Source: Owenia fusiformis (lineage: Eukaryota; Annelida; Polychaeta; Sabellida; Oweniidae). From it: a DNA stretch of 64,000 nt. Below, one piece after another: positions 1 to 64,000 of the stretch. Every line of letters begins with the position of its first letter. Positions within the stretch are counted from its first letter, which is position 1. A program made the position numbers and the translations under genes. Under the pieces are notes generated by a model. That model saw only the letters and a program-made list of their open reading frames with translations, was not told the origin of the DNA and did not search any database. Location of the stretch: contig CAIIXF020000007.1 in NCBI GenBank assembly GCA_903813345.2, forward strand, positions 17,280,714 through 17,344,713. Reading direction: 5' to 3'.

Positions 1-1249
1 AAATGAACGCCAATGCGCCTTTATAAATAGAGAAAGACTTTCATACACCCTTCTTTCAAATTAACACCCATAGACCTATTCACTAGAACCCCCCGTTGTG
101 TTGAAAATGAATAAAAGTGTCTGGAAATAGATTCCATATGTTCCTGAATCTTATCCCCTCATTTAGAAACCAATCTGAATATAAAAATGGTTTGTGATGA
201 CACGTAAATTGGAAAACTATTTTGATATATTTGGTCAATGAAAACACAGAATCAAAGCATACAATTTGATCCTGGGCAATATTAACTACATGTAATTGAT
301 CTTTCTTATAAGTGAATTTCATCCTAGCAACGATCAGCAATGGGCGAGGAAGATTTACCTCAAATGTTCACATCAAAAATAAACTTCATAGGCTCTTGCC
401 TCACCGCCCGCTTTTTAAACCTTAATAAAACGTTCTGGCATTATTCTTTAGGTAACTGGTTGAACATTTATTGCAAAGACGTGTCTAACGATCCCGGACC
501 TACATACAGTAACTGACATACATACAGTAAAATAATGTTCTGAATGAACGCTGCAGTTAAAATCTTGATATCTCAAAACATATTTAAGTGGGACTCCTCT
601 TATGGTAACTGTAAACTCAATTTATATTCCTAAATGCTGAAATAGCCTAGATTAAGGCATGTCCATCCATTTTAAGAAAATAAGCCTGACAAAGAAGATG
701 TTAAGCCAAACGTTGCCCTGATAGCTCAGAAAAAGTGAATTTCCCCCTACTTGGGGCCTTGTTTATACTGGAACCAATATTAGGACAACGGTGTTTGAGT
801 TTTTGCCTGGACAGACACGGACAGAGCCGTTCTCTATATCCCTCCAAACTTCATTCGATTGGATACCTAATTACCATCGAAATCAGGAATATCGTTTTCC
901 AATTGTCAAATTGGTCAGTGGCACCAAAATCAAGTGAAAATGGCAATAAGATTTCATAAGACTGCCTGTTAACGCAGCTTTTTTTCGCAAATATTTAATC
1001 TTAACAACAGGTAGACTTTTTTCTCTTGGTCGGTCTTTTACATAGTAGTCGGTCTTTTACATATCTTTTCAAACCCTGTTTTGAGGCTACCTATGGAAAA
1101 CACCAACCAGTTGGTGGTCGGTGGGGTAGGTCTTTTCATAAACCCATGGCATGTCAGTTTACATCCTCTCTGGATTTGGGATTTTTTACTTTTTATCAAG
1201 GAGGATTGGAAGCCAGAGTTCCAACTCAATACTCTTTAATCACCAGCCG
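1..1249. other. No gene seen; one degenerate repeat fragment
   Basis: AT-rich sequence with only short ORFs lacking recognisable domains. Bases about 780-865 (GGACAGACACGGACAG, then a 'ctctatatccctcc' tail) are a decayed copy of the 3' end of the repeat family seen whole at 13635-14698. Confidence 0.5.
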
Positions 1250-1454
1250 CAGGCCCGTAGCCAGGGGGGGTTCGCAGGGTTCGGGCGAACCCCCCCCTGG
1301 CCAAAAATTCTTTCAAAATCATGCAGTTTTTGACCATTTTGAGCACTTCTCTAGTGATTTTAGCCTAATTTGGGCCAAAATTGTCAAATGTGAACCCCCC
1401 CTGGAAATTTTTGAAAATTGAACCCCCCCTTGGCAAATCCTGGCTACGGGCCTG
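1250..1454. mobile_element. 205-bp MITE with CAGGCCCGTAGCCAGG inverted ends
   Basis: The ends CAGGCCCGTAGCCAGG and CCTGGCTACGGGCCTG are perfect 16-bp inverted repeats, each next to a G/C homopolymer run. The interior is non-coding. No convincing target-site duplication is seen. Confidence 0.65.
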
Positions 1455-1705
1455 CCAGGTAATGCGATATTGCCGATCATGCCTGTATATTTTTACAGCT
1501 GCAGGGAGAATGAACGATATTCTCCAACAAAGCTGGCGTCATTATTGTCTGAATTTACCTGGCTATAAATTCACAATCAGCATTTAAAATATTGAAACTA
1601 ATGGTCATCTAATTAAGCCACTAACGATCTTGATTTACCTTCTTCTAAGGCCACTGTATTGTGGCCTTCCATTAAAGATAAATTCCTGCATGAACAACTG
1701 GTCAT

Positions 1706-3509
1706 CAGGGCCGTCAGATGGGGGGGGGGGATTTATTTTATGTATAGTCTCAGACACTTTTAAAGTGCCCTGACATCATCAAATACTAGTAGCTTTTTGA
1801 TATAGTCAATGATTCTTGGAGACTAACACTTACTCGCCCTCTGGCATCCCCACCAGTCATATACTTTGAAAGTGCCTAGAAAGCACCAAATAGGATCTTA
1901 AAATTGTAAAATATTCTAGGAGAGTTGGCCACCCCTCACATCCCCCACAAAACAGTTGAAATAATTCTGAATTTTGTGTATTGTCTCAGACACTTTTAAA
2001 GTTCCCAGACATCATCAAATAGCTCATTGATATAGTCAATGATTTTTACTCGCCCTCTGGCATCCCAACCCAACATCCCCCTCTAGCATAACCCCCCCTT
2101 TGACCTCAAAAATTCATACACTTTAAAAGTGCTCAGATGCACCAAATATCGTTTTAAAATTTTCTTGGAGAGTTGGCCATCCCTTAAATCCCCCACAAAA
2201 CAATTGAAAAACTTCTGAATTTCACTTATTGTCTCAGACATTTTTAAAGTACCCAGATATCATCAAATAGCACCTTGATATGGTCAATGTTTCTGGGGGA
2301 CAACCACTTGGTCCCCCTCTGGCACCCCACACTTCACCCTCTCATCCTCTTTGACACCACCCCCAAAAGAATTCCCATTTTTTTATTGACTCATACACTT
2401 TGAAAGTGCCCAGAAAGCACCAAATAGCATCTAAAAAGTGTAAAATTTTCTACGGGGAGTGGGCCACTTCTCACACCTTATACAAAACAATTGGACAGTT
2501 TGGACACTTAAACAGTCACCAAGTGACATAATGATATCATAAAAATTTCTGGCACCCCACCCCAAAAACTAAAGCATTCATTTACTCAAACGCATTAAAA
2601 GTGCTCAGAATTAATCAGACAGCATCTTGAATTGGTAGAATTTTCCTGTGCTGCCCCCTCGGTCCCCTTAGAAGAAAATGATTGAAAATCTGAACTTCTT
2701 TAATTGATTCTATTGATTAAAACACCTTAAAGTGTGTGCCAAAGTTTAAAACTGCGCAGGCGCACCGCTCTCGCTAACCTATATAAAGAGATTACCAGGT
2801 ACAGGCTTCAGAGGTAAGCCAGGAAGGTGAACAATCTTCGTTCCGTGTTGATTCCCCGTATAATCGTAACCAAGTAAGTTTCACCATTGAAATTAAAAAT
2901 AACTACTAGATATACTTTGTAGATGTTATTTATGAAGCTATTTTGTGTATGTATCAATCAAATGGCTCATTTTGAACATATAAAAGTATTTGTGTTTTGT
3001 TTCCTAGGGAATTGTTTTCCCATGTAGTACACACATAAATAGTGTACATTATGTAGTACTAGAATAGCCTGGTTTACATATTGAAGGGCATGCTGATTAC
3101 ATGCACAGGAGTACATGAATGAAGGCCTAATATTGATATAGCTTGCATACCTTAATAAAAAATAAACTGTTCTAATCCCCTAATGTAAAAACGGCGGTAT
3201 ACGTAGCCCGATTTATCGGGAACTTTAAAGTGTCCAGGAATCACTGAATGTGATCTTGAACTGGTAAAAAGTTTCGGGTAAACAATTATATTGCACACCT
3301 TCCCCCTATTCCAGTGTTTCTCTAAATTGCCCATTCAATATTTAGTCTAAAAACAATAAAATACTATAGGCTGAATGGCCCCAATATAGGGAGTAACCGA
3401 CCCCCCCCCTCTGACTTACGCGATTTGATTTACACGGCAAAAATTGACAATTTCATATTCTCTTTAGTAAAAACCGCACCCCCTTGGAGAAAAGTGTCTC
3501 ACGGGCCTG
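1706..3509. mobile_element. 1.8-kb insertion with CAGG ends inside another repeat
   Basis: Left end CAGGGCCGTCAGA and right end reverse complement CAGGCCCGTGAGA form an imperfect inverted repeat. It is flanked by GTCAT on both sides (the match extends to CTGGTCAT). Removing it restores the sequence seen around 46245-46257 plus 46775 onward. The interior 1730-2720 is a degenerate tandem repeat (motif about 'cactttaaaagtgc.cagacatcatcaaat'). The 2754-2880 segment has a TATA-like box and splice-donor-like sites. Confidence 0.55.
2779..2876 (+). promoter_or_regulatory. Possible core promoter and non-coding exon
   Basis: CTATATAAAGAG at about 2779 is followed some 30 bp later by TTCAGAG (initiator-like). 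GC-richer sequence follows, and then ACCAA|GTAAGTTT, a near-consensus splice donor. It is the only such arrangement upstream of the aldolase-like gene at 4715, but it lies inside a mobile element and may be the element's own promoter. Confidence 0.25.
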
Positions 3510-4036
3510 GTCATGTCGTAATCATAAAATTTGAAATCATATGTCCGCCATTTTTTCACATCACAATTTGAATTGCGAGTTTCGGTCTTATTACTTCACA
3601 AAAAAATTCCAAAACACACGTAAAGTGATCAGTGTATTAGTCACATCTTCTGGATCACTAACTTAGCATTTACAGCCAGTTACTACACTCAAATTATTTA
3701 TTCTGTGAACCAGTTCATATGGTTAAAATAACGAAATAATGAAATGTTACCATGTGTCTACTTAGCAGTTTGTTCTATGTCATCCATCCTCCTAGGTTAC
3801 ATTGTGGAACTCCGCCAAACACGACACTTTGTTTTAATTTTAGACGAAATCCTGATGAAATCATGTCATATCTCATCAAGGAGCCGAGCCAGTTCCGTTT
3901 TAATTAATGATTTATTTATCTGGCGATTTTGAAAATATTCAATAAATTTATGACACGGCGGCCAGCTTTTTTCAAATGGAGTTCACAGTATTCCAGATGA
4001 AATCACCTAGCCAAGTATTCGCTAGAGACTTGAGTA
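3510..4036. repeat. Dispersed repeat, copy 1 (with 1633-1705)
   Basis: About 530 bp matching 46769-47249 with scattered differences. Its 5' part is separated by the 1.8-kb insertion and found at 1633-1705, matching 46190-46257. No coding potential recognised. Confidence 0.6.
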
Positions 4037-4714
4037 AATCTTGATCATTTCTTGCGTGTTTTCAATTATTTTGTTTGGTAATTCCAAAACTTGCGATTCA
4101 AATTTTGAAGTGAGAAATACGACTTCATGATAGACACTAGCTTTGTTAGGGAGTATCACTGTTGCATTCTGGCTGCCAATCCTCCTTGCTTTTTTATAAT
4201 CATTCTCATTTTTTATTTCATAATCATCTTGATTTTGAACAAGTTGAACTAATTTTTCATTATTTAGATCACTAAAGACTCACCTGAGAAATAATCTGTG
4301 AAAACAGAACCAAATAAATAGAATTCGTTGTAGACGATATACTCCCCGACATTGTAGATATATTCTGGGGTATCAAAACTAAGTGAAATGAACAAATAAA
4401 GGTAAAATAGTAGCAGGGTGCTCGAGATATATTTCGATTTCTTGTTTGTCCTAGTTTTTCTGACGTCACATATTTGAGTTTGATCTGAAATTAGTATACG
4501 ACAGAACGAAAAACTAGTATAATAATTATAAATTTATGTATTTTTCAAAGCATAAATATATGATTGATCTATTTAGATGATGAAAATATATAGTTTATAT
4601 TAAATTCGACAAAAAAACATTATCAGATGCTTTTGAGTGTTTGTTTTTAAATACGTTTCAGGATAGAGTTTGACATTTGGAAGGTGGCAAACCCGGAAGT
4701 AACAGAAATCAGAA

Positions 4715-7426
4715 ATGTCTTTTTTCAAGAAATATGCTAAGTCTTTGATAATGATAGGGCCCCCAGTGTTCGGTTGTACTCTGTATATGGTATTCGAAGG
4801 AAGCAAAAGATTCAAGAGGAAGACAACTCTTGGCATGCCAGAGGTAAGTAATACCCCTAGATAAGGACATGTGCTTTCAAGAAAAAAATAGAAAAATCTA
4901 GACTTCATAGTGACTGACCTACTTTTTAAAAGTACAAAAGTGTAGGTCACTGAATTTTCTCTTTTAGATAGATCAATATATCACGGACTTCAGGGGCGTA
5001 GTGGGCAATTGTCAAGGATGTGCGATTTTTTTAGGTTTGGAACAATGCGAGCGAAGCGAGCCCAAAAAGGGGGTATGGGGCACGGATCGGAGTCATCTTT
5101 CTTCGAAGCATAGTATCAACAAAAAGGCTTGTTGATACTATGCTTCGGAGAAAGATGGCTCCGATCCGTGGTATGGGGGACGGGGGTTCACCCTAGACTA
5201 TATCCTCTGTAGAACTATAGTCAAATCATAAATGTTTGTGAGTACAGTGGGGGACAATTAGACTGTATCCTTCGTCTGAATAAATTCAATAATATAAATA
5301 TAAATATTTTCAATAATATTCGAATATTATATTCGGTCTGTTGGATACATACTAGGGGGACAATAATAAAACTCAACGTTCACAAGTTGTCACAATGAGC
5401 TAAATTCCAAGTTTCGTGTCTCAAACTCTCCCAAGCGGTAGAAAAATAATTCCCGTTCACTAAAGTAGCACAATAAATGATTCCAAAGCTTCATACCTGC
5501 AAATAATGGATAAATCCCTACCAAATCGAACGAATGTTTTCATGAATCGCCATGTTTGTTATCCAAGGACAGTTGACTCCCAGAATGCAACATCAGTTAA
5601 CCGTATTTACTCGTGACAGGTTTCAAAATGGCGGAACAGCATTTTGAAAGCTGGCACGTGTCATGTTGCATTCTGGGAGCCAATCCTCCGTTCCGGCGCA
5701 ATCGGGCGACAAAATCACCTCAACATTTGAAGAGTCGGCATAACATGTGAATATCCACTTCAACTTTTTAAGTTCTTATTTGTCATTATGGACACAAATT
5801 CCACTATAGTTTGGACTTACTAAGACATAGAAAATAGAGCACTGAATACACTGAAGTAAGAATTTATTACATGTGCGACAGCATGTAATTTTCATAGCTT
5901 TTGCAATTCTTTATGATCCCAACTGTACTTTGAATTTAAAAAATAAGCAATCAATCAAACATTTATATTTATCCTAACTTTTGTATATTTTAGTTTGTTT
6001 TGTAGTTTAGCTATCATATCTGTGTCCTCTTATATTTTGATACTTCTCTGCCATGTTATTTTCGGAAAAATTAACATGGCTGAAATTCCCTAAATTACAA
6101 AAGGCCACAGCTTTGCTGTACATTATACATTACTATCTGAAATATACAAAAGTTGGGATAAATATAAATGTTTCTATTTTTACATAAACTGTTTCAATTT
6201 GGTCATTTGATTGCTTATTTTTTAAATTCAAAGTACTCACAAACATTTATGATTTGACTATAGTCTGATATTTTTTTGAAATTTGGTTGAAAATATTCAG
6301 ACTGAGTACTAACTCAGTCTGTTGTTGGATACATACTAGGGATCACCCCCCCGAAATTTACATTGTACATGGTGCATTCTTAGCATTTCAAACTGTAACT
6401 TGTTATATGCTTTTTCAACAAATTTTACAAAATCGCACCCTTCTGGCTACACCCATGGACTTTTATGGCTTTTATCCTCATGTCCATTGATATTTATCCC
6501 ATACCAGTATTATATACTATAGTCCTGGTACGAGATAAATGGATATATTCATATGAGGATATAGTCTAGGGGGTAGGGGGGGGGGGGGGGTTGTGCTTGG
6601 GTGGAAAAATATATATTTTTTACCTTGATTGTGCTTTTTAATAAGAGAATCAAAGCAATGGTCCTCAATGAGAAGGGTTGAGATAAGACTTTAATGCTTG
6701 ATGACCTAAATCACGAGGTATTGTTTTTTTCAGAATGCTGAAGACAAATCGTTACGCAGTGGTGAGGCAAGAGTTAAATTTGCAGTAAAATTCAAGAGTA
6801 CAATACAACAGTATCTAACACCAGCCCAGCGTTCTACTCAGCGTGATTTATGTGCTTCCCTTGCCAAGGCACTGTGGGAAATAGAAGAGTCTGGGGCTGC
6901 ACCAGTTGCACCAGATGGTAAAGTTGGTGGCAATGGTGCTGTTCTCTTCAATAATAATGGAAAAACTGAACTTCTTATTAGTAAATCAGGCAAAGATGCT
7001 GGAAAGCTGATGGATGTTGATTTAGATGTTTGTCTAGTCACTGACTTCAACAGAGAGAAATGGTCAGCTGATTTCTGCTCAGAATCTGAGTCTGTTCTAC
7101 CATCTAGTGACACCCCCCTGCATCACACTGCACTGATCAATACAATGAAGTTTGACTGGAGTGAACATCCTACTGCGGCACTACATGGACATGCAATAGC
7201 TGACGAGGCCTCAGCAAAGAAACTTGACATTCCCATATCAACTGAGGAAACATTGTTCTCAACACCTGCTGATTCTGATGCTCTCATGAACCTGATACGT
7301 GAATACCCGTACCCTGCATACAAGATTTACATCAGAAAGGGACATGGGTTTGTCATAATGGGGAAAGATGTTCAGGAAACAATTGACATTTTCAATGAGA
7401 AAGTGAAACCATATTGCTCAAAGTAA
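4715..7426 (+). CDS. Membrane-anchored class II aldolase/adducin-fold protein, two exons, 273 aa
   Basis: Exons 4715-4843 and 6734-7426 join in phase 0 (donor GAG|GTAAGT, acceptor TTTTTTCAG|AAT). Residues 1-36 have lysines on both sides of a hydrophobic stretch (about 11-27), which suggests a signal anchor or organelle targeting. The rest reads as a class II aldolase/adducin head: ISKSG (compare ITPSG), PSSDTPLH at about 166-173 (family PSSETPLH), ALHGHA with His194 and His196, and RKGHGFVIMGKD with His247 (family RNHGVVVVGKD). The three histidines are the expected metal ligands. The catalytic Glu of the aldolase motif is Asp169 here, so the reaction may differ or be lost. The substrate is unknown. 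The LPIS.EETLFSTP segment is what I recall from fungal and bacterial members rather than classical animal adducins. The gene is complete, and a candidate poly(A) signal lies 246 bp after the stop. Confidence 0.8.
5081..5170. repeat. Near-perfect 90-bp hairpin
   Basis: CACGGATCGGAGTCATCTTT at the left end pairs with the reverse complement of the right end (AAAGATGGCTCCGATCCGTG). The stem is about 42 bp with two mismatches and a loop of a few bases. It lies in the intron of the aldolase-like gene. Confidence 0.75.
5210..6265. repeat. Foldback repeat in the aldolase-like intron
   Basis: 5215-5245 ('tatagtcaaatcataaatg') is inverted at 6229-6263. 5925-5985 ('gaatttaaaaaataagcaat') is inverted at about 6150-6232. 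Interior AT-rich, no ORF of note. A G run follows at about 6570-6590. Confidence 0.5.
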
Positions 7427-7671
7427 TTTCAAGTCACTTGAAAGCTTATTGCTCAAAGTGTCCTGTGATGTTTCTAACCTTCATTTTTCATTATTTGGGT
7501 ATTTAGTCTTTTTCCAGAAAAAAACGTAAAACATATGTTAGTAGATTACCTTGCAACAGCTGTACTTAGAAAATAGTGTTCCACTTGAGAGGTTCCACTT
7601 CCAGAGGTTCAAAATACTCCACTAACAGAGATGTTCTACTTCTGATCAGAGGTACTGTTACTGAATATCCA

Positions 7672-7677
7672 AATAAA
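7672..7677 (+). promoter_or_regulatory. Candidate poly(A) signal AATAAA of the aldolase-like gene
   Basis: This is an AATAAA hexamer about 250 bp downstream of the aldolase-like stop codon, in AT-rich sequence with no further ORF. Other AATAAA hexamers follow (for example near 7765), so the actual cleavage site is uncertain. Confidence 0.4.
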
Positions 7678-7749
7678 AGGATGAAGTTGAAATATACTTC
7701 ACAATGTTGAGTTTACTTGATTAGTCAAGTGGTGCCAAAAACATATGTT

Positions 7750-10060
7750 TGCCAATAGTTGCAATAAATAAATGAGTCTATTACAAACTCTTTGCATAAT
7801 ACATGAACATAAAGCAAACTGTTACATTTTATTTTGATCTTGTTCTTTTATTGCTCAAATCCATTATTTTCTACATTTATAAGTGGCAAAATATCTTATC
7901 CTGAACTCATTCTAAATTAAGAGAGTTTCTTATTCTGTAATTCTGATCCTAAATAATCCCAAAACTGTCTTAATGATCTGTCACATGCACCATAAATAAA
8001 CCTACATAGGGCAAACCAAAATACCATAGTTATAGTCTACTAGTACAGTAAGCAGTATGACAAGTTCAAGATTGAATTTTTTATATTTTTCAATTTTAAA
8101 AGGAAATTGATTCTGTTTCTTTCTAAATGAGCACATTTTCAAACTTTGATAATTACGGAAGAGTTGTATTAAAGTCTATTAACAAGTTATATTTTATAGA
8201 TGTTACAATACAAGTTATATTGATACTGATTTAAAATATTTTGGGGTAATTTAGGATCACAATAACAGACAGAAGCCTTTTAAGATAGCTATGAAGTTTT
8301 ATGAATACATTTCAAATAAAATAAAATTATTGCAAAATATAGATTTACTGTGCTTATTCTGTCTATAATGTCTCAATATTGAATATGTACAAATGCAGAG
8401 TTATGGGATTGATAGTGATAGTGGGGTATTCTCATATATTAATATAAAAACTAGGATTATGTACATGTATATGTATGTTCATTTCATGAAGGATAAACCA
8501 ATAAACAATGGAAATAGTTATCGAGTGGAGTTACCAATGGTGTTTAAACCCTTCACTTTTACATAAGACCAAATACATGCATGTATAATACATTTAAATC
8601 AGTTATAACAAAAAATAATAAAAATGAACTAACAAAATAATCTCCTTTACTGAGAATGCATGCAATACAAGTGGGTGATTGCAATAGCTCACCATGTGAG
8701 CTTACAAGATATAGAAGTACGTACTAGTGCCATGTAAGTTCATGTTGAATTGATGTCCACATTCATTTACGAGACTAAAGCTGATATAATTCTGACCACA
8801 ACAGTTCTGGATGGGATGACATGACATAAACTCTTCTGTTACTATAGTTATGTAAACAGAAAAGGGCAATAACTGTAATTCCAATCATGAATATTCACAG
8901 AATATTTGAATTCGCAAATGAATGTCTCTCATTTAGTAGTAGTCACCATCACTGAACTTAGATACAAAAATTATTTTCTGAAAATATAAATAATGGTATG
9001 GCAAGTTCCAAACTAAAAAACTACTGGTACACATTTTTAATCTGAAAAGCTTCAAGTTTCATTAAGTGCTGGAAGGAAAGTTTATGGTTATGTTAAATAA
9101 TAAATACAAACTATGACTTGGAAAATATTTGAGAGTTATTAAGAATTACAGTTATCAGCCATTTAAAATATATTTTTCAAACAATAGATTGTACAATTAC
9201 AGAATAAATTCCCTAAATTTTCAGTTATGTAACATTCTCGTTTAAATAGAAAATCCAAGAAAATATGCAAGAATGCTTATTTCCACTAAAAATCTACCAA
9301 AATATGTAAAAGTATAAAATTGATTTTTATATAATTTTAAAAAATGCCTCAACTTATCAAGCACAAAAAGTAGTAATCCACATAGATTGAGTACTGTCTT
9401 AAAACCTGAATACTTCAATATGAACAACAAAAGTGTATGACCTCATATCATATATGACTATTATGACAAATACCTTTAACAATTATATTACATGTATACC
9501 ATACTCCTAGTTATTTGAACTTATCTTTATTAATTTGAAAAAATTAGATTTCTTCCTCAAGGATTAAATCAATTTTATGCAGCGTTACTGTTTCAAATTC
9601 AGTTCTATATCAGATCAAATTATACAAATACATTATACAAGTATCTATAAAATTATTGAATAATCTTTGACATTGTCAACAGATGTTGACCATTTATCCC
9701 AATACGGTTTATTTATACAGACTTATTTAGTAATTTTAAGTGAACACTCCAAATAGGTTTCAAATTAACAAAAGGTATAGAATTACATACATAGACAGTC
9801 AAACATTTTACACCGGTATCTAACATATACATATAGCTGTCTATAATATATTATTATTTTCAACTTAATCTATGACATACAGTATACTGAAATGCACTTT
9901 TTTTGTCATGTAAGTGCAAAACAATGTTTTCATTAAGTAATGACATTAGGTCTCCAATTTTTATACTTTTTAGACAAAAGTGTCATGAAGTGTCATGAAA
10001 ACACTATACATGTACATGTATATACATTTTACAAGTCTCTTGAGGATGTAGTTAACAATT
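7750..10060. other. AT-rich region with no gene seen
   Basis: Downstream of the aldolase-like gene there are only short ORFs on both strands with no domain, no splice structure I could build, and no clear repeat. Confidence 0.5.
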
Positions 10061-10061
10061 A

Positions 10062-10396
10062 CTGTAGATTGGGTTAATTTGGCGCTACTTAATTTGGCAA
10101 TTTTGCCATTTTTGCCATAATGGTGGCTATTAGGTTGGGGAACACTAGGGTTTGGACATTGCTCTGGCGCCACACTTATTCCTTCAATTCAACTACCATA
10201 TCTTGTAACTTATTAATGAAGCAACTCCCCTTAGCTAATTTAAAAGTGACATGTTCTGAGTTTTAAAAACTAAACCATAAGTGACTTAAACACACAAAAC
10301 TCCCGGCATCCTTTTTAAACTTTGGCGAAGATGTAAATTGGCGATCTTTTCAATTTTACCAAATCAAAACAGGCGCCAAATTAACCCAATCTACAG
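10062..10396. mobile_element. 335-bp MITE, TA target site (Tc1/mariner type)
   Basis: The ends CTGTAGATTGGGTTAATT and its reverse complement are perfect inverted repeats of about 24 bp. They are flanked by TA at 10060-10061 and 10397-10398. Non-coding and non-autonomous. Confidence 0.75.
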
Positions 10397-10659
10397 TATC
10401 ACAAAGAATAAAATTTCACAATAACGTACGATGAAGTAAGTTGAATATTCCGAGGCAACATGATATAAATCCCTCGGTCCTATGGCAAGTTACATTTGAT
10501 TTGTCATCACATGTAATATAAACAATAAATGCAGAAGAAGAATAACTTTTTAGCAAGACATAATCTCATAATGGAAATGTCATACTCATATTATGCTCTT
10601 CTACTGTCATAACAATTTAAAGTAATATTCCTTGCCAGCCCATTGCTGACTTGATATGG

Positions 10660-11350
10660 TTGCTATGGTATGAAAAATATTGAAATATATGTGAAAAGGT
10701 TTTATATGGTCAAATTTTATCATTTAAAATGTATTGTTTATTTCAAGTTGGCTGCCATCTTAAGATTTCAGGAAGTGATGTCACTGATGATAAATTTTGC
10801 AGCATGGGGTTTCAAGAGAATGCCCATAGTTTGCATATGGCATAGGCAAGAAGCACAAAACCAGCTGAATATTATTTTTCAGTTATCTCGTATCTATAAT
10901 TTAATTCTACAGATAATCTTGTCTTCAATTCTAAATTGACAAGCCCTGGGCATCTCATTATAGGAAAAGTAAGGACCAGTTGTCGAGAAGTGATTTTGTA
11001 CTACTCTCCCAGAGGCATAGCCAAGATCTAAATTTAGATGACAACATTAAATAAGCCAGGCAAATTTGGACTGAAGGAGGTATATTACTACATTTGAATT
11101 TTATTTCCACAGTTAAAGTGGCAAAAACGTCTGAAATTTTTTTTGTAAAATTTTGGTAAAGTCTGCCCCATGCCTTGCTATGACTCTCCTATAATGTTAT
11201 TGACAAGGTTATAAAAGTTTATAAACCATGACATCACTTCCTTTGCGAAATCTTAAAAGATGGCAGCCTTTTGGAAATGAGCATTGTATTTTTATTAAAT
11301 CAATGATCAATATTGACCATATCAAAATATTTTCCCATGCTTTGCTATAT
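10660..11350. repeat. Diverged inverted repeat
   Basis: About 10665-10800 ('ggctgccatcttaagatttc', 'ggaagtgatgtca') is inverted at 11225-11345 ('tgacatcacttcc', 'gaaatcttaaaagatggcagcc'). It overlaps the likely 3' UTR of the NIK-like gene. Confidence 0.5.
11291..11296 (-). promoter_or_regulatory. Candidate poly(A) signal of the NIK-like gene
   Basis: AATAAA on the minus strand (TTTATT on plus), 353 bp downstream of the stop codon. Another occurs near 11101. Not distinguishable without transcript data. Confidence 0.3.
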
Positions 11351-11648
11351 GGATACTCTATACACTGAATATATCTACCATATTAAGACAGCAGTGGAGC
11401 TGCAAGGAATATAACTTAAATAGTTTAAGAATGTTCAAGAATTTGGTGAATGTCATAACTCCAAGGCCAATGGGAGAAAATGATGGCATAATGGCACACG
11501 TTTTCATTTCACCAAAGGTAAGTTATAGAATAGGGACATAATGGCACATGCTCTGATTTCACCCAGAGTTAAGTTTCAAAATACTGGCATACTGGTAAAT
11601 GGACCGATTCTACCCTAGTATTTGTTATGAAATACTGGCACAATGAGC

Positions 11649-11858
11649 TCAATCACGAAATGGTTGTGGTCCAAAAGGTCCGTTGTACTCAGGATGGTAC
11701 TCATGCTTGTCATTCACAATCTGCCACTCATATTCATCATTTTCTTTTAAGGGAATTATTGTAATTTCTGATTGGTCAATGTTTGCACAGTCTGTCAATA
11801 CTACAATATCCCCTGATTCGTGTTTAGCCGTATATCTTGCTATACCATATCCATGTAT
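11649..11858 (-). CDS. MAP3K14: NIK-like gene exon 14: C-terminus and stop
   Basis: Acceptor TTTATAG; 69 codons plus TGA. Encodes IHGYGIARYTAKHES through GPFGPQPFRD. The pattern SGDIVVLTDC...NDEYEWQIVNDKHE resembles the end of human NIK (DSGIDLQCTLAPDGSFAWSW), so the C-terminal IKK-binding region is probably conserved in fold. The alignment is by eye and weak. Confidence 0.75.
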   Translation of the reverse strand: MHGYGIARYTAKHESGDIVVLTDCANIDQSEITIIPLKENDEYEWQIVNDKHEYHPEYNGPFGPQPFRD

Positions 11859-14800
11859 CTATAAACAAGGTCAAATACTTCATTTAATGAGTTCATCAGG
11901 CGTTTTATGAGTGATTGCTTGGTTGTAGGCCTAAATCATATTTTATTTATTTAGCCTATTTTGATCTTTGAAGAATGAGAAAAGTTTAAATAATCATGAA
12001 TTACACAAATTAAACTATGTTATATTTGTACATGTAGTAATAAAGATGGGACACCAAATGTATGTTTCATTATTCCACATCATTTTCAAACTGCCACCAA
12101 TGTTTTTCAACTTTGGCAGTCACTACATGTGTATTTTGTATGTACTAAAATTGAATAAAGAAGAATGAAAAAGAAAAAAAATTATTCCACATTTAATGAT
12201 TTACATTAGAACAATTTGTAAGGTCCTTTAGTCTTTCACAATCCATGTATAGCCATGGTAATACCAGAGACTTTGGCTTGACTGAACCTAGTTATCCAGG
12301 ATTGGCTATAGACTACTAGCACTGGCTACTTACACATTCACTTGCGGACTCCAGCAGTATCTCCCATGTAATGGTGGTTGTAGCCATAATCTTAGCAAGA
12401 CAAAAACCTGACTTCAGACGGAATCCCACTTCAAATCCTGCAAACAAGAACAGATTAGAATCTTCTAGAGGTATCAAGACTTTTCCAAGAGGTGAGGTGA
12501 GGTTTAACTGTTTTACATTTAAAGTTGCATCAAATGCCCATTTTGCAAAATATTTTAGATGTTCTTTCATTGTATTGTCAGCAACAGAAAATGAATTTAC
12601 GTAAAGAGAATACATAGAATAACTCCCTTGCAGCGAGATTTGTCAATTCTAAATTGTTACTATAACTATACAGGGTGTCAAAAAACAACGGCACCCCCCT
12701 CCACAGCAAAAACTCCTTAATGTTACATGGCGTGTCATATCTCATTTGAAAGATAATTCAATTCTGGAGTTACTCAACAAATTTCATTTGATAAAACTTT
12801 AAACTAAAAAAGTTACATTGTTTCGAAGTTTGCTACTTCAGTACTTTGTTTGCTACTTTGTTCCTGGTTTAAGGTCAAATCTTGGAAAATATTAATATGT
12901 AGGAAATAGCCCAGATCTCATCTACCCTGAGTATATATGTTCAATTGTGAAAGACAGGGTAGGAGAGCTGATGGATAGGGGGCCTCTTGAAAATGGACAC
13001 AGTAAGGATGTATTTCTGAAGAATATGCGGAAAATGCTTAAAGGATTACGCAATGCTGAACCTTTCTTCGAATCTTCATTGAAATCATAATCATCCAGAT
13101 TAGCTGCTTTTCGAGCAGCAAGTGGTGGCCGTACCACCTACTAACAATTGGCTATAAATCTGTAAAATTATATCGTACAAAGCTGAAATTTCTCAATTAA
13201 CTCCAGAATTAAATTGTCTTTAAAATGGGATATGACACACTATGTAACATTAAGTACATTTTGCTGTAGAGGGGGGTGCCGTTGTTTTTTGACACCCTGT
13301 ACATGTACAATGTTCATTTGTCCAGTAACTCCACACTGAGACATCAAGGATGTTTGATTGATAAGATGTAAGTATGTTAATTGATGTCTACCTAGTTGAT
13401 TGGTGCTAAGTACTGCTTACTATAAATAATACAATACATTGACCAATATATTAGTGTGGCCATACCTAGTTGTCTATTGCTGGCATGGTCCAGGCTCCCA
13501 GGGGGAGGTTGTGTATCTAAATCTGACTCTTTGGCAAAATCCTCATCAATCTTTGCCTGCAACATAGTATTCAAGTCCATGTATATAATTTACAAGTGAT
13601 GCAATAATCTGGATGTTTTGTCAGTAGTTAATAACCAGAACAACGGCAACGCCAAAGCGTATCGAATCCCATCGAACAGCCATGGATGGCATTTTTACAA
13701 ACAAAGTACATGTATATAGCTCAATGAGTTATAGTAAAATACGTTAAAATGGTGGCCATTTTGAAAAATGACCGCCTTCTACCAGAAGTGTCATTAGACA
13801 GTGTGCCATGCTTACAGTATTCACATACCAAATATGAACAAAATCGCTTCACTACTTTTCGAGTTATAGTAAAATACGTTAAAATGGCGGCCATTTTTCA
13901 AAATTTTTTTCAAAATGGCCGCCTTCTACCAAAAGTGTCATAGGACAGTGTGTCATGCTTATAGTATTCACATACCAAATATGAACAAAATCGCTCCACT
14001 ACTTTTCGAGTTATAGTAAAATACGTTAAAATGGTGGCCATTTTGAAAAATGGCAGCCTTCTACCAAAAGTGTCATAAGACAGTGTGCCATGCTTATATT
14101 ATTCACATACCAAATATGAACAAAATCGCTCCACTACTTTTCGAATTATATATATAGTAAAATATGTTAAAATGGCGGCCATTTTTCAAAATTTTTTTCA
14201 AAATGGCCGCCTTCTACCAAAAGTGTCATAGGACAGTGTGTCAGGCTTATAGTATTCACATACCAAATATGAACAAAATCGCTCCACTACTTTTCGAGTT
14301 ACAGCAAAAATCGTAAAATAATGAGTAAAGGCCGCCATTTTTCAAGATGGCTGCCATGTGCTTCTTTAATATCTACATTTCTAGCTTTATTAATGTCCTA
14401 TATAATTTTTTTACATCTAAAACATATTGCTATTACAGTTTTACATATTGCACCTAAATTACTGTAAATTCGGCACTAAAATGGCCGCCATTTTGAAATG
14501 AGCCGCCATTTTGAAAATCGACTTTCGAGCAGAACTTCTATCCCCATAGGGTATATGTGTACAAAATATGAACAAAATCGGGCCAACGGTATTTGAGTTA
14601 TTGCCCGGACGGACGGACAGACGGACGGACGGACGGACGGACGGACGGAGGCGTTCCCTATATCCCTCCGAACTTCGTTCGATGGGATAATAACTAGAAG
14701 TTAATAAACTAGAAAACTGAAATTCCTAGGAGTAGCAAATCAAACAGTAAAAATAACATATCAAATCTCTCATCATTTTGAACATATTGTCTCCTTCTGT

Positions 14801-17800
14801 TAAAATCGACAAACATGATGTAACGTGATGGCATATTAGAAATTCCTTCTCAAGTAAAAATCTTAAGACCAAAAGGCATGAGCCTATTAAATCCTGATAA
14901 CCAGTATTTGAGACATCAAAATTACATTTTTTAAAACATGATGGCCATTTTAAATTGAGCAGCCATTTTGAAAATTCCCTCTTCACTGTTCCACAGCTTG
15001 ATAAGTCTAACTGCAATTAGTATCATTCAAGATGGAGGTCAAAATGATTTTGTTTTCAAACCTCCAATTTCAGCTAAACTAAGTTGAATCTGGATTCCAA
15101 ATGTTTTACCAGGCAAACTAATAAAGTTACGATTGTAGACGCTCACGAGAAAACATTCAAACACCCGTGATAACGGAGAAAGAAAATGGCCTCACTTGAC
15201 TCTAACTGAACTTGATGATGTGATAATTTAAAGAAAAAATGGTAGGCATTTTAAATTGAGTGGTCATATTGGATTTAATGATCCTTTTTGAGCAGATCCT
15301 CTTGGTGGTCATTAAGGCATCAGGACAGTTGTATACACAATGGGATCATAAATTTTGCATACACTTTTAACACAAATAGTACTCCTTTCGGGTGCAGCCT
15401 TATTGATCAATCTTTGATACTAACAAATAATGAGTTGAACATGAAATGGTACAATATACAATTATTGACCTCTCCAGAGGTTTACTGTCAAAATTATATC
15501 CCGAGACTGTAAACCGAGACCGTAGGTCGAGGTTTACTGTCGAGGGATATAATTTTGACAGTAAACCGAATGGAGAGGTCTATAATTGTTTTGTTAGTCT
15601 GAAGAATTTCTTAGATTTTTCTGACCCTTGAAGTTGACTTGAAGTTGGATCCAGACCCTCGAGACGTTCATGTTGTATTTCAGTATATCGGCAGTAAGTT
15701 CACTCAATGGAGTCAAATTACTCTCCTGGGCGAAGTCCACTAAAAGCTTTGTACAAAGTTTTAGATTTTTCTTCGTATTTTGACTGTCTTTACTCTCTAA
15801 GAGACTAATAATATCCTCATCTTCAACATTTTTGAAACGGCTAGTGCTAGCGGCGACCATTTTATCGTTTGATAATGACGTCATTTTAGTGGAATGCTGG
15901 GAATATTATTCACCGGCAATGCATTGCGCAGTGTACAGTTAAAATTATTCACCGCTCGTTGACCAATCAAAATCGAGTATTTCAACTGAGGTACTAACAA
16001 TATCGATTCATGGGGTTTCTCTAAAAGCTTTATGAGTTGAGCAGGTACAAACATCTGAAATATTGCACCAATCTTCATTTACAAGTGACATCCAATTTTG
16101 ACTACAATGACACCTGTGAAGTGGAACTCCTGTAGAAATATGCCTAATATAGTGTCATCCACTTTAAACTGCTTTTTTACTCCAGCTATTGCTCACAATA
16201 ATATTAGTTCAATCTTTAGTCAGATTTGAATTTCCGAGAACACTTAAGATGGAAAAGAATTGGTAATTTGAAGCAAGTTTTTCACCCTGAGAAGGTCATT
16301 GAAGGTGAAATCTGAAATCTAAACTCAGATTTGAGCTTTTGAGAACTTGTAGATGATTTTGAAAAAAGGTCAATTTGAAGCAAGTTGAAAAAGACCTTTT
16401 TGACCTTTCTTTGACCTTGAGAAGGTCATTGAAGGCCAAATCTTAAGTCAGATTTGAACTTCTAGATGATTTGGAAAAAATTGAAGTCAGTCTGAACCAG
16501 TATTTGTTATAGTATAAGTTATTGGAAGTTTTAAGAATTTGTTACAGATGCCAACCGCCGCCCACCAACTGCCGCCACCCACCAACTGCCGCCACAAAAA
16601 AATGGGAGACCATAACAATATATCCCCACTTCTTAGTGGTGACATAATAACATAAAAAAACAACTGACGAATCTCTATAAGTTGAACACCTCCCAAGAAG
16701 AACACTTTTTAGAGGTATCAAAGGTGATCCTATTAAGACACATTTTGATGTACTTACAAAATCACTTCTTGAAGATGCATTGAAAGATTCATCAAGTTCT
16801 GTTAACCTCTCCTCAAAGCCTTCTTCACTTGGATCTTTGTTTGATAAGTCTCTGATTATATTTTCTAAAACAATAAACAATCTTTATACAATGCATTATA
16901 TGCTGAGACCATTGAATGGTTAAAGACATAACAGTGAGCTTCTTAGATTGTGACAGCAAGCTAGGAATATTATCATTCATAAGGACTTGAAATACATTGT
17001 GTCAAATGTAAAATTACATTTTATATGTATAATCTTGATTTTGTATCTCTAGATGTCTTCACTTCACTTCCAGACAGGCCATATGCAAATTTTGTCATTG
17101 CTACAATAATTGTGATCACAAATTACTCTAAATTGCCTTATAATTCAGTAAAATAAAGCTTTACTTCAGAGAGATTTTAACATTAATGAAAATTCATGTT
17201 TTCAGACCACCCTCTACAGACCCTGGGGGTCATGCCAAAGAACACTGAACATATGTCCAACAGATATGTTTTATGAATAAGCTATGAACAATTCAAACAG
17301 TAATACTCATTTACCCCATCTTGAAAAAAATTACTGCATAAAATTATTTACGAATATACAGTACATCTTTCCATCAAACTTTAAGAAAATATATACACCA
17401 GTACTTGACTTATTTTCTGGACGGGTACGGACAGACAGAGGGCCTCACAAACAAAGCATTAACATGACAAAATGTCTGGTTGAAGCAAGTTAAGAAGACC
17501 TTTTTGACCTTGAGGAGGTCATTAAAGGTCAAATCTATTTTGATCTTGAGAATATCATTGAAGGTTAAATCTATAGTCAGATTTGAACTGTTGAGAACTT
17601 GTAGATGATTTTGAAAAAAAATTGGTCAATTTGAAGCAAGGTGAAAAAGACCTTTTTGACATAAGAAGGTCATTGAAGGTCAAATCTCAAATCTTAAGTC
17701 CTATTTGCACTTCTGATAACATATAGATGATTTTGAAAAAAAGGTCAATTTGAAGTAAGTTGAAAAAAGACCTTTCTGACCTTTTATGACTTTGAAAAGT

Positions 17801-20800
17801 TGAAAAGGTCATTGAAGGTCAAATCTTAAATATAAAGTCAGATTTGAACTTATGAAAACATGTACATGATTTTGAAAACAATTGAAGTCAGTCTACACAC
17901 TATTTGTTGAATTATTGGAAGTTGTAAGAATTTGTTACAGACGCCAACTGCTGATCGCCAACCACCAACCACCATAAAAAACGGGGACCATAACAAATTA
18001 CAATATGTCACCACTTTTTGGTGGTGACATAATAAAATGGCATATAGGGTATCTATTTTTGGTCTGAAACCGAAGATGGGAAAAGAAATGGTAATGTCTT
18101 GTTGATGAGATATTGAACGTTTTCATTTAAAATAGAAGTTGTCCCATTTTTGCAGCCTAGTCAACAGGAAAATGGTGGAAATCGGAGAAAAAGAAGGGGG
18201 GGGGGTGCGGCCCATAACCCATAATAAAATAATATAATATGATAATAATAATAAAACCATGAGAAAGAGTGAGAAAAGAGCTTTAAAATGCTTTTTATTT
18301 GAAGTTTCTAACTCAATTTTGAAGGAAGTTACATCGATTTTTGTAAAATTCAAAAGAAATCTTAATCATTTGGCTTGTTTATGCCACGATCGCACCCCCC
18401 TGACTGAAAACTGAAATTCTTTTGGTGATTGCAGCCCCCTGACTGAAAGATGGCTACGCCCCTGCTATAAAAGAGAATAAATATCATGCGAGGTAGACGG
18501 TTCTATGAACTAGGACTGCGTGTAAAGATCAATGAAGGTGAGTTTATTATGTTTACATCAATAAAAATAACATGGCTGGGCAATTTTAAAGGCAAATTCA
18601 AAACAACAAAGAGTGTCTTATTTATATTCTATTGTCACACTCAGTGGACATAGAATATGGTAACATATATGATGTACACATATGGCATACCTTTATAAAG
18701 CTTCTCATACTCCTCTTCATTTTGACTGTGATCCCGTGGAGAACTCTCCTCAACCGTAGATGGACCCTCAAGCGGTTCCACAGTATAGGAAGGTGGCTGA
18801 GGGGTTAAAGTATCACCATATTTAGGAGGATTTGCTGTCTGGGGGGTGAGGCTGAATGGTTTTCTAGGAGTCTGGGGGGTAAATGGGGAGTAGGAAGTGT
18901 CCGTATTATACCCAGAGGTATCTGTAGTACGAGAAGAATCTCTCCGTAGCTTTCTAGAATTCCAGCTAAGTGGGGACAATGAAACTGGAGTTTCTTGTGC
19001 GATGATCAAACTTTGAGATTTTACTTGATAAATATTGGGAGCAGACGTTCTTCGTTTTTGTGCAGGGACAGAGCATAAAGGTGGCAATGATGCCTCTGGT
19101 GATGAGGCTTGCTTCCTTAGAGGGTTGCGATGTAATGCTGGTGTTTTAGGAGTTAATCCATGAAGTTTATCTTTGCATTCACAACCAGCTGCACACTCCT
19201 CTTCATGGCATGCTTTCACTTGTGTTGGCGAGTTGGGAATATTCACTTTAAGTTGTTTAGGATTTCTTGCTTTCATTGTCTCATTTGAAGAGTTAGCAAA
19301 GCCTGGAGAGTTGGGCGAGACTGGGGATATTAGTGTATGTGAACTACTGTCACTACTGAAGTGTTTAGGAGTGACTGGAGATGGAATGTTACCTAAAACC
19401 TCCCTGAATTGCTCAGGTGAATGGCCCAAAAGGTCCAGATCATTATCAATGTTTCTCTCTCCTTGATGTGGGTGTTTTACTGGGGGATTATATTCGTCAG
19501 TTGGTGGACCCCTTGGAGACAGAGCTTCCTCAAAAGTTGGGAAATTTCTCTCAGCTGTGTCAGATTGTTTTCTTATGTCTTGTTTGGGGGAACCATGGCT
19601 TGCAGAATCATGCTCAGTTGTGCCTGGTGGTTTAGCAATGTCTTGTTCAGGGTCAGGGGAGCTGAAGCTTGCATAATCCTGTTTAGTTGTATCTGGTGGT
19701 TTAGCAATGGTTTGTTCGGGGGAACTGAAGCTTGCCGAGTCCTGCTCAGGCAAACTATTCACAGTACGTGGAATAAGATCGCTCCAGTTGTTATCCATTT
19801 CCAACAGGTTTGTTGTGTTGTTGCCTTTTGAACCAGATGTATAGATATCCATGAAGCTATTAAGTTGAAATTCTTCATCTATTTGAACCATTGTTTGTTT
19901 CACAGAAGGAGTTGTCCCAGGATGCTCCTCTCTCATTGTTATGATTGTACTCGGCATCTCACCAATTATATCATCACTCAGCTCTGATTTGATATTCCCA
20001 TTATTATCATCAGTGCGATTGTCTAGATGTTCAACACTAAAATACTCGCTGGTCTGTGTTAAAGGAGGCTTGTTGTCTACATTCTCTGAACTGTAGTCCT
20101 CAGGCTCACTGGCTTCTAAGCTCTTGAAGAAACCCTCATCTAAAGAACAAATATTTATGGTCACTGCTTTTTTGTGTAAGTTTTCAAAACTTATTTACCA
20201 TAGTGAAAAGAATGAATTACCAATTACTAACATTCTCAAAGAAATCTAGTACTTGAAAATATTTTTATGAAAAAATATATAAATCAATAGAAATGTTTAG
20301 GCTTTCTTGACTAAAATGTAGTGTCCTGTAGTGTGATAACAGCATTGACAAATGAGAACAATTTTCCAACAGGGTGAAAACAGCATTGGCAAATATGAAC
20401 AACATTTCAACTGGGTGAAAACTGCATTACCCAAAGAAAACAATTTTCAGCTGGGTGAAAACAGCAATGGTAAATGCAATAAATATTCTAAATCAACTGG
20501 ATGAGCACTGCATTAACAAAAGGGATCTATTTTCCAACTGGATGAAAGCAACATTGGGAAATAAGAACAATGTGGGTGAAAACAGCATTGGCAAATGGGA
20601 ACAATTTTCTAACTGGATGAAAGCAACATTGTTTCACTTCTAGAAAGACCATGGTCCTGAGGAATTCCAACTTACCAAGTAGCTTAAAAACATTATGTTT
20701 TAACAGACAGGCTGCATCCGGCCGTACATCAGGATCTTTTGTCCACCCAGAGTGGAAGATGTCCTGTATAGCAGAGGGAAGACTGCTTGGAATATCTGCA

Positions 20801-23800
20801 TAAGGGGATTCTGTAGCTATCTGCAACAGAAATACTGTACATTTAATTTACTGTAATTGTATCGTAAAGCTATGGTAATTTAAATATGAACATGTGAAAA
20901 ATACCTTAATCAATGATACACCTTTCTTTTCAGGCATTGTTTCCTAAAATTAACACTCGATGCAAAGCATCTCTTGCAAATTTTGGAAAAAACACCTTCA
21001 AAAATGGCCATTCCACATTGTACTGAGTCAAAGGCTTAAATCCTTAACTCAATCATATTTGGGGAGTTTATTGTCAAAAGTACACATTATCTTATTCTCA
21101 CAGTACTATGTTATACTAGACTAAGTACAAAGTTTTCAACTAAATGGCCATTCCACATTGTACTGAGTCAAAGGCTTAAATCCTTAACTCAATCATATTT
21201 GGGGAGTTTATTGTCAAAAGTACACATTATCTTATTCTCATAGTACTATGTTATACTAGACTAAGTACAAAGTTTTCAACTAAATGGCCATTCCACATTG
21301 TACTGAGTCAAAGGCTTAAATCCTTAACTCAATCATATTTGGGCAATTTATTGTCAAAAGTGCACATTATCTTATTCTCATAGTACTATGTTCTTCTATG
21401 TACTAAGTTTTCAACTCACTTTATAATGTAGAAAAGCAGCATTTCCATATCTCCTGACCCATGGATGATCTCCCGTTAACATATGAAGCAAGACACATGT
21501 GGCTGCCCATACATCCACTTTGTGGTTGTATGGATGGCTCAACGCCTTTTCTGGAGACCAGTGAGTCTGCGTGCCTGTTGGTCTCTTTACACGGATTGTC
21601 GGAGAACTGTCAGAAATTAATTTTGCTAATCCAAAGTCAATGACAACTACAGCATCAACCTTGTTTTGTTCCCCAGGCAACACCATAAGGTTGGCAGCTA
21701 CAAATGGGGCATACATGAGTATTATCCTTCAGGTAGATTGGTTCATTTTGATTCCATTATGACCTAACAGACAGTCAATCAATTCAGTTTAATTTTGAAT
21801 ACTGTCTGTATCAGACTTGTCTTTTGATATAATATGTGCATTGAAATCAGACCTGATGAACAATTCCAAAAGAGCTCATTACAATCTAACATACCTTTGA
21901 AATCATTGTGTATGACCTGCTTCTTCTGGAAATGTTCCAAGTGGGATAGGCACTGTTTATAGATGTATAATGCTTCTTTTTGTGGTAAGCTGCCTGTGGG
22001 TTTCTGCTGGATGTACTGGGCCAGTGACATACCTATATGATATAAAAGACATCTCTTAATATATTTGAATTTTGAAATTATCAATTTAAGATAGTTATAC
22101 AGGGATTAAAGATAACATCCTGCTAAAATATAGACACAATGATGATGTTGCCCTTTGCTATTATAATTAACAAAACAATATTAAACAAGGCATGACAAAA
22201 TGTCACCACGTACCTAGCTGCTCACAATATTATGAGTTTAATCTTAAGTCAGGTTTGAATTTCTGAGAACTTGTAGATGATTTTGAAAAAATAAATTGGT
22301 CAATTTGAAGCAAGTTGAAAAAATACTTTTTTACCCTGAGATGGTCATCGAAGGCGTAATCTGGAATCTAAAGTCAGATGTGAACTCCTTAGAACTTGTA
22401 CATGATTTTGAAAAAAATGGTCAATTTAAAGCAAAATGAAAAAAACACCTTTTTGAGCTTGAGAAGGTCATTGAAGGTCACATCTCTATTGAATTTGAGA
22501 ACGCCATTGAAGGTCAAATTTATAGCCAGATGTGAAATTCCAAGAACTTGACGATGATTTTGAAAAAAAATTGGTCAATTTAAAGCAAGTTGAAAATACC
22601 TTTTGACCTTTTTTGACCTTGAGAAGGTCGTTGGAGGTGAAATCTCAAATCTTAAGTTAGATTTGAACTTCTGGTAACTTGTAGATGATTTTGGAGAAAA
22701 AAAAATTGGTCAATTTGAAGCAAGAGACAAGATGTTGCCAAAATTGTAGAAAGATTGAGTTAATAGTATTCAAATGGCAAAATCTTTGATCTTAAAGGTA
22801 GTTGCTCTAGCATCTTGCTTGCCCGATTGATATGATTATTTTAGTTAATTTTACGAACTCAATCTACTGTACGACTGTTTTATAATGGATAAATATCAAT
22901 TTGACCATGAACTAATTAAATTCTAACCAGGAGGAATCTGACCTACAGGCCTTACTTTTTATACATATTTTTTTCTGTTTTGAAAAATTTGATATGTGAT
23001 GTATATTTCTTAGTTTTTCAAAGAAATCTACAAATATTTCATTACGGTTTTATCTTTACATCGTAATTTCGACCACTGCCTTCACTTTTTGAACGAGTTA
23101 CCTTGAAATATCAAGACGTCATTCTATTCTTATACTTATAGAACTCAATGTAACTGTCCTTGACCATTATCAAGCAGTAAAAAATTAATTTGCTTCATGG
23201 GTGACAAAATGTTTCTTCTTCATGGGTGTCGAGTTTCGCATCATACAAATGTAATTTTAGGCGATCTGTCTGCATGGGGTGTAAATACAATTACAATATA
23301 TTTTCCATCGACTCGGATTTCATACGTGATCAAGACGAGTTTCTTAATTGATTAGAATGATTATTGCCGAATCTGTTCGGTGATGAGATGGTTGAGCAAC
23401 TACCTTTAATCCTGCATCACACTGCATGAATGATTATGTAATAAACATTTTGAAAAAGAATAAATACATTTTGGTCTCCAGATCTACTTTCAGTTCAATA
23501 TATCATAGTATCATATCTTACCTTCAAGGAACTCTTGCAAAAGATAGACATATTCTCCTTTTCTGAGAGCACCATAAAGGAAGGCAACCTCCCCTGTGTG
23601 TACAGTTCCCATCAACCGTAACCATGCTTGGATCTCCATAGGGTCAAAGTTCAGTAAATGCACCTACAATTATAAGATAAAAGCTAAATTTGATTCATTA
23701 TCTTCTAAAATAAATGCTTATAAATTGATCATCAGTTATTGTTTTTCATCTAAAATTTATTTTAAGAGGATTGCCCAGTCCTTATCGATGGGCTCTCCTC

Positions 23801-26800
23801 ATTTATTTAATTAGGTTTGATGGATAAAATATCTTGTAAATTGTGTATATGTATGCACTGTCAGTATACATCAATTCTCTTGATAAGTTCTTAAATGATG
23901 ATATACCTTCTTAACACAGAATAATACGTAAGTAGTTTCATCCATAGCAAGGCTACACTTCCCTTCTACACCATTTCCCAGGAACTGTATTTTTCTCCAC
24001 TGATTCTTTTTCTTATAATTTCCTTTTTTAATTTTCAAATACTGAAATATTCAAAATACACATATATGATCAATGAGAAAAACATATCTTATCATAATTA
24101 GAGGTTGAAATCCATGCTTTTTTGTCTTGAATGAATCATTGTTCTGATCTCTTTTTACAGTTTTATCGCAGATATGGCATGAATAAGATCTAAGGAATTT
24201 CATTTGAAGAATCATGATAGAAGATTTCCAATTTTGATGGATGTGAAATGTAACAGTGGCTATGAAATATAAAAATGGGTGTTAAATACAACAATGGGTC
24301 TTAAATACAACAACATTGTTAGTTTGAGTACCTGTTTCATATCATTTAAGATGACACCTTCTTCATGTATGTAATCCAGCAAAGTTCTCTTTGCCAGAAC
24401 ATCGTTTCTCAGTCTATCCCAATATCTTGCCAACTCTTCCAAATGACCATGGCTACCATAGGTGACCTCAGCCTGCCCTGCCATCCTGGGATGTAAGGAT
24501 ACAAACTGCTTACTGTTATTCCCACACTGAGTTCCATATCTTGCCATGTCAAGGGGCACACTTGTTGTACCTTTGAACAGCATCTCTGGTAAAATACTCT
24601 CACATCTCTCATCATCTTCATAATCATCAATTGGAACTACAGGTGTGATTGCTGCTTCAGAGGAGGGTGCCACCTTGATAATTTGATCATCAGAAAATGA
24701 TGACTTTACACCTATATCTTGGAAAAAGGACTTAATCGCATCCATGTTGGGAGTTGGAGCCTCAGCCTCTAATGAGGGATGTCCATCATCAATTCCAAGT
24801 CTAGAAGAAGACTCATTAGCAGATAGGTTCAGTGAAGAGAGTTGGTCATCAAGGTCTTCATTCTCCAGGTCTGTGGATAATGCCTCTAGCATCTCCTCTG
24901 GTGTTCCTGTGGTAAGCACATTCTCTTTAGGTGCTTCATCATGCAGTGCCATAGGTGTTATACTCTCTTCAGTGTCAATAGGTTCACCATCATCAATGTG
25001 TTTTACCTGCTCCGATAGATACCTCACTTCAGTTAGGGGATGTGCTTGGGAGCTAAAGGCAGGGGTTTCAGGGGAAGGGAGGATGATGCCCCTTTGTCCA
25101 GATATGTCATGATCAAACATGAGAGCAGATGGTCTATAATTAGAACTGGCAATCTTAAGAGGCTTAGCTTGAGCTAAACCATAGTGACTCTCAAAACCAC
25201 CAGGTTCCTCGTGATCTTTAACAAGATCATCCTGATGGGCTGATTCATTTTCTTTGCTTGCATCTTTATATTCAGGGATAATGTCTCTAGACTTTGGAGG
25301 TAATGATGGAGTCCTGTTTGATATGCCAAGAGCCATCTTGGGAGGACTAATCAGACGGCTACTGAGGTGTCCACGGAGACTTGAACTTGTCTGGGATCCA
25401 AATCCTCCACTTTGAAACAAACTTCCTGAGTTGTTCGAGTAAAATGAGTTGTCAAGAAACATTTTTCCGAGGAATCGCTTCAGTTTCTTCCTTAACCAGA
25501 TCCCCTCAAGTGTCTTCAAACGATCTGGTTTAATCTTAACCTCAGGTCTCAATTTTTTACATATCTTATTCTCACAATGTTTCCCAGCCTCACATTCACT
25601 GACGTGCATCTTAATAGCAGAAATGACAACTTTACACTTCCTACAGGTGGTGCATTCTGGGAAGTGTTTAAAGATGGCCACCAGCTCATGACAAAGGTTA
25701 CAGTTTGTTATAGATGCCATGCCTCTCTGTGTGGGCCAACAGTCAGATTGCATACAGGTCAACAACTCTTGCAAGGTAGACTGGAACTCACTTTCCTCGA
25801 CCTGGAATAATATGAGAGAAGATATCATTTTTAATCATTCATTTTTATTAGGTTTGTACATTAACAGATAATTAATTGCACAAAATACTGGACGACAGGG
25901 CTAATCTCATCTGTAATTTTTCCATTTTCTATAATTTTCACACTATTAAGTTATCATTATCATCAATAATTGCTGAAAGTATGACATAAATCACTGGTGA
26001 TTATCAGGAGTTCAAGACCATGTCTTTCAAAATGGCAAACTGCATATCTCCAATTCTCTTTTTATACTAACCTGTGATGAATAGGAAAGGTTGGAGTGTC
26101 AGGTATATGGATCTGATACATTTAAGCAACCTGCACTTGCTATTAACATTTACTGTAATTCAGTAATCCTCTTTGTAAATAAATTGTGTTTGGTTTCAAG
26201 TGTTATTACAACTGTTTTCCCCTGTCTATGTACATGTAGTATTCTTAGTGCATTCATCCAAGGTTTTAACACATTGCTATAGAAAGGGGAAATATTCAGA
26301 TAACAGCAAGCTACTAATCACAAAAGTTAAGTACATAAATCAACAATATTCTCCTAATTGCAAGGTTAAAGTTGTTTTTAGATTTATCATGTTTAGATCT
26401 CTAACTGTCAAGACAAACAGGCAATTTCCATCTCCCTTTATATGAATGAATCTCCTTTCCTGTTTCAATTCCATATTCATTTTCTGAATATTTCATTTTG
26501 AATGATAATATATGTATCTCTCTATTAAATGATAAAATCTGGACCAATACTGATGAATTCATTATACAATGTCATACATTGACTTTTATCATGATATGTG
26601 TATGCCATATCCAAATTGTCATGGTTCAGGGGTAAATGATCACATATTTACATCAATGACAAGAACAAATGATCTGTAATTGACTTCATATCTAATATTG
26701 ATAACTTAGAAATTATTATGATTCACAGATATCATTGAATGCTAAATAACTCATAGAATAAAAAAATGATCAAAAATATCCAGGACTTTTACATCTCTCA

Positions 26801-29800
26801 GATCCATGTCTTATACTTTATTCAACCCCTAAAAAATCATCAACTGATTTCTTAAGTCCCGTAGTGTGTTATGAAGTAAATGTGTAAAGTAAACTACTAT
26901 GCCTTCATTGTCCCTCTGGACAATGTCTTTAGAGCAAGTGAGAATGATGCTATTAATTTCTATCAGAATAGTAAACTGTGGTTGAAAAAATACAGAATAT
27001 CAGATCATTTTAGTCGATTAATGAGTTGATATCAAATATCAACACAAGGCAATAACATGACAAAATGTCACCACCTAGTTGCTCACAAAATTATTAGTTC
27101 ACCTTTAAGTCAGATTTGAATTTCTTGGAACTTGTAGATGTTTCTGAAAAAAATGCTCAATTTGAAGCAAGTTGAAAAAAGAGCTTTTGTGACCCTGAGA
27201 AGGTCATTGAAGGTGAAATCTCAAATCTAAAGTCAGATTTGAACTTCTGAAAACTTGTAAATGATTTTGAAAAAAAATGGTCAATTTGAAGCAAGTTGAA
27301 AAAGACCTTTTAACCTTGAGAAGGTCATTGAAGGTCAAATATTTTTTTGACCTTGAGAATGTCATTAAAGGTCAAATATATGTGAACAGTTCAGCAGTAA
27401 ATCTTGAATCTAATATACACCTACCTTTTCCAAAGCTTCAGCAAAACTCTTCAAACGACCATGTTTTTTCCTGTATCCTTTGAAGTCCATCTCTGGGGCT
27501 TCACCACCTAACATGTTGCCAAGCTGTGCAATATCAGCATTGGAATCTGTCACTGGTCCCTAGAATGAGATCCACTATATATGTTCTTTTATTTATCAAT
27601 GTACATGAACTACATGTATATTTCACTAAAAAAAGTTACAATACTACAGTATTTCAAAGGTTTTTCCCTATACTACCTGAGTGGGAAGAAAGAATATATG
27701 AGGGGTGATCAATTAAAAAAACATCCATTACCTATGAATTACTCTTGTAATTTAACTACAATAGTATCAGATTTATCTTATTATGGACCAAATTTTTAAT
27801 TTAATTAATTTCTAATTCTCAAATTACAAAAATAAATCTCTAACTGAAAGAAACCTTCAAAAGGTTTGAACAGTAACTTTCCTATAGTGCCCTATTAAGT
27901 ACCAATAAAAATAAAAATACATTTAATTGTTAGGGCCTAACTGGGCTCCCTGTACACTTTATGAGTTAATGTTTAACATTTATTGCAATATTCAGTATAC
28001 TACAGTATGAGGCATCTTCTCCGAAGTAAACTCATGACAAAATATGTTCATCGTCACATGTGGGAGGATATGTCAAGCAAGCCACGCACACAAGTCTAGG
28101 TTATATTTACATATAATTGAGTTCAAAAATCAAGTTCTGACTACTATTTAACAGAAAGTAGGCCAGTTGTATTTGCCAAAAGATATTTCCTGATTCCCTA
28201 GAAAATGATCAAAGATTTGAATTATATTTGCAATACAGAATTTTCAAAATGTCACAATCTTTTCATATATTAGAGGGTTTGGGGAATTTTCATACATGTA
28301 CTGTGACACTACACTGAACTAGGGCATTACATGGAAAGAAATGACCTTCATACTCCAGTAAAAACACGAAAAATAAATGAAAAAATTGCAATACTTATTA
28401 AACCTAGTGCAACAAATGCATATTGATGAGTTTAAAGACATATCAAAAATCTAGAAAAATCTAAGTAGTGGAAGACATGTAAAAATCACTATTTGTACCC
28501 CCTGGTCTTATTTTATGAGGGGATACTGTGATAAGCATTTATATCTTCTGTTGTGTGCCTCCAATTACATTCAAATTTTCAGGGATTATGCATCCATATA
28601 TACTTAGTTGTCATGAAAAGATTGATCTTGATTGGTCAATTGGTTACCATGGCAACATAATTTAATTGCAAAATATTGTAAATATTAAGGATAAATCTAC
28701 CGTTTCCCTACAAACAGATCGTAGTTTGTCATTTTTAATTTTTCAAAATGAACACAAAGTTGAGCGTAATACATATTGAAGGAGTTTACAACAAGATAAC
28801 ATGATATATAGGTTAATAGGATGACATATTTGGTTCATGTTTGATAACTACACTGTACTGCTCAATTTTCCACAAAGTGGGCGTGGCACTTTTTGTTATT
28901 ACAATTCCAAATAATTTCATATTTTCAAGGGTCATTAATACATATATAATTATCTGGAATGGTGAGTCCAAATATCTTTTGTCAATTGGTTGCCATAGTA
29001 ACACAACATATTGTATGTGAATCGTGGGTAGAGGTCATTTCAGGCAATCCTTGTTAATCTTAATTGTTTATTACATTCATCCTTAAGAACTGTTTTAGTG
29101 TATGATCTTTTTTAACAAATACAGGTTTGGATAATATTAATATGCGTTTGCTATGGTAACACAACTAATAATGCTGTTTCTTGAAATACTGCTCTGTTTG
29201 TTCGTCTGCCCGCCCATCTGTCTAAGCATTTTCTGACCTATTAATTAATCACAGATTGGTGTTATATGTGACAAAATGGTGATTCTTGACATCTTAGACT
29301 CAAGAGGATGTACCAACTTAGACCCTGTACGCTGTATCAGTCTTAGATTATGGATATTCTACCCATTGTAGACTTTGGAGGATGTACCCATTAAACACAA
29401 GAGTCTACAACCTCTAAGACTCTAGAGGCTGTACCATCTTATATCTATTTATTAATCACATATTAATGTTACATGTGGCTAAATTGTGATTCTTGACATC
29501 TTAGACTCTAGAAGATTTATCAACTTAGACTATATACATGTAGGCTATATCGATCCTAGATTATGGATGCTGTACCCATTGTAGACTCTGGATGATGTAC
29601 CCATTAAACACTAGAAGCTCTGGAGGCTATACCCATTGTAGACTCTTGGAGGCTGTACCCATTGTTAACTCTGCATCTGGAAGGTGTACCATCTTCTCTC
29701 GAAGGCTGTTCCCAGAACTCATCAAAGGTTCTGGAGGCTATACCATTTTTGACTCCGGAGGCTATATCCATTTAAGACTCTAGAGGCGATATCATCCTAG

Positions 29801-32800
29801 TCTCTAGGAGGCTGTATCCATTGTAGACTATGAGGGTCTACCATCCTAGGCTCTTGGAGGCTATACCATCTCAGACTCTTGTAGGTTGTACTATCTTAGA
29901 CTCTTGGAGGCTGTACCTATATTTGACTCCTGACTTTCATAGAAATCATAGACTATTGAGGCTGTACTATCTTTGGCCCTAGAGGCTGAATCCAAATTAA
30001 ACTCTGAAGCTATACCATATTGGTCTCTGGAGGTTGAATTCATATTATACTCTGGATGTTGTACCATATTATACTCTGCAGGCTGTATCAATTTTAGATT
30101 ATAGAGGCTGGGTCATCTTAGACTCTTGGAATTGAAGGTTGTAGCCATCATAGAAGTAGATGTACCCATTAAACTCCTGAGGCCATATTAGACTCTAATT
30201 GTTAATATTAGTCGTATTGTTAATATTAGTCTATACCATTTTCAACTTTGGTGGCTGAACCATTTTAGGCTCTGAAGGCTGTACCATCTTAGAATCTGGA
30301 AACTAGTCCTATGTTATATCGAGAGGCTGTACCATCTAAGGGTTGGAGGCTGTACATGTTAGACTCTTGGAGGCTGTACTTATCATAGGCTCTGAATGCT
30401 ATAGCAATCAAATGATCTGAAGGATCTACCATCTTGGACTCTGGAGACTGAACCCATGTTATATCTGGAAGCTGTACCATCTTAGACTCGTGGAAACTGT
30501 GCCTGTCTTAGCCTCTGGATGCTATAGCAATCATAGCCTCTGAAGCTGTATCATCTTAGACTCTGGAGACTGATTCCATGTTATATCTGGAGGCTGTACC
30601 ATCTTAGACTCATGGAGGCTGTACCATCTTAGACTCATGGAGGCTGTACCCATCCTAGGCTCTGAATGCTATAGCAATCATAGCCTCTGAAAGCTGTACC
30701 ATCTTATACTCTGGAGACTGATCCCATGTTATATCTGGAGGCTGTACCATCTAAGGGTCTGGCGGCTATACCATCTTAGACTTATGGAGGCTGTACTGAT
30801 TCTAGGCTCTGACTACTACAGCAATCTTATATTCTGAATGTTATATCATCTTGGACTCTGGATGCTGAATACATATACTACTTGGGGCTGTATCATATTA
30901 GATTCTTGAGACTGCACTAATTTTATACTCTTGAGGCTGTACCATCTATATACTCTGGAGGCTGAACCAACTTAGGCTCTACTGAACCATTCTATAGTCT
31001 CAGGTTCTACCATATTAGACTATTGGATGACATGTTCTTGGTATTGAAGGACACCATATACGCTGGGGGTTGAATCATATTCTATTATGAGATAAGTTTT
31101 TTCAGAACATATGCACTACACTATTTGCGTTTATTATGCTCTGTGTTACTATGGCAACCCCTTGACCAATCATGTACAGACTCACCATATTAAAGAATAA
31201 CATCCGTATCCATGAGCCCTAAAAATATAACTGTGACTGATTTTGTAAAAATAACTGTTTTAGGACATTATCACTGAAAAGTGCCACGCCAACTTTTGAG
31301 TAGATAGAGAGGTAGTCACGTAATAGAATAGAGTTCAGGGTCAAAGATATCATATAATTTATCACATTTATCATGTTATCTTATTAAACCCTCCCCAAAT
31401 ATGTTTTTAGGGTAGTTTAATGTTCATTTTCAAATGATTTGAAGAGTAATGGCAACATCTGTTATTATAAGAAGCTTCAGACTTACCTGAAATATTTAAG
31501 ATTTTGAGTAATCAAATTGTGTTGCTATGGTAACCAATTGACCAATTAATTTTAAAATTGTCGTGACAACTCACTATATATAGGCGCATGATACCTGAAG
31601 ATTTTATAGTGATTAGAGTTATGTAACAGAAATCATTAATGATTATCATATTACCCCCTCATAAAATTATCCCAAGGGGTATAAATGGTGATTTTAAGGT
31701 TTTCCACTACTTAGATTTTTCTAGATTTTTGATATGTTGTTTTACTTACCAATGGCTATTGATTACACTAGGTTTACTCTGTGTTGCAATTTTTTCATTT
31801 ATTTGTGAAAATTTACAACGATTTTACTGGAGTATCAAGAATAAATGTTTAAAAGTAATATTGCGTCAAGTCTTATGTGCAAAATTGAATTGCAGACCAT
31901 TCATCATTTTTTCCTATACATTAAATGTAACTGTAAACAGATTTTAATAATCTTTAATGTTCACCCTGAGCACACATCAACAAGTTGGTTAGTTGCTAGG
32001 TAACAAATACAGTAAACCTCTATTCAGTATTATAGTCCGGTAGGAAACTGATGAAACACATAAAAAACAGAAATCTGGCTAGCCATATTAATATAATTTC
32101 AGTGACAGAAGTGATTAGTGCTAATTAGTATAACACCTCCTCAAGTTTACACTTTTCAAAGTTCACTTTTCAATTACCTTTGTAAAATTAATTCCTGCTT
32201 GTGGAACACCTGGCAAGTGAAACACTATTTTGATGTATTAAATATGTTCACTTACACAGGTATATATAAGCTATTCAGTCAGCCAAAATCTATTGAGCAG
32301 GATGTTCCAGATTTTTTTTGATTTAATACGTTTTTTATTTATTAAGTACAATACTTAAAGGATATATCACACATAGAGAAAACATGGTTGAAGCTGCACA
32401 CAATTTAAGAAGCCGGTTCAAGGATATAAAGATCCCATAGAAATAATCAGGTGGCCAAGATCAAAACAATCTGGTTCTGTACCAGTACTTTTTGGCTCTA
32501 GACTGGCATTTATATTGCACCAATCAGGTTTAGGTGACTATGTAGGCATGTATAATATCAGGGGAGGTAATGAGAATTTAAATTGCACAGTACCTCTAAG
32601 TTGATGGGGTGCATGGACTGGCCTCTGTCTGGCCTATCATATCTCCTGTGTCTATTGCTCTCATCTTGCTCCTCTTTTCTGTCATTATCTTCATCTCTGC
32701 TCCTCTAGAATCATAAGACACATGTGCAGTAACAACTGTGTATGTGAACAACTCTATAGACATTAGACATATGTACATTAGTTCCTGTGCATGTGAACAA

Positions 32801-35800
32801 CTCTATTTAAACATTAGACATATGTACATTAGTTTCTGTGCATGTAAACAACTCTATAGACATTAGACATATGTACATTAGTTCCTGTGCATGTAAACAA
32901 CTCTATAGACATTAGACATATGTATATTAGTTCCTGTGTATGTGAACAACCCTATAGACATTAGACATATGTACTGTACATTAGTTCCTGTGCCTGTGAA
33001 CAACTTTATAGACATTAGACATATGTATATTAGTTCCTGTGTATGTGAACAACTCTATAGAATTAGACATGTGTACATTAGTTCCTGTGCCTGTGAACAA
33101 CTTTATAGACATTAGACATATGTACATTAGTTCCTGTGCCTGTGAACAACTTTATAGACATTAGACATATGTATATTAGTTCCTGTGCATGTGAACAACT
33201 CTATAGACATTAGACATATGTACATTAGTTCCTGTGCATGTAAACAACTCTTTAGACATTAGACATCTGTACATTAGTTCCTGAGCATGTGAACAACTCT
33301 ATAGACATTAGACATATGTACAATAGTTCCTGTGCATGTGAACATCGCTATAGACATTAGACATGTATATTAGTTCCTGTGCATGTAAACAACTCTTTAG
33401 ACATTAGACATCTGTACATTAGTTCCTGAGCATGTGAACAACTCTATAGACATTAGACATATGTACAATAGTTCCTGTGCATGTGAACATCGCTATAGAC
33501 ATTAGACATATGTACATCAGTTCCTGTGTATGTGAACAACTCTATAGACATTAGACATATATACATTAGTTCTTGTGCATGTGAACAACTCTATAGACAT
33601 TAGACAAATGTACATCAGTTCCTGTGTATGTAGAGCTGGCATCGAATTGGATTTTAATGTCGACATGTCGGAGCTCTCGATCGACGACGATATCGACATT
33701 GTCGGGTCCAATGATATTCGAAAAATGAAACAAATTTTGAAGAAAATCCGTCTGAATTTTAGCTTGTATTTAGCAATACAATGCACAATAGTCATCCTCA
33801 GTTGTATGTTTTATATTTAACTTACAGATAAACCATGTTCAAGTATCAGACTTTGATGAAAAAGCAATAAATAGACATAAAACTACGATTTCTGTTGTTA
33901 TTTCCGGGCAGCCATTGAAAATAAATCTCGAGGGTAAATCTCGAGAGGCCCCAAGACCTAATTCGAGAGCAGGAAGTCGATCAAAACAAAAAAGAAAATT
34001 TGAAAATGTAGGCGGTAAAACTTCACTAAAATACACCATACAGCAGATAGTAACAGAGATTTTAATTCATAGGGAAATAGCTTATTATGTTGTGAGTTCC
34101 GACTGTCGATCAAGAGGTGTTGTGTCGACATGGGTGTCGCAGAGAGCATTCGACTGACAATCGACCATTCCGACATTTGATGCCAGCTCTATGTGTATGT
34201 GAACAACTCTATAGACATAAGACATATGTATATTAGTTCCTGAGCATGTGAACAACTCTATAGACATTAGACATATGTATATTAGTTCCTGTGCATGTGA
34301 ACAACTCTATAGACATTAGACATATGTACATTAGTTCCTGTGTATGTGAACAACTCAATAGACATTGGACATATGTTTATTAGTTACTTTGCATGTAAAC
34401 AACTCTATAGACATTAGACATATGTACATTAATTCCTGAGCATGTGAACAACTCTATAGACATTAGACATATGTACATTAGTTCCTGTGCATGTGAACAA
34501 CTCTATAGACATTAGACTTATATATATTAGTTCCTGTGTATGTGAACAACTCTATAGACATTAGACATATGTACATCAGTTCCTGTGTATGTGAACAACT
34601 CTATAGACATTAGACATATGTACATTAGTTCCTGTGCATGTGAACAACTCTATAGACATTAGACAAATGTATATTAGTTCCTGTGTATGTGAACAACTCT
34701 ACAGACATTAGACATATATATATTAGTTCCTGTGCATGTGAACAACTCTATAGACATTAGACATATGTACATTAGTTCCTGTGCATGTGAACAACTCTAT
34801 AAACATTAGACATATGTTCATTAGTTCCTGTACATGTGGACAACTCTATAGACATTATGGTCATTAGTTCCTGTGCATGTGAACAACTCTATAGACATTA
34901 GACATATGTACATTAGTTCCTGTGCATGTGAACAACTCTACAATCATGAAACAAATCTACATTACCACCTGTGTGTGTGAATGCCTCACTCAGTAAACAC
35001 CTCAAGAACCATGAATTGCAAATACTTCTCTCACTTAACACTATACAAATAGTGACTGCCATTGAGGGCAATAGTGTAAATTATTTCCCCGAGGGAATAT
35101 CCTCTACAATGTACTATTCCCGAAGCCGCAGGCTGAGGGAATAGTACATTGTAGAGGATATTCCCAAGGGGAAATCATTTACACTATTGCTCGAAATTAG
35201 GCAGTCACTATTTGTTTTATTATATACCCTATACTGACTCTTGTCCCGTTTCCTCTGCGAAGGCCAAAAAGGCTTAGAAAGCCCCCTCCCCGGGTCCATT
35301 GTTAGCATTATAAGCTGTGACGTCATCAGATGCTCAACAGAAATTCTTGCCTCTGAGACTCTCATTTGACAAATTCAATCGCGTTTAACACGCGGAATAG
35401 ATTATCATAACACTTGAAATTACACAGACGTATTGAGCTTAGGGAACTTTATACACGTTGCTTATATTGTATCGTTCACGCACGTCTGTCATGGTGAACG
35501 GAGTTGATTTGTGTTTGTGCTCATCCTCCATTTTTCTGTTTTTCGTCTGCGCAGTGATGATGCGCAGACGTTTCCAAGGGTAATAGAACTTGCAATTGTG
35601 ACGTCAGCGGGCAATAGTTCAAATGTATATTCCCGCTGACGTCACATTTGAGGGAATATAACTTTCCGAGGGAAATAGTAAATCTATTTCGGAACACGTG
35701 ACTAGGTATTGACCAATCAGGATTAGTGTTACATATTGGGTATATAATAAATCAAAATATGAAATTTTATCTGTAATAAATCTATGTAGAAAAAACCTTT

Positions 35801-38800
35801 ATTGGATTTTAGAACTTTTGAGTAAGATAAAAACTGCACAGAAAATAATTGAACAAAGTATGAAGGGACTTGAATACAAATATGAAGATCAATATGACAT
35901 TGAACAATGTCAGTGTTTTGCACTCACTACTTGAAAAGTAACCAGATTTTGAATAGCAATAAAATGGTTACCACTACAACACGCCTTACCATCGCGTAAG
36001 CAGGCGTCACCGTACAGCGTCAAAAAATAGCAGTAATGTAATGTACAGTAACGCAAATTAACTGCTTTGAAGCAAAAACTATGACAAGGGTTTAAAAAAA
36101 TTAATTTGATGAAAACTAATACGATTTCATGTGAAATAAAAACAGCATTCTCTTAGAAATGGTTTTAACTTTCTGATTATGATAAACGTTTTACGAGCAC
36201 TGTTCGAATTTTTTCTGAGTGAATCGGCCCACATAATCGACCAGAGTGAAAAAAGGTTGTTTTTTCACATTTTGTTTGGTTATTATTTTCCCTACCGTCT
36301 GAGAGTATGGATTATTTTTATGAGAATATGTATTTGTTACTTACACATTTTAGAACGGGCGAAGATTCAGCAAACAACCATTCATTATGTATATTTAAAA
36401 AAGATCAAATTTGTACGGTGACGCACCAGCTGTACGGTGACGCTATGCTTTGATGAACTAAATGAGACTAAGATTGTATGAAATGGAAACTCTGGAGTAT
36501 GATTATTTGTTCATATATAGTGCATGGGCGCTACAGTTCAACGATATCTTCCACAGCTTAATTGAAGGTTACTGGAAATGTATGATACGGTAAAGATCAT
36601 GAAACCAAAAACTCTCTTGTTGCTATGTTATCGATGTTTTAAAACAAGTGATGCCACAAGTAAATCTCATCTTGCACGTGTGACTTTTTAGGATGAAAGA
36701 TGCAATATCTTGCATGGGGTAAAGATGGCTGTGTAGGCTATCTTTGTTAGTCATTTGAGAAAAGCCTGGTTTAGTTCAAATGATACCAAAGCATTACGTC
36801 AACTTTCAAATAGTTAATTCCATGAAAACTAAAAATATCAAAATTAATACTTCCTGTCCGCCATCTTAAATGCGAAGGTGACGGCTGTAACCTTCGCTTG
36901 ATACTTACCAGTGATAATGTACATGTAGATCTGACGCTTCTTTACCTCTTGTTCGAACAGTAAGCTTAGAGCACTTCAAAAAATCTAAGGAAGCGTCACC
37001 GTACAGCTGATGCGTCACCGTACAGTTCTGATCTTTTTTAGATAAATACACTGAATGATTATTTGCCGAATATTCATCTGTTCTAAAATGTGTAGATAAC
37101 AAATACATATTCTCATAAAAATAATCCATACTCTCAGACGACAGGAAAAATAATAACCAAACGAAAAGTGAAAAAACACCATTTTTCTCTCGAGTCGATT
37201 ATGTGGGCCGATCCAGTCAGAAAAAATCCGAGCAGTGCTCGAAAAACTTTTATCATAATTAGAAAGTTAAAACCATTCCTAAGAGAATGCTGTTTTTATT
37301 ACACCCGAAATCGTATTTATTTTCATCTAATTAATCTTTTTAAAACCCTCATTATAGTTTTTGCTTCAACTCAATTAATTTTCGTCACCGTACAGAAAAC
37401 TGTACTACTGTATTTTTTGACGCTGTACGGTGACGCCTGCTTACGCGATGGTTAGGCGTGTACAATTCATTTTAAAAAAGTAAGTTTATTCCAGATTCCA
37501 TTCATGATATAAGAACTACACTTACTATGATTGTTGTATCAAGGACATTTAATTTGCATCAAAGTCAATCAGCAGGATTTAAAGTCTCAATGTTCAAATA
37601 ACTACCTGATCATGAGGATGAAACACTTAAGCTTAAATAAATAATTTATGTTTGTATATGTGTGAGTAATGGTTATCATGTAATTTCTTTTCTGAGAAAT
37701 TAAATATAAGTTGTCATTTGACGTGGGGAAAATATCTCAGTGGAGTCACAAACAATAAAGGTCAAGGTGATCTCTCCAGCAGTTTAAAACAAAGGCGTCA
37801 TAAGAGGGGTGGGAGGCAAAACTATTCACCCCTCACCTTCCAGACCAAATTGACTGAAAATTGACGTACTTGCATTTTTAGGCATTATTGATCAATTAAA
37901 GACCCCAGATTCCACTTTAATTTATTGAAAGAAATTACAAAAACAGCTGTACCAGTCTATAAAACCTTCCGCATAGCTACTATACAAATGAGAAGGTGTA
38001 GGCTACCTTATCTACAACTTGTGGGTGGATACCTACATGTACTTAAATTGAACTTGTTTTTGTTCTTATATATGTACACAATAATGTCAAATTCCTTTAT
38101 CAGATAAAACACTTTCAAATTGTTTGATTTGTAAGTTCAAAATAGGTAGCTTTGATATTTAATAAGCATGTAGAACAGAAACTGAAAATCTGGTGTTTTA
38201 TATTCATAATTGTAACTTTATATAACTTGGGTTAGTATGACATGCAAATGAAACACACTTTAACGAATAAGTGATTGGTAAATAACTTTAAATGACATTG
38301 GTAAAAATTACAACTGATGTAAACACCACATTTAACACGCATAAATGTATTCAACACATCATGAATCATTTTACATGGATTTGTAGATATTGTTGCCTTT
38401 TCAAAGTTCACATTTAATATTATTACACCAATTTGATGTAGAACATCACATCTATATCATATACACATTGCTTTAGGGTGGATAACTTTTTCTCAGATCT
38501 TTAAGTGCTTATTAAAGGAAACCAGAACAACGGCAACGCCAAAGCGTAGCGAATCCCATCGAACAGAAATGGCTGGCATTTTTACAAACGAATAGCAAAT
38601 ATCATAAAACAACACACATAAGAAAGGCCACCATTTTCAAAATGGTTGCTCACTAGCCAAGTTGTCATCAGAAGAAATAATATGCTTTTCAGTAGCCACC
38701 TCTAAAAATTTTGAAAAATCCCACACGTACTTGTTTAAATAACACACATAAAAATGGTGGCCATTTTTCAAAATGGCCGACTACTCCCCAAAGTTTAATT

Positions 38801-41800
38801 AGAAAATGTGCCATTCTTAAAGTATTCACATATCAAATATGAACAAAATCGCTCCACTACTTTTTGAGTTATAGTAAAATACGTTAAAATGGCAGCCATT
38901 TTTCAAAATGGCCACCTTCTACCAAAAGTGTCATTAGAAATAGACAGTGTGCCATGCTTATAGTATTCACACCAAATATGAACAAAATTGCTCCACTACT
39001 TTTCGATAATAATAGTAAAATACGTTAAAATGGCGGTCATTTTTCAAAATATTTTTCAAAATGGCCGCCTCCTACCAAAAGTGTCATAGGACAGTGTGCC
39101 ATGCTTATAGTATTCACATACCAAATATGAACAAAATCGCTCCACTACTTTTCGAGTTATAGTAAAACATGTTAAAATGGCGGCCATTTTTCAAAATGGA
39201 CGATTTCTACCAAAAGTGTCTTAAGACAGTGTACAATGCTTATAGTATTCACATACCAAATATGAACAAAATCGCTCCACTATTTTTTGAGTTATAGCAA
39301 AAATCGTAAAATGACGAGCAAAGGCCACCATTTTTCAAGATGGCTGCCATGTGCTTCTTTAATATCTACATTTGTAGCATTATTAATGTCCTTTATAATT
39401 TTTTTACATTTAAAACATATTGCTATTATCAGTTTTACATATTGCACCTAAATTACTGTAAAATCGGCACTAAAATGGCCGCCATTTTGAAATGAGCGGC
39501 CATTTTGAAAATCGGCTTTCGAGCAGAACTTCTACCCCCATAAGGTATATGTGTACTAAATATGAACAAAATCGGGCCAACGGTATTTGAGTTATTGCCC
39601 GGACGGACGGACAGACGACCGGAAACCCAAATCACAGATCCTAAAAATTAGGTTTCTATGTGGCATGGTTTAATTTTGCATTATTTCAAATTTCTAGAAA
39701 TTCTTCAAAATTATTCATCAGTGCATAATTTTTTCATAACACATGTATACACTTTAATCAAAGAATATCTTACTGTTTCACCGCTTCATCATCATTATAG
39801 GCAAATTAAGTTGCAAATGGAGCGGGTATTCTCTATCTTTGTCCATTGGGCTTTTCTGGTAATAATACGTTGCAAACTGCTCGATGAATCTATACAATGT
39901 ATAGTAGAACACTTAGAATATGTGTAAAATCTAGTATACATTCAGAACTATGGAAATAAACAAACGTCCTCCATTGTCCTCCATTTGCAACTTCCCTGTA
40001 GCCTGTACTTCTTTTAAAGGAATACAGGATACAGTATGGGGGTATAGTAGTGTGCATATGTACATTAGTTCCTGTACATGTGAACAACTCTATAGACATT
40101 AGACATATGTACATTAGTTCCTGTGCATGTGAACAACTCTATAGACATTAGACAAATGTACATCAGTTCCTGTGTATGTGAACAACTCTATAGACATTAG
40201 ACATATATACATTAGTTCCTGTGCATGTGAACAACTCTATAGACATTAGACATATGTACATTAGTTCTTGTGCATGTGAACAACTCTACAGACATTAGAC
40301 ATATGTACATTAGTTCCTGTGTATGTGAACAACTCTATAAACATTAGACATATGTACATCAGTTCCTGTGCATGTGAACAACTCTATAGACATTAGACAA
40401 TCATATGTATATTAGTTCCTGTGTATGTGAACAACTCTACAGACATTAGACATATATATATTAGTTCCTGTGCAAGTGAACAACTCTACAATCATGAAAC
40501 AAATCTACAGTAACACCTGTGTGTATGAATGCCTCACTCAGTAAACACCTCAAGAAACATTAATTGCAAATACTTCTCTCACTTAACACATCAAAATATG
40601 AAATTCTATCTGTAATAAATCTATGTAGAAAAACCTTTGTTGGATTTTTGAGCTTTTGAGTAAGATAAAAACTGCACAGAAAATAATTGAACAAAGTATG
40701 AAGGGACTTGAATACAAATATGAAGATCAATATGAACAATGTCAGTGTTTTGCACTCACTACTTGAAAGTAACCAGATTTTGAATAGCAATAAAATGGTT
40801 ACCACTACAATTCATTTTAAAAAAGTAAGTTTATTCCAGATTCCATTCATGATATAAGAACTACACTTACTATGATTGTTGTATCAAGGACATTTAATTT
40901 GCATCAAAGTCAATCAGCAGGATTTAAAGTCTCAATGTTCAAATAACTACCTGATCATGAGGATGAAACACTTAAGCTTAAATAAATAATTTATGTCCTT
41001 TTTGAGTTATAGTAAAATACGTTAAAATGGCAGCCATTTTTCAAAATGGCCACCTTCTACCAAAAGTGTCATTAGAAATAGACAGTGTGCCATGCTTATA
41101 GTATTCACACCAAATATGAACAAAATTGCTCCACTACTTTTCGATAATAATAGTAAAATACGTTACATGTTATAGCAAAAATCGTAAAATGACGAGCAAA
41201 GGCCACCATTTTTCAAGATGGCTGCCATGTGCTTCTTTAATATCTACATTTGTAGCATTATTAATGTCCTTTATAATTTTTTTACATTTAAAACATATTG
41301 CTATTATCAGTTTTACATATTGCACCTAAATTACTGTAAAATCGGCACTAAAATGGCCGCCATTTTGAAATGAGCGGCCATTTTGAAAATCGGCTTTCGA
41401 GCAGAACTTCTACCCCCATAAGGTATATGTGTACTAAACTAAATATGAACAAAATCGGGCCAACGGTATTTGAGTTATTGCCCGGACGGACGGACAGACG
41501 ACCGGAAACCCAAATCACAGATCCTAAAAATTAGGTTTCTATGTGGCATGGTTTAATTTTGCATTATTTAAAATTTCTAGAAATTCTTCAAAATTATTCA
41601 TCAGTGCATAATTTTTTCATAACACATGTATACACTTTAATCAAAGAATATCTTACTGTTTCACCGCTTCATCATCATTATAGGCAGAGGTGGCGTTAAC
41701 GCAATTTTTTACGTTTTTTACTCACATTTTTGCAACTCTGACGCAAATATTCATTGTCTACCGAGTCTTTCTGACGCACGTTTGTTTCACATGCAAAATC

Positions 41801-44027
41801 CCCGCTTGGTACTTGGTTAAATTGATCCCTATACGTGAAAATACGTGATTGATCAAATTTATAATTTTGCTAATTCCGGAAATCTAACATTTCGTTCAGC
41901 GCAATCGAGCCTCCTTCCTACCGATCATTTTCTTATTTCGGTATTTCATATAATTTTTAAAGCCCTGTGATTCAGATTCAATGATAAACTTGAAAACATT
42001 GATCGATCCCTCGATTTGTTTATCTCGTGTGCTAGGGGGCGTATCAAAAATGCAATAAAACGACATAACATTGAACAATAATTTATTAATTTCATACTCC
42101 CTTCTAAGGATTTTAGTGATCGTATATTAATCTAAATTACCGCATAAAATCTTTCCTTGAATGTTCACACGCTAGATTTACGAACCTTTAGTTTCCTTCG
42201 CAAGTTCGCAAAATTCCTTCGCTAAGTTAGCAAGTTTCCTTGAGCCGTCCCCTTCATCAGCATGCGCAGATGTAATGCGCAGTAGGTTTATCAATGGTGC
42301 TCACAGTGACCGATCTATCGTAAGTTTTCACCAAGTATTTTCAATTAACTCCCTCAAGTTAAGATCTTCGATTCACTAGATCTGAAGCTGATCCTATGAA
42401 GATAGATAATGGGCACATGAAAATCCAGTCGATCGCACATTAAGGGGGTAATGATGATAAATTAGGTATGAAAACAAATCTACTTTCGGTTTCATTTTAT
42501 AATTACAAGATTCTACCGTATTCAATTTAAATGATGCCCAGTATTGTGGTCGGACTTATATTGCCGTTTTAGACTTTGGAATGATTGCAAAAATGTTGAA
42601 TTTCAACATGAAACGCTTTGACCCCAATTTGTGTAACTCCACACAGGGAGAAACTCCTCTCCCACTCCATTCACACCCATGACTCGCTGGACCAGATAAT
42701 CAGATGATTAATAGTGACATTTTTCTTGCAATTGCCTAATTAATTAATTGTTAGTTGTTAATGTGCTATAAGAGTACAATAAAAGGTATGCACAAAATCA
42801 AAAAATAGATTTTGTATGTGGTTTCTACATTTTGTATGCATTTTTACTCAAGAAAAACACTTTTATAGCTTTGACTCAACTTTTTTTCTTGTGACTCACT
42901 TTTTTGAAACTACTTGAGTCATGATGACTCACAAAAATATATGCCTACCGCCACCGCTGATAGGTAAATAATTTCTAGTCAATGAACTGTTGCAATTGCC
43001 ATTTAGAGAAAATATTTGGGTGAACCAACTACCAAGTTAATGAGGCTGAAATAACATTGAAGGATGTAACATCCTAAAACTGTTGTTAATATGTCATGGT
43101 ATTTTCAACTTTTTTATTTGTATCCATCAAAGCACTACTAAGAATTTTTAAGCATAAAATAGCTAGTTGATGACGATGTACATATATACATACCCTGTTG
43201 CTATTATTGCTTGATTTATCGCTGTTGTTGCTGCAGCAGCCTTGTTGCGGGTTTCCAGAGGCCCCATTGTGGGAACATGTGCGCTGTTTGACACATGTCT
43301 TAGCCAGGCTCCTGTAGGTAGGAGACATAGGTAAAGATTCAGCTTGCTTCAATGGTGTCTCCTCATAGGGTGTCTCCTTATGTGGTGCCTCCTTATATGG
43401 TACTTCCTTATATGGTAATTCTTTATATGATGATTCCTTACATGGCACCTCATTAAGTGGTGTCTCCTTTATACAGGTTGCCTCTTTATTGGGTGTCTCT
43501 TTAACAGGCACCTCCTTAATTGGTGCATTTTTACATGTTGCCTCCTCACATGTCGCTTCAGAACTTCTGTCTATATGAATCTGATCACATTGGATATTGA
43601 GTGTGTGGTATTTTGCACTGTTTGTCATTCTATGCATATTTACACATTTCAAATAATTATACAGTTGTCCAAACAACGAAAACATTACTTGTTGCGACTT
43701 TCCATCAAGTTTCTGGAATAATTTTTGCATCTGCATTTTGGAATTGTTAAAATCTGTAAACATTTCAGACCCAAGCTCCTTTTTTAATTGACACTCTTCA
43801 TTTTCTGAGGTTACAATAAGGTTTTCAAGTCCATATTCAGGAGGACTCGAAGTGAGAAGTTCTGATTTTATATAAGCTTTTACATCTTGCGAGGCCATGT
43901 AACAAAGAATATGCCGATCTTTGATCGTCTCTTCACCTGATATTATATTTCCTCCTTCAGAGCGATAGTTCATGTCAAACAACTCAAGTTGTTTGTTCAT
44001 TAATTTAGTAATTTGTATGTCATCCAT
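11649..44027 (-). CDS. MAP3K14: MAP3K14/NIK-like kinase with TAZ-type zinc finger, 14 exons, about 1,845 aa
   Basis: Exons on the minus strand, in transcript order: 44027-43194, 32704-32594, 27559-27425, 25801-24332, 24041-23907, 23663-23522, 22032-21895, 21697-21420, 20820-20676, 20139-18691, 16864-16758, 13556-13466, about 12626-12334, 11858-11649. All introns are GT-AG and phases match throughout. Order of parts: novel N-terminus with a Lys-Glu-Pro repeat (1-278), charged linker (279-360), TAZ-like finger (about 376-441), acidic/Ser-rich linker, kinase (about 868-1129), Ser/Pro-rich tail (1130-1678), and a C-terminal beta-rich domain. Kinase landmarks match NIK: the VKKV double lysine, FLEG.SL, GTQTHWSPE (NIK GTETHMAPE), and KIA.E.P after the donor of exon 8. 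NIK acts in the cytosol and phosphorylates IKK-alpha in the non-canonical NF-kB pathway. This protein is about twice the length of human NIK. The splice start of exon 13 is the least certain junction. Confidence 0.85.
12334..12626 (-). CDS. MAP3K14: NIK-like gene exon 13: start of C-terminal domain
   Basis: The donor TGT|GTAAGT at 12333 is clear. The 5' end is uncertain: an AG before 12626 gives 97 codons beginning GSYSMYSLYVNSFSVAD, and an AG before 12563 gives a shorter exon in the same frame. I prefer the longer one because LYVNSFSVADNTMKEHLKYF parallels NIK VKVQIQSLNGEHLHIREF, the start of the NIK C-terminal region. The rest (PLGKVLIPLEDSNLFLFAGFE) is beta-strand-like. Confidence 0.65.
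12671..13299. mobile_element. 629-bp Tc1/mariner-like element in NIK-like intron 12
   Basis: Ends CAGGGTGTCAAAAAACAACG and its reverse complement are perfect inverted repeats, flanked by TA on both sides. Longer imperfect inverted repeats lie inside ('tgttacatggcgtgtcatat' against 'atatgacacactatgtaaca'). A short remnant on the plus strand near 12905 (PDLIYPEYICSIVKDRVGEL) looks like the end of a DDE transposase. Not autonomous. Confidence 0.75.
13466..13556 (-). CDS. MAP3K14: NIK-like gene exon 12, linker, 30 aa
   Basis: Acceptor TTGCAG and donor CTAG|GTATGG. Encodes AKIDEDFAKESDLDTQPPPG through NRQL in phase 0 to phase 1. It is preceded and followed by intron sequence carrying mobile elements, and it fits between exons 11 and 13 by phase. 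Confidence 0.65.
13635..14698. mobile_element. 1.06-kb repeat element with 9-bp target-site duplication
   Basis: It is flanked by AGTTAATAA at 13626-13634 and 14699-14707. It starts CCAGAACAACGGCAACGCC and ends with a GGAC microsatellite and 'ttcgatgggataataactaga'. About 135-147-bp subrepeats (starting near 13729, 13862, 14009, 14152) each contain 'aaaatggcggccattttt'. Truncated or rearranged relatives lie at 38521-39620 and 40998-41510. No ORF. The class is not recognised. Confidence 0.65.
15455..15596. repeat. Long hairpin
   Basis: 'gacctctccagaggtttact' and 'gtcaaaattatatcccgag' on the left are inverted on the right ('ctcgagggatataattttgac' is nearly complementary). The stem is over 45 bp. 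It borders a possible Crypton-like fragment. Confidence 0.6.
15640..15884 (-). pseudogene. Possible Crypton/KCTD1-like recombinase N-terminal fragment
   Basis: The minus-strand reading frame begins MTSLSNDKMVAASTSRFKNV, then EDEDIISLLESKDSQNTKKN and LKLCTKLLVDFAQESN. This arrangement (short Ser-rich leader, RFK, Glu/Asp-rich helix, 'SKNTKK') is what I associate with the N-terminus of Crypton tyrosine-recombinase elements and the related DUF3504/ZMYM group. No catalytic domain is present, and it lies in a NIK-like intron next to a hairpin. Family assignment is tentative. Confidence 0.35.
16195..16660. repeat. Dispersed intronic repeat 'gaccttgagaaggtcattgaagg', copy A
   Basis: Made of imperfect roughly 110-bp subrepeats ('cagatttgaacttctgagaa', 'gattttgaaaaa.ggtcaa', 'gaaggtcattgaagg') and ending 'gtggtgacataata'. 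Relatives lie at 17470-18035, 22195-22740 and 27055-27400, all in introns of the NIK-like gene. Confidence 0.65.
16758..16864 (-). CDS. MAP3K14: NIK-like gene exon 11, acidic linker, 35 aa
   Basis: Acceptor TTTTAG and donor TTTT|GTAAGT. The split codon with exon 10 gives Glu. It encodes ENIIRDLSNKDPSEEGFEERL and on to NASSRSDF, an acidic helical linker ending in phase 0. Confidence 0.7.
17470..18035. repeat. Dispersed intronic repeat, copy B
   Basis: Same family as 16195-16660, with about four subrepeats and the same 'gtcaccactttttggtggtgac' palindromic end near 18007. Confidence 0.65.
18691..20139 (-). CDS. MAP3K14: NIK-like gene exon 10: Ser/Pro-rich tail with IIAQ motif
   Basis: A 1,449-bp exon (about residues 1130-1613), low in complexity and rich in Ser, Pro, Thr and Asp/Glu, with many SP/TP sites (SPVTPK, LTPKTP, FTPQTP). 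A local repeat of the type FSSPEQ.IAKPP.TT lies near its start. SLIIAQET at 1506-1513 (nt about 18992-19012) resembles ISIIAQA, the TRAF3-binding site of human NIK, which is N-terminal in that protein. A cysteine cluster CHEEECAAGCEC (about 1440-1455) could bind metal; I do not recognise it. The reverse strand shows only shadow ORFs. The exon would carry regulatory docking and phosphorylation sites, by inference. Confidence 0.8.
20330..20635. repeat. About 50-bp minisatellite beside the exon 9 donor
   Basis: Six or so imperfect units of 'ggtgaaaacagcattggcaa' plus 'atgagaacaattttccaact', ending about 40 bp from exon 9 of the NIK-like gene. Confidence 0.7.
20676..20820 (-). CDS. MAP3K14: NIK-like gene exon 9: end of kinase C-lobe
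   Basis: Encodes IATESPYADIPSSLPSA through FKLL, matching the NIK segment KIASEPPPVREIPPSCAP in position and pattern. It includes the conserved Arg of the C-lobe (DPDVRPDA). Exon 145 bp; ends in phase 1. A roughly 50-bp minisatellite lies just downstream in the intron. Confidence 0.85.
21004..21415. repeat. 140-bp tandem repeat, three copies, abutting the exon 8 donor
   Basis: Units start at 21004, 21144 and 21284 ('atggccattccacattgtac') and are nearly identical. The last unit ends at the donor of exon 8. The unit's 5' part also occurs singly near 61675-61740 (inverted) and, more diverged, near 60750-60890. Confidence 0.85.
21420..21697 (-). CDS. MAP3K14: NIK-like gene exon 8: DFG motif, activation segment, C-lobe
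   Basis: Encodes AANLMVLPGEQNK through AAFLHYK. Landmarks are VIDFGLAK (Asp1009), GTQTHWSPE (the Ala of APE is Ser1036), KVDVWAATCVLLHMLTGDHPW (NIK [21 protein letters not shown] is the closest family match I recall). The donor is AAA|GTGAGTTG, and a 140-bp tandem repeat begins a few bases into the intron. Confidence 0.9.
21895..22032 (-). CDS. MAP3K14: NIK-like gene exon 7: kinase alpha-D to catalytic loop
   Basis: Encodes GMSLAQYIQQKPTGS through VIHNDFK. The catalytic loop is H984-N-D986-F-K988-A-A-N991 once joined to exon 8. The usual HRD is HND, but the catalytic Asp, Lys and Asn are present, so the kinase should be active. Confidence 0.85.
22195..22740. repeat. Dispersed intronic repeat, copy C
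   Basis: Same family as 16195-16660. It begins with 'catgacaaaatgtcaccacg' and has four or five subrepeats. Confidence 0.65.
23522..23663 (-). CDS. MAP3K14: NIK-like gene exon 6: kinase alpha-C to hinge
   Basis: Encodes VHLLNFDPMEIQAW through LLQEFLEG. It aligns by eye with the NIK segment from the catalytic lysine to the hinge: NIK FRAEELMACAGL versus FDPMEIQAWLRL, LYGAVREGPW versus LYGALRKGEY, and FMELLEGGSL versus LQEFLEGMSL across the next junction. Exon 142 bp; ends in phase 1. Confidence 0.85.
23907..24041 (-). CDS. MAP3K14: NIK-like gene exon 5: kinase N-lobe (glycine loop and catalytic lysine)
   Basis: This exon encodes 45 residues (851-895) in phase 0. It contains an atypical glycine loop LGNGVEGKCSLA (872-883) and the beta-3 lysines FCVKK (Lys894-Lys895). 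NIK has the same paired lysines followed by Val, and here too the next exon begins with Val. Confidence 0.8.
24332..25801 (-). CDS. MAP3K14: NIK-like gene exon 4: TAZ-type zinc finger and acidic linker, 490 aa
   Basis: A single 1,470-bp exon, phase 0 at both ends. Residues 376-441 have the spacing of a TAZ finger as in CBP/p300: Cys376, Cys381, Cys394 and Cys397; then His406-x3-Cys410-x2-Cys413-x2-Cys416; then His426-x3-Cys430-x5-Cys436-x4-Cys441. The stretch CNLCHELVAIFKHFPEC parallels the CBP TAZ2 segment C-x2-C-x9-H-x3-C, and CENKIC parallels CQENKC. TAZ modules bind transactivation peptides, so a protein-docking role is inferred here. A basic stretch (RLKTLEGIWLRKKLKRFLG) follows, then about 350 residues of Ser/Glu-rich linker with acidic patches such as DLENEDLDDQLSSLNLS. 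The end (RLRNDVLAKRTLLDYIHEEG) leads into the kinase. Confidence 0.8.
25808..27054. other. NIK-like intron 3, no other gene seen
   Basis: AT-rich intron between exons 3 and 4. Only short ORFs without domains, and no clear repeat until the dispersed repeat at 27055. Confidence 0.5.
27055..27400. repeat. Dispersed intronic repeat, copy D
   Basis: Same family as 16195-16660, beginning 'catgacaaaatgtcaccacc'. It ends about 25 bp from exon 3. Confidence 0.65.
27425..27559 (-). CDS. MAP3K14: NIK-like gene exon 3, 45 aa
   Basis: The 135-bp exon is in phase 0 at both ends, with acceptor ATTCTAG and donor AAG|GTAGGT. It encodes GPVTDSNADIAQLGNMLGG and then a basic helical stretch (DFKGYRKKHGRLKSFAEALEK). 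It leads directly into the TAZ-like finger of exon 4. Confidence 0.65.
28345..31845. repeat. 3.5-kb foldback structure with a minisatellite core
   Basis: The left arm, about 28345-29175, is inverted at about 31125-31845. Paired landmarks: 'atcaaaaatctagaaaaatc' against 'gatttttctagatttttgat'; 'gtaccccctggtcttatttt' against 'cccctcataaaattatccca'; 'ttggttaccatggcaacata' against 'tgttgctatggtaaccaatt'; 'gggcgtggcactttt' against 'aaaagtgccacgcc'. The core is the minisatellite at 29290-31080. It lies in NIK-like intron 2. Confidence 0.75.
29290..31080. repeat. Degenerate minisatellite, motif 'ggaggctgtaccatcttaga'
   Basis: About 1.8 kb of units of roughly 20-40 bp built from 'gactctggaggctgtaccat', with many substitutions and length changes. 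Short ORFs across it are repeat translations. Confidence 0.8.
32594..32704 (-). CDS. MAP3K14: NIK-like gene exon 2: charged linker, 37 aa
   Basis: This 111-bp exon is in phase 0 at both ends (acceptor TTCTAG, donor GAG|GTACTG). It encodes a very charged peptide beginning RSRDEDNDRKEEQDESNRH and ending MHPINLE. Support comes only from the splice sites, the open frame and fitting phase between exons 1 and 3. Low complexity makes it the weakest internal exon. Confidence 0.5.
32744..34950. repeat. 49-bp minisatellite array, split by an insertion
   Basis: Over 30 units of about 49 bp ('gtacattagttcctgtgcat', 'gtgaacaactctatagacat', 'tagacatat'). A 559-bp hAT-like element interrupts it at 33631-34189. 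A second block of the same repeat lies at 40050-40500. It starts about 40 bp upstream of NIK-like exon 2, within intron 1. Confidence 0.9.
33631..34189. mobile_element. 559-bp non-autonomous hAT-like element, 8-bp TSD
   Basis: Perfect 13-bp ends TAGAGCTGGCATC and GATGCCAGCTCTA. It is flanked by TGTGTATG at 33623-33630 and 34190-34197. The 8-bp duplication and the TAGAG ends fit the hAT superfamily. Removing it restores an intact 49-bp minisatellite unit. No transposase. Confidence 0.85.
35042..35750. mobile_element. 709-bp insertion, absent from the local duplicate
   Basis: The local duplicate at 40588-40592 reads straight across ('cttaacacatcaaaatatg'), so this block is an insertion in one copy or a deletion in the other. 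It contains a long hairpin at 35046-35215 ('atagtgactgcc' inverted as 'ggcagtcactat') and the palindromic 'gctgacgtcaca' near 35635. Superfamily not recognised. Confidence 0.6.
35980..37460. mobile_element. 1.48-kb foldback transposable element, 5-bp TSD TACAA
   Basis: Ends CACGCCTTACCATCGCG and reverse complement CACGCCTAACCATCGCG, with inverted repeats running through CACCGTACAG motifs. The full arms are about 450 bp (35980-36435 and 37005-37460) around a loop of about 570 bp. TACAA flanks both sides (35975-35979, 37461-37465), and the empty site with one TACAA is at 40805-40809. No transposase ORF. Confidence 0.85.
38521..39620. repeat. Rearranged copy of the 13635-14698 element
   Basis: Starts 'ccagaacaacggcaacgcc' and holds the same 'aaaatggcggccatttt' subrepeats and GGAC tract. 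Its tail differs after 'ggacagacga'. Confidence 0.75.
40040..41684. repeat. Mosaic local duplicate of the 34.9-39.8 kb region
   Basis: In order: 40050-40590 matches the minisatellite and its flank to 35041; 40591-40809 matches 35751-35979; 40810-40997 matches 37466-37653; 40998-41165 matches about 38860-39024; 41166-41684 matches about 39285-39800. The first two gaps coincide with insertions in the long copy; the others are deletions. Confidence 0.85.
41685..42959. mobile_element. 1.27-kb element with CAGMGGTGGCG ends, TSD ATAGG
   Basis: Left end CAGAGGTGGCG and right end reverse complement CAGCGGTGGCG, flanked by ATAGG at 41680-41684 and 42960-42964. The interior has no recognisable transposase. 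It sits exactly at the edge of the local duplicate. Confidence 0.65.
43194..44027 (-). CDS. MAP3K14: NIK-like gene exon 1: unknown N-terminal region with Lys-Glu-Pro repeat
   Basis: The exon starts at ATG (MDDIQITKLM), encodes 278 residues and ends in phase 0 at the donor AACAGG|GTATGT. Residues 1-150 are mixed-charge and predicted mostly helical by eye; I recognise no domain. Residues about 165-228 are an imperfect short repeat of the type K-E-x-P-x (KEVPVKETP, YKELPYKEVPYKEAP) with interspersed cysteines. The end is rich in Cys, Asn and Ser (GCCSNNSDKSSNNSN). Human NIK has a different N-terminus, so homology of this part is not established. An in-frame TTG lies three codons upstream of the ATG; I prefer the ATG. 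Confidence 0.7.
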
Positions 44028-44104
44028 TGTTGTCAATTTAAGTTTGAACTGTTTCTATGGTTACCGGCAACTAATCAGCAACTTCCTTCTAACTTAAGTC
44101 AGTA

Positions 44105-44113
44105 CTTTATATA
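44105..44113 (-). promoter_or_regulatory. TATA box, probable promoter of the NIK-like gene
   Basis: TATATAAAG lies on the minus strand 78 bp upstream of the start codon at 44027. That spacing would put transcription start near 44080 and give a short 5' UTR. It supports treating 44027-43194 as the first exon. Confidence 0.45.
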
Positions 44114-45007
44114 CTTCATGATCCAAAGAGAAATCTGAAAATAAAATTTGGTTTTCAATTTATATGCATATATTCAGCCTTGATTGATATTACATCCTCT
44201 GGACCTGATCGAACTTAATTTAAGTGTAAATCAAAAAATTAAGTGTGAATGGTTAGTTTACCAGTACAAAACTGTAGCAAGTACCCAAAAGGCAGCATGA
44301 TAGTGCAAAAAATCACACACAGACTGATTTAAATGAAAAAGAAGAATGTTACTTATTATCCTACATGGACTGGGGTAGCATCATGTACGCATAAAATGCC
44401 ATTGCGTTCTCTCAAAATGTAGAGAAAAGTTGATTATTTATTATAATGGGTTCATGTAATTAAATATTAGATAAAAGTGGCCAATAATTTACATTTTATT
44501 AGTCAATATAAGTTGGAATTTCGTGTTTCAAAATGCCCCAGAATGCTTCAAATGCAATCTCATTTTCAAATTTTCTTGGGGGGCTCTCCCCCGTCAAAGC
44601 TTGTTTGCTTCACTCACTCATGGCGTACATTCACAAAATGCCCATGTTACGCCACTGCTTCATGTTAGTCTTTTAGAAATTAAAACATTTAAAAACATCA
44701 TTTATTTTGATAAACATTTTGGTCTTGACAGGCTGCGTATTCTGCGTAGCTACACCTATTTTGTAGTTCGATCTATTTTGGGCCCAAAAAAATAATAGCT
44801 GAGGGATGTAGCCAGGATTATCTACTATGCGAGGCCGTAGGGCGAGCAAAACTACGGATTCGGCTGATTTAGCGCATTCTTAGCGATTTTAGGATCAAAA
44901 TAGAAATAGTTGATTTATTTTTAAAAGTTTGAATCTTTGGGCTTATCTTGCACTTTCTTAATTATTCAAGAATCGAAATATATGAACATTTAAGAAATAT
45001 AGACTGA

Positions 45008-45147
45008 AGAGCATGGCTACTATTTTCGAACATACCCCGCAGGGGTTGGCACAAACGTTTTCTGTACCCGAACGACTGAATGGAGGGGTTCGAAAGTTTT
45101 TATGCCTAGCCCTAAGGGGTGTATTCGAAAATAGTAGCCCTGCTCTG
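45008..45147. repeat. Imperfect hairpin
   Basis: 'agagcatggctactattttc' is inverted as 'gaaaatagtagccctgctct'. About 140 bp in total, between the NIK-like and WDR12 genes. Confidence 0.55.
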
Positions 45148-45551
45148 TAATACGATTCGAACATGAAAACTCACCAGAATATTGCAAAATCGTCAATTAT
45201 GATGTTCATCTCCACTTTTTTCATTTCTATTTCCGGTTGAGTTTTTGCACTGAACGACACTTAGTACAGAGCCAGGGCATTGATCTCGAATATGCCCCGG
45301 GTGAAACATTGACTTTGTTCACAGTTTAAGGCGTGAATACAGTCATTGCTACAGAAGCAAAAAACGATCGTTAAGGGGGGGGGCTGGGGGTTCTCCCCCA
45401 GGAAAATTTTGAAATTTTCAATGCCTTTGCGTGCGCGTACCAGGTGCTACGCCTATAACTATGGTTATTTTGTAGTTAGACCTGTATTTGGGCCTGAATT
45501 TTTTGGGGCCCAAAAAGTAGGACTTCTTGTTACCACGCATCATGAAAAGGG

Positions 45552-46107
45552 TTATCCCGTACAGGACTATAGTCCTGCGAACGTCTTATTCTTTTCCTGT
45601 ACGATTACAACATGGGAGAATTTTCTACGCTTCTTACACTTAAGATACCTATTTCATTAGATTTCTTGGAATTTTAGCATTCTTTTCGTGTAGTTGAATC
45701 CACAATTGTCTGGGTTTATCGGCAGAACAAAGAAATTTTCGTTTTTGATCGCAATATTTGCGTGTAATATTTAACTTATTTGAACCGTCAAATTCTTTCA
45801 TTTAATTATTGGAACATCCGGGCCACTTCCGGGTCAGTCAAACGGGGAATCCCCTTTTAAATCCAACCGCCATCTTGGAAAGTGATGGAATATCTCTCGA
45901 TGAAAAAGAAAAATGTTCCCATTCTGCCGATATACATGTACCCAAACAATTGTGGATTCAACTACACGAAAAGATTGCTAAAATACCCAGGAATCTATTG
46001 AAGTAGGTATCTTAAGTGTAAGGGACGTACATAATTCTCCCAAGTTGTAATCGTACAAGCAAAAGAATGCGCTCGTTACAGGACCATAGTCCTGGTACGG
46101 GATAAGA
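45552..46107. repeat. Foldback element between the NIK-like and WDR12 genes
   Basis: 'cccgtacaggactatagtcc' and 'gtgtagttgaatccacaatt' on the left are inverted on the right ('aattgtggattcaactacac', 'ggaccatagtcctggtacgg'). Arms are about 150 bp or more. Short related palindromes occur near 6505-6535 and 47275-47305. Confidence 0.65.
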
Positions 46108-46257
46108 AAAGGGCATGTTCCCTCAGCTGGCTTTTGAGCCAGCTGTGTTCAGTAGAGCCCATGGTAAGCTGATACACAACCCCGGGTACACTTACCTTCT
46201 TCTAAGGCCACTGTATCGTGGCCTTCCAGTACAGATATATTCCTGCATGAACAACTG

Positions 46258-46535
46258 CAGGCCTGTCAACTGTCCCGCAATTTGCGTATTTGTCACGCAT
46301 TTGCTGAAGAATTTGAAGTCACGCCAGTTTTTTTTGCGTGACAGAAAATGTCACGCAAAATACGCATTTTACCTGGTAATTGTCAAGCCAAAATATTTCT
46401 GTAGAAATTTTTTCGAAATATGTTTACGATACGGTAAAAATACGAACGCGGGAAAAAAAACGAACGCAATTTGTTCGGATTTGTCACGCGAATCCCGTAT
46501 GTGTCACGCATGTACATTGGAAATTTTTCGTACCT

Positions 46536-46571
<36 letters not shown>

Positions 46572-46768
46572 TTGACGACAACGCGAGCGTAGCGGGCGCG
46601 AAAAATTTGAGGTGTTCAAAGTTTGGCAAAGGTGCTCAAACTTTGGCCAAAGGTGTTTAAAAGTTGGCCAAAGGTGTTCAAAATTTGGACAAAAGTGTTC
46701 AGATTTGGACTTAGGTGTCCAACATTTTGAAGTCACTCATATTAGGTGGTCCCAAGTTGACAGCCCTG
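46258..46768. mobile_element. 511-bp element with CAGG ends and a poly-C core
   Basis: Left end CAGGCCTGTCAACT and right end reverse complement CAGGGCTGTCAACT, flanked by CAACTG at 46252-46257 and 46769-46774. Contains a run of about 33 C (near 46538-46570) and short 'aaaggtgttcaaa.tttggc' repeats. Confidence 0.7.
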
Positions 46769-47249
46769 CAACTGGTCATGTCGTAATCATAAAATTTGAA
46801 ATCATATATCCGCCATTTTTCCACATCACAATTTGAATTGCGAGTTTTGGTCTTATCATGGGCTTTCAGTTGAAAGCCCATGGTCTTATTACCTCACCAA
46901 AAATTCCAAAACACACATAAAGTGTATTAGTTCACATCTTCTGGATCGCTAACTTAGAATTAACATCCAGTTACTAATGTCAGACGTTAACGACATTTCG
47001 TCCAGTTTTCGAACATCGCCATTTTTCTTGGAGCCATTTGGTTTTAATTTTAGACGAAATCCTGATGAAATCATGTCATATCTTATCAAGGAGCCGAGCT
47101 GGGTCCGGTTTGATTAATGATTTATTTATCTGGCGATTTTTAAAATATTCAATAAATTTATGACACCACGGCCAGCTTTTTTCAAATAGAGTTCACAGTA
47201 TTCCAGATGAAATCCCCTCTAGCCAAGTATTGGCTAGAGACTCGAGTAA
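46769..47249. repeat. Dispersed repeat, copy 2 (with 46190-46257)
   Basis: Matches 3510-4036 and 1633-1705. The two parts are split by the 511-bp element. It lies about 530 bp upstream of the WDR12 start codon. Confidence 0.6.
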
Positions 47250-47778
47250 GGGTACAACCATCTACTGCAAACTTTCCCGTTCCAGGACTAGTCCTGGAAC
47301 GGGATAACTGCAAACAACCTGGCATGAATCTGTGATGATTTATACCTTATACCTTTGCACAAATCTAAATTATTGTTATGTCATAGCTATAGAAAAAACA
47401 AATGACAAGACAAGAATGATGAATCATCATTAGAGTTTCTGCATTTCTTAGACTTTTTAGTTTTTTGAAATTTTTACTTCAACTTTAGCTTTGATTTTTG
47501 AGTCGAAATGGAAAGCGATCTTTCTTTTCTTGGACCCAAAAAATGAACGACCGTTTCTCTGATACATTCATAAACTTATTAACACCAAACAAATTATTGC
47601 TCCGAGCAAAATGCTAATAAAAAGAGAACCACCTACCCATACCGGAAATCTCTTCTATTCCTAGTTTTATATTGAGACGAAAGAGATTTATTTTCAGGAT
47701 TTCGTTTGCCGTAATAACGTTTTAAGTTTGACATCAATAAAGAGAACAGTTATCAGAATTTTGCTACAGCGAGTTAAA

Positions 47779-50700
47779 ATGGAAACTTCTAGCTCTCACG
47801 TGCAAGTGAAATTCTTCACAAAACAAGATCAGTAAGTACTGCTAGAACCTTTTGACATTTTCTACAGTTGCCTGAAAGTAATGCCTGTCTTTTAAGATTT
47901 TATTTTTCAACCTTTTATGTCTTTCATAAGATCTATACTCTAAAAAGTATGCTGTTCGACAATCAAAAAATCCTTTTCTGAAAAAGTTCATGTATTCCTT
48001 CGTAAATCATTTAGCCTACTTACATTCGATGAATCACGGAGTTTTATGGCCATGTGTTTTTATCCATTCCATAGCTAGGAACAGAAATACTCGAAAATCG
48101 ATACGAACTTCGAAGGACAGGTCAGTCATTTTCTGCAGAAAAATTCTCATTGCCCTGTGTTTGACTTCAGAAAAATGACATTTATCTTGACTTCGTTCAG
48201 TACAACGACCAATTAAAGAACCAAATAGTATAAATTTATCAATCACGGGAACTGTAGGGATCACATAACAAATCACGTATCTGTAAAAAAATATTTATGC
48301 CGGCCTGCTGAAAGATGGCAGCGTTTGATATATACATACCTTGTTCCCTACGTTTCGACGAGTCCATTTGTCGATGACATCATTTTCTTAGAAATGCAAG
48401 GGAGAAATGAGTTGCGTGATATGAGAGGGGATTTCTATTCAATTTCCTGTGATTAAGGTAACTTATAACTTAATCAAAAAATCCAAGATGGCCGAAACCA
48501 GGAAGCACATGGCATTTGAGTATAATCTGACCATCAAAATTAACTGTCTTTTGGTTGGATTTTCTCTCAATCTTTTAGTTCCACTTATCATTTATATAAC
48601 CAGGCTCACTGTGGTAATGCAAATAGAAACAATAAACATTTTGGAATGGGAATTTGAGTCCTCTGAAAATGTGACAGAAAAATTGACAAAAAGAGTAGCA
48701 CGACTTGTTTCTGAATTTGAGAAGTGTACTTTTTTCCTTATTTTGATCCCAATTTTTTTATCGGGTAATTTTTCAAATTTCCGTTGCTCCTTCGTTTTTG
48801 ATATATGTTTGAAGTATATTTTCTGAAATGTTCAGATATTTTGAATCAGCGGTTTTTCACGGGCTACACCTAGAAAAAAATCTTCTCAAATTCTTTAAAC
48901 GGCATTTTTTTTCTCAAACTAAAGTTTTTTGTTGTTCTTTGATGTCTTTGTAATGATTACAGTGCACAAGCATATGTGAAATAATAAAAACGACTTCTCA
49001 GGAAGAGTTTGAAAATTTCAAGATTGTGAAATTTTCAATTTTTTCTGAAAATCGATTAAGTTAACAGTCACCTTAAGGTGCTATGGAAGTTAACAGGAAA
49101 TGACAAAACAGGAAGTGACAATTTTTTTTGCATTTTTAGATATTTTTTGAATAAAGATAACAGAGTTCTGGTTTGACCTCCAGTCAATTTAACTATTTCC
49201 ACATATCATTTACATGACCAGGATCACAATGTGCATGGTCAGAATGACCCTAAACATGACGAAATAACCTTTTTAGCCCTTTGAAAGTGTGACTGAAAAA
49301 AAGCTAAAAGTAGGAGCGTAGGGATAGTCACTGAACAGAATCTTTTGAATTTTTCAGAAAATGTGCCCAATATAATGCTCTAACTAGTACAATCTTTGAA
49401 ATTTTAGAAAATTGTCTTAAACAAAAATGGCGTCATAAAAAAGAAAATAGATCGCTTTTCAAATCAGTTTTTTCATTTTTTTTCTTTTTCTATGAATGAT
49501 ATCAAATTTTCAAAGATTGTATCATTTAAAGCAATATATTGGGCACATTTTCTGAAAAATTCAAAAGATTCTGTTCAGTGACCTTCCCTACGCTCCTACT
49601 TTTAGCTTTTTTTCAGTCACACTTTCAAAGGGCTAAAAAGGTTATTTCATCATGTTTAGAGTCATTCTGACCATGCACATTGTGATCCTGGTCATGTAAA
49701 TGATATGTGGAAATAGTTAAATTGACTGGAAGTCAAACCAGAACTCTGTTATCTTTATTCAAAAAATATCTAAAAATACAAAAAAATTGTCACTTCCTGT
49801 TTTGTCATTTCCTGTTAACTTCCATAGCACCTTAACTGACAAAAGGAAGGTGGCGCTAGTTAAGGTAACTTATAACTTAATCAAAAAATCCAAGATGGCC
49901 GAAACCAGGAAGCACATGGCATTTGAGTATAATCTGACCATCAAAATTAACTGTCTTTTGGTTGGATTTTCTCTCAATTTTTTAGTTCCACTTATCATTT
50001 ATATAACCAGGCTCACTGTGGTAATGCAAATAGAAACAGTAAACATTTTGGAATGGGAATTTGAGTCCTCTGAAAATGTGACAGAAAAATTGACAAAAAG
50101 AGTAGCACGGCAAAGGTCCCTGAACATTTTTTTTTCTAATTTCTCTGAAACATCCCTTTAATATAGCCCAAAATGGAAGGAGCTTTAGAATTTTGAAATC
50201 TCTCATACAAATTAAAAAAAAATAGAAAAAAACAATTTGAGAAGTGTACTTTTTCCTTATTTTGATCCCAATTTTTTTATCGGGTAATTTTCAAATTTCC
50301 GTTGCTCCTTCGTTTTTGATATATGTTTGAAGTATATTTTCTGAAATGTTCAGATATTTTGAATCAGCGATTTTTCACTGGCTACTCCTAGAAAAATATC
50401 TTCTCAAATTCTTTAAACGGCATTTTTTTTCTCAAACTAAAGTTTTTTGTTGTTCTTTGATGTCTTTGTAATGATTACAGTGCACAAGCATATGTGAAAT
50501 AATAAAAACGGCTTCTCAGGAAGAGTTTGAAAATTTCAAGATTGTGAAATTTTCAATTTTTTCTGAAAATCGATTAAGTTAACAGTCACCTTAAGGTGCT
50601 ATGGAAGTTAACAGGAAATGACAAAACAGGAAGTGACAATTTTTTTTGCATTTTTAGATATTTTTTGAATAAAGATAACAGAGTTCTGGTTTGACCTCCA

Positions 50701-53700
50701 GTCAATTTAACTATTTCCACATATCATTTACATGACCAGGATCACAATGTGCATGGTCAGAATGACCCTAAACATGACGAAATAACCTTTTTAGCCCTTT
50801 GAAAGTGTGACTGAAAAAAAGCTAAAAGTAGGAGCGTAGGGATAGTCACTGAACAGAATCTTTTGAATTTTTCAGAAAATGTGCCCAATATAATGCTCTA
50901 ACTAGTACAATCTTTGAAATTTTAGAAAATTGTCTTAAACAAAAATGGCGGTCATAAAAAGGAAAATAGATCGCTTTTCAAATCAGTTTTTTCATTTTTT
51001 TTCTTTTTCTATGAATGATATCAAATTTTCAAAGATTGTATCATTTAAAGCAATATATTGGGCACATTTTCTGAAAAATTCAAAAGATTCTGTTCAGTGA
51101 CCTTCCCTACGCTCCTACTTTTAGCTTTTTTTCAGTCACACTTTCAAAGGGCTAAAAAGGTTATTTCATCATGTTTAGATCTTAATCAAAAAATCCAAGA
51201 TGGCCGAAACCAGGAAGCACATGGCATTTGAGTATAATCTGACCATCAAAATTAACTGTCTTTTGGTTGGATTTTCTCTCAATTTTTTAGTTCCACTTAT
51301 CATTTATATAACCAGGCTCACTGTGGTAATGCAAATAGAAACAGTAAACATTTTGGAATGGGAATTTGAGTCCTCTGAAAATGTGACAGAAAAATTGACA
51401 AAAAGAGTAGCACGGCAAAGGTCCCTGAACATTTTTTTTTCTAATTTCTCTGAAACATCCCTTTAATATAGCCCAAAATGGAAGGAGCTTTAGAATTTTG
51501 AAATCTCTCATACAAATTAAAAAAAAATAGAAAAAAACAATTTGAGAAGTGTACTTTTTCCTTATTTTGATCCCAATTTTTTTATCGGGTAATTTTCAAA
51601 TTTCCGTTGCTCCTTCGTTTTTGATATATGTTTGAAGTATATTTTCTGAAATGTTCAGATATTTTGAATCAGCGGTTTTTCACGGGCTACTCCTAGAAAA
51701 ATATCTTCTCAAATTCTTTAAACGGCACTTTTTTTCTCAAACTAAAGTTTTTTGTTGTTCTTTGATGTCTTTGTAATGATTACAGTGCACAAGCATATGT
51801 GAAATAATAAAAACGGCTTCTCAGGAAGAGTTTGAAAATTTCAAGATTGTGAAATTTTCAATTTTTTCTGAAAATCGATTAAGTTAACAGTCACCTTAAG
51901 GTGCTATGGAAGTTAACAGGAAATGACAAAACAGGAAGTGACAATTTTTTTTGCATTTTTAGATATTTTTTGAATAAAGATAACAGAGTTCTGGTTTGAC
52001 CTCCAGTCAATTTAACTATTTCCACATATCATTTACATGACCAGGATCACAATGTGCATGGTCAGAATGACCCTAAACATGATGAAATAACCTTTTTAGC
52101 CCTTTGAAAGTGTGACTGAAAAAAAGCTAAAAGTAGGAGCGTAGGGATAGTCACTGAACAGAATCTTTTGAATTTTTCAGAAAATGTGCCCAATATAATG
52201 CTCTAACTAGTACAATCTTTGAAATTTTAGAAAATTGTCTCAAACAAAAATGGCGGTCATAAAAAGGAAAATAGATCGCTTTTCAAATCAGTTTTTTCAT
52301 TTTTTTTTCTTTTTCTATGAATGATATCAAATTTTCAAAGATTGTATCATTTAAAGCAATATATTGGGCACATTTTCTGAAAAATTCAAAAGATTCTGTT
52401 CAGTGACCTTCCCTACGCTCCTACTTTTAGCTTTTTTTCAGTCACACTTTCAAAGGGCTAAAAAGGTTATTTCATCATGTTTAGATCTTAATTAAAAAAT
52501 CCAAGATGGCCGAAACCAGGAAGCACACGGCATTTGAGTATACTCTGACCATCAAAATTAACTGTCTTTTGGTTGGATTTTCTCTCAATTTTTTAGTTCC
52601 ACTTATCATTTATATAACCAGGCTCACTGTGGTAATGCAAATAGAAACAGTAAACATTTTGGAATGGGAATTTGAGTCCTCTGAAAATGTGACAGAAAAA
52701 TTGACAAAAAGAGTAGCACGGCAAAGGTCCCTGAACATTTTTTTTTCTAATTTCTCTGAAACATCCCTTTAATATAGCCCAAAATGGAAGGAGCTTTAGA
52801 ATTTTGAAATCTCTCATACAAATTAAAAAAAAATAGAAAAAAACAATTTGAGAAGTGTACTTTTTTCCTTATTTTGATCCCAATTTTTTTATCGGGTAAT
52901 TTTCAAATTTCCGTTGCTCCTTCGTTTTTGATATATGTTTGAAGTATATTTTCTGAAATGTTCAGATATTTTGAATCAGCAGTTTTTCACGGGCTACTCC
53001 TAGAAAAAAATCTTCTCAAATTCTTTAAACGGCACTTATTTTCTCAAACTAAAGTTTTTTGTTGTTCTTTGATGTCTTTGTAATGATTACAGTGCACAAG
53101 CATATGTGAAATAATAAAAACGGCTTCTCAGGAAGAGTTTGAAAATTTCAAGATTGTGAAATTTTCAATTTTTTCTGAAAATCGATTAAGTTAACAGTCA
53201 CCTTAAGGGATCGGCCAAATTATATATGGAGGGAAACTTAAGAATAAGGCCAAATGAGAGAATAAATAGATTTTTTGATTGTTGAACCCCAAGGTGTTTA
53301 GAGTACAATCAGATTCCTAGGCTAAAAAAATTATAAATTATTTCTAGCCTAAAGAAAAAGTCGATAGGCCTATTCAATTTATCACTTTGATTTCCTAAAA
53401 TAACAAAATGGTGTGCTATATATTAGCCACCTATTAACTTACCAATATGTTCCACGACCTCACGCAACCTAGGTTACCTAGTGAAATCAGTCAAACATGA
53501 CAAGTGAAGGCAGTATCACTATGGCCTAAGGGAAGAGAAATACAATCGAAAAAATATTCCATTTGTATGTCATCGAAATCATCATGCCTCATTATTACAT
53601 GAGTTTCGATATCCATTGGCCGAAAGGTAGACCGCTGTTTAGTCTCTATGTCTATGTCAATAATATGCAAAAGGCTAATAAGCCCATATAAGGTACAGCT

Positions 53701-56700
53701 GGAAAATAACATTTTGGGAAAAAATTGCTATACCTGCACATGTTATTTTCTGGTACAAACTTCAGTATAAAGGCATGTGTGTATTTCCTTCCTTCTTTCA
53801 GGATATTATCATTAATTGTCTACTTTTAGTAAACCTGGAAACAGGTCAATAGTAGCTCCTGTTTGTCTGGAAACTTCAAAAGAAAATTTATGGAAAAAAA
53901 GAAAGCATGAAATATCAGAATTTCCTGGAGTTCCCATTGAACTCTTACCAGATTTACTGGGACGACTGTTGGGCTACCGCGTTGACATTGCTCCTCTTTA
54001 CCAGTAACGCAGGATTGTTGCTGTGCACTGGGAACCATTTCATTAAAACATGGATGTGCAATGAGTTGAGTGCCCTGGGTAATAGATCTATAATAAAAAC
54101 ATACCTATTTGCTGTTATTGACATAGGCATGTATGATGATTTAAAACTACTTAGACTGTCACAGTCTAAGATGTTACCTGGTAGAGTGTTCCATTTAGCT
54201 ATTGTTCTGGGAAAATAGCTTGTATGCATCCATTCTAGTTGATGGTTGAATATACTTAGAAGGATGATAAATCCTAGTGTTGGTATTGATCTGTTGGCGA
54301 AAGTATGGAGGCAGGTTGATGGCTGCTAGGTTCTGCTTTCCTTTGTAAAAAAAGAAAACTCTATGTACACTCCTTCAGTGACTCCCACTTTAGTTCTTGA
54401 AGAGCTTTGGTGATGCAGCCTGGTTCCCTTGAGTGACATTTGGTTACAAATCTAGCTGCTCTTCTCTTTACCTGTTCTAACATATCAATGTCTTTTTGTC
54501 GGTAAGGATCCCATGCCGAACTGGCATACGCTAAATTAGGCCGGACTAGTGACTTATAGGCCTGGGCCTTCACTTTTTCAGGGCATTGATGGAGGTTGCT
54601 CCTGAGCAATCCAAGCACTTTATTGGCTTTGGATACAATAGTTTGAATGTGTGTAGTCCAGCGTCAGTTATTTGTGATTTAAAAAAAATTCTCGATAAAA
54701 ATTTGTGATTCTGTTCCAAAATATGCCTCTGTTAGCTTTTATGATAAGTTATATTGCCATAATTTTGTGTAAAATGAAAGAGTTACATTTTTATTTCGAA
54801 TTTAGCGATGTATGTCATAAATAGTTCCCACGTGGGCAAGTTTATTACGCACACATCATGCCCCGGGGTTTACTCTGAATAATTTGAGTAGGTATGTGCA
54901 GCATAGCCAATTTTGGCTTTGGGCATAAACCATGCAGACCATGATGGACTCCAGACAGGAATTAAAGATGGACACCTTATATTTTGAGAGGAAATTGACA
55001 TGGAAAAATGCTCAAAAAGGGGGTCTTTGGTGTGGCCCATAGGTATTAATAAGAGGTATATTATAGTGAAACCCCCGGGACCTCATGTTGATTTAAATTG
55101 GGAGAAAATGTGACCTACTTTTGAAAATAATAATTTTCATGTATCGTACGTAATAATCACTAGATTGTTTATTGAATTTATATTTCTTATATAATAGATA
55201 CCTTTTGTTACAAATATATTCAAGCAAGTGCTTAAGAAGTGACTATTTAGGCCCCGGGAACATAAAAATCGGCAGTAATGCACAATTGTTCTGAACGAAC
55301 TGTGGATGATTTCGACGAAGTAGAAATATTTTTTCGATTCAATTCTGCTTCCAGCGCATACTGCATTATGTTTGACTGATTTCACTAGGTAACATAGGTT
55401 GCATGAGGTCGTGAAACATATTGGTAAATTGATAAGTGGTTAATAGCATACCAATTTGTTATTTTAGGAAGTCAAAGTGATAAATTGAATATTGGCTTTC
55501 AATTCTAGTTGAAAGCCTATGGAGGTACTTAACAGGTAATGACAAAACAGGATGTGTCAAAACCATGCTGGATTTCAAACATTATTTGAACCAAGATAAC
55601 AGAGTTCTGTTTTGATCTCCAGTCAGTTTAATTAGTTCCACATGTCATTTATATGACAAGAATCACAATGTACATGCCATTGGTCAAAATGACCCTACAC
55701 ATGATGAAATAACTTTTTCAGCCCTCTTAAAATGTGACTGAAAAATAGCTAATAGTAGGCACATAGGAAAGGTCACTGAACAGAATCTTTTGAATTTTTC
55801 AGAAAATGTCCCTAATATATTGCTCTAAATGATACAATCTTTGATATGTGCCATATAGATACTCAACTGTATGTGCCAAATGTGAAAATTATCTGTCACA
55901 TTCTCAACAACATGTGTCACTTGTGTTTGCAGATATGCAGTGCCAGACACCCCCTACTCAGTGCCAGCCAGTGTAGCAACAGCTGACCTCAGTACACTTA
56001 TAAATGGAATCCTACGTAGTAGTAAAAGTACAGGTATGTAATACTTTTTATGTATGTAAGAAGAGAGTTGCAGTGATGGGCAGGTATATATTAGAGATAA
56101 CAGTCAGAGTATATACAGGATACTCATGAAGAAGACATCTTCTAATAAAATAGGTGTGGTCTTTTCCCAACAAGCAAAGCATGTTAATGGATTATAGTGA
56201 AGCTTTCTGTCTGCCCATTCCTCAGTCTATGGGAGAGAATGTTTAGTGCAAAATTGTACAGTGGTGAATGGTTAAATCTAGATCTTTTTAAATGGCTACT
56301 GCTTTGAAAGTGACAGGGATATTTTACAGAAATTTACATAATTCAGTTACATAATACATCACTGATTTTCTCGCAGGAGATGAGGATGAGGAACAAAAGA
56401 TCCAGTTTGACTTCCTCATCGAGGGGGAGTTCCTACGTCAATCACTGGAGGCTTTCATGGACCAGAAGGCAATCTCAACAGTAAGTGCCATCATTTCACA
56501 GAACTTACATGTCCAATGATTTTAAAGGCAAATTGCAATTACTGGGCATTCAAAGAAAAGTTGATAAACGAAAATGAAAAAATAAGCCACCATAGTTGCG
56601 CCGAGCTGATATTTGTGTAGTATTTTATTTTACTGTCAATGATTTGTCATTTTCATAAAATCTGTAAGAGATTCCTGAGTTCATTTTTATCATTAATTTT

Positions 56701-59700
56701 TTTTATTTCTTAATATCATAAGGGAAGCGTTGGAATCCATTCTCCATAGATATATGCAGAACATACCTCCCAACCATTTGTAAGCAAACAATTTTAGTCA
56801 CAACATAGATATATGCAGAACACACTTCCCAACCATTTGCAAGCAAACAATTTTAGTAACAAGAAGAATGGAGATTTCATGATTCAAATTTAGAATTGGC
56901 AGTATGTATTAATCTTTGTGACTTATATATTCAGTAAAATTCTGACATTGAAGCTTGTTCAATACCTTGTAGGAGACAGTGGTGGAGCTTGAGTACCTAG
57001 AGAGACACCCTGCCCCTAAACCAGAAGACTCTTTACTGCATGATGACTGGGTCAGCTGTCTTCATGGCTGTGGTCAGACGTAAGATTTTAACAAAATATG
57101 GATTAGTATTTTATGAAAGGAAGATCGTAGCTCGCAATGAAAATTTCAATTCAGAAGTGCAGTATGAAATGTATTTGGAACACAGAGCAACCATTTGGGT
57201 TTATGAAGTGAAGTTCTATTTCAAATATGATTGGCTCGTATGGACATGACACGCCAGATATACATTAACTTAAGGTAGTTGAACACAATGAAGGTTAAGG
57301 AGGTTTTACACAATGCATTACTCTTCATTCCCCACATGATTCAGAATAGTTTGGTCGAAACTTGTTCTTCTCGTGATAATTGTGCCTCAAAATATTTTCT
57401 GCAATATTAAAAGAAATGAATTTCAAAAAATGGCATAAAGATCTAAAAATTTGTTACGAAGGTGCTCTTCTTGTTCCCCCTATAATACAGTGCGTATCAA
57501 AAAAACGTAACAGATTGTTATCTCGGAAAAGCACAAAACCAATGATAACAGCATTGATTTCATTCAATGCACCATAAAGCCACGTGTCTCCTCTTTACAA
57601 TGATATATCATTCATTGATATTTGGTCATGGTTGGGCGAGTAATCATTCCATTTACAAAGTGGGCCAAAATTAGCTTTGGACCAAGTTATAAACATCGCA
57701 AAAGTCAGTGTACGGAGCCCGATGCAATATTGGAAGAAAACATAAAACCAATGCTGACTGCATCCTTTTCATTCAATGTACCAAAAAGCCAAATTACTCC
57801 TCTTCGCAATGGCATATCATTCATTAACAGGGAGTCAGGACTGGCCGAAAAATCATTAATTTTGCAAAGTGGGGCAAAATTCAGCTCGGACCCAAGTTTT
57901 AAACATTGCAAAAGTCAGTACAAGGGGCATAGGGGCTATTGGAAGAAGGTGTGACAGGTGTGGCATAGACAATAAAGTGTTCATACTCATACTCTTGCAA
58001 GAATACATCCTATACCCCTCCAAATTCCCACCAGTTCCTTGCACATAAAGATGCGCTCATCTGTCCATATCATGCATGGTTCATCCCTGAGTCATCTGTG
58101 GATAAAGCAGAGAAAAGCAGCCCGTGGGCAATTCTTTCTCGAGGTTTTGCAATATCTGGTGGAGGAATTGTGAGCACAGATGCTCATGAGATAGCTCCAA
58201 AAGAAAAAGTCACAACAATTCAAGTCAGGGGAACTTCCATTGGCACTTAGCCCTTGTACTGATTTTTGCAATATCTATAAAATGGAGCAGAGCCGATTTT
58301 GACCCACTGTGCAAATGGAAGGATTTCTCACCCAACCATTACCACATGTGAATGAATGACATATCATTGCAAAGAGGAGAGACATGGCTTTATGGTACAT
58401 TGAATTAAATTGATGTAGTCATCACTAGTTTTGTGATTTTACGAGATAACTACTTGTTGCGTTTTTTTTATACGCCCTGTATATAGAGTACTGTACTTGG
58501 TACAGTTTCTGCAATCGACTTGAGTATTTCCATTTTGCACATAGATTCACAGATTGTGGATTCCGCAGCCTCTACTATTGCGAGAAAAGAGCTAAAGAGA
58601 CTCTGATAAATGAGAAATCTATTACAGTGTTTTTATTGGAATCATTCTAGGATACTGAGTGGTTGCTATGACAATACAATCAAGATCTGGAACACAAAGG
58701 GAGAAAACCTGCTAACCATACCTGGTCACTCTGCCCCTGTGAAATGTGTAGCATGGTTTGATAGGTTTGGTAAGTTTTAAATGTAATATGTATCATGGGC
58801 TTTCAACTGATAAAATAAATAATAAATATTTGATACATTCATGTATGGTAAAAACTTGGACAAATCTTTATTTCGATTTTTAGATAGATTAACTGATACT
58901 TATTGATAAAGCAAAAACTAATAAATGTAATTTTCGAGCAAGAACTTCGGTTGTACAAGGATGAAGAGGATCTTTGTGAACCTTCATACCCAAAGCCTTT
59001 AAATGTGACAGACAGATACATGTATGAGTATAGGCCCATTGTAGTTTGCCATTGTTAAACATGATCGAAATAAATTGGAGAATATTTATTTCAGTTCTTT
59101 ATTGCTTTTGTATTTTCCAGAAGAGGATTCCTTAGTTTCATTTGTAAGTGGGTCACATGACCAGACTCTGTTGCTATGGCAATGGGACCGTAACAACAAC
59201 TCTGTTGAGTGTGTGCACACATGTAGAGGGCATGCTGGCAGCGTGGATTGTGTCGCTATTGATGAGACAAAGACCAGAGTAAGTTGCTTGACCAGCTGTA
59301 GTTATTAAGACTATTTAATTAAACTAATCATTTTATCCAGATGGTTCGCTGTTCTAAAGCTCATTTGGGATCCTAAAACTTGTCGCAAAAAGCAATGTTA
59401 AAATATCATTCTTCAATTGTTTGATTGAGTAGTTTATCATTGTTATGACTTAAACTATATACGCTTTAAATGGGCTTCGTAGCCTTTTGCAGATTATTAG
59501 ATGTAGATTCAATTGAATAGTGTATCATATGTGAGCAATACTTGAAGTAGATGCATTTAAAAGACCGCTTTAATATAAGATGTACATGTACACTTTCTTT
59601 TGAACCACCCTATGTTTGCTGCTTATGAAATAATAAACTTATAACTTTCAGCTGTGCAGTGGGTCATGGGACAGAATGCTGAAGATCTGGTCAGCAAGTA

Positions 59701-60387
59701 TGTGTATTATAACAGTCTTGGTAATTGTGGGGGTGCATTTTGAATGTGCTATTTAATTAGATCTTGATTGTGTAGGTCTGAATTTTTGATTGTGCTAGAA
59801 TGTGTTGATTGTGAAGAAATTAGGCGATTGCGCCCTTAAATGTTCATTGTGCTGGTGTGCATTGATTGTGTTTGAATGTGTTTATTGTGGTGATTAAAAG
59901 TGTTGATGCGCCATTAGTTTTTGATTGTGCTGGGCATGTTTTGATTGTGCTAGGATATGTTGATTAATTGTGATGAAATGTGCTGACTGTGCCAATTTAT
60001 GTTGATGGTGCTGGTATTTATTGATTGTGCAAAAAGGTTGATTGTGCCAGTAGAATTTGATTGTGCTGGACATGAATTTACTTGTTAGAATGATTGTGTT
60101 GATTGTGAAGAAAGGTGTTGATTTCCATATATGTTGGTTGTGTTAGATTGTTTCAATGCTGATTGATATTGATAGAAAAAACAAAATATTAGATATAGCC
60201 TATTCAAATCGTCAAACAAGTATTTATTGTTATACTGATCTAAAATAGAATTTGATTTATGAATTATGTTTAACTTTTATAATTTCCTGAACTTATTGTT
60301 TCAGTCCCCAGTAATGAAGATGAAGTAGAAGTTGGGGAGAAACCAAGTAAAAAGAAAAAAACAGACACTTCTAAAATTCCAACACGG
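47779..60387 (+). CDS. WDR12: Ribosome biogenesis protein WDR12, exons 1-8 (partial, continues past the window)
   Basis: Exons 47779-47831, 55933-56033, 56377-56480, 56973-57079, 58651-58769, 59121-59278, 59652-59697, 60305-60387; all GT-AG with consistent phase. This gives 257 residues of the roughly 420 usual for the family. Residues 1-100 form the NLE domain ([35 protein letters not shown]). WD repeats 1-3 follow: HDDWVS with [23 protein letters not shown] with [13 protein letters not shown], and [13 protein letters not shown] with [14 protein letters not shown] basic linker KPSKKKKT then matches human WDR12 before its fourth repeat. WDR12 works with PES1 and BOP1 (PeBoW) in 60S subunit maturation in the nucleolus. 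Repeats 4-7 are not in the window. Confidence 0.93.
48457..53206. mobile_element. Tandem array of TTAA-flanked elements in WDR12 intron 1
   Basis: Element E1 (48457-49072) has ends GGTAACTTATAACTTAATC and, inverted, GGTGACTGTTAACTTAATC. Element E2 (49077-49831) has ends GGTGCTATGGAAGTTAACAG and its complement, with arms of about 335 bp. Each is bordered by TTAA, as in piggyBac-type insertions. The E1+E2 block recurs four times; a marker ATG sits at 48488, 49895, 51200 and 52506 (spacing 1407, 1305, 1306). Units 3 and 4 share a junction 'catgtttagatctta' where E2 is cut short. The units are nearly identical, so amplification is recent. No transposase. Confidence 0.8.
53365..55495. repeat. Inverted repeat enclosing a retrotransposon fragment
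   Basis: 'caatttatcactttgatttc' and 'cacgacctcacgcaacctag' at 53370-53480 are inverted at 55385-55490 ('gcatgaggtcgtgaaacata', 'aagtcaaagtgataaattg'). The interior contains the reverse-transcriptase remnant at 53954-54618. Confidence 0.65.
53954..54618 (-). pseudogene. Non-LTR retrotransposon reverse transcriptase, 3' fragment
   Basis: The minus strand reads [40 protein letters not shown], then [12 protein letters not shown]. After a frame change it reads [17 protein letters not shown]. These are the thumb and C-terminal motifs of jockey/CR1-like reverse transcriptases (family pattern RP.LEYAS.VWDP, RRAARFV, FFPRTI..WN.LP). The catalytic part is missing and the frame is broken, so it is inactive. 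Confidence 0.85.
55515..55845. repeat. Diverged single arm of element E2
   Basis: 'aacaggtaatgacaaaacagg' through 'gaatttttcagaaaatgt' follows the arm sequence of 49077-49410 with many substitutions, so it is an older copy. It ends about 90 bp upstream of WDR12 exon 2. Confidence 0.7.
57488..58479. mobile_element. 992-bp Tc1/mariner-like element in WDR12 intron 4
   Basis: Ends CAGTGCGTATCAAAAAAACG and reverse complement CAGGGCGTATAAAAAAAACG, flanked by TA on both sides. A roughly 200-bp internal duplication lies at 57536-57735 and 57746-57945. No intact transposase. Confidence 0.75.
59760..60150. repeat. Degenerate 'ttgattgtgctgg' repeat in WDR12 intron 7
   Basis: About 390 bp of short imperfect units 'gttgattgtgctag' on the plus strand. 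Confidence 0.65.
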
Positions 60388-60420
60388 GTAAGACAGCCAG
60401 TTATTTTATCAACCAAATTA

Positions 60421-60426
60421 TTTATT
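60421..60426 (-). promoter_or_regulatory. Candidate poly(A) signal of the secreted cysteine-rich protein gene
   Basis: AATAAA on the minus strand, 67 bp past the stop codon and only 34 bp from the 3' end of WDR12 exon 8 on the other strand. The two transcripts may overlap at their ends. Confidence 0.4.
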
Positions 60427-60492
60427 TTTTATCTCATATTTTTTAATACAAAGCACATAGTTGTCTGTTATAAATTGAGTTTTAATAGTTGT

Positions 60493-63456
60493 CTATTCGC
60501 AGTCACCTATTGGAACACAACTACAGCCATTATCTGTTGGGCAGACTTCATAAGATGGTTCATTACATACGCACACAGCCTTACGCTCTCCTGGAATGAA
60601 ATACAGTAGTAGCAATAGAATACATGTATTTATATGTAATGCTGTGTTGCAAATATGAATTATCAGCTTGAAATGATTTTGTAGAATATTTTGCAATGTG
60701 TGAAAAGAGTTTAAGCCCAAGACTTGTTGCATTGTGGCTGATTCATTCCACTCAGGCATTGTTTCCTAAACTTTGCATTTGTGCTGCGCAGTCATGCAAA
60801 GATTTGAAAACAACACCTCCAAGGGAATGATTAAGTCCACAATGCACTTAGTCGAGGGCTTAAATCCTTGAATAATATATCATTGAAGTCTATGGTGATG
60901 AGGTATGCTACATGTACATTTCACATATGCTGATTGTTATGAATCATATAGCCTCACTTACTTTACAATGACCAATACATATAGTACACTCCAATGACCA
61001 ATACATGTACACACCAATGACCAATACATGTAGTACACACCAATGACCAATACATGTATTACACACCAATGACAAATACATGTAGTACACACCAATGACC
61101 AATACATGTAGTACACATCAATGACCAATACAATACATGTAGTACACTATTTTCATTTACTAATCTCGCACAGAAAGAATGTACATGTAGTACACTATTT
61201 TCATTTACTAATCTCGCACAGAAAGAATGTACATGTAGTAAACTATTTTCATTTACTAATCTCACACAGAAAGAATGTACATGTAGTACACTATTTTCAT
61301 TTACTAATCTCGCACAGAAAGAAATCTTTTTGAGAACAACCCAGGTTTAATAATATTTAGAAGATTTGATTTGTCACTCCAGTAATCATTATCAGATAGG
61401 CTGGTGCTTGTGTATGTTTACAAGAATCGATAATTACACTGATGCGATGTTCTCTTGCACTGAAATTTCCATTGGCCTGATGAATTGAGAGTGAATGGTG
61501 AACTTACTGTCAACAGCCTCCAGAGATCTCTTTACAGGTTCTCCTCCAGCTTGACAACCATTGGCTAAAATAATGTGTAAAGGGTATTAAGGCCTGAATT
61601 ATAATCACTCAAATCACAAGTGGGGTGTAAGATACATGTAGAAAGAGTTGAACCAATTTAGAAATTTTGTAAATTAAGGATTTAAGCCTTTGACTCAGTG
61701 CAATGTGGAATGACCATTCCTTGAAGGTGTTGCTTTCCAAAATTTGCACAAGATGCGTATATGATGGAATGCAGTTACATGAAATAGCATGTTCTGATAG
61801 GCTGGAATTGGACACACCTTGCCTGGCTATATGTAAATACTTAGTTATCATACCTCTTTCAAAATCAATGCAATATCGATATTGAGTGTTTCCCAACATC
61901 AGAATTTTTTAACAAAACCTGCCAATGGGTCAAACCTCAACAATTACCTTAAACTTCTTAAAGGTGGGCATTTAGACAATGATATGTGGGAAGAATAATG
62001 AGTCTTTTATTTGATGTTTTATGCATTATAAACTAAAGGGCTAAAGTACATGAACCTATCTGAGCTGAATAAGGTTAGTGCTTAGGCTAGCATACACCCA
62101 AACAAGTAAATTATTCCACATTTAATAGATAAGTTTCTTTTTATTATTTCTTATTGGAAAAACTAAGAGAAATGTAATTCAACTGGCAAACATTTGCATG
62201 AAAAATACTCAATGTACAATTGCTAACTTGGTGCTAATAGAGGCTTTTCCATATTGCTTTGAAATCTTGTTAAAGTCTTGTTTTTAATGAGATTTTTGGA
62301 GATATGCCACAACTAAAGACTAACATTTTCTTCTATTTGATGGCATATTTGAATTCTGTCTGTACATGTTCTGTCAGAACAACTTTGATTTGCACTGTTA
62401 TTTAACTTTATTCAAATTCTACAGATTTTTAAGTTTTCTAAAAATGGTCGGGCTAAATCTCCATTGACACAATATTGAAAAACCTTTAAAAGTTCATTTA
62501 CTCTTATAAGGATCACAATTTTAATGTGAAATCACAATCCACATGTCAATAATATCATATGGTTACAAAGGGAATTACTTGTTAAATCACGAAATTAAGT
62601 GACTATTGCTATTAAGCTGCCATGTTATTTAGTCCTACCAATACCCATGATGCCATCTATTTTTCCACTTATATGGAAAAGGAAAAGGAAACTACCTGTG
62701 CAAGAGCAAGTGGCACCACTGCATGTATTCCCTTCACATGTGCAAGTAGCACTCTCTAAAATATAACATTGATTGATTCAGTGATTATTATGTTCCTGAA
62801 CATCATGTATCTGAAAGATGTAGCATTTGATATTTATCTGAATTCTGTAAATTACTATTTGCTAGGACACTTTTGCCAAACGTGTTTTCCTAAGTAGCAC
62901 ATAATGTACTTTACCCATGTTTCTTTTCAAGTACAATGTAATGTATAATACATGTAATTGTTTGTAATAATGCTATATATCGACACAAAAATCCTGTATA
63001 AGTATAATGTATCATTTGAATAATGTTGCTATCAAGCTTAATCACGCGGACACATCACATGGACTTGGAATTTGGAAAAGCATAAAATGCTACATATTTC
63101 ATAAGATTATCGCAATTACAGAGTTACAAACACTAATACAAGGGTTGATCCAAAGGTTCTACGAGTACATAGTCTGTATATGCAGTCATAAGTTCACATG
63201 TTTAAGATTTAGCATATCTCATGTATTCAAGCAAAGTTGTTCTCTTGTTCAAGCCATTCTTGTGATATTATACAATGTAAAAACTCAGTGATCAGTTTTT
63301 GAAATGATAGACTTATGAACAACTGTTGCATCTAAAAGCATGATTAAACATGTAGTGATGAATCCATCAAATCTTTTACATATATGACATACCTGCTATA
63401 GAGATGATAAGAGCTAGTGTTGCCAAAGCAATCAGAAACATCTTCCCATTCAACAT
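60493..63456 (-). CDS. Small secreted cysteine-rich protein, four exons, 92 aa
   Basis: Exons 63456-63393, 62755-62696, 61564-61508, 60590-60493; GT-AG, phases 1, 1, 1. Residues 1-22 form a typical signal peptide (MLNGKMFLIALATLALIISIAG). The mature part has two cysteine modules: CTCEGNTCSGATCSC, and CVCNEPSYEVCPTDNGCSC followed by VPIGDCE at the C-terminus. A short linker between them contains a Lys-Arg (EPVKRSLE) that could be a proprotein cleavage site. I do not recognise the family: antimicrobial peptide, protease inhibitor, prohormone or metal binder are all possible. The gene lies antisense and downstream of WDR12 exon 8, probably inside a WDR12 intron. It has its own TATA box and a poly(A) hexamer. 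Confidence 0.75.
60970..61325. repeat. Two adjacent tandem repeats (about 28 bp and 48 bp)
   Basis: 60970-61135 holds 'ccaatgaccaatacatgtag' units. 61136-61325 holds four 48-bp units ('atgtacatgtagtacactat', 'tttcatttactaatctcgca', 'cagaaaga'). It lies in intron 3 of the secreted-protein gene. Confidence 0.85.
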
Positions 63457-63523
63457 CCTTGTAGATTGTCAATGTAGACTGTAGATGTAGATTGTAGCAG
63501 TTGGCAGAGAGAATATATCACAC

Positions 63524-63532
63524 CTATTTATA
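63524..63532 (-). promoter_or_regulatory. TATA box of the secreted cysteine-rich protein gene
   Basis: TATAAATAG on the minus strand, 68 bp upstream of the start codon at 63456. Transcription would start near 63498. Strong consensus and spacing. Confidence 0.55.
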
Positions 63533-63539
63533 CTATATG

Positions 63540-63900
63540 AGACAAAAGGAGTGTCTATTCTAGTCATCATGATTTTACAAAAAGTTTGAAAGTTTTATTT
63601 TCCTTGATTTATGCGGGGGAAGGAATGTTTATTCCAATCATCATGATTTTTCATGATATTCCAATCATCATGATCATGATTGGTTTTAATTTTGTATGTT
63701 TGTCTATTCCAGTCATCATGATTTTATAGTTAAATATTTCTGAAGATACATTTTTATTTCACCAAAGGCACTATATTGTCACACCAAATGTACTGAATTG
63801 TGATAACAGAGGTGATATATTGCCACACTAATCTTACCATGTTGCCACACCAAATGGACTGTATTGTCCACCAGAGGTACTGTAATGTAAAGCCATTGGA
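63540..63900. repeat. Short imperfect repeats upstream of the secreted-protein gene
   Basis: 'tattc.agtcatcatgatttt' recurs at about 63557, 63632, 63657 and 63705. A 'ccaaa.g.actgtattgt' motif recurs to about 63860. Confidence 0.55.
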
Positions 63901-64000
63901 TCTCTTTATGTGACTGCTTGATCTGATGAATTGGATGGATCAGAAATTTGAATGATCGCATCAGATTATGCCAAAGGTCTTTTTGTACTGATATATCACA

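What the first reader, a model, noticed from the sequence alone, without database searches (positions are those of the whole stretch)
24332..25801. TAZ-type zinc finger fused to a NIK-like kinase
Residues 376-441 show two consecutive clusters, His-x3-Cys-x2-Cys-x2-Cys and His-x3-Cys-x5-Cys-x4-Cys, preceded by a Cys quartet. That is the three-cluster layout of a CBP/p300 TAZ domain. The same open protein, by splice phase, continues into a kinase that matches NIK. Vertebrate NIK has no such module. TAZ domains bind acidic transactivation peptides, so an invertebrate NIK could dock directly on transcription factors or other acidic partners. This is inference.
Basis: partly seen in the sequence, partly recalled or inferred. 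Interest (0 to 1): 0.85.

Follow-up and report, generated by a model that had tools for sequence, protein, structure and literature searches.

The report
NIK-like kinase with TAZ-like zinc domain
An invertebrate version of the immune kinase NIK carries, on the same large exon that leads into its kinase, a compact cysteine-rich domain whose metal-binding layout resembles the TAZ fold of the co-activators CBP and p300, although true kinship to TAZ is not proven.

Summary
The sequence observation holds. Window 25801-24332 (-) is a 490-codon open exon with GT/AG borders. Residues 16-81 hold 10 of its 12 cysteines plus two suitably placed His, spaced C4C12C2C8H3C2C2C9H3C5C4C. The next five exons, joined in phase, give a complete kinase whose 11 best PDB matches are all NIK. 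The NIK assignment and same-protein reading are well supported, without a transcript. The TAZ assignment is only partly supported. The ligand spacing is as close to TAZ1 as TAZ2 is, and chance rarely gives it. But Pfam zf-TAZ does not match at E<=10, while this genome's CBP TAZ segments do. Cluster 1 is CCCC, not HCCC. Similarity beyond the ligands is weak, and the one good local match pairs our cluster 3 with cluster 2 of TAZ1, out of register. Low-confidence AlphaFold models show a TAZ-like helix order but no significant fold match. Docking on acidic activation peptides is untested; charge evidence is mixed. I call it a TAZ-like, probably helix-stapled zinc domain in a NIK-like kinase, not a TAZ family member.

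The parts
24332..25801 (-). Large coding exon (490 codons, phase 0 to 0): zinc domain, basic helix, acidic linker, pre-kinase segment
   Evidence: Open frame, splice sites; P of 490 open codons about 2e-16
25559..25756 (-). TAZ-like three-cluster zinc domain, exon residues 16-81
   Evidence: Ligand pattern C4C12C2C8H3C2C2C9H3C5C4C
25691..25756 (-). Cluster 1: C-x4-C-x12-C-x2-C (CCCC instead of the TAZ HCCC)
25634..25666 (-). Cluster 2: H-x3-C-x2-C-x2-C
25559..25606 (-). Cluster 3: H-x3-C-x5-C-x4-C; locally resembles cluster 2 (not 3) of human TAZ1, sharing H-x3-C-x-AGK-x-C-x4-C
25463..25558 (-). Basic stretch directly after the fingers, exon residues 82-113, net +10; helix predicted at 92-114 (low confidence)
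24482..25264 (-). Acidic, Cys-poor linker, exon residues 180-440, net -33
23907..24041 (-). Kinase exon: pre-kinase residues, glycine loop LGNGVEG, ATP lysine in CVKK
23522..23663 (-). Kinase exon: N lobe and hinge
21895..22032 (-). Kinase exon ending in catalytic loop HNDFK
21420..21697 (-). Kinase exon: AANL, DFG, activation segment, SPE
20676..20820 (-). Kinase exon: end of C lobe
27425..27559 (-). Likely upstream exon (45 codons, phase 0 to 0)
   Evidence: Reading frame and splice sites
43194..44027 (-). Candidate first coding exon (ATG-led, 278 codons, donor in phase 0); its link to this gene rests on strand and frame alone
18641..20194 (-). Open frame of 517 codons, likely carries the C-terminal tail; boundaries not determined; no Pfam match at E<=10

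Best explanation
This is the invertebrate NIK (MAP3K14-like) gene. Its N-terminal half holds a compact zinc-bound domain of three four-ligand clusters, each near the junction of two helices, which is the TAZ way of building a fold. The domain most likely acts as a docking module placed before the kinase. Its helices and the basic helix that follows would bind a short acidic or hydrophobic peptide. The peptide could be in trans (a Rel, IKK or TRAF partner) or in cis (the acidic linker of net -33 between it and the kinase), so that binding and release would set the activity or stability of the kinase. Shown: the open frame, the ligand pattern, the NIK-type kinase, the exon phases, the charge layout. 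Inferred: zinc binding, the helix-stapled fold, the docking role, and the cis or trans choice.
For: NIK: the top 11 PDB sequences are NIK. A query that includes the 3' end of the finger exon aligns to NIK chains from 'EEGVILND' onward, against 'NEGVLLTE' (11 of 15 hits, best E 0.0036). The six exons joined are in phase with GT/AG borders. Layout: 7 of 11 ligand spacings equal TAZ1 or TAZ2 at the same place (4 of 11 TAZ1, 6 of 11 TAZ2). Permuting the query's own spacings reaches 7 in 0.28% of cases, and together with the two His places in 0.0045%. Its summed difference to TAZ1 (12) is below the TAZ1-TAZ2 difference (15). The TAZ pairing uses all 10 Cys of the stretch and two of its four His. 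Helices predicted at 3-20, 29-45, 54-71 and 79-87 put the clusters near helix junctions; the 86-residue model keeps 3-19, 34-46 and 54-71. TAZ2 helices 2+3, anchored on the ligands, score p 0.046. Charge layout.
Against: No Pfam match at E<=10. hhalign probability is 1.1 to 8.2%, against 90% for TAZ2 versus TAZ1. With all C and H kept, 94 of 1000 shuffles score as well against a three-sequence TAZ HMM and 49 of 150 against TAZ2. The one local match that beats such shuffles (TAZ1, 2 of 150 reach it) pairs our cluster 3 with TAZ1 cluster 2, out of register. Ligand-anchored similarity is not significant for the TAZ2 blocks (p 0.19) or the TAZ1 N-terminal blocks (p 0.25), and helix 1 is worse than random against TAZ2 (p 0.97). 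Against TAZ1 alone, 4 of 11 equal spacings is not significant (p 0.08). Cluster 1 is CCCC with x4. Models have mean pLDDT 49 and 60 and no significant Foldseek match. psi-x-x-psi-psi motifs are not enriched in the acidic linker (3 observed, 4.2 expected). In one search two SLK matches also start at query residues 34 and 41, so the pre-kinase tie is not exclusive to NIK. No transcript and no other species could be examined.
Confidence: 0.48

Rival explanations
1. An unrelated zinc domain that converged on TAZ-like spacing, for example two tandem C2HC fingers (C34-x2-C37-x8-H46-x3-C50 and C53-x2-C56-x9-H66-x3-C70) flanked by four more Cys, used for dimerisation or partner binding.
For: No profile or significant fold match to TAZ. 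Non-ligand similarity is mostly at noise level, and the best local TAZ1 match is out of register. The same residues can be paired as two C2HC units.
Against: Pairing as two C2HC units leaves C16, C21, C76 and C81 over, whereas the TAZ pairing uses all ten Cys. Spacers of 8-9 residues look short for usual C2HC or TRAF-type fingers (recalled spacers 11-12, not tested). Spacing and His placement agree with TAZ beyond the permutation null.
Confidence: 0.37
2. One reading: a true TAZ domain inherited by shuffling from a CBP/p300-like source, which docks the kinase on acidic transactivation domains such as that of Rel proteins. (It overlaps with the best explanation, so the odds do not add up to one.)
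For: Layout. CBP TAZ1 binds the RelA activation domain through hydrophobic grooves (PMC3760798, sections 8 and 10 read). The genome has CBP-like TAZ hits at two loci and Rel-domain hits at two loci. Residues 16-113 carry net +12.
Against: Fails the Pfam model; core net charge is +2 against +12 (own TAZ2 core) and +7 (human TAZ1 core); cluster 1 differs; the TAZ1 local match is out of register. No test of binding.
Confidence: 0.17
3. Gene-model artefact: the finger exon and the kinase exons belong to different transcripts.
For: No RNA evidence; the upstream exon chain could not be completed; the pre-kinase segment alone does not find NIK.
Against: The finger and the segment that aligns just before the NIK kinase lie on one uninterrupted 490-codon frame, and its donor is in phase with the first kinase exon.
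Confidence: 0.05

Closest known systems
Vertebrate NIK (MAP3K14), PDB 4g3g, 4dn5 and others
   Same: Kinase domain, best match in PDB; the segment just before the kinase aligns weakly
   Different: The long N-terminal zinc module and acidic linker; human NIK has no such Cys cluster as I recall it (not tested)
CBP/p300 TAZ1 and TAZ2 (PF02135)
   Same: Twelve ligands in three clusters, 8- and 9-residue inter-cluster spacers, H-x3-C at clusters 2 and 3, helix order in low-confidence models
   Different: No profile match, cluster 1 CCCC, cluster 2 loops of 2 and 2 residues, little similarity beyond ligands, near-neutral core
MAP3K8 (Tpl2/Cot)
   Same: Second-closest kinase in PDB
   Different: Lower score than the NIK chains (101.7 against 115.9-119.8 bits)

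Membership tests
NIK (MAP3K14) | Kinase domain nearer to NIK than to other kinases | tested here: met
   The 11 best PDB sequences are NIK; MAP3K8 next. No tree was built and only solved kinases were compared.
NIK (MAP3K14) | Catalytic residues: ATP lysine, catalytic-loop Asp, DFG | tested here: met
   CVKK, HNDFKAANL, DFG located; Pfam Pkinase 3.1e-37
NIK (MAP3K14) | NIK-type segment just before the kinase | tested here: inconclusive
   Aligned from 'EEGVILND' in a longer query (best E 0.0036; 11 of 15 hits NIK, but two SLK matches start at residues 34 and 41); the 60-residue segment alone finds no NIK
NIK (MAP3K14) | N-terminal TRAF3-binding motif and C-terminal IKK/TRAF2-binding tail | not tested
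   Recalled features; N-terminal exons are not fully resolved
TAZ zinc finger (PF02135) | Score above the curated Pfam cut-off (25 bits) | tested here: not met
   0 families at E<=10; a genome scan with PF02135 lists 6 places from 5 scored candidates, none in this window
TAZ zinc finger (PF02135) | Three zinc sites, each of three Cys and one His | tested here: not met
   By sequence clusters 2 and 3 fit, cluster 1 is CCCC; definition from PMC3760798 section 8
TAZ zinc finger (PF02135) | Order and spacing of the 12 ligands | tested here: met
   7 of 11 spacings equal TAZ1 or TAZ2 (4 TAZ1, 6 TAZ2); permutation 0.0028, with His placement 0.000045; TAZ was chosen for comparison after the resemblance was noticed, and the last TAZ1 cluster is from recall
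TAZ zinc finger (PF02135) | Four-helix zinc-stapled fold | tested here: inconclusive
   Helix order fits, but mean pLDDT 49 and 60 and no significant match
TAZ zinc finger (PF02135) | Binding of transactivation peptides | not testable with these tools
   Needs protein biochemistry

The most novel reading that the evidence does not exclude
A zinc-stapled, highly diverged TAZ domain was captured by, or is ancestral to, invertebrate NIK. It directly couples NIK signalling to TAZ-binding activation peptides such as those of Rel proteins, or is clamped in cis by the acidic linker, giving a mode of NIK control that vertebrates lack.
Probability: 0.23. Interest if true: 0.75.

Novelty: new variant of a known kind. 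Interest (0 to 1): 0.5.

Why it matters
How NIK is regulated outside vertebrates is little described in what I could search; one in silico study of Aplysia could not identify a NIK orthologue by domain annotation (PMC9334734, passage seen). A structured docking module in front of the kinase would offer a regulatory input other than the TRAF3 route known in vertebrates (recalled). If it is a TAZ domain, it would add a signalling kinase to a domain known to me mainly from CBP/p300 and plant BTB-TAZ proteins (recalled). A TAZ domain is also reported in a shrimp-virus protein that blocks NF-kB signalling (PMC12187017, passages seen), so a TAZ-type contact with this pathway has a possible parallel.

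Tried and rejected
Structure route: two single-sequence AlphaFold jobs (140 and 86 residues), both low confidence. Foldseek gave no match at E<=0.001 for either. One p300 TAZ2 chain (6fgs) appears at rank 39 of 49 with E 8.8 for the 140-residue model, which I do not count. Absence of TAZ from the VIA-align lists is no evidence either way.

Regular expression: 0 of 200,000 shuffles of the first 100 residues match a relaxed TAZ-like pattern that I wrote around this sequence, but the same pattern misses the genome's real TAZ2, so I do not use it.

Homologue route: the finger found no relative in viral contigs or prokaryote genomes (24 stretches matched a pattern, none confirmed), as expected for an animal gene, and only itself in the own genome. 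Outside this gene the next kinase match in the own genome is at E 7.4e-11. No eukaryote collection is offered, so conservation could not be tested.

Considered and rejected: RING and MYND spacings (compared by eye with recalled consensus patterns; no Pfam hit at E<=10); psi-x-x-psi-psi enrichment in the acidic linker (not enriched); a 37-codon second exon (none among the 12 candidates that passed my filter of phase 0-0 exons of 45-399 nt; a stricter filter gave none).

Literature: ten searches, most with capped lists. None of the titles or abstract openings listed describes a TAZ or TAZ-like domain in NIK. Beyond listings I saw PMC3760798 (outline, sections 8 and 10), PMC9334734 (passages) and PMC12187017 (passages).

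Change on checking: a draft took the TAZ1 local match as in-register support at cluster 3; one search shows that it pairs our cluster 3 with TAZ1 cluster 2.

Full report
Observation. The exon at 25801-24332 on the minus strand is a single open frame of 490 codons with a TTCCAG acceptor and a GTACTC donor. At window composition 490 open codons have a probability near 2e-16. Exon residues 16-81 (window 25756-25559) read C-x4-C-x12-C-x2-C, eight residues, H-x3-C-x2-C-x2-C, nine residues, H-x3-C-x5-C-x4-C. Ten of the 12 Cys of the exon lie there; 0 of 20,000 shuffles of the exon put ten Cys in 66 residues. Its absolute numbering assumes 360 upstream residues; I account for 323 (278 from 44027-43194 and 45 from 27559-27425) and found no 37-codon exon to fill the gap.

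The kinase. Five exons downstream (24041-23907, 23663-23522, 22032-21895, 21697-21420, 20820-20676) join in phase to give a kinase with Pfam Pkinase 3.1e-37. Against PDB sequences (2235 matched at E<=0.001, 60 listed) the 11 best are all NIK (E 1.6e-33 to 2.5e-32), then MAP3K8 (5.3e-28), then 1.5e-17 or weaker. A query reaching back into the finger exon aligns to NIK chains from 'EEGVILND' against 'NEGVLLTE' (11 of 15 hits are NIK, best E 0.0036); two SLK matches begin at residues 34 and 41 of the same query, and the 60-residue pre-kinase segment alone does not find NIK, so this tie is modest. Catalytic residues are present. In the whole assembly the next kinase match outside this gene is at 7.4e-11, so no second NIK was seen. 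Because the fingers sit on the same uninterrupted frame as the segment leading into the kinase, and that exon's donor is in phase with the first kinase exon, fusion by gene-model error is unlikely; but no transcript was seen.

Is it TAZ? For: TAZ1 spacings are H3C12C4C8H3C5C4C8H3C4C2C (third cluster recalled) and TAZ2 H3C4C4C8H3C7C2C9H3C4C4C; the query is C4C12C2C8H3C2C2C9H3C5C4C. Seven of 11 equal TAZ1 or TAZ2 at the same place. Random orders of the same spacings do that in 0.28% of cases, and with both His in place in 0.0045%. Taken singly, 6 of 11 equal TAZ2 (p 0.0018) and 4 of 11 equal TAZ1 (p 0.08). The summed difference is 12 to TAZ1 and 17 to TAZ2, against 15 between TAZ1 and TAZ2. TAZ was chosen as the comparison after the resemblance had been noticed, so these figures flatter the case.

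Against: Pfam finds no family at E<=10 in the exon or in its first 100 and 90 residues, while CBP TAZ segments of the same genome match at 7.4e-11 (partial TAZ1) and 1.5e-13 (TAZ2). A genome scan with PF02135 lists six places at E<=10, five at two loci that look like CBP copies and one weak place elsewhere, none in this window. A TAZ HMM built from three sequences gives 4.6 bits, reached by 94 of 1000 C/H-keeping shuffles and 7 of 1000 full shuffles. hhalign to a five-sequence TAZ alignment gives probability 1.8%; to TAZ2 1.1%, in register, its score reached by 49 of 150 C/H-keeping shuffles; to TAZ1 8.2%, its score reached by 2 of 150. That TAZ1 match, however, pairs our cluster 3 with TAZ1 cluster 2 over 19 residues (shared H-x3-C-x-AGK-x-C-x4-C), out of register with the three-cluster layout. 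TAZ2 against TAZ1 gives 90%. Ligand-anchored scores outside C and H: TAZ2 blocks together p 0.19, own partial TAZ1 blocks together p 0.25, TAZ2 helices 2+3 p 0.046, TAZ2 helix 1 p 0.97, the other four 0.17 to 0.46 (eight tests, uncorrected). Cluster 1 has no His, whereas each TAZ1 zinc is bound by three Cys and one His (PMC3760798 section 8).

Structure. Single-sequence AlphaFold models reach mean pLDDT 49.3 (140 residues) and 59.6 (86 residues). Foldseek gives no match at E<=0.001 for either. The fold is undecided.

Function. TAZ1 binds RelA through hydrophobic grooves (PMC3760798, section 10). The query core carries net +2 (residues 16-81) against +12 for the own TAZ2 core and +7 for the human TAZ1 core, which weakens acidic-peptide docking. 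The following 32 residues carry +10, giving +12 for residues 16-113, which restores part of it. An acidic linker (residues 180-440, net -33) lies between this basic unit and the kinase; psi-x-x-psi-psi motifs are not enriched in it (3 against 4.2 expected). I therefore favour a docking or clamp module, with partner unknown. The genome has Rel-domain hits at two loci, so a Rel partner exists in principle. A shrimp-virus protein described as having a TAZ domain blocks NF-kB signalling (PMC12187017, passages); it is a parallel only.

Verdict. It is a new variant of a known kind (NIK) with a TAZ-like zinc module. Ten literature searches listed nothing on such an architecture; absence there proves little.

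Noticed in passing
window 48425-52772: The same roughly 95-codon frame ('[27 protein letters not shown]...', with small changes) appears four times about 1.3 to 1.4 kb apart (in frames 48425-48826, 49721-50161, 51179-51466, 52485-52772), so a repeat array with long units seems present; TRF, limited to periods of 500, lists only 15-base units there.
   Followed up: partly
window 59045-59308 (+): A WD40-repeat exon (Pfam WD40 5.1e-6, just over its cut-off), with a further possible coding frame from 60283 on the same strand; probably a neighbouring WD-repeat gene.
   Followed up: partly
G000 C2:15.77-15.79 Mb and C3:3.298 Mb: TAZ profile matches at two separate loci, suggesting two CBP/p300-like genes in this animal.
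   Followed up: partly
window 54361-54663 (-): Frame whose translation looks like the end of a LINE-type reverse transcriptase (resemblance recalled; Pfam gave no match at E<=0.1).
   Followed up: partly
window 43194-44027 (-): Candidate first exon with a run of near-repeats of the type KE-x-P-x-KE; its only Pfam match at E<=1 is Extensin_1 at 15.4 bits, far below its cut-off.
   Followed up: partly
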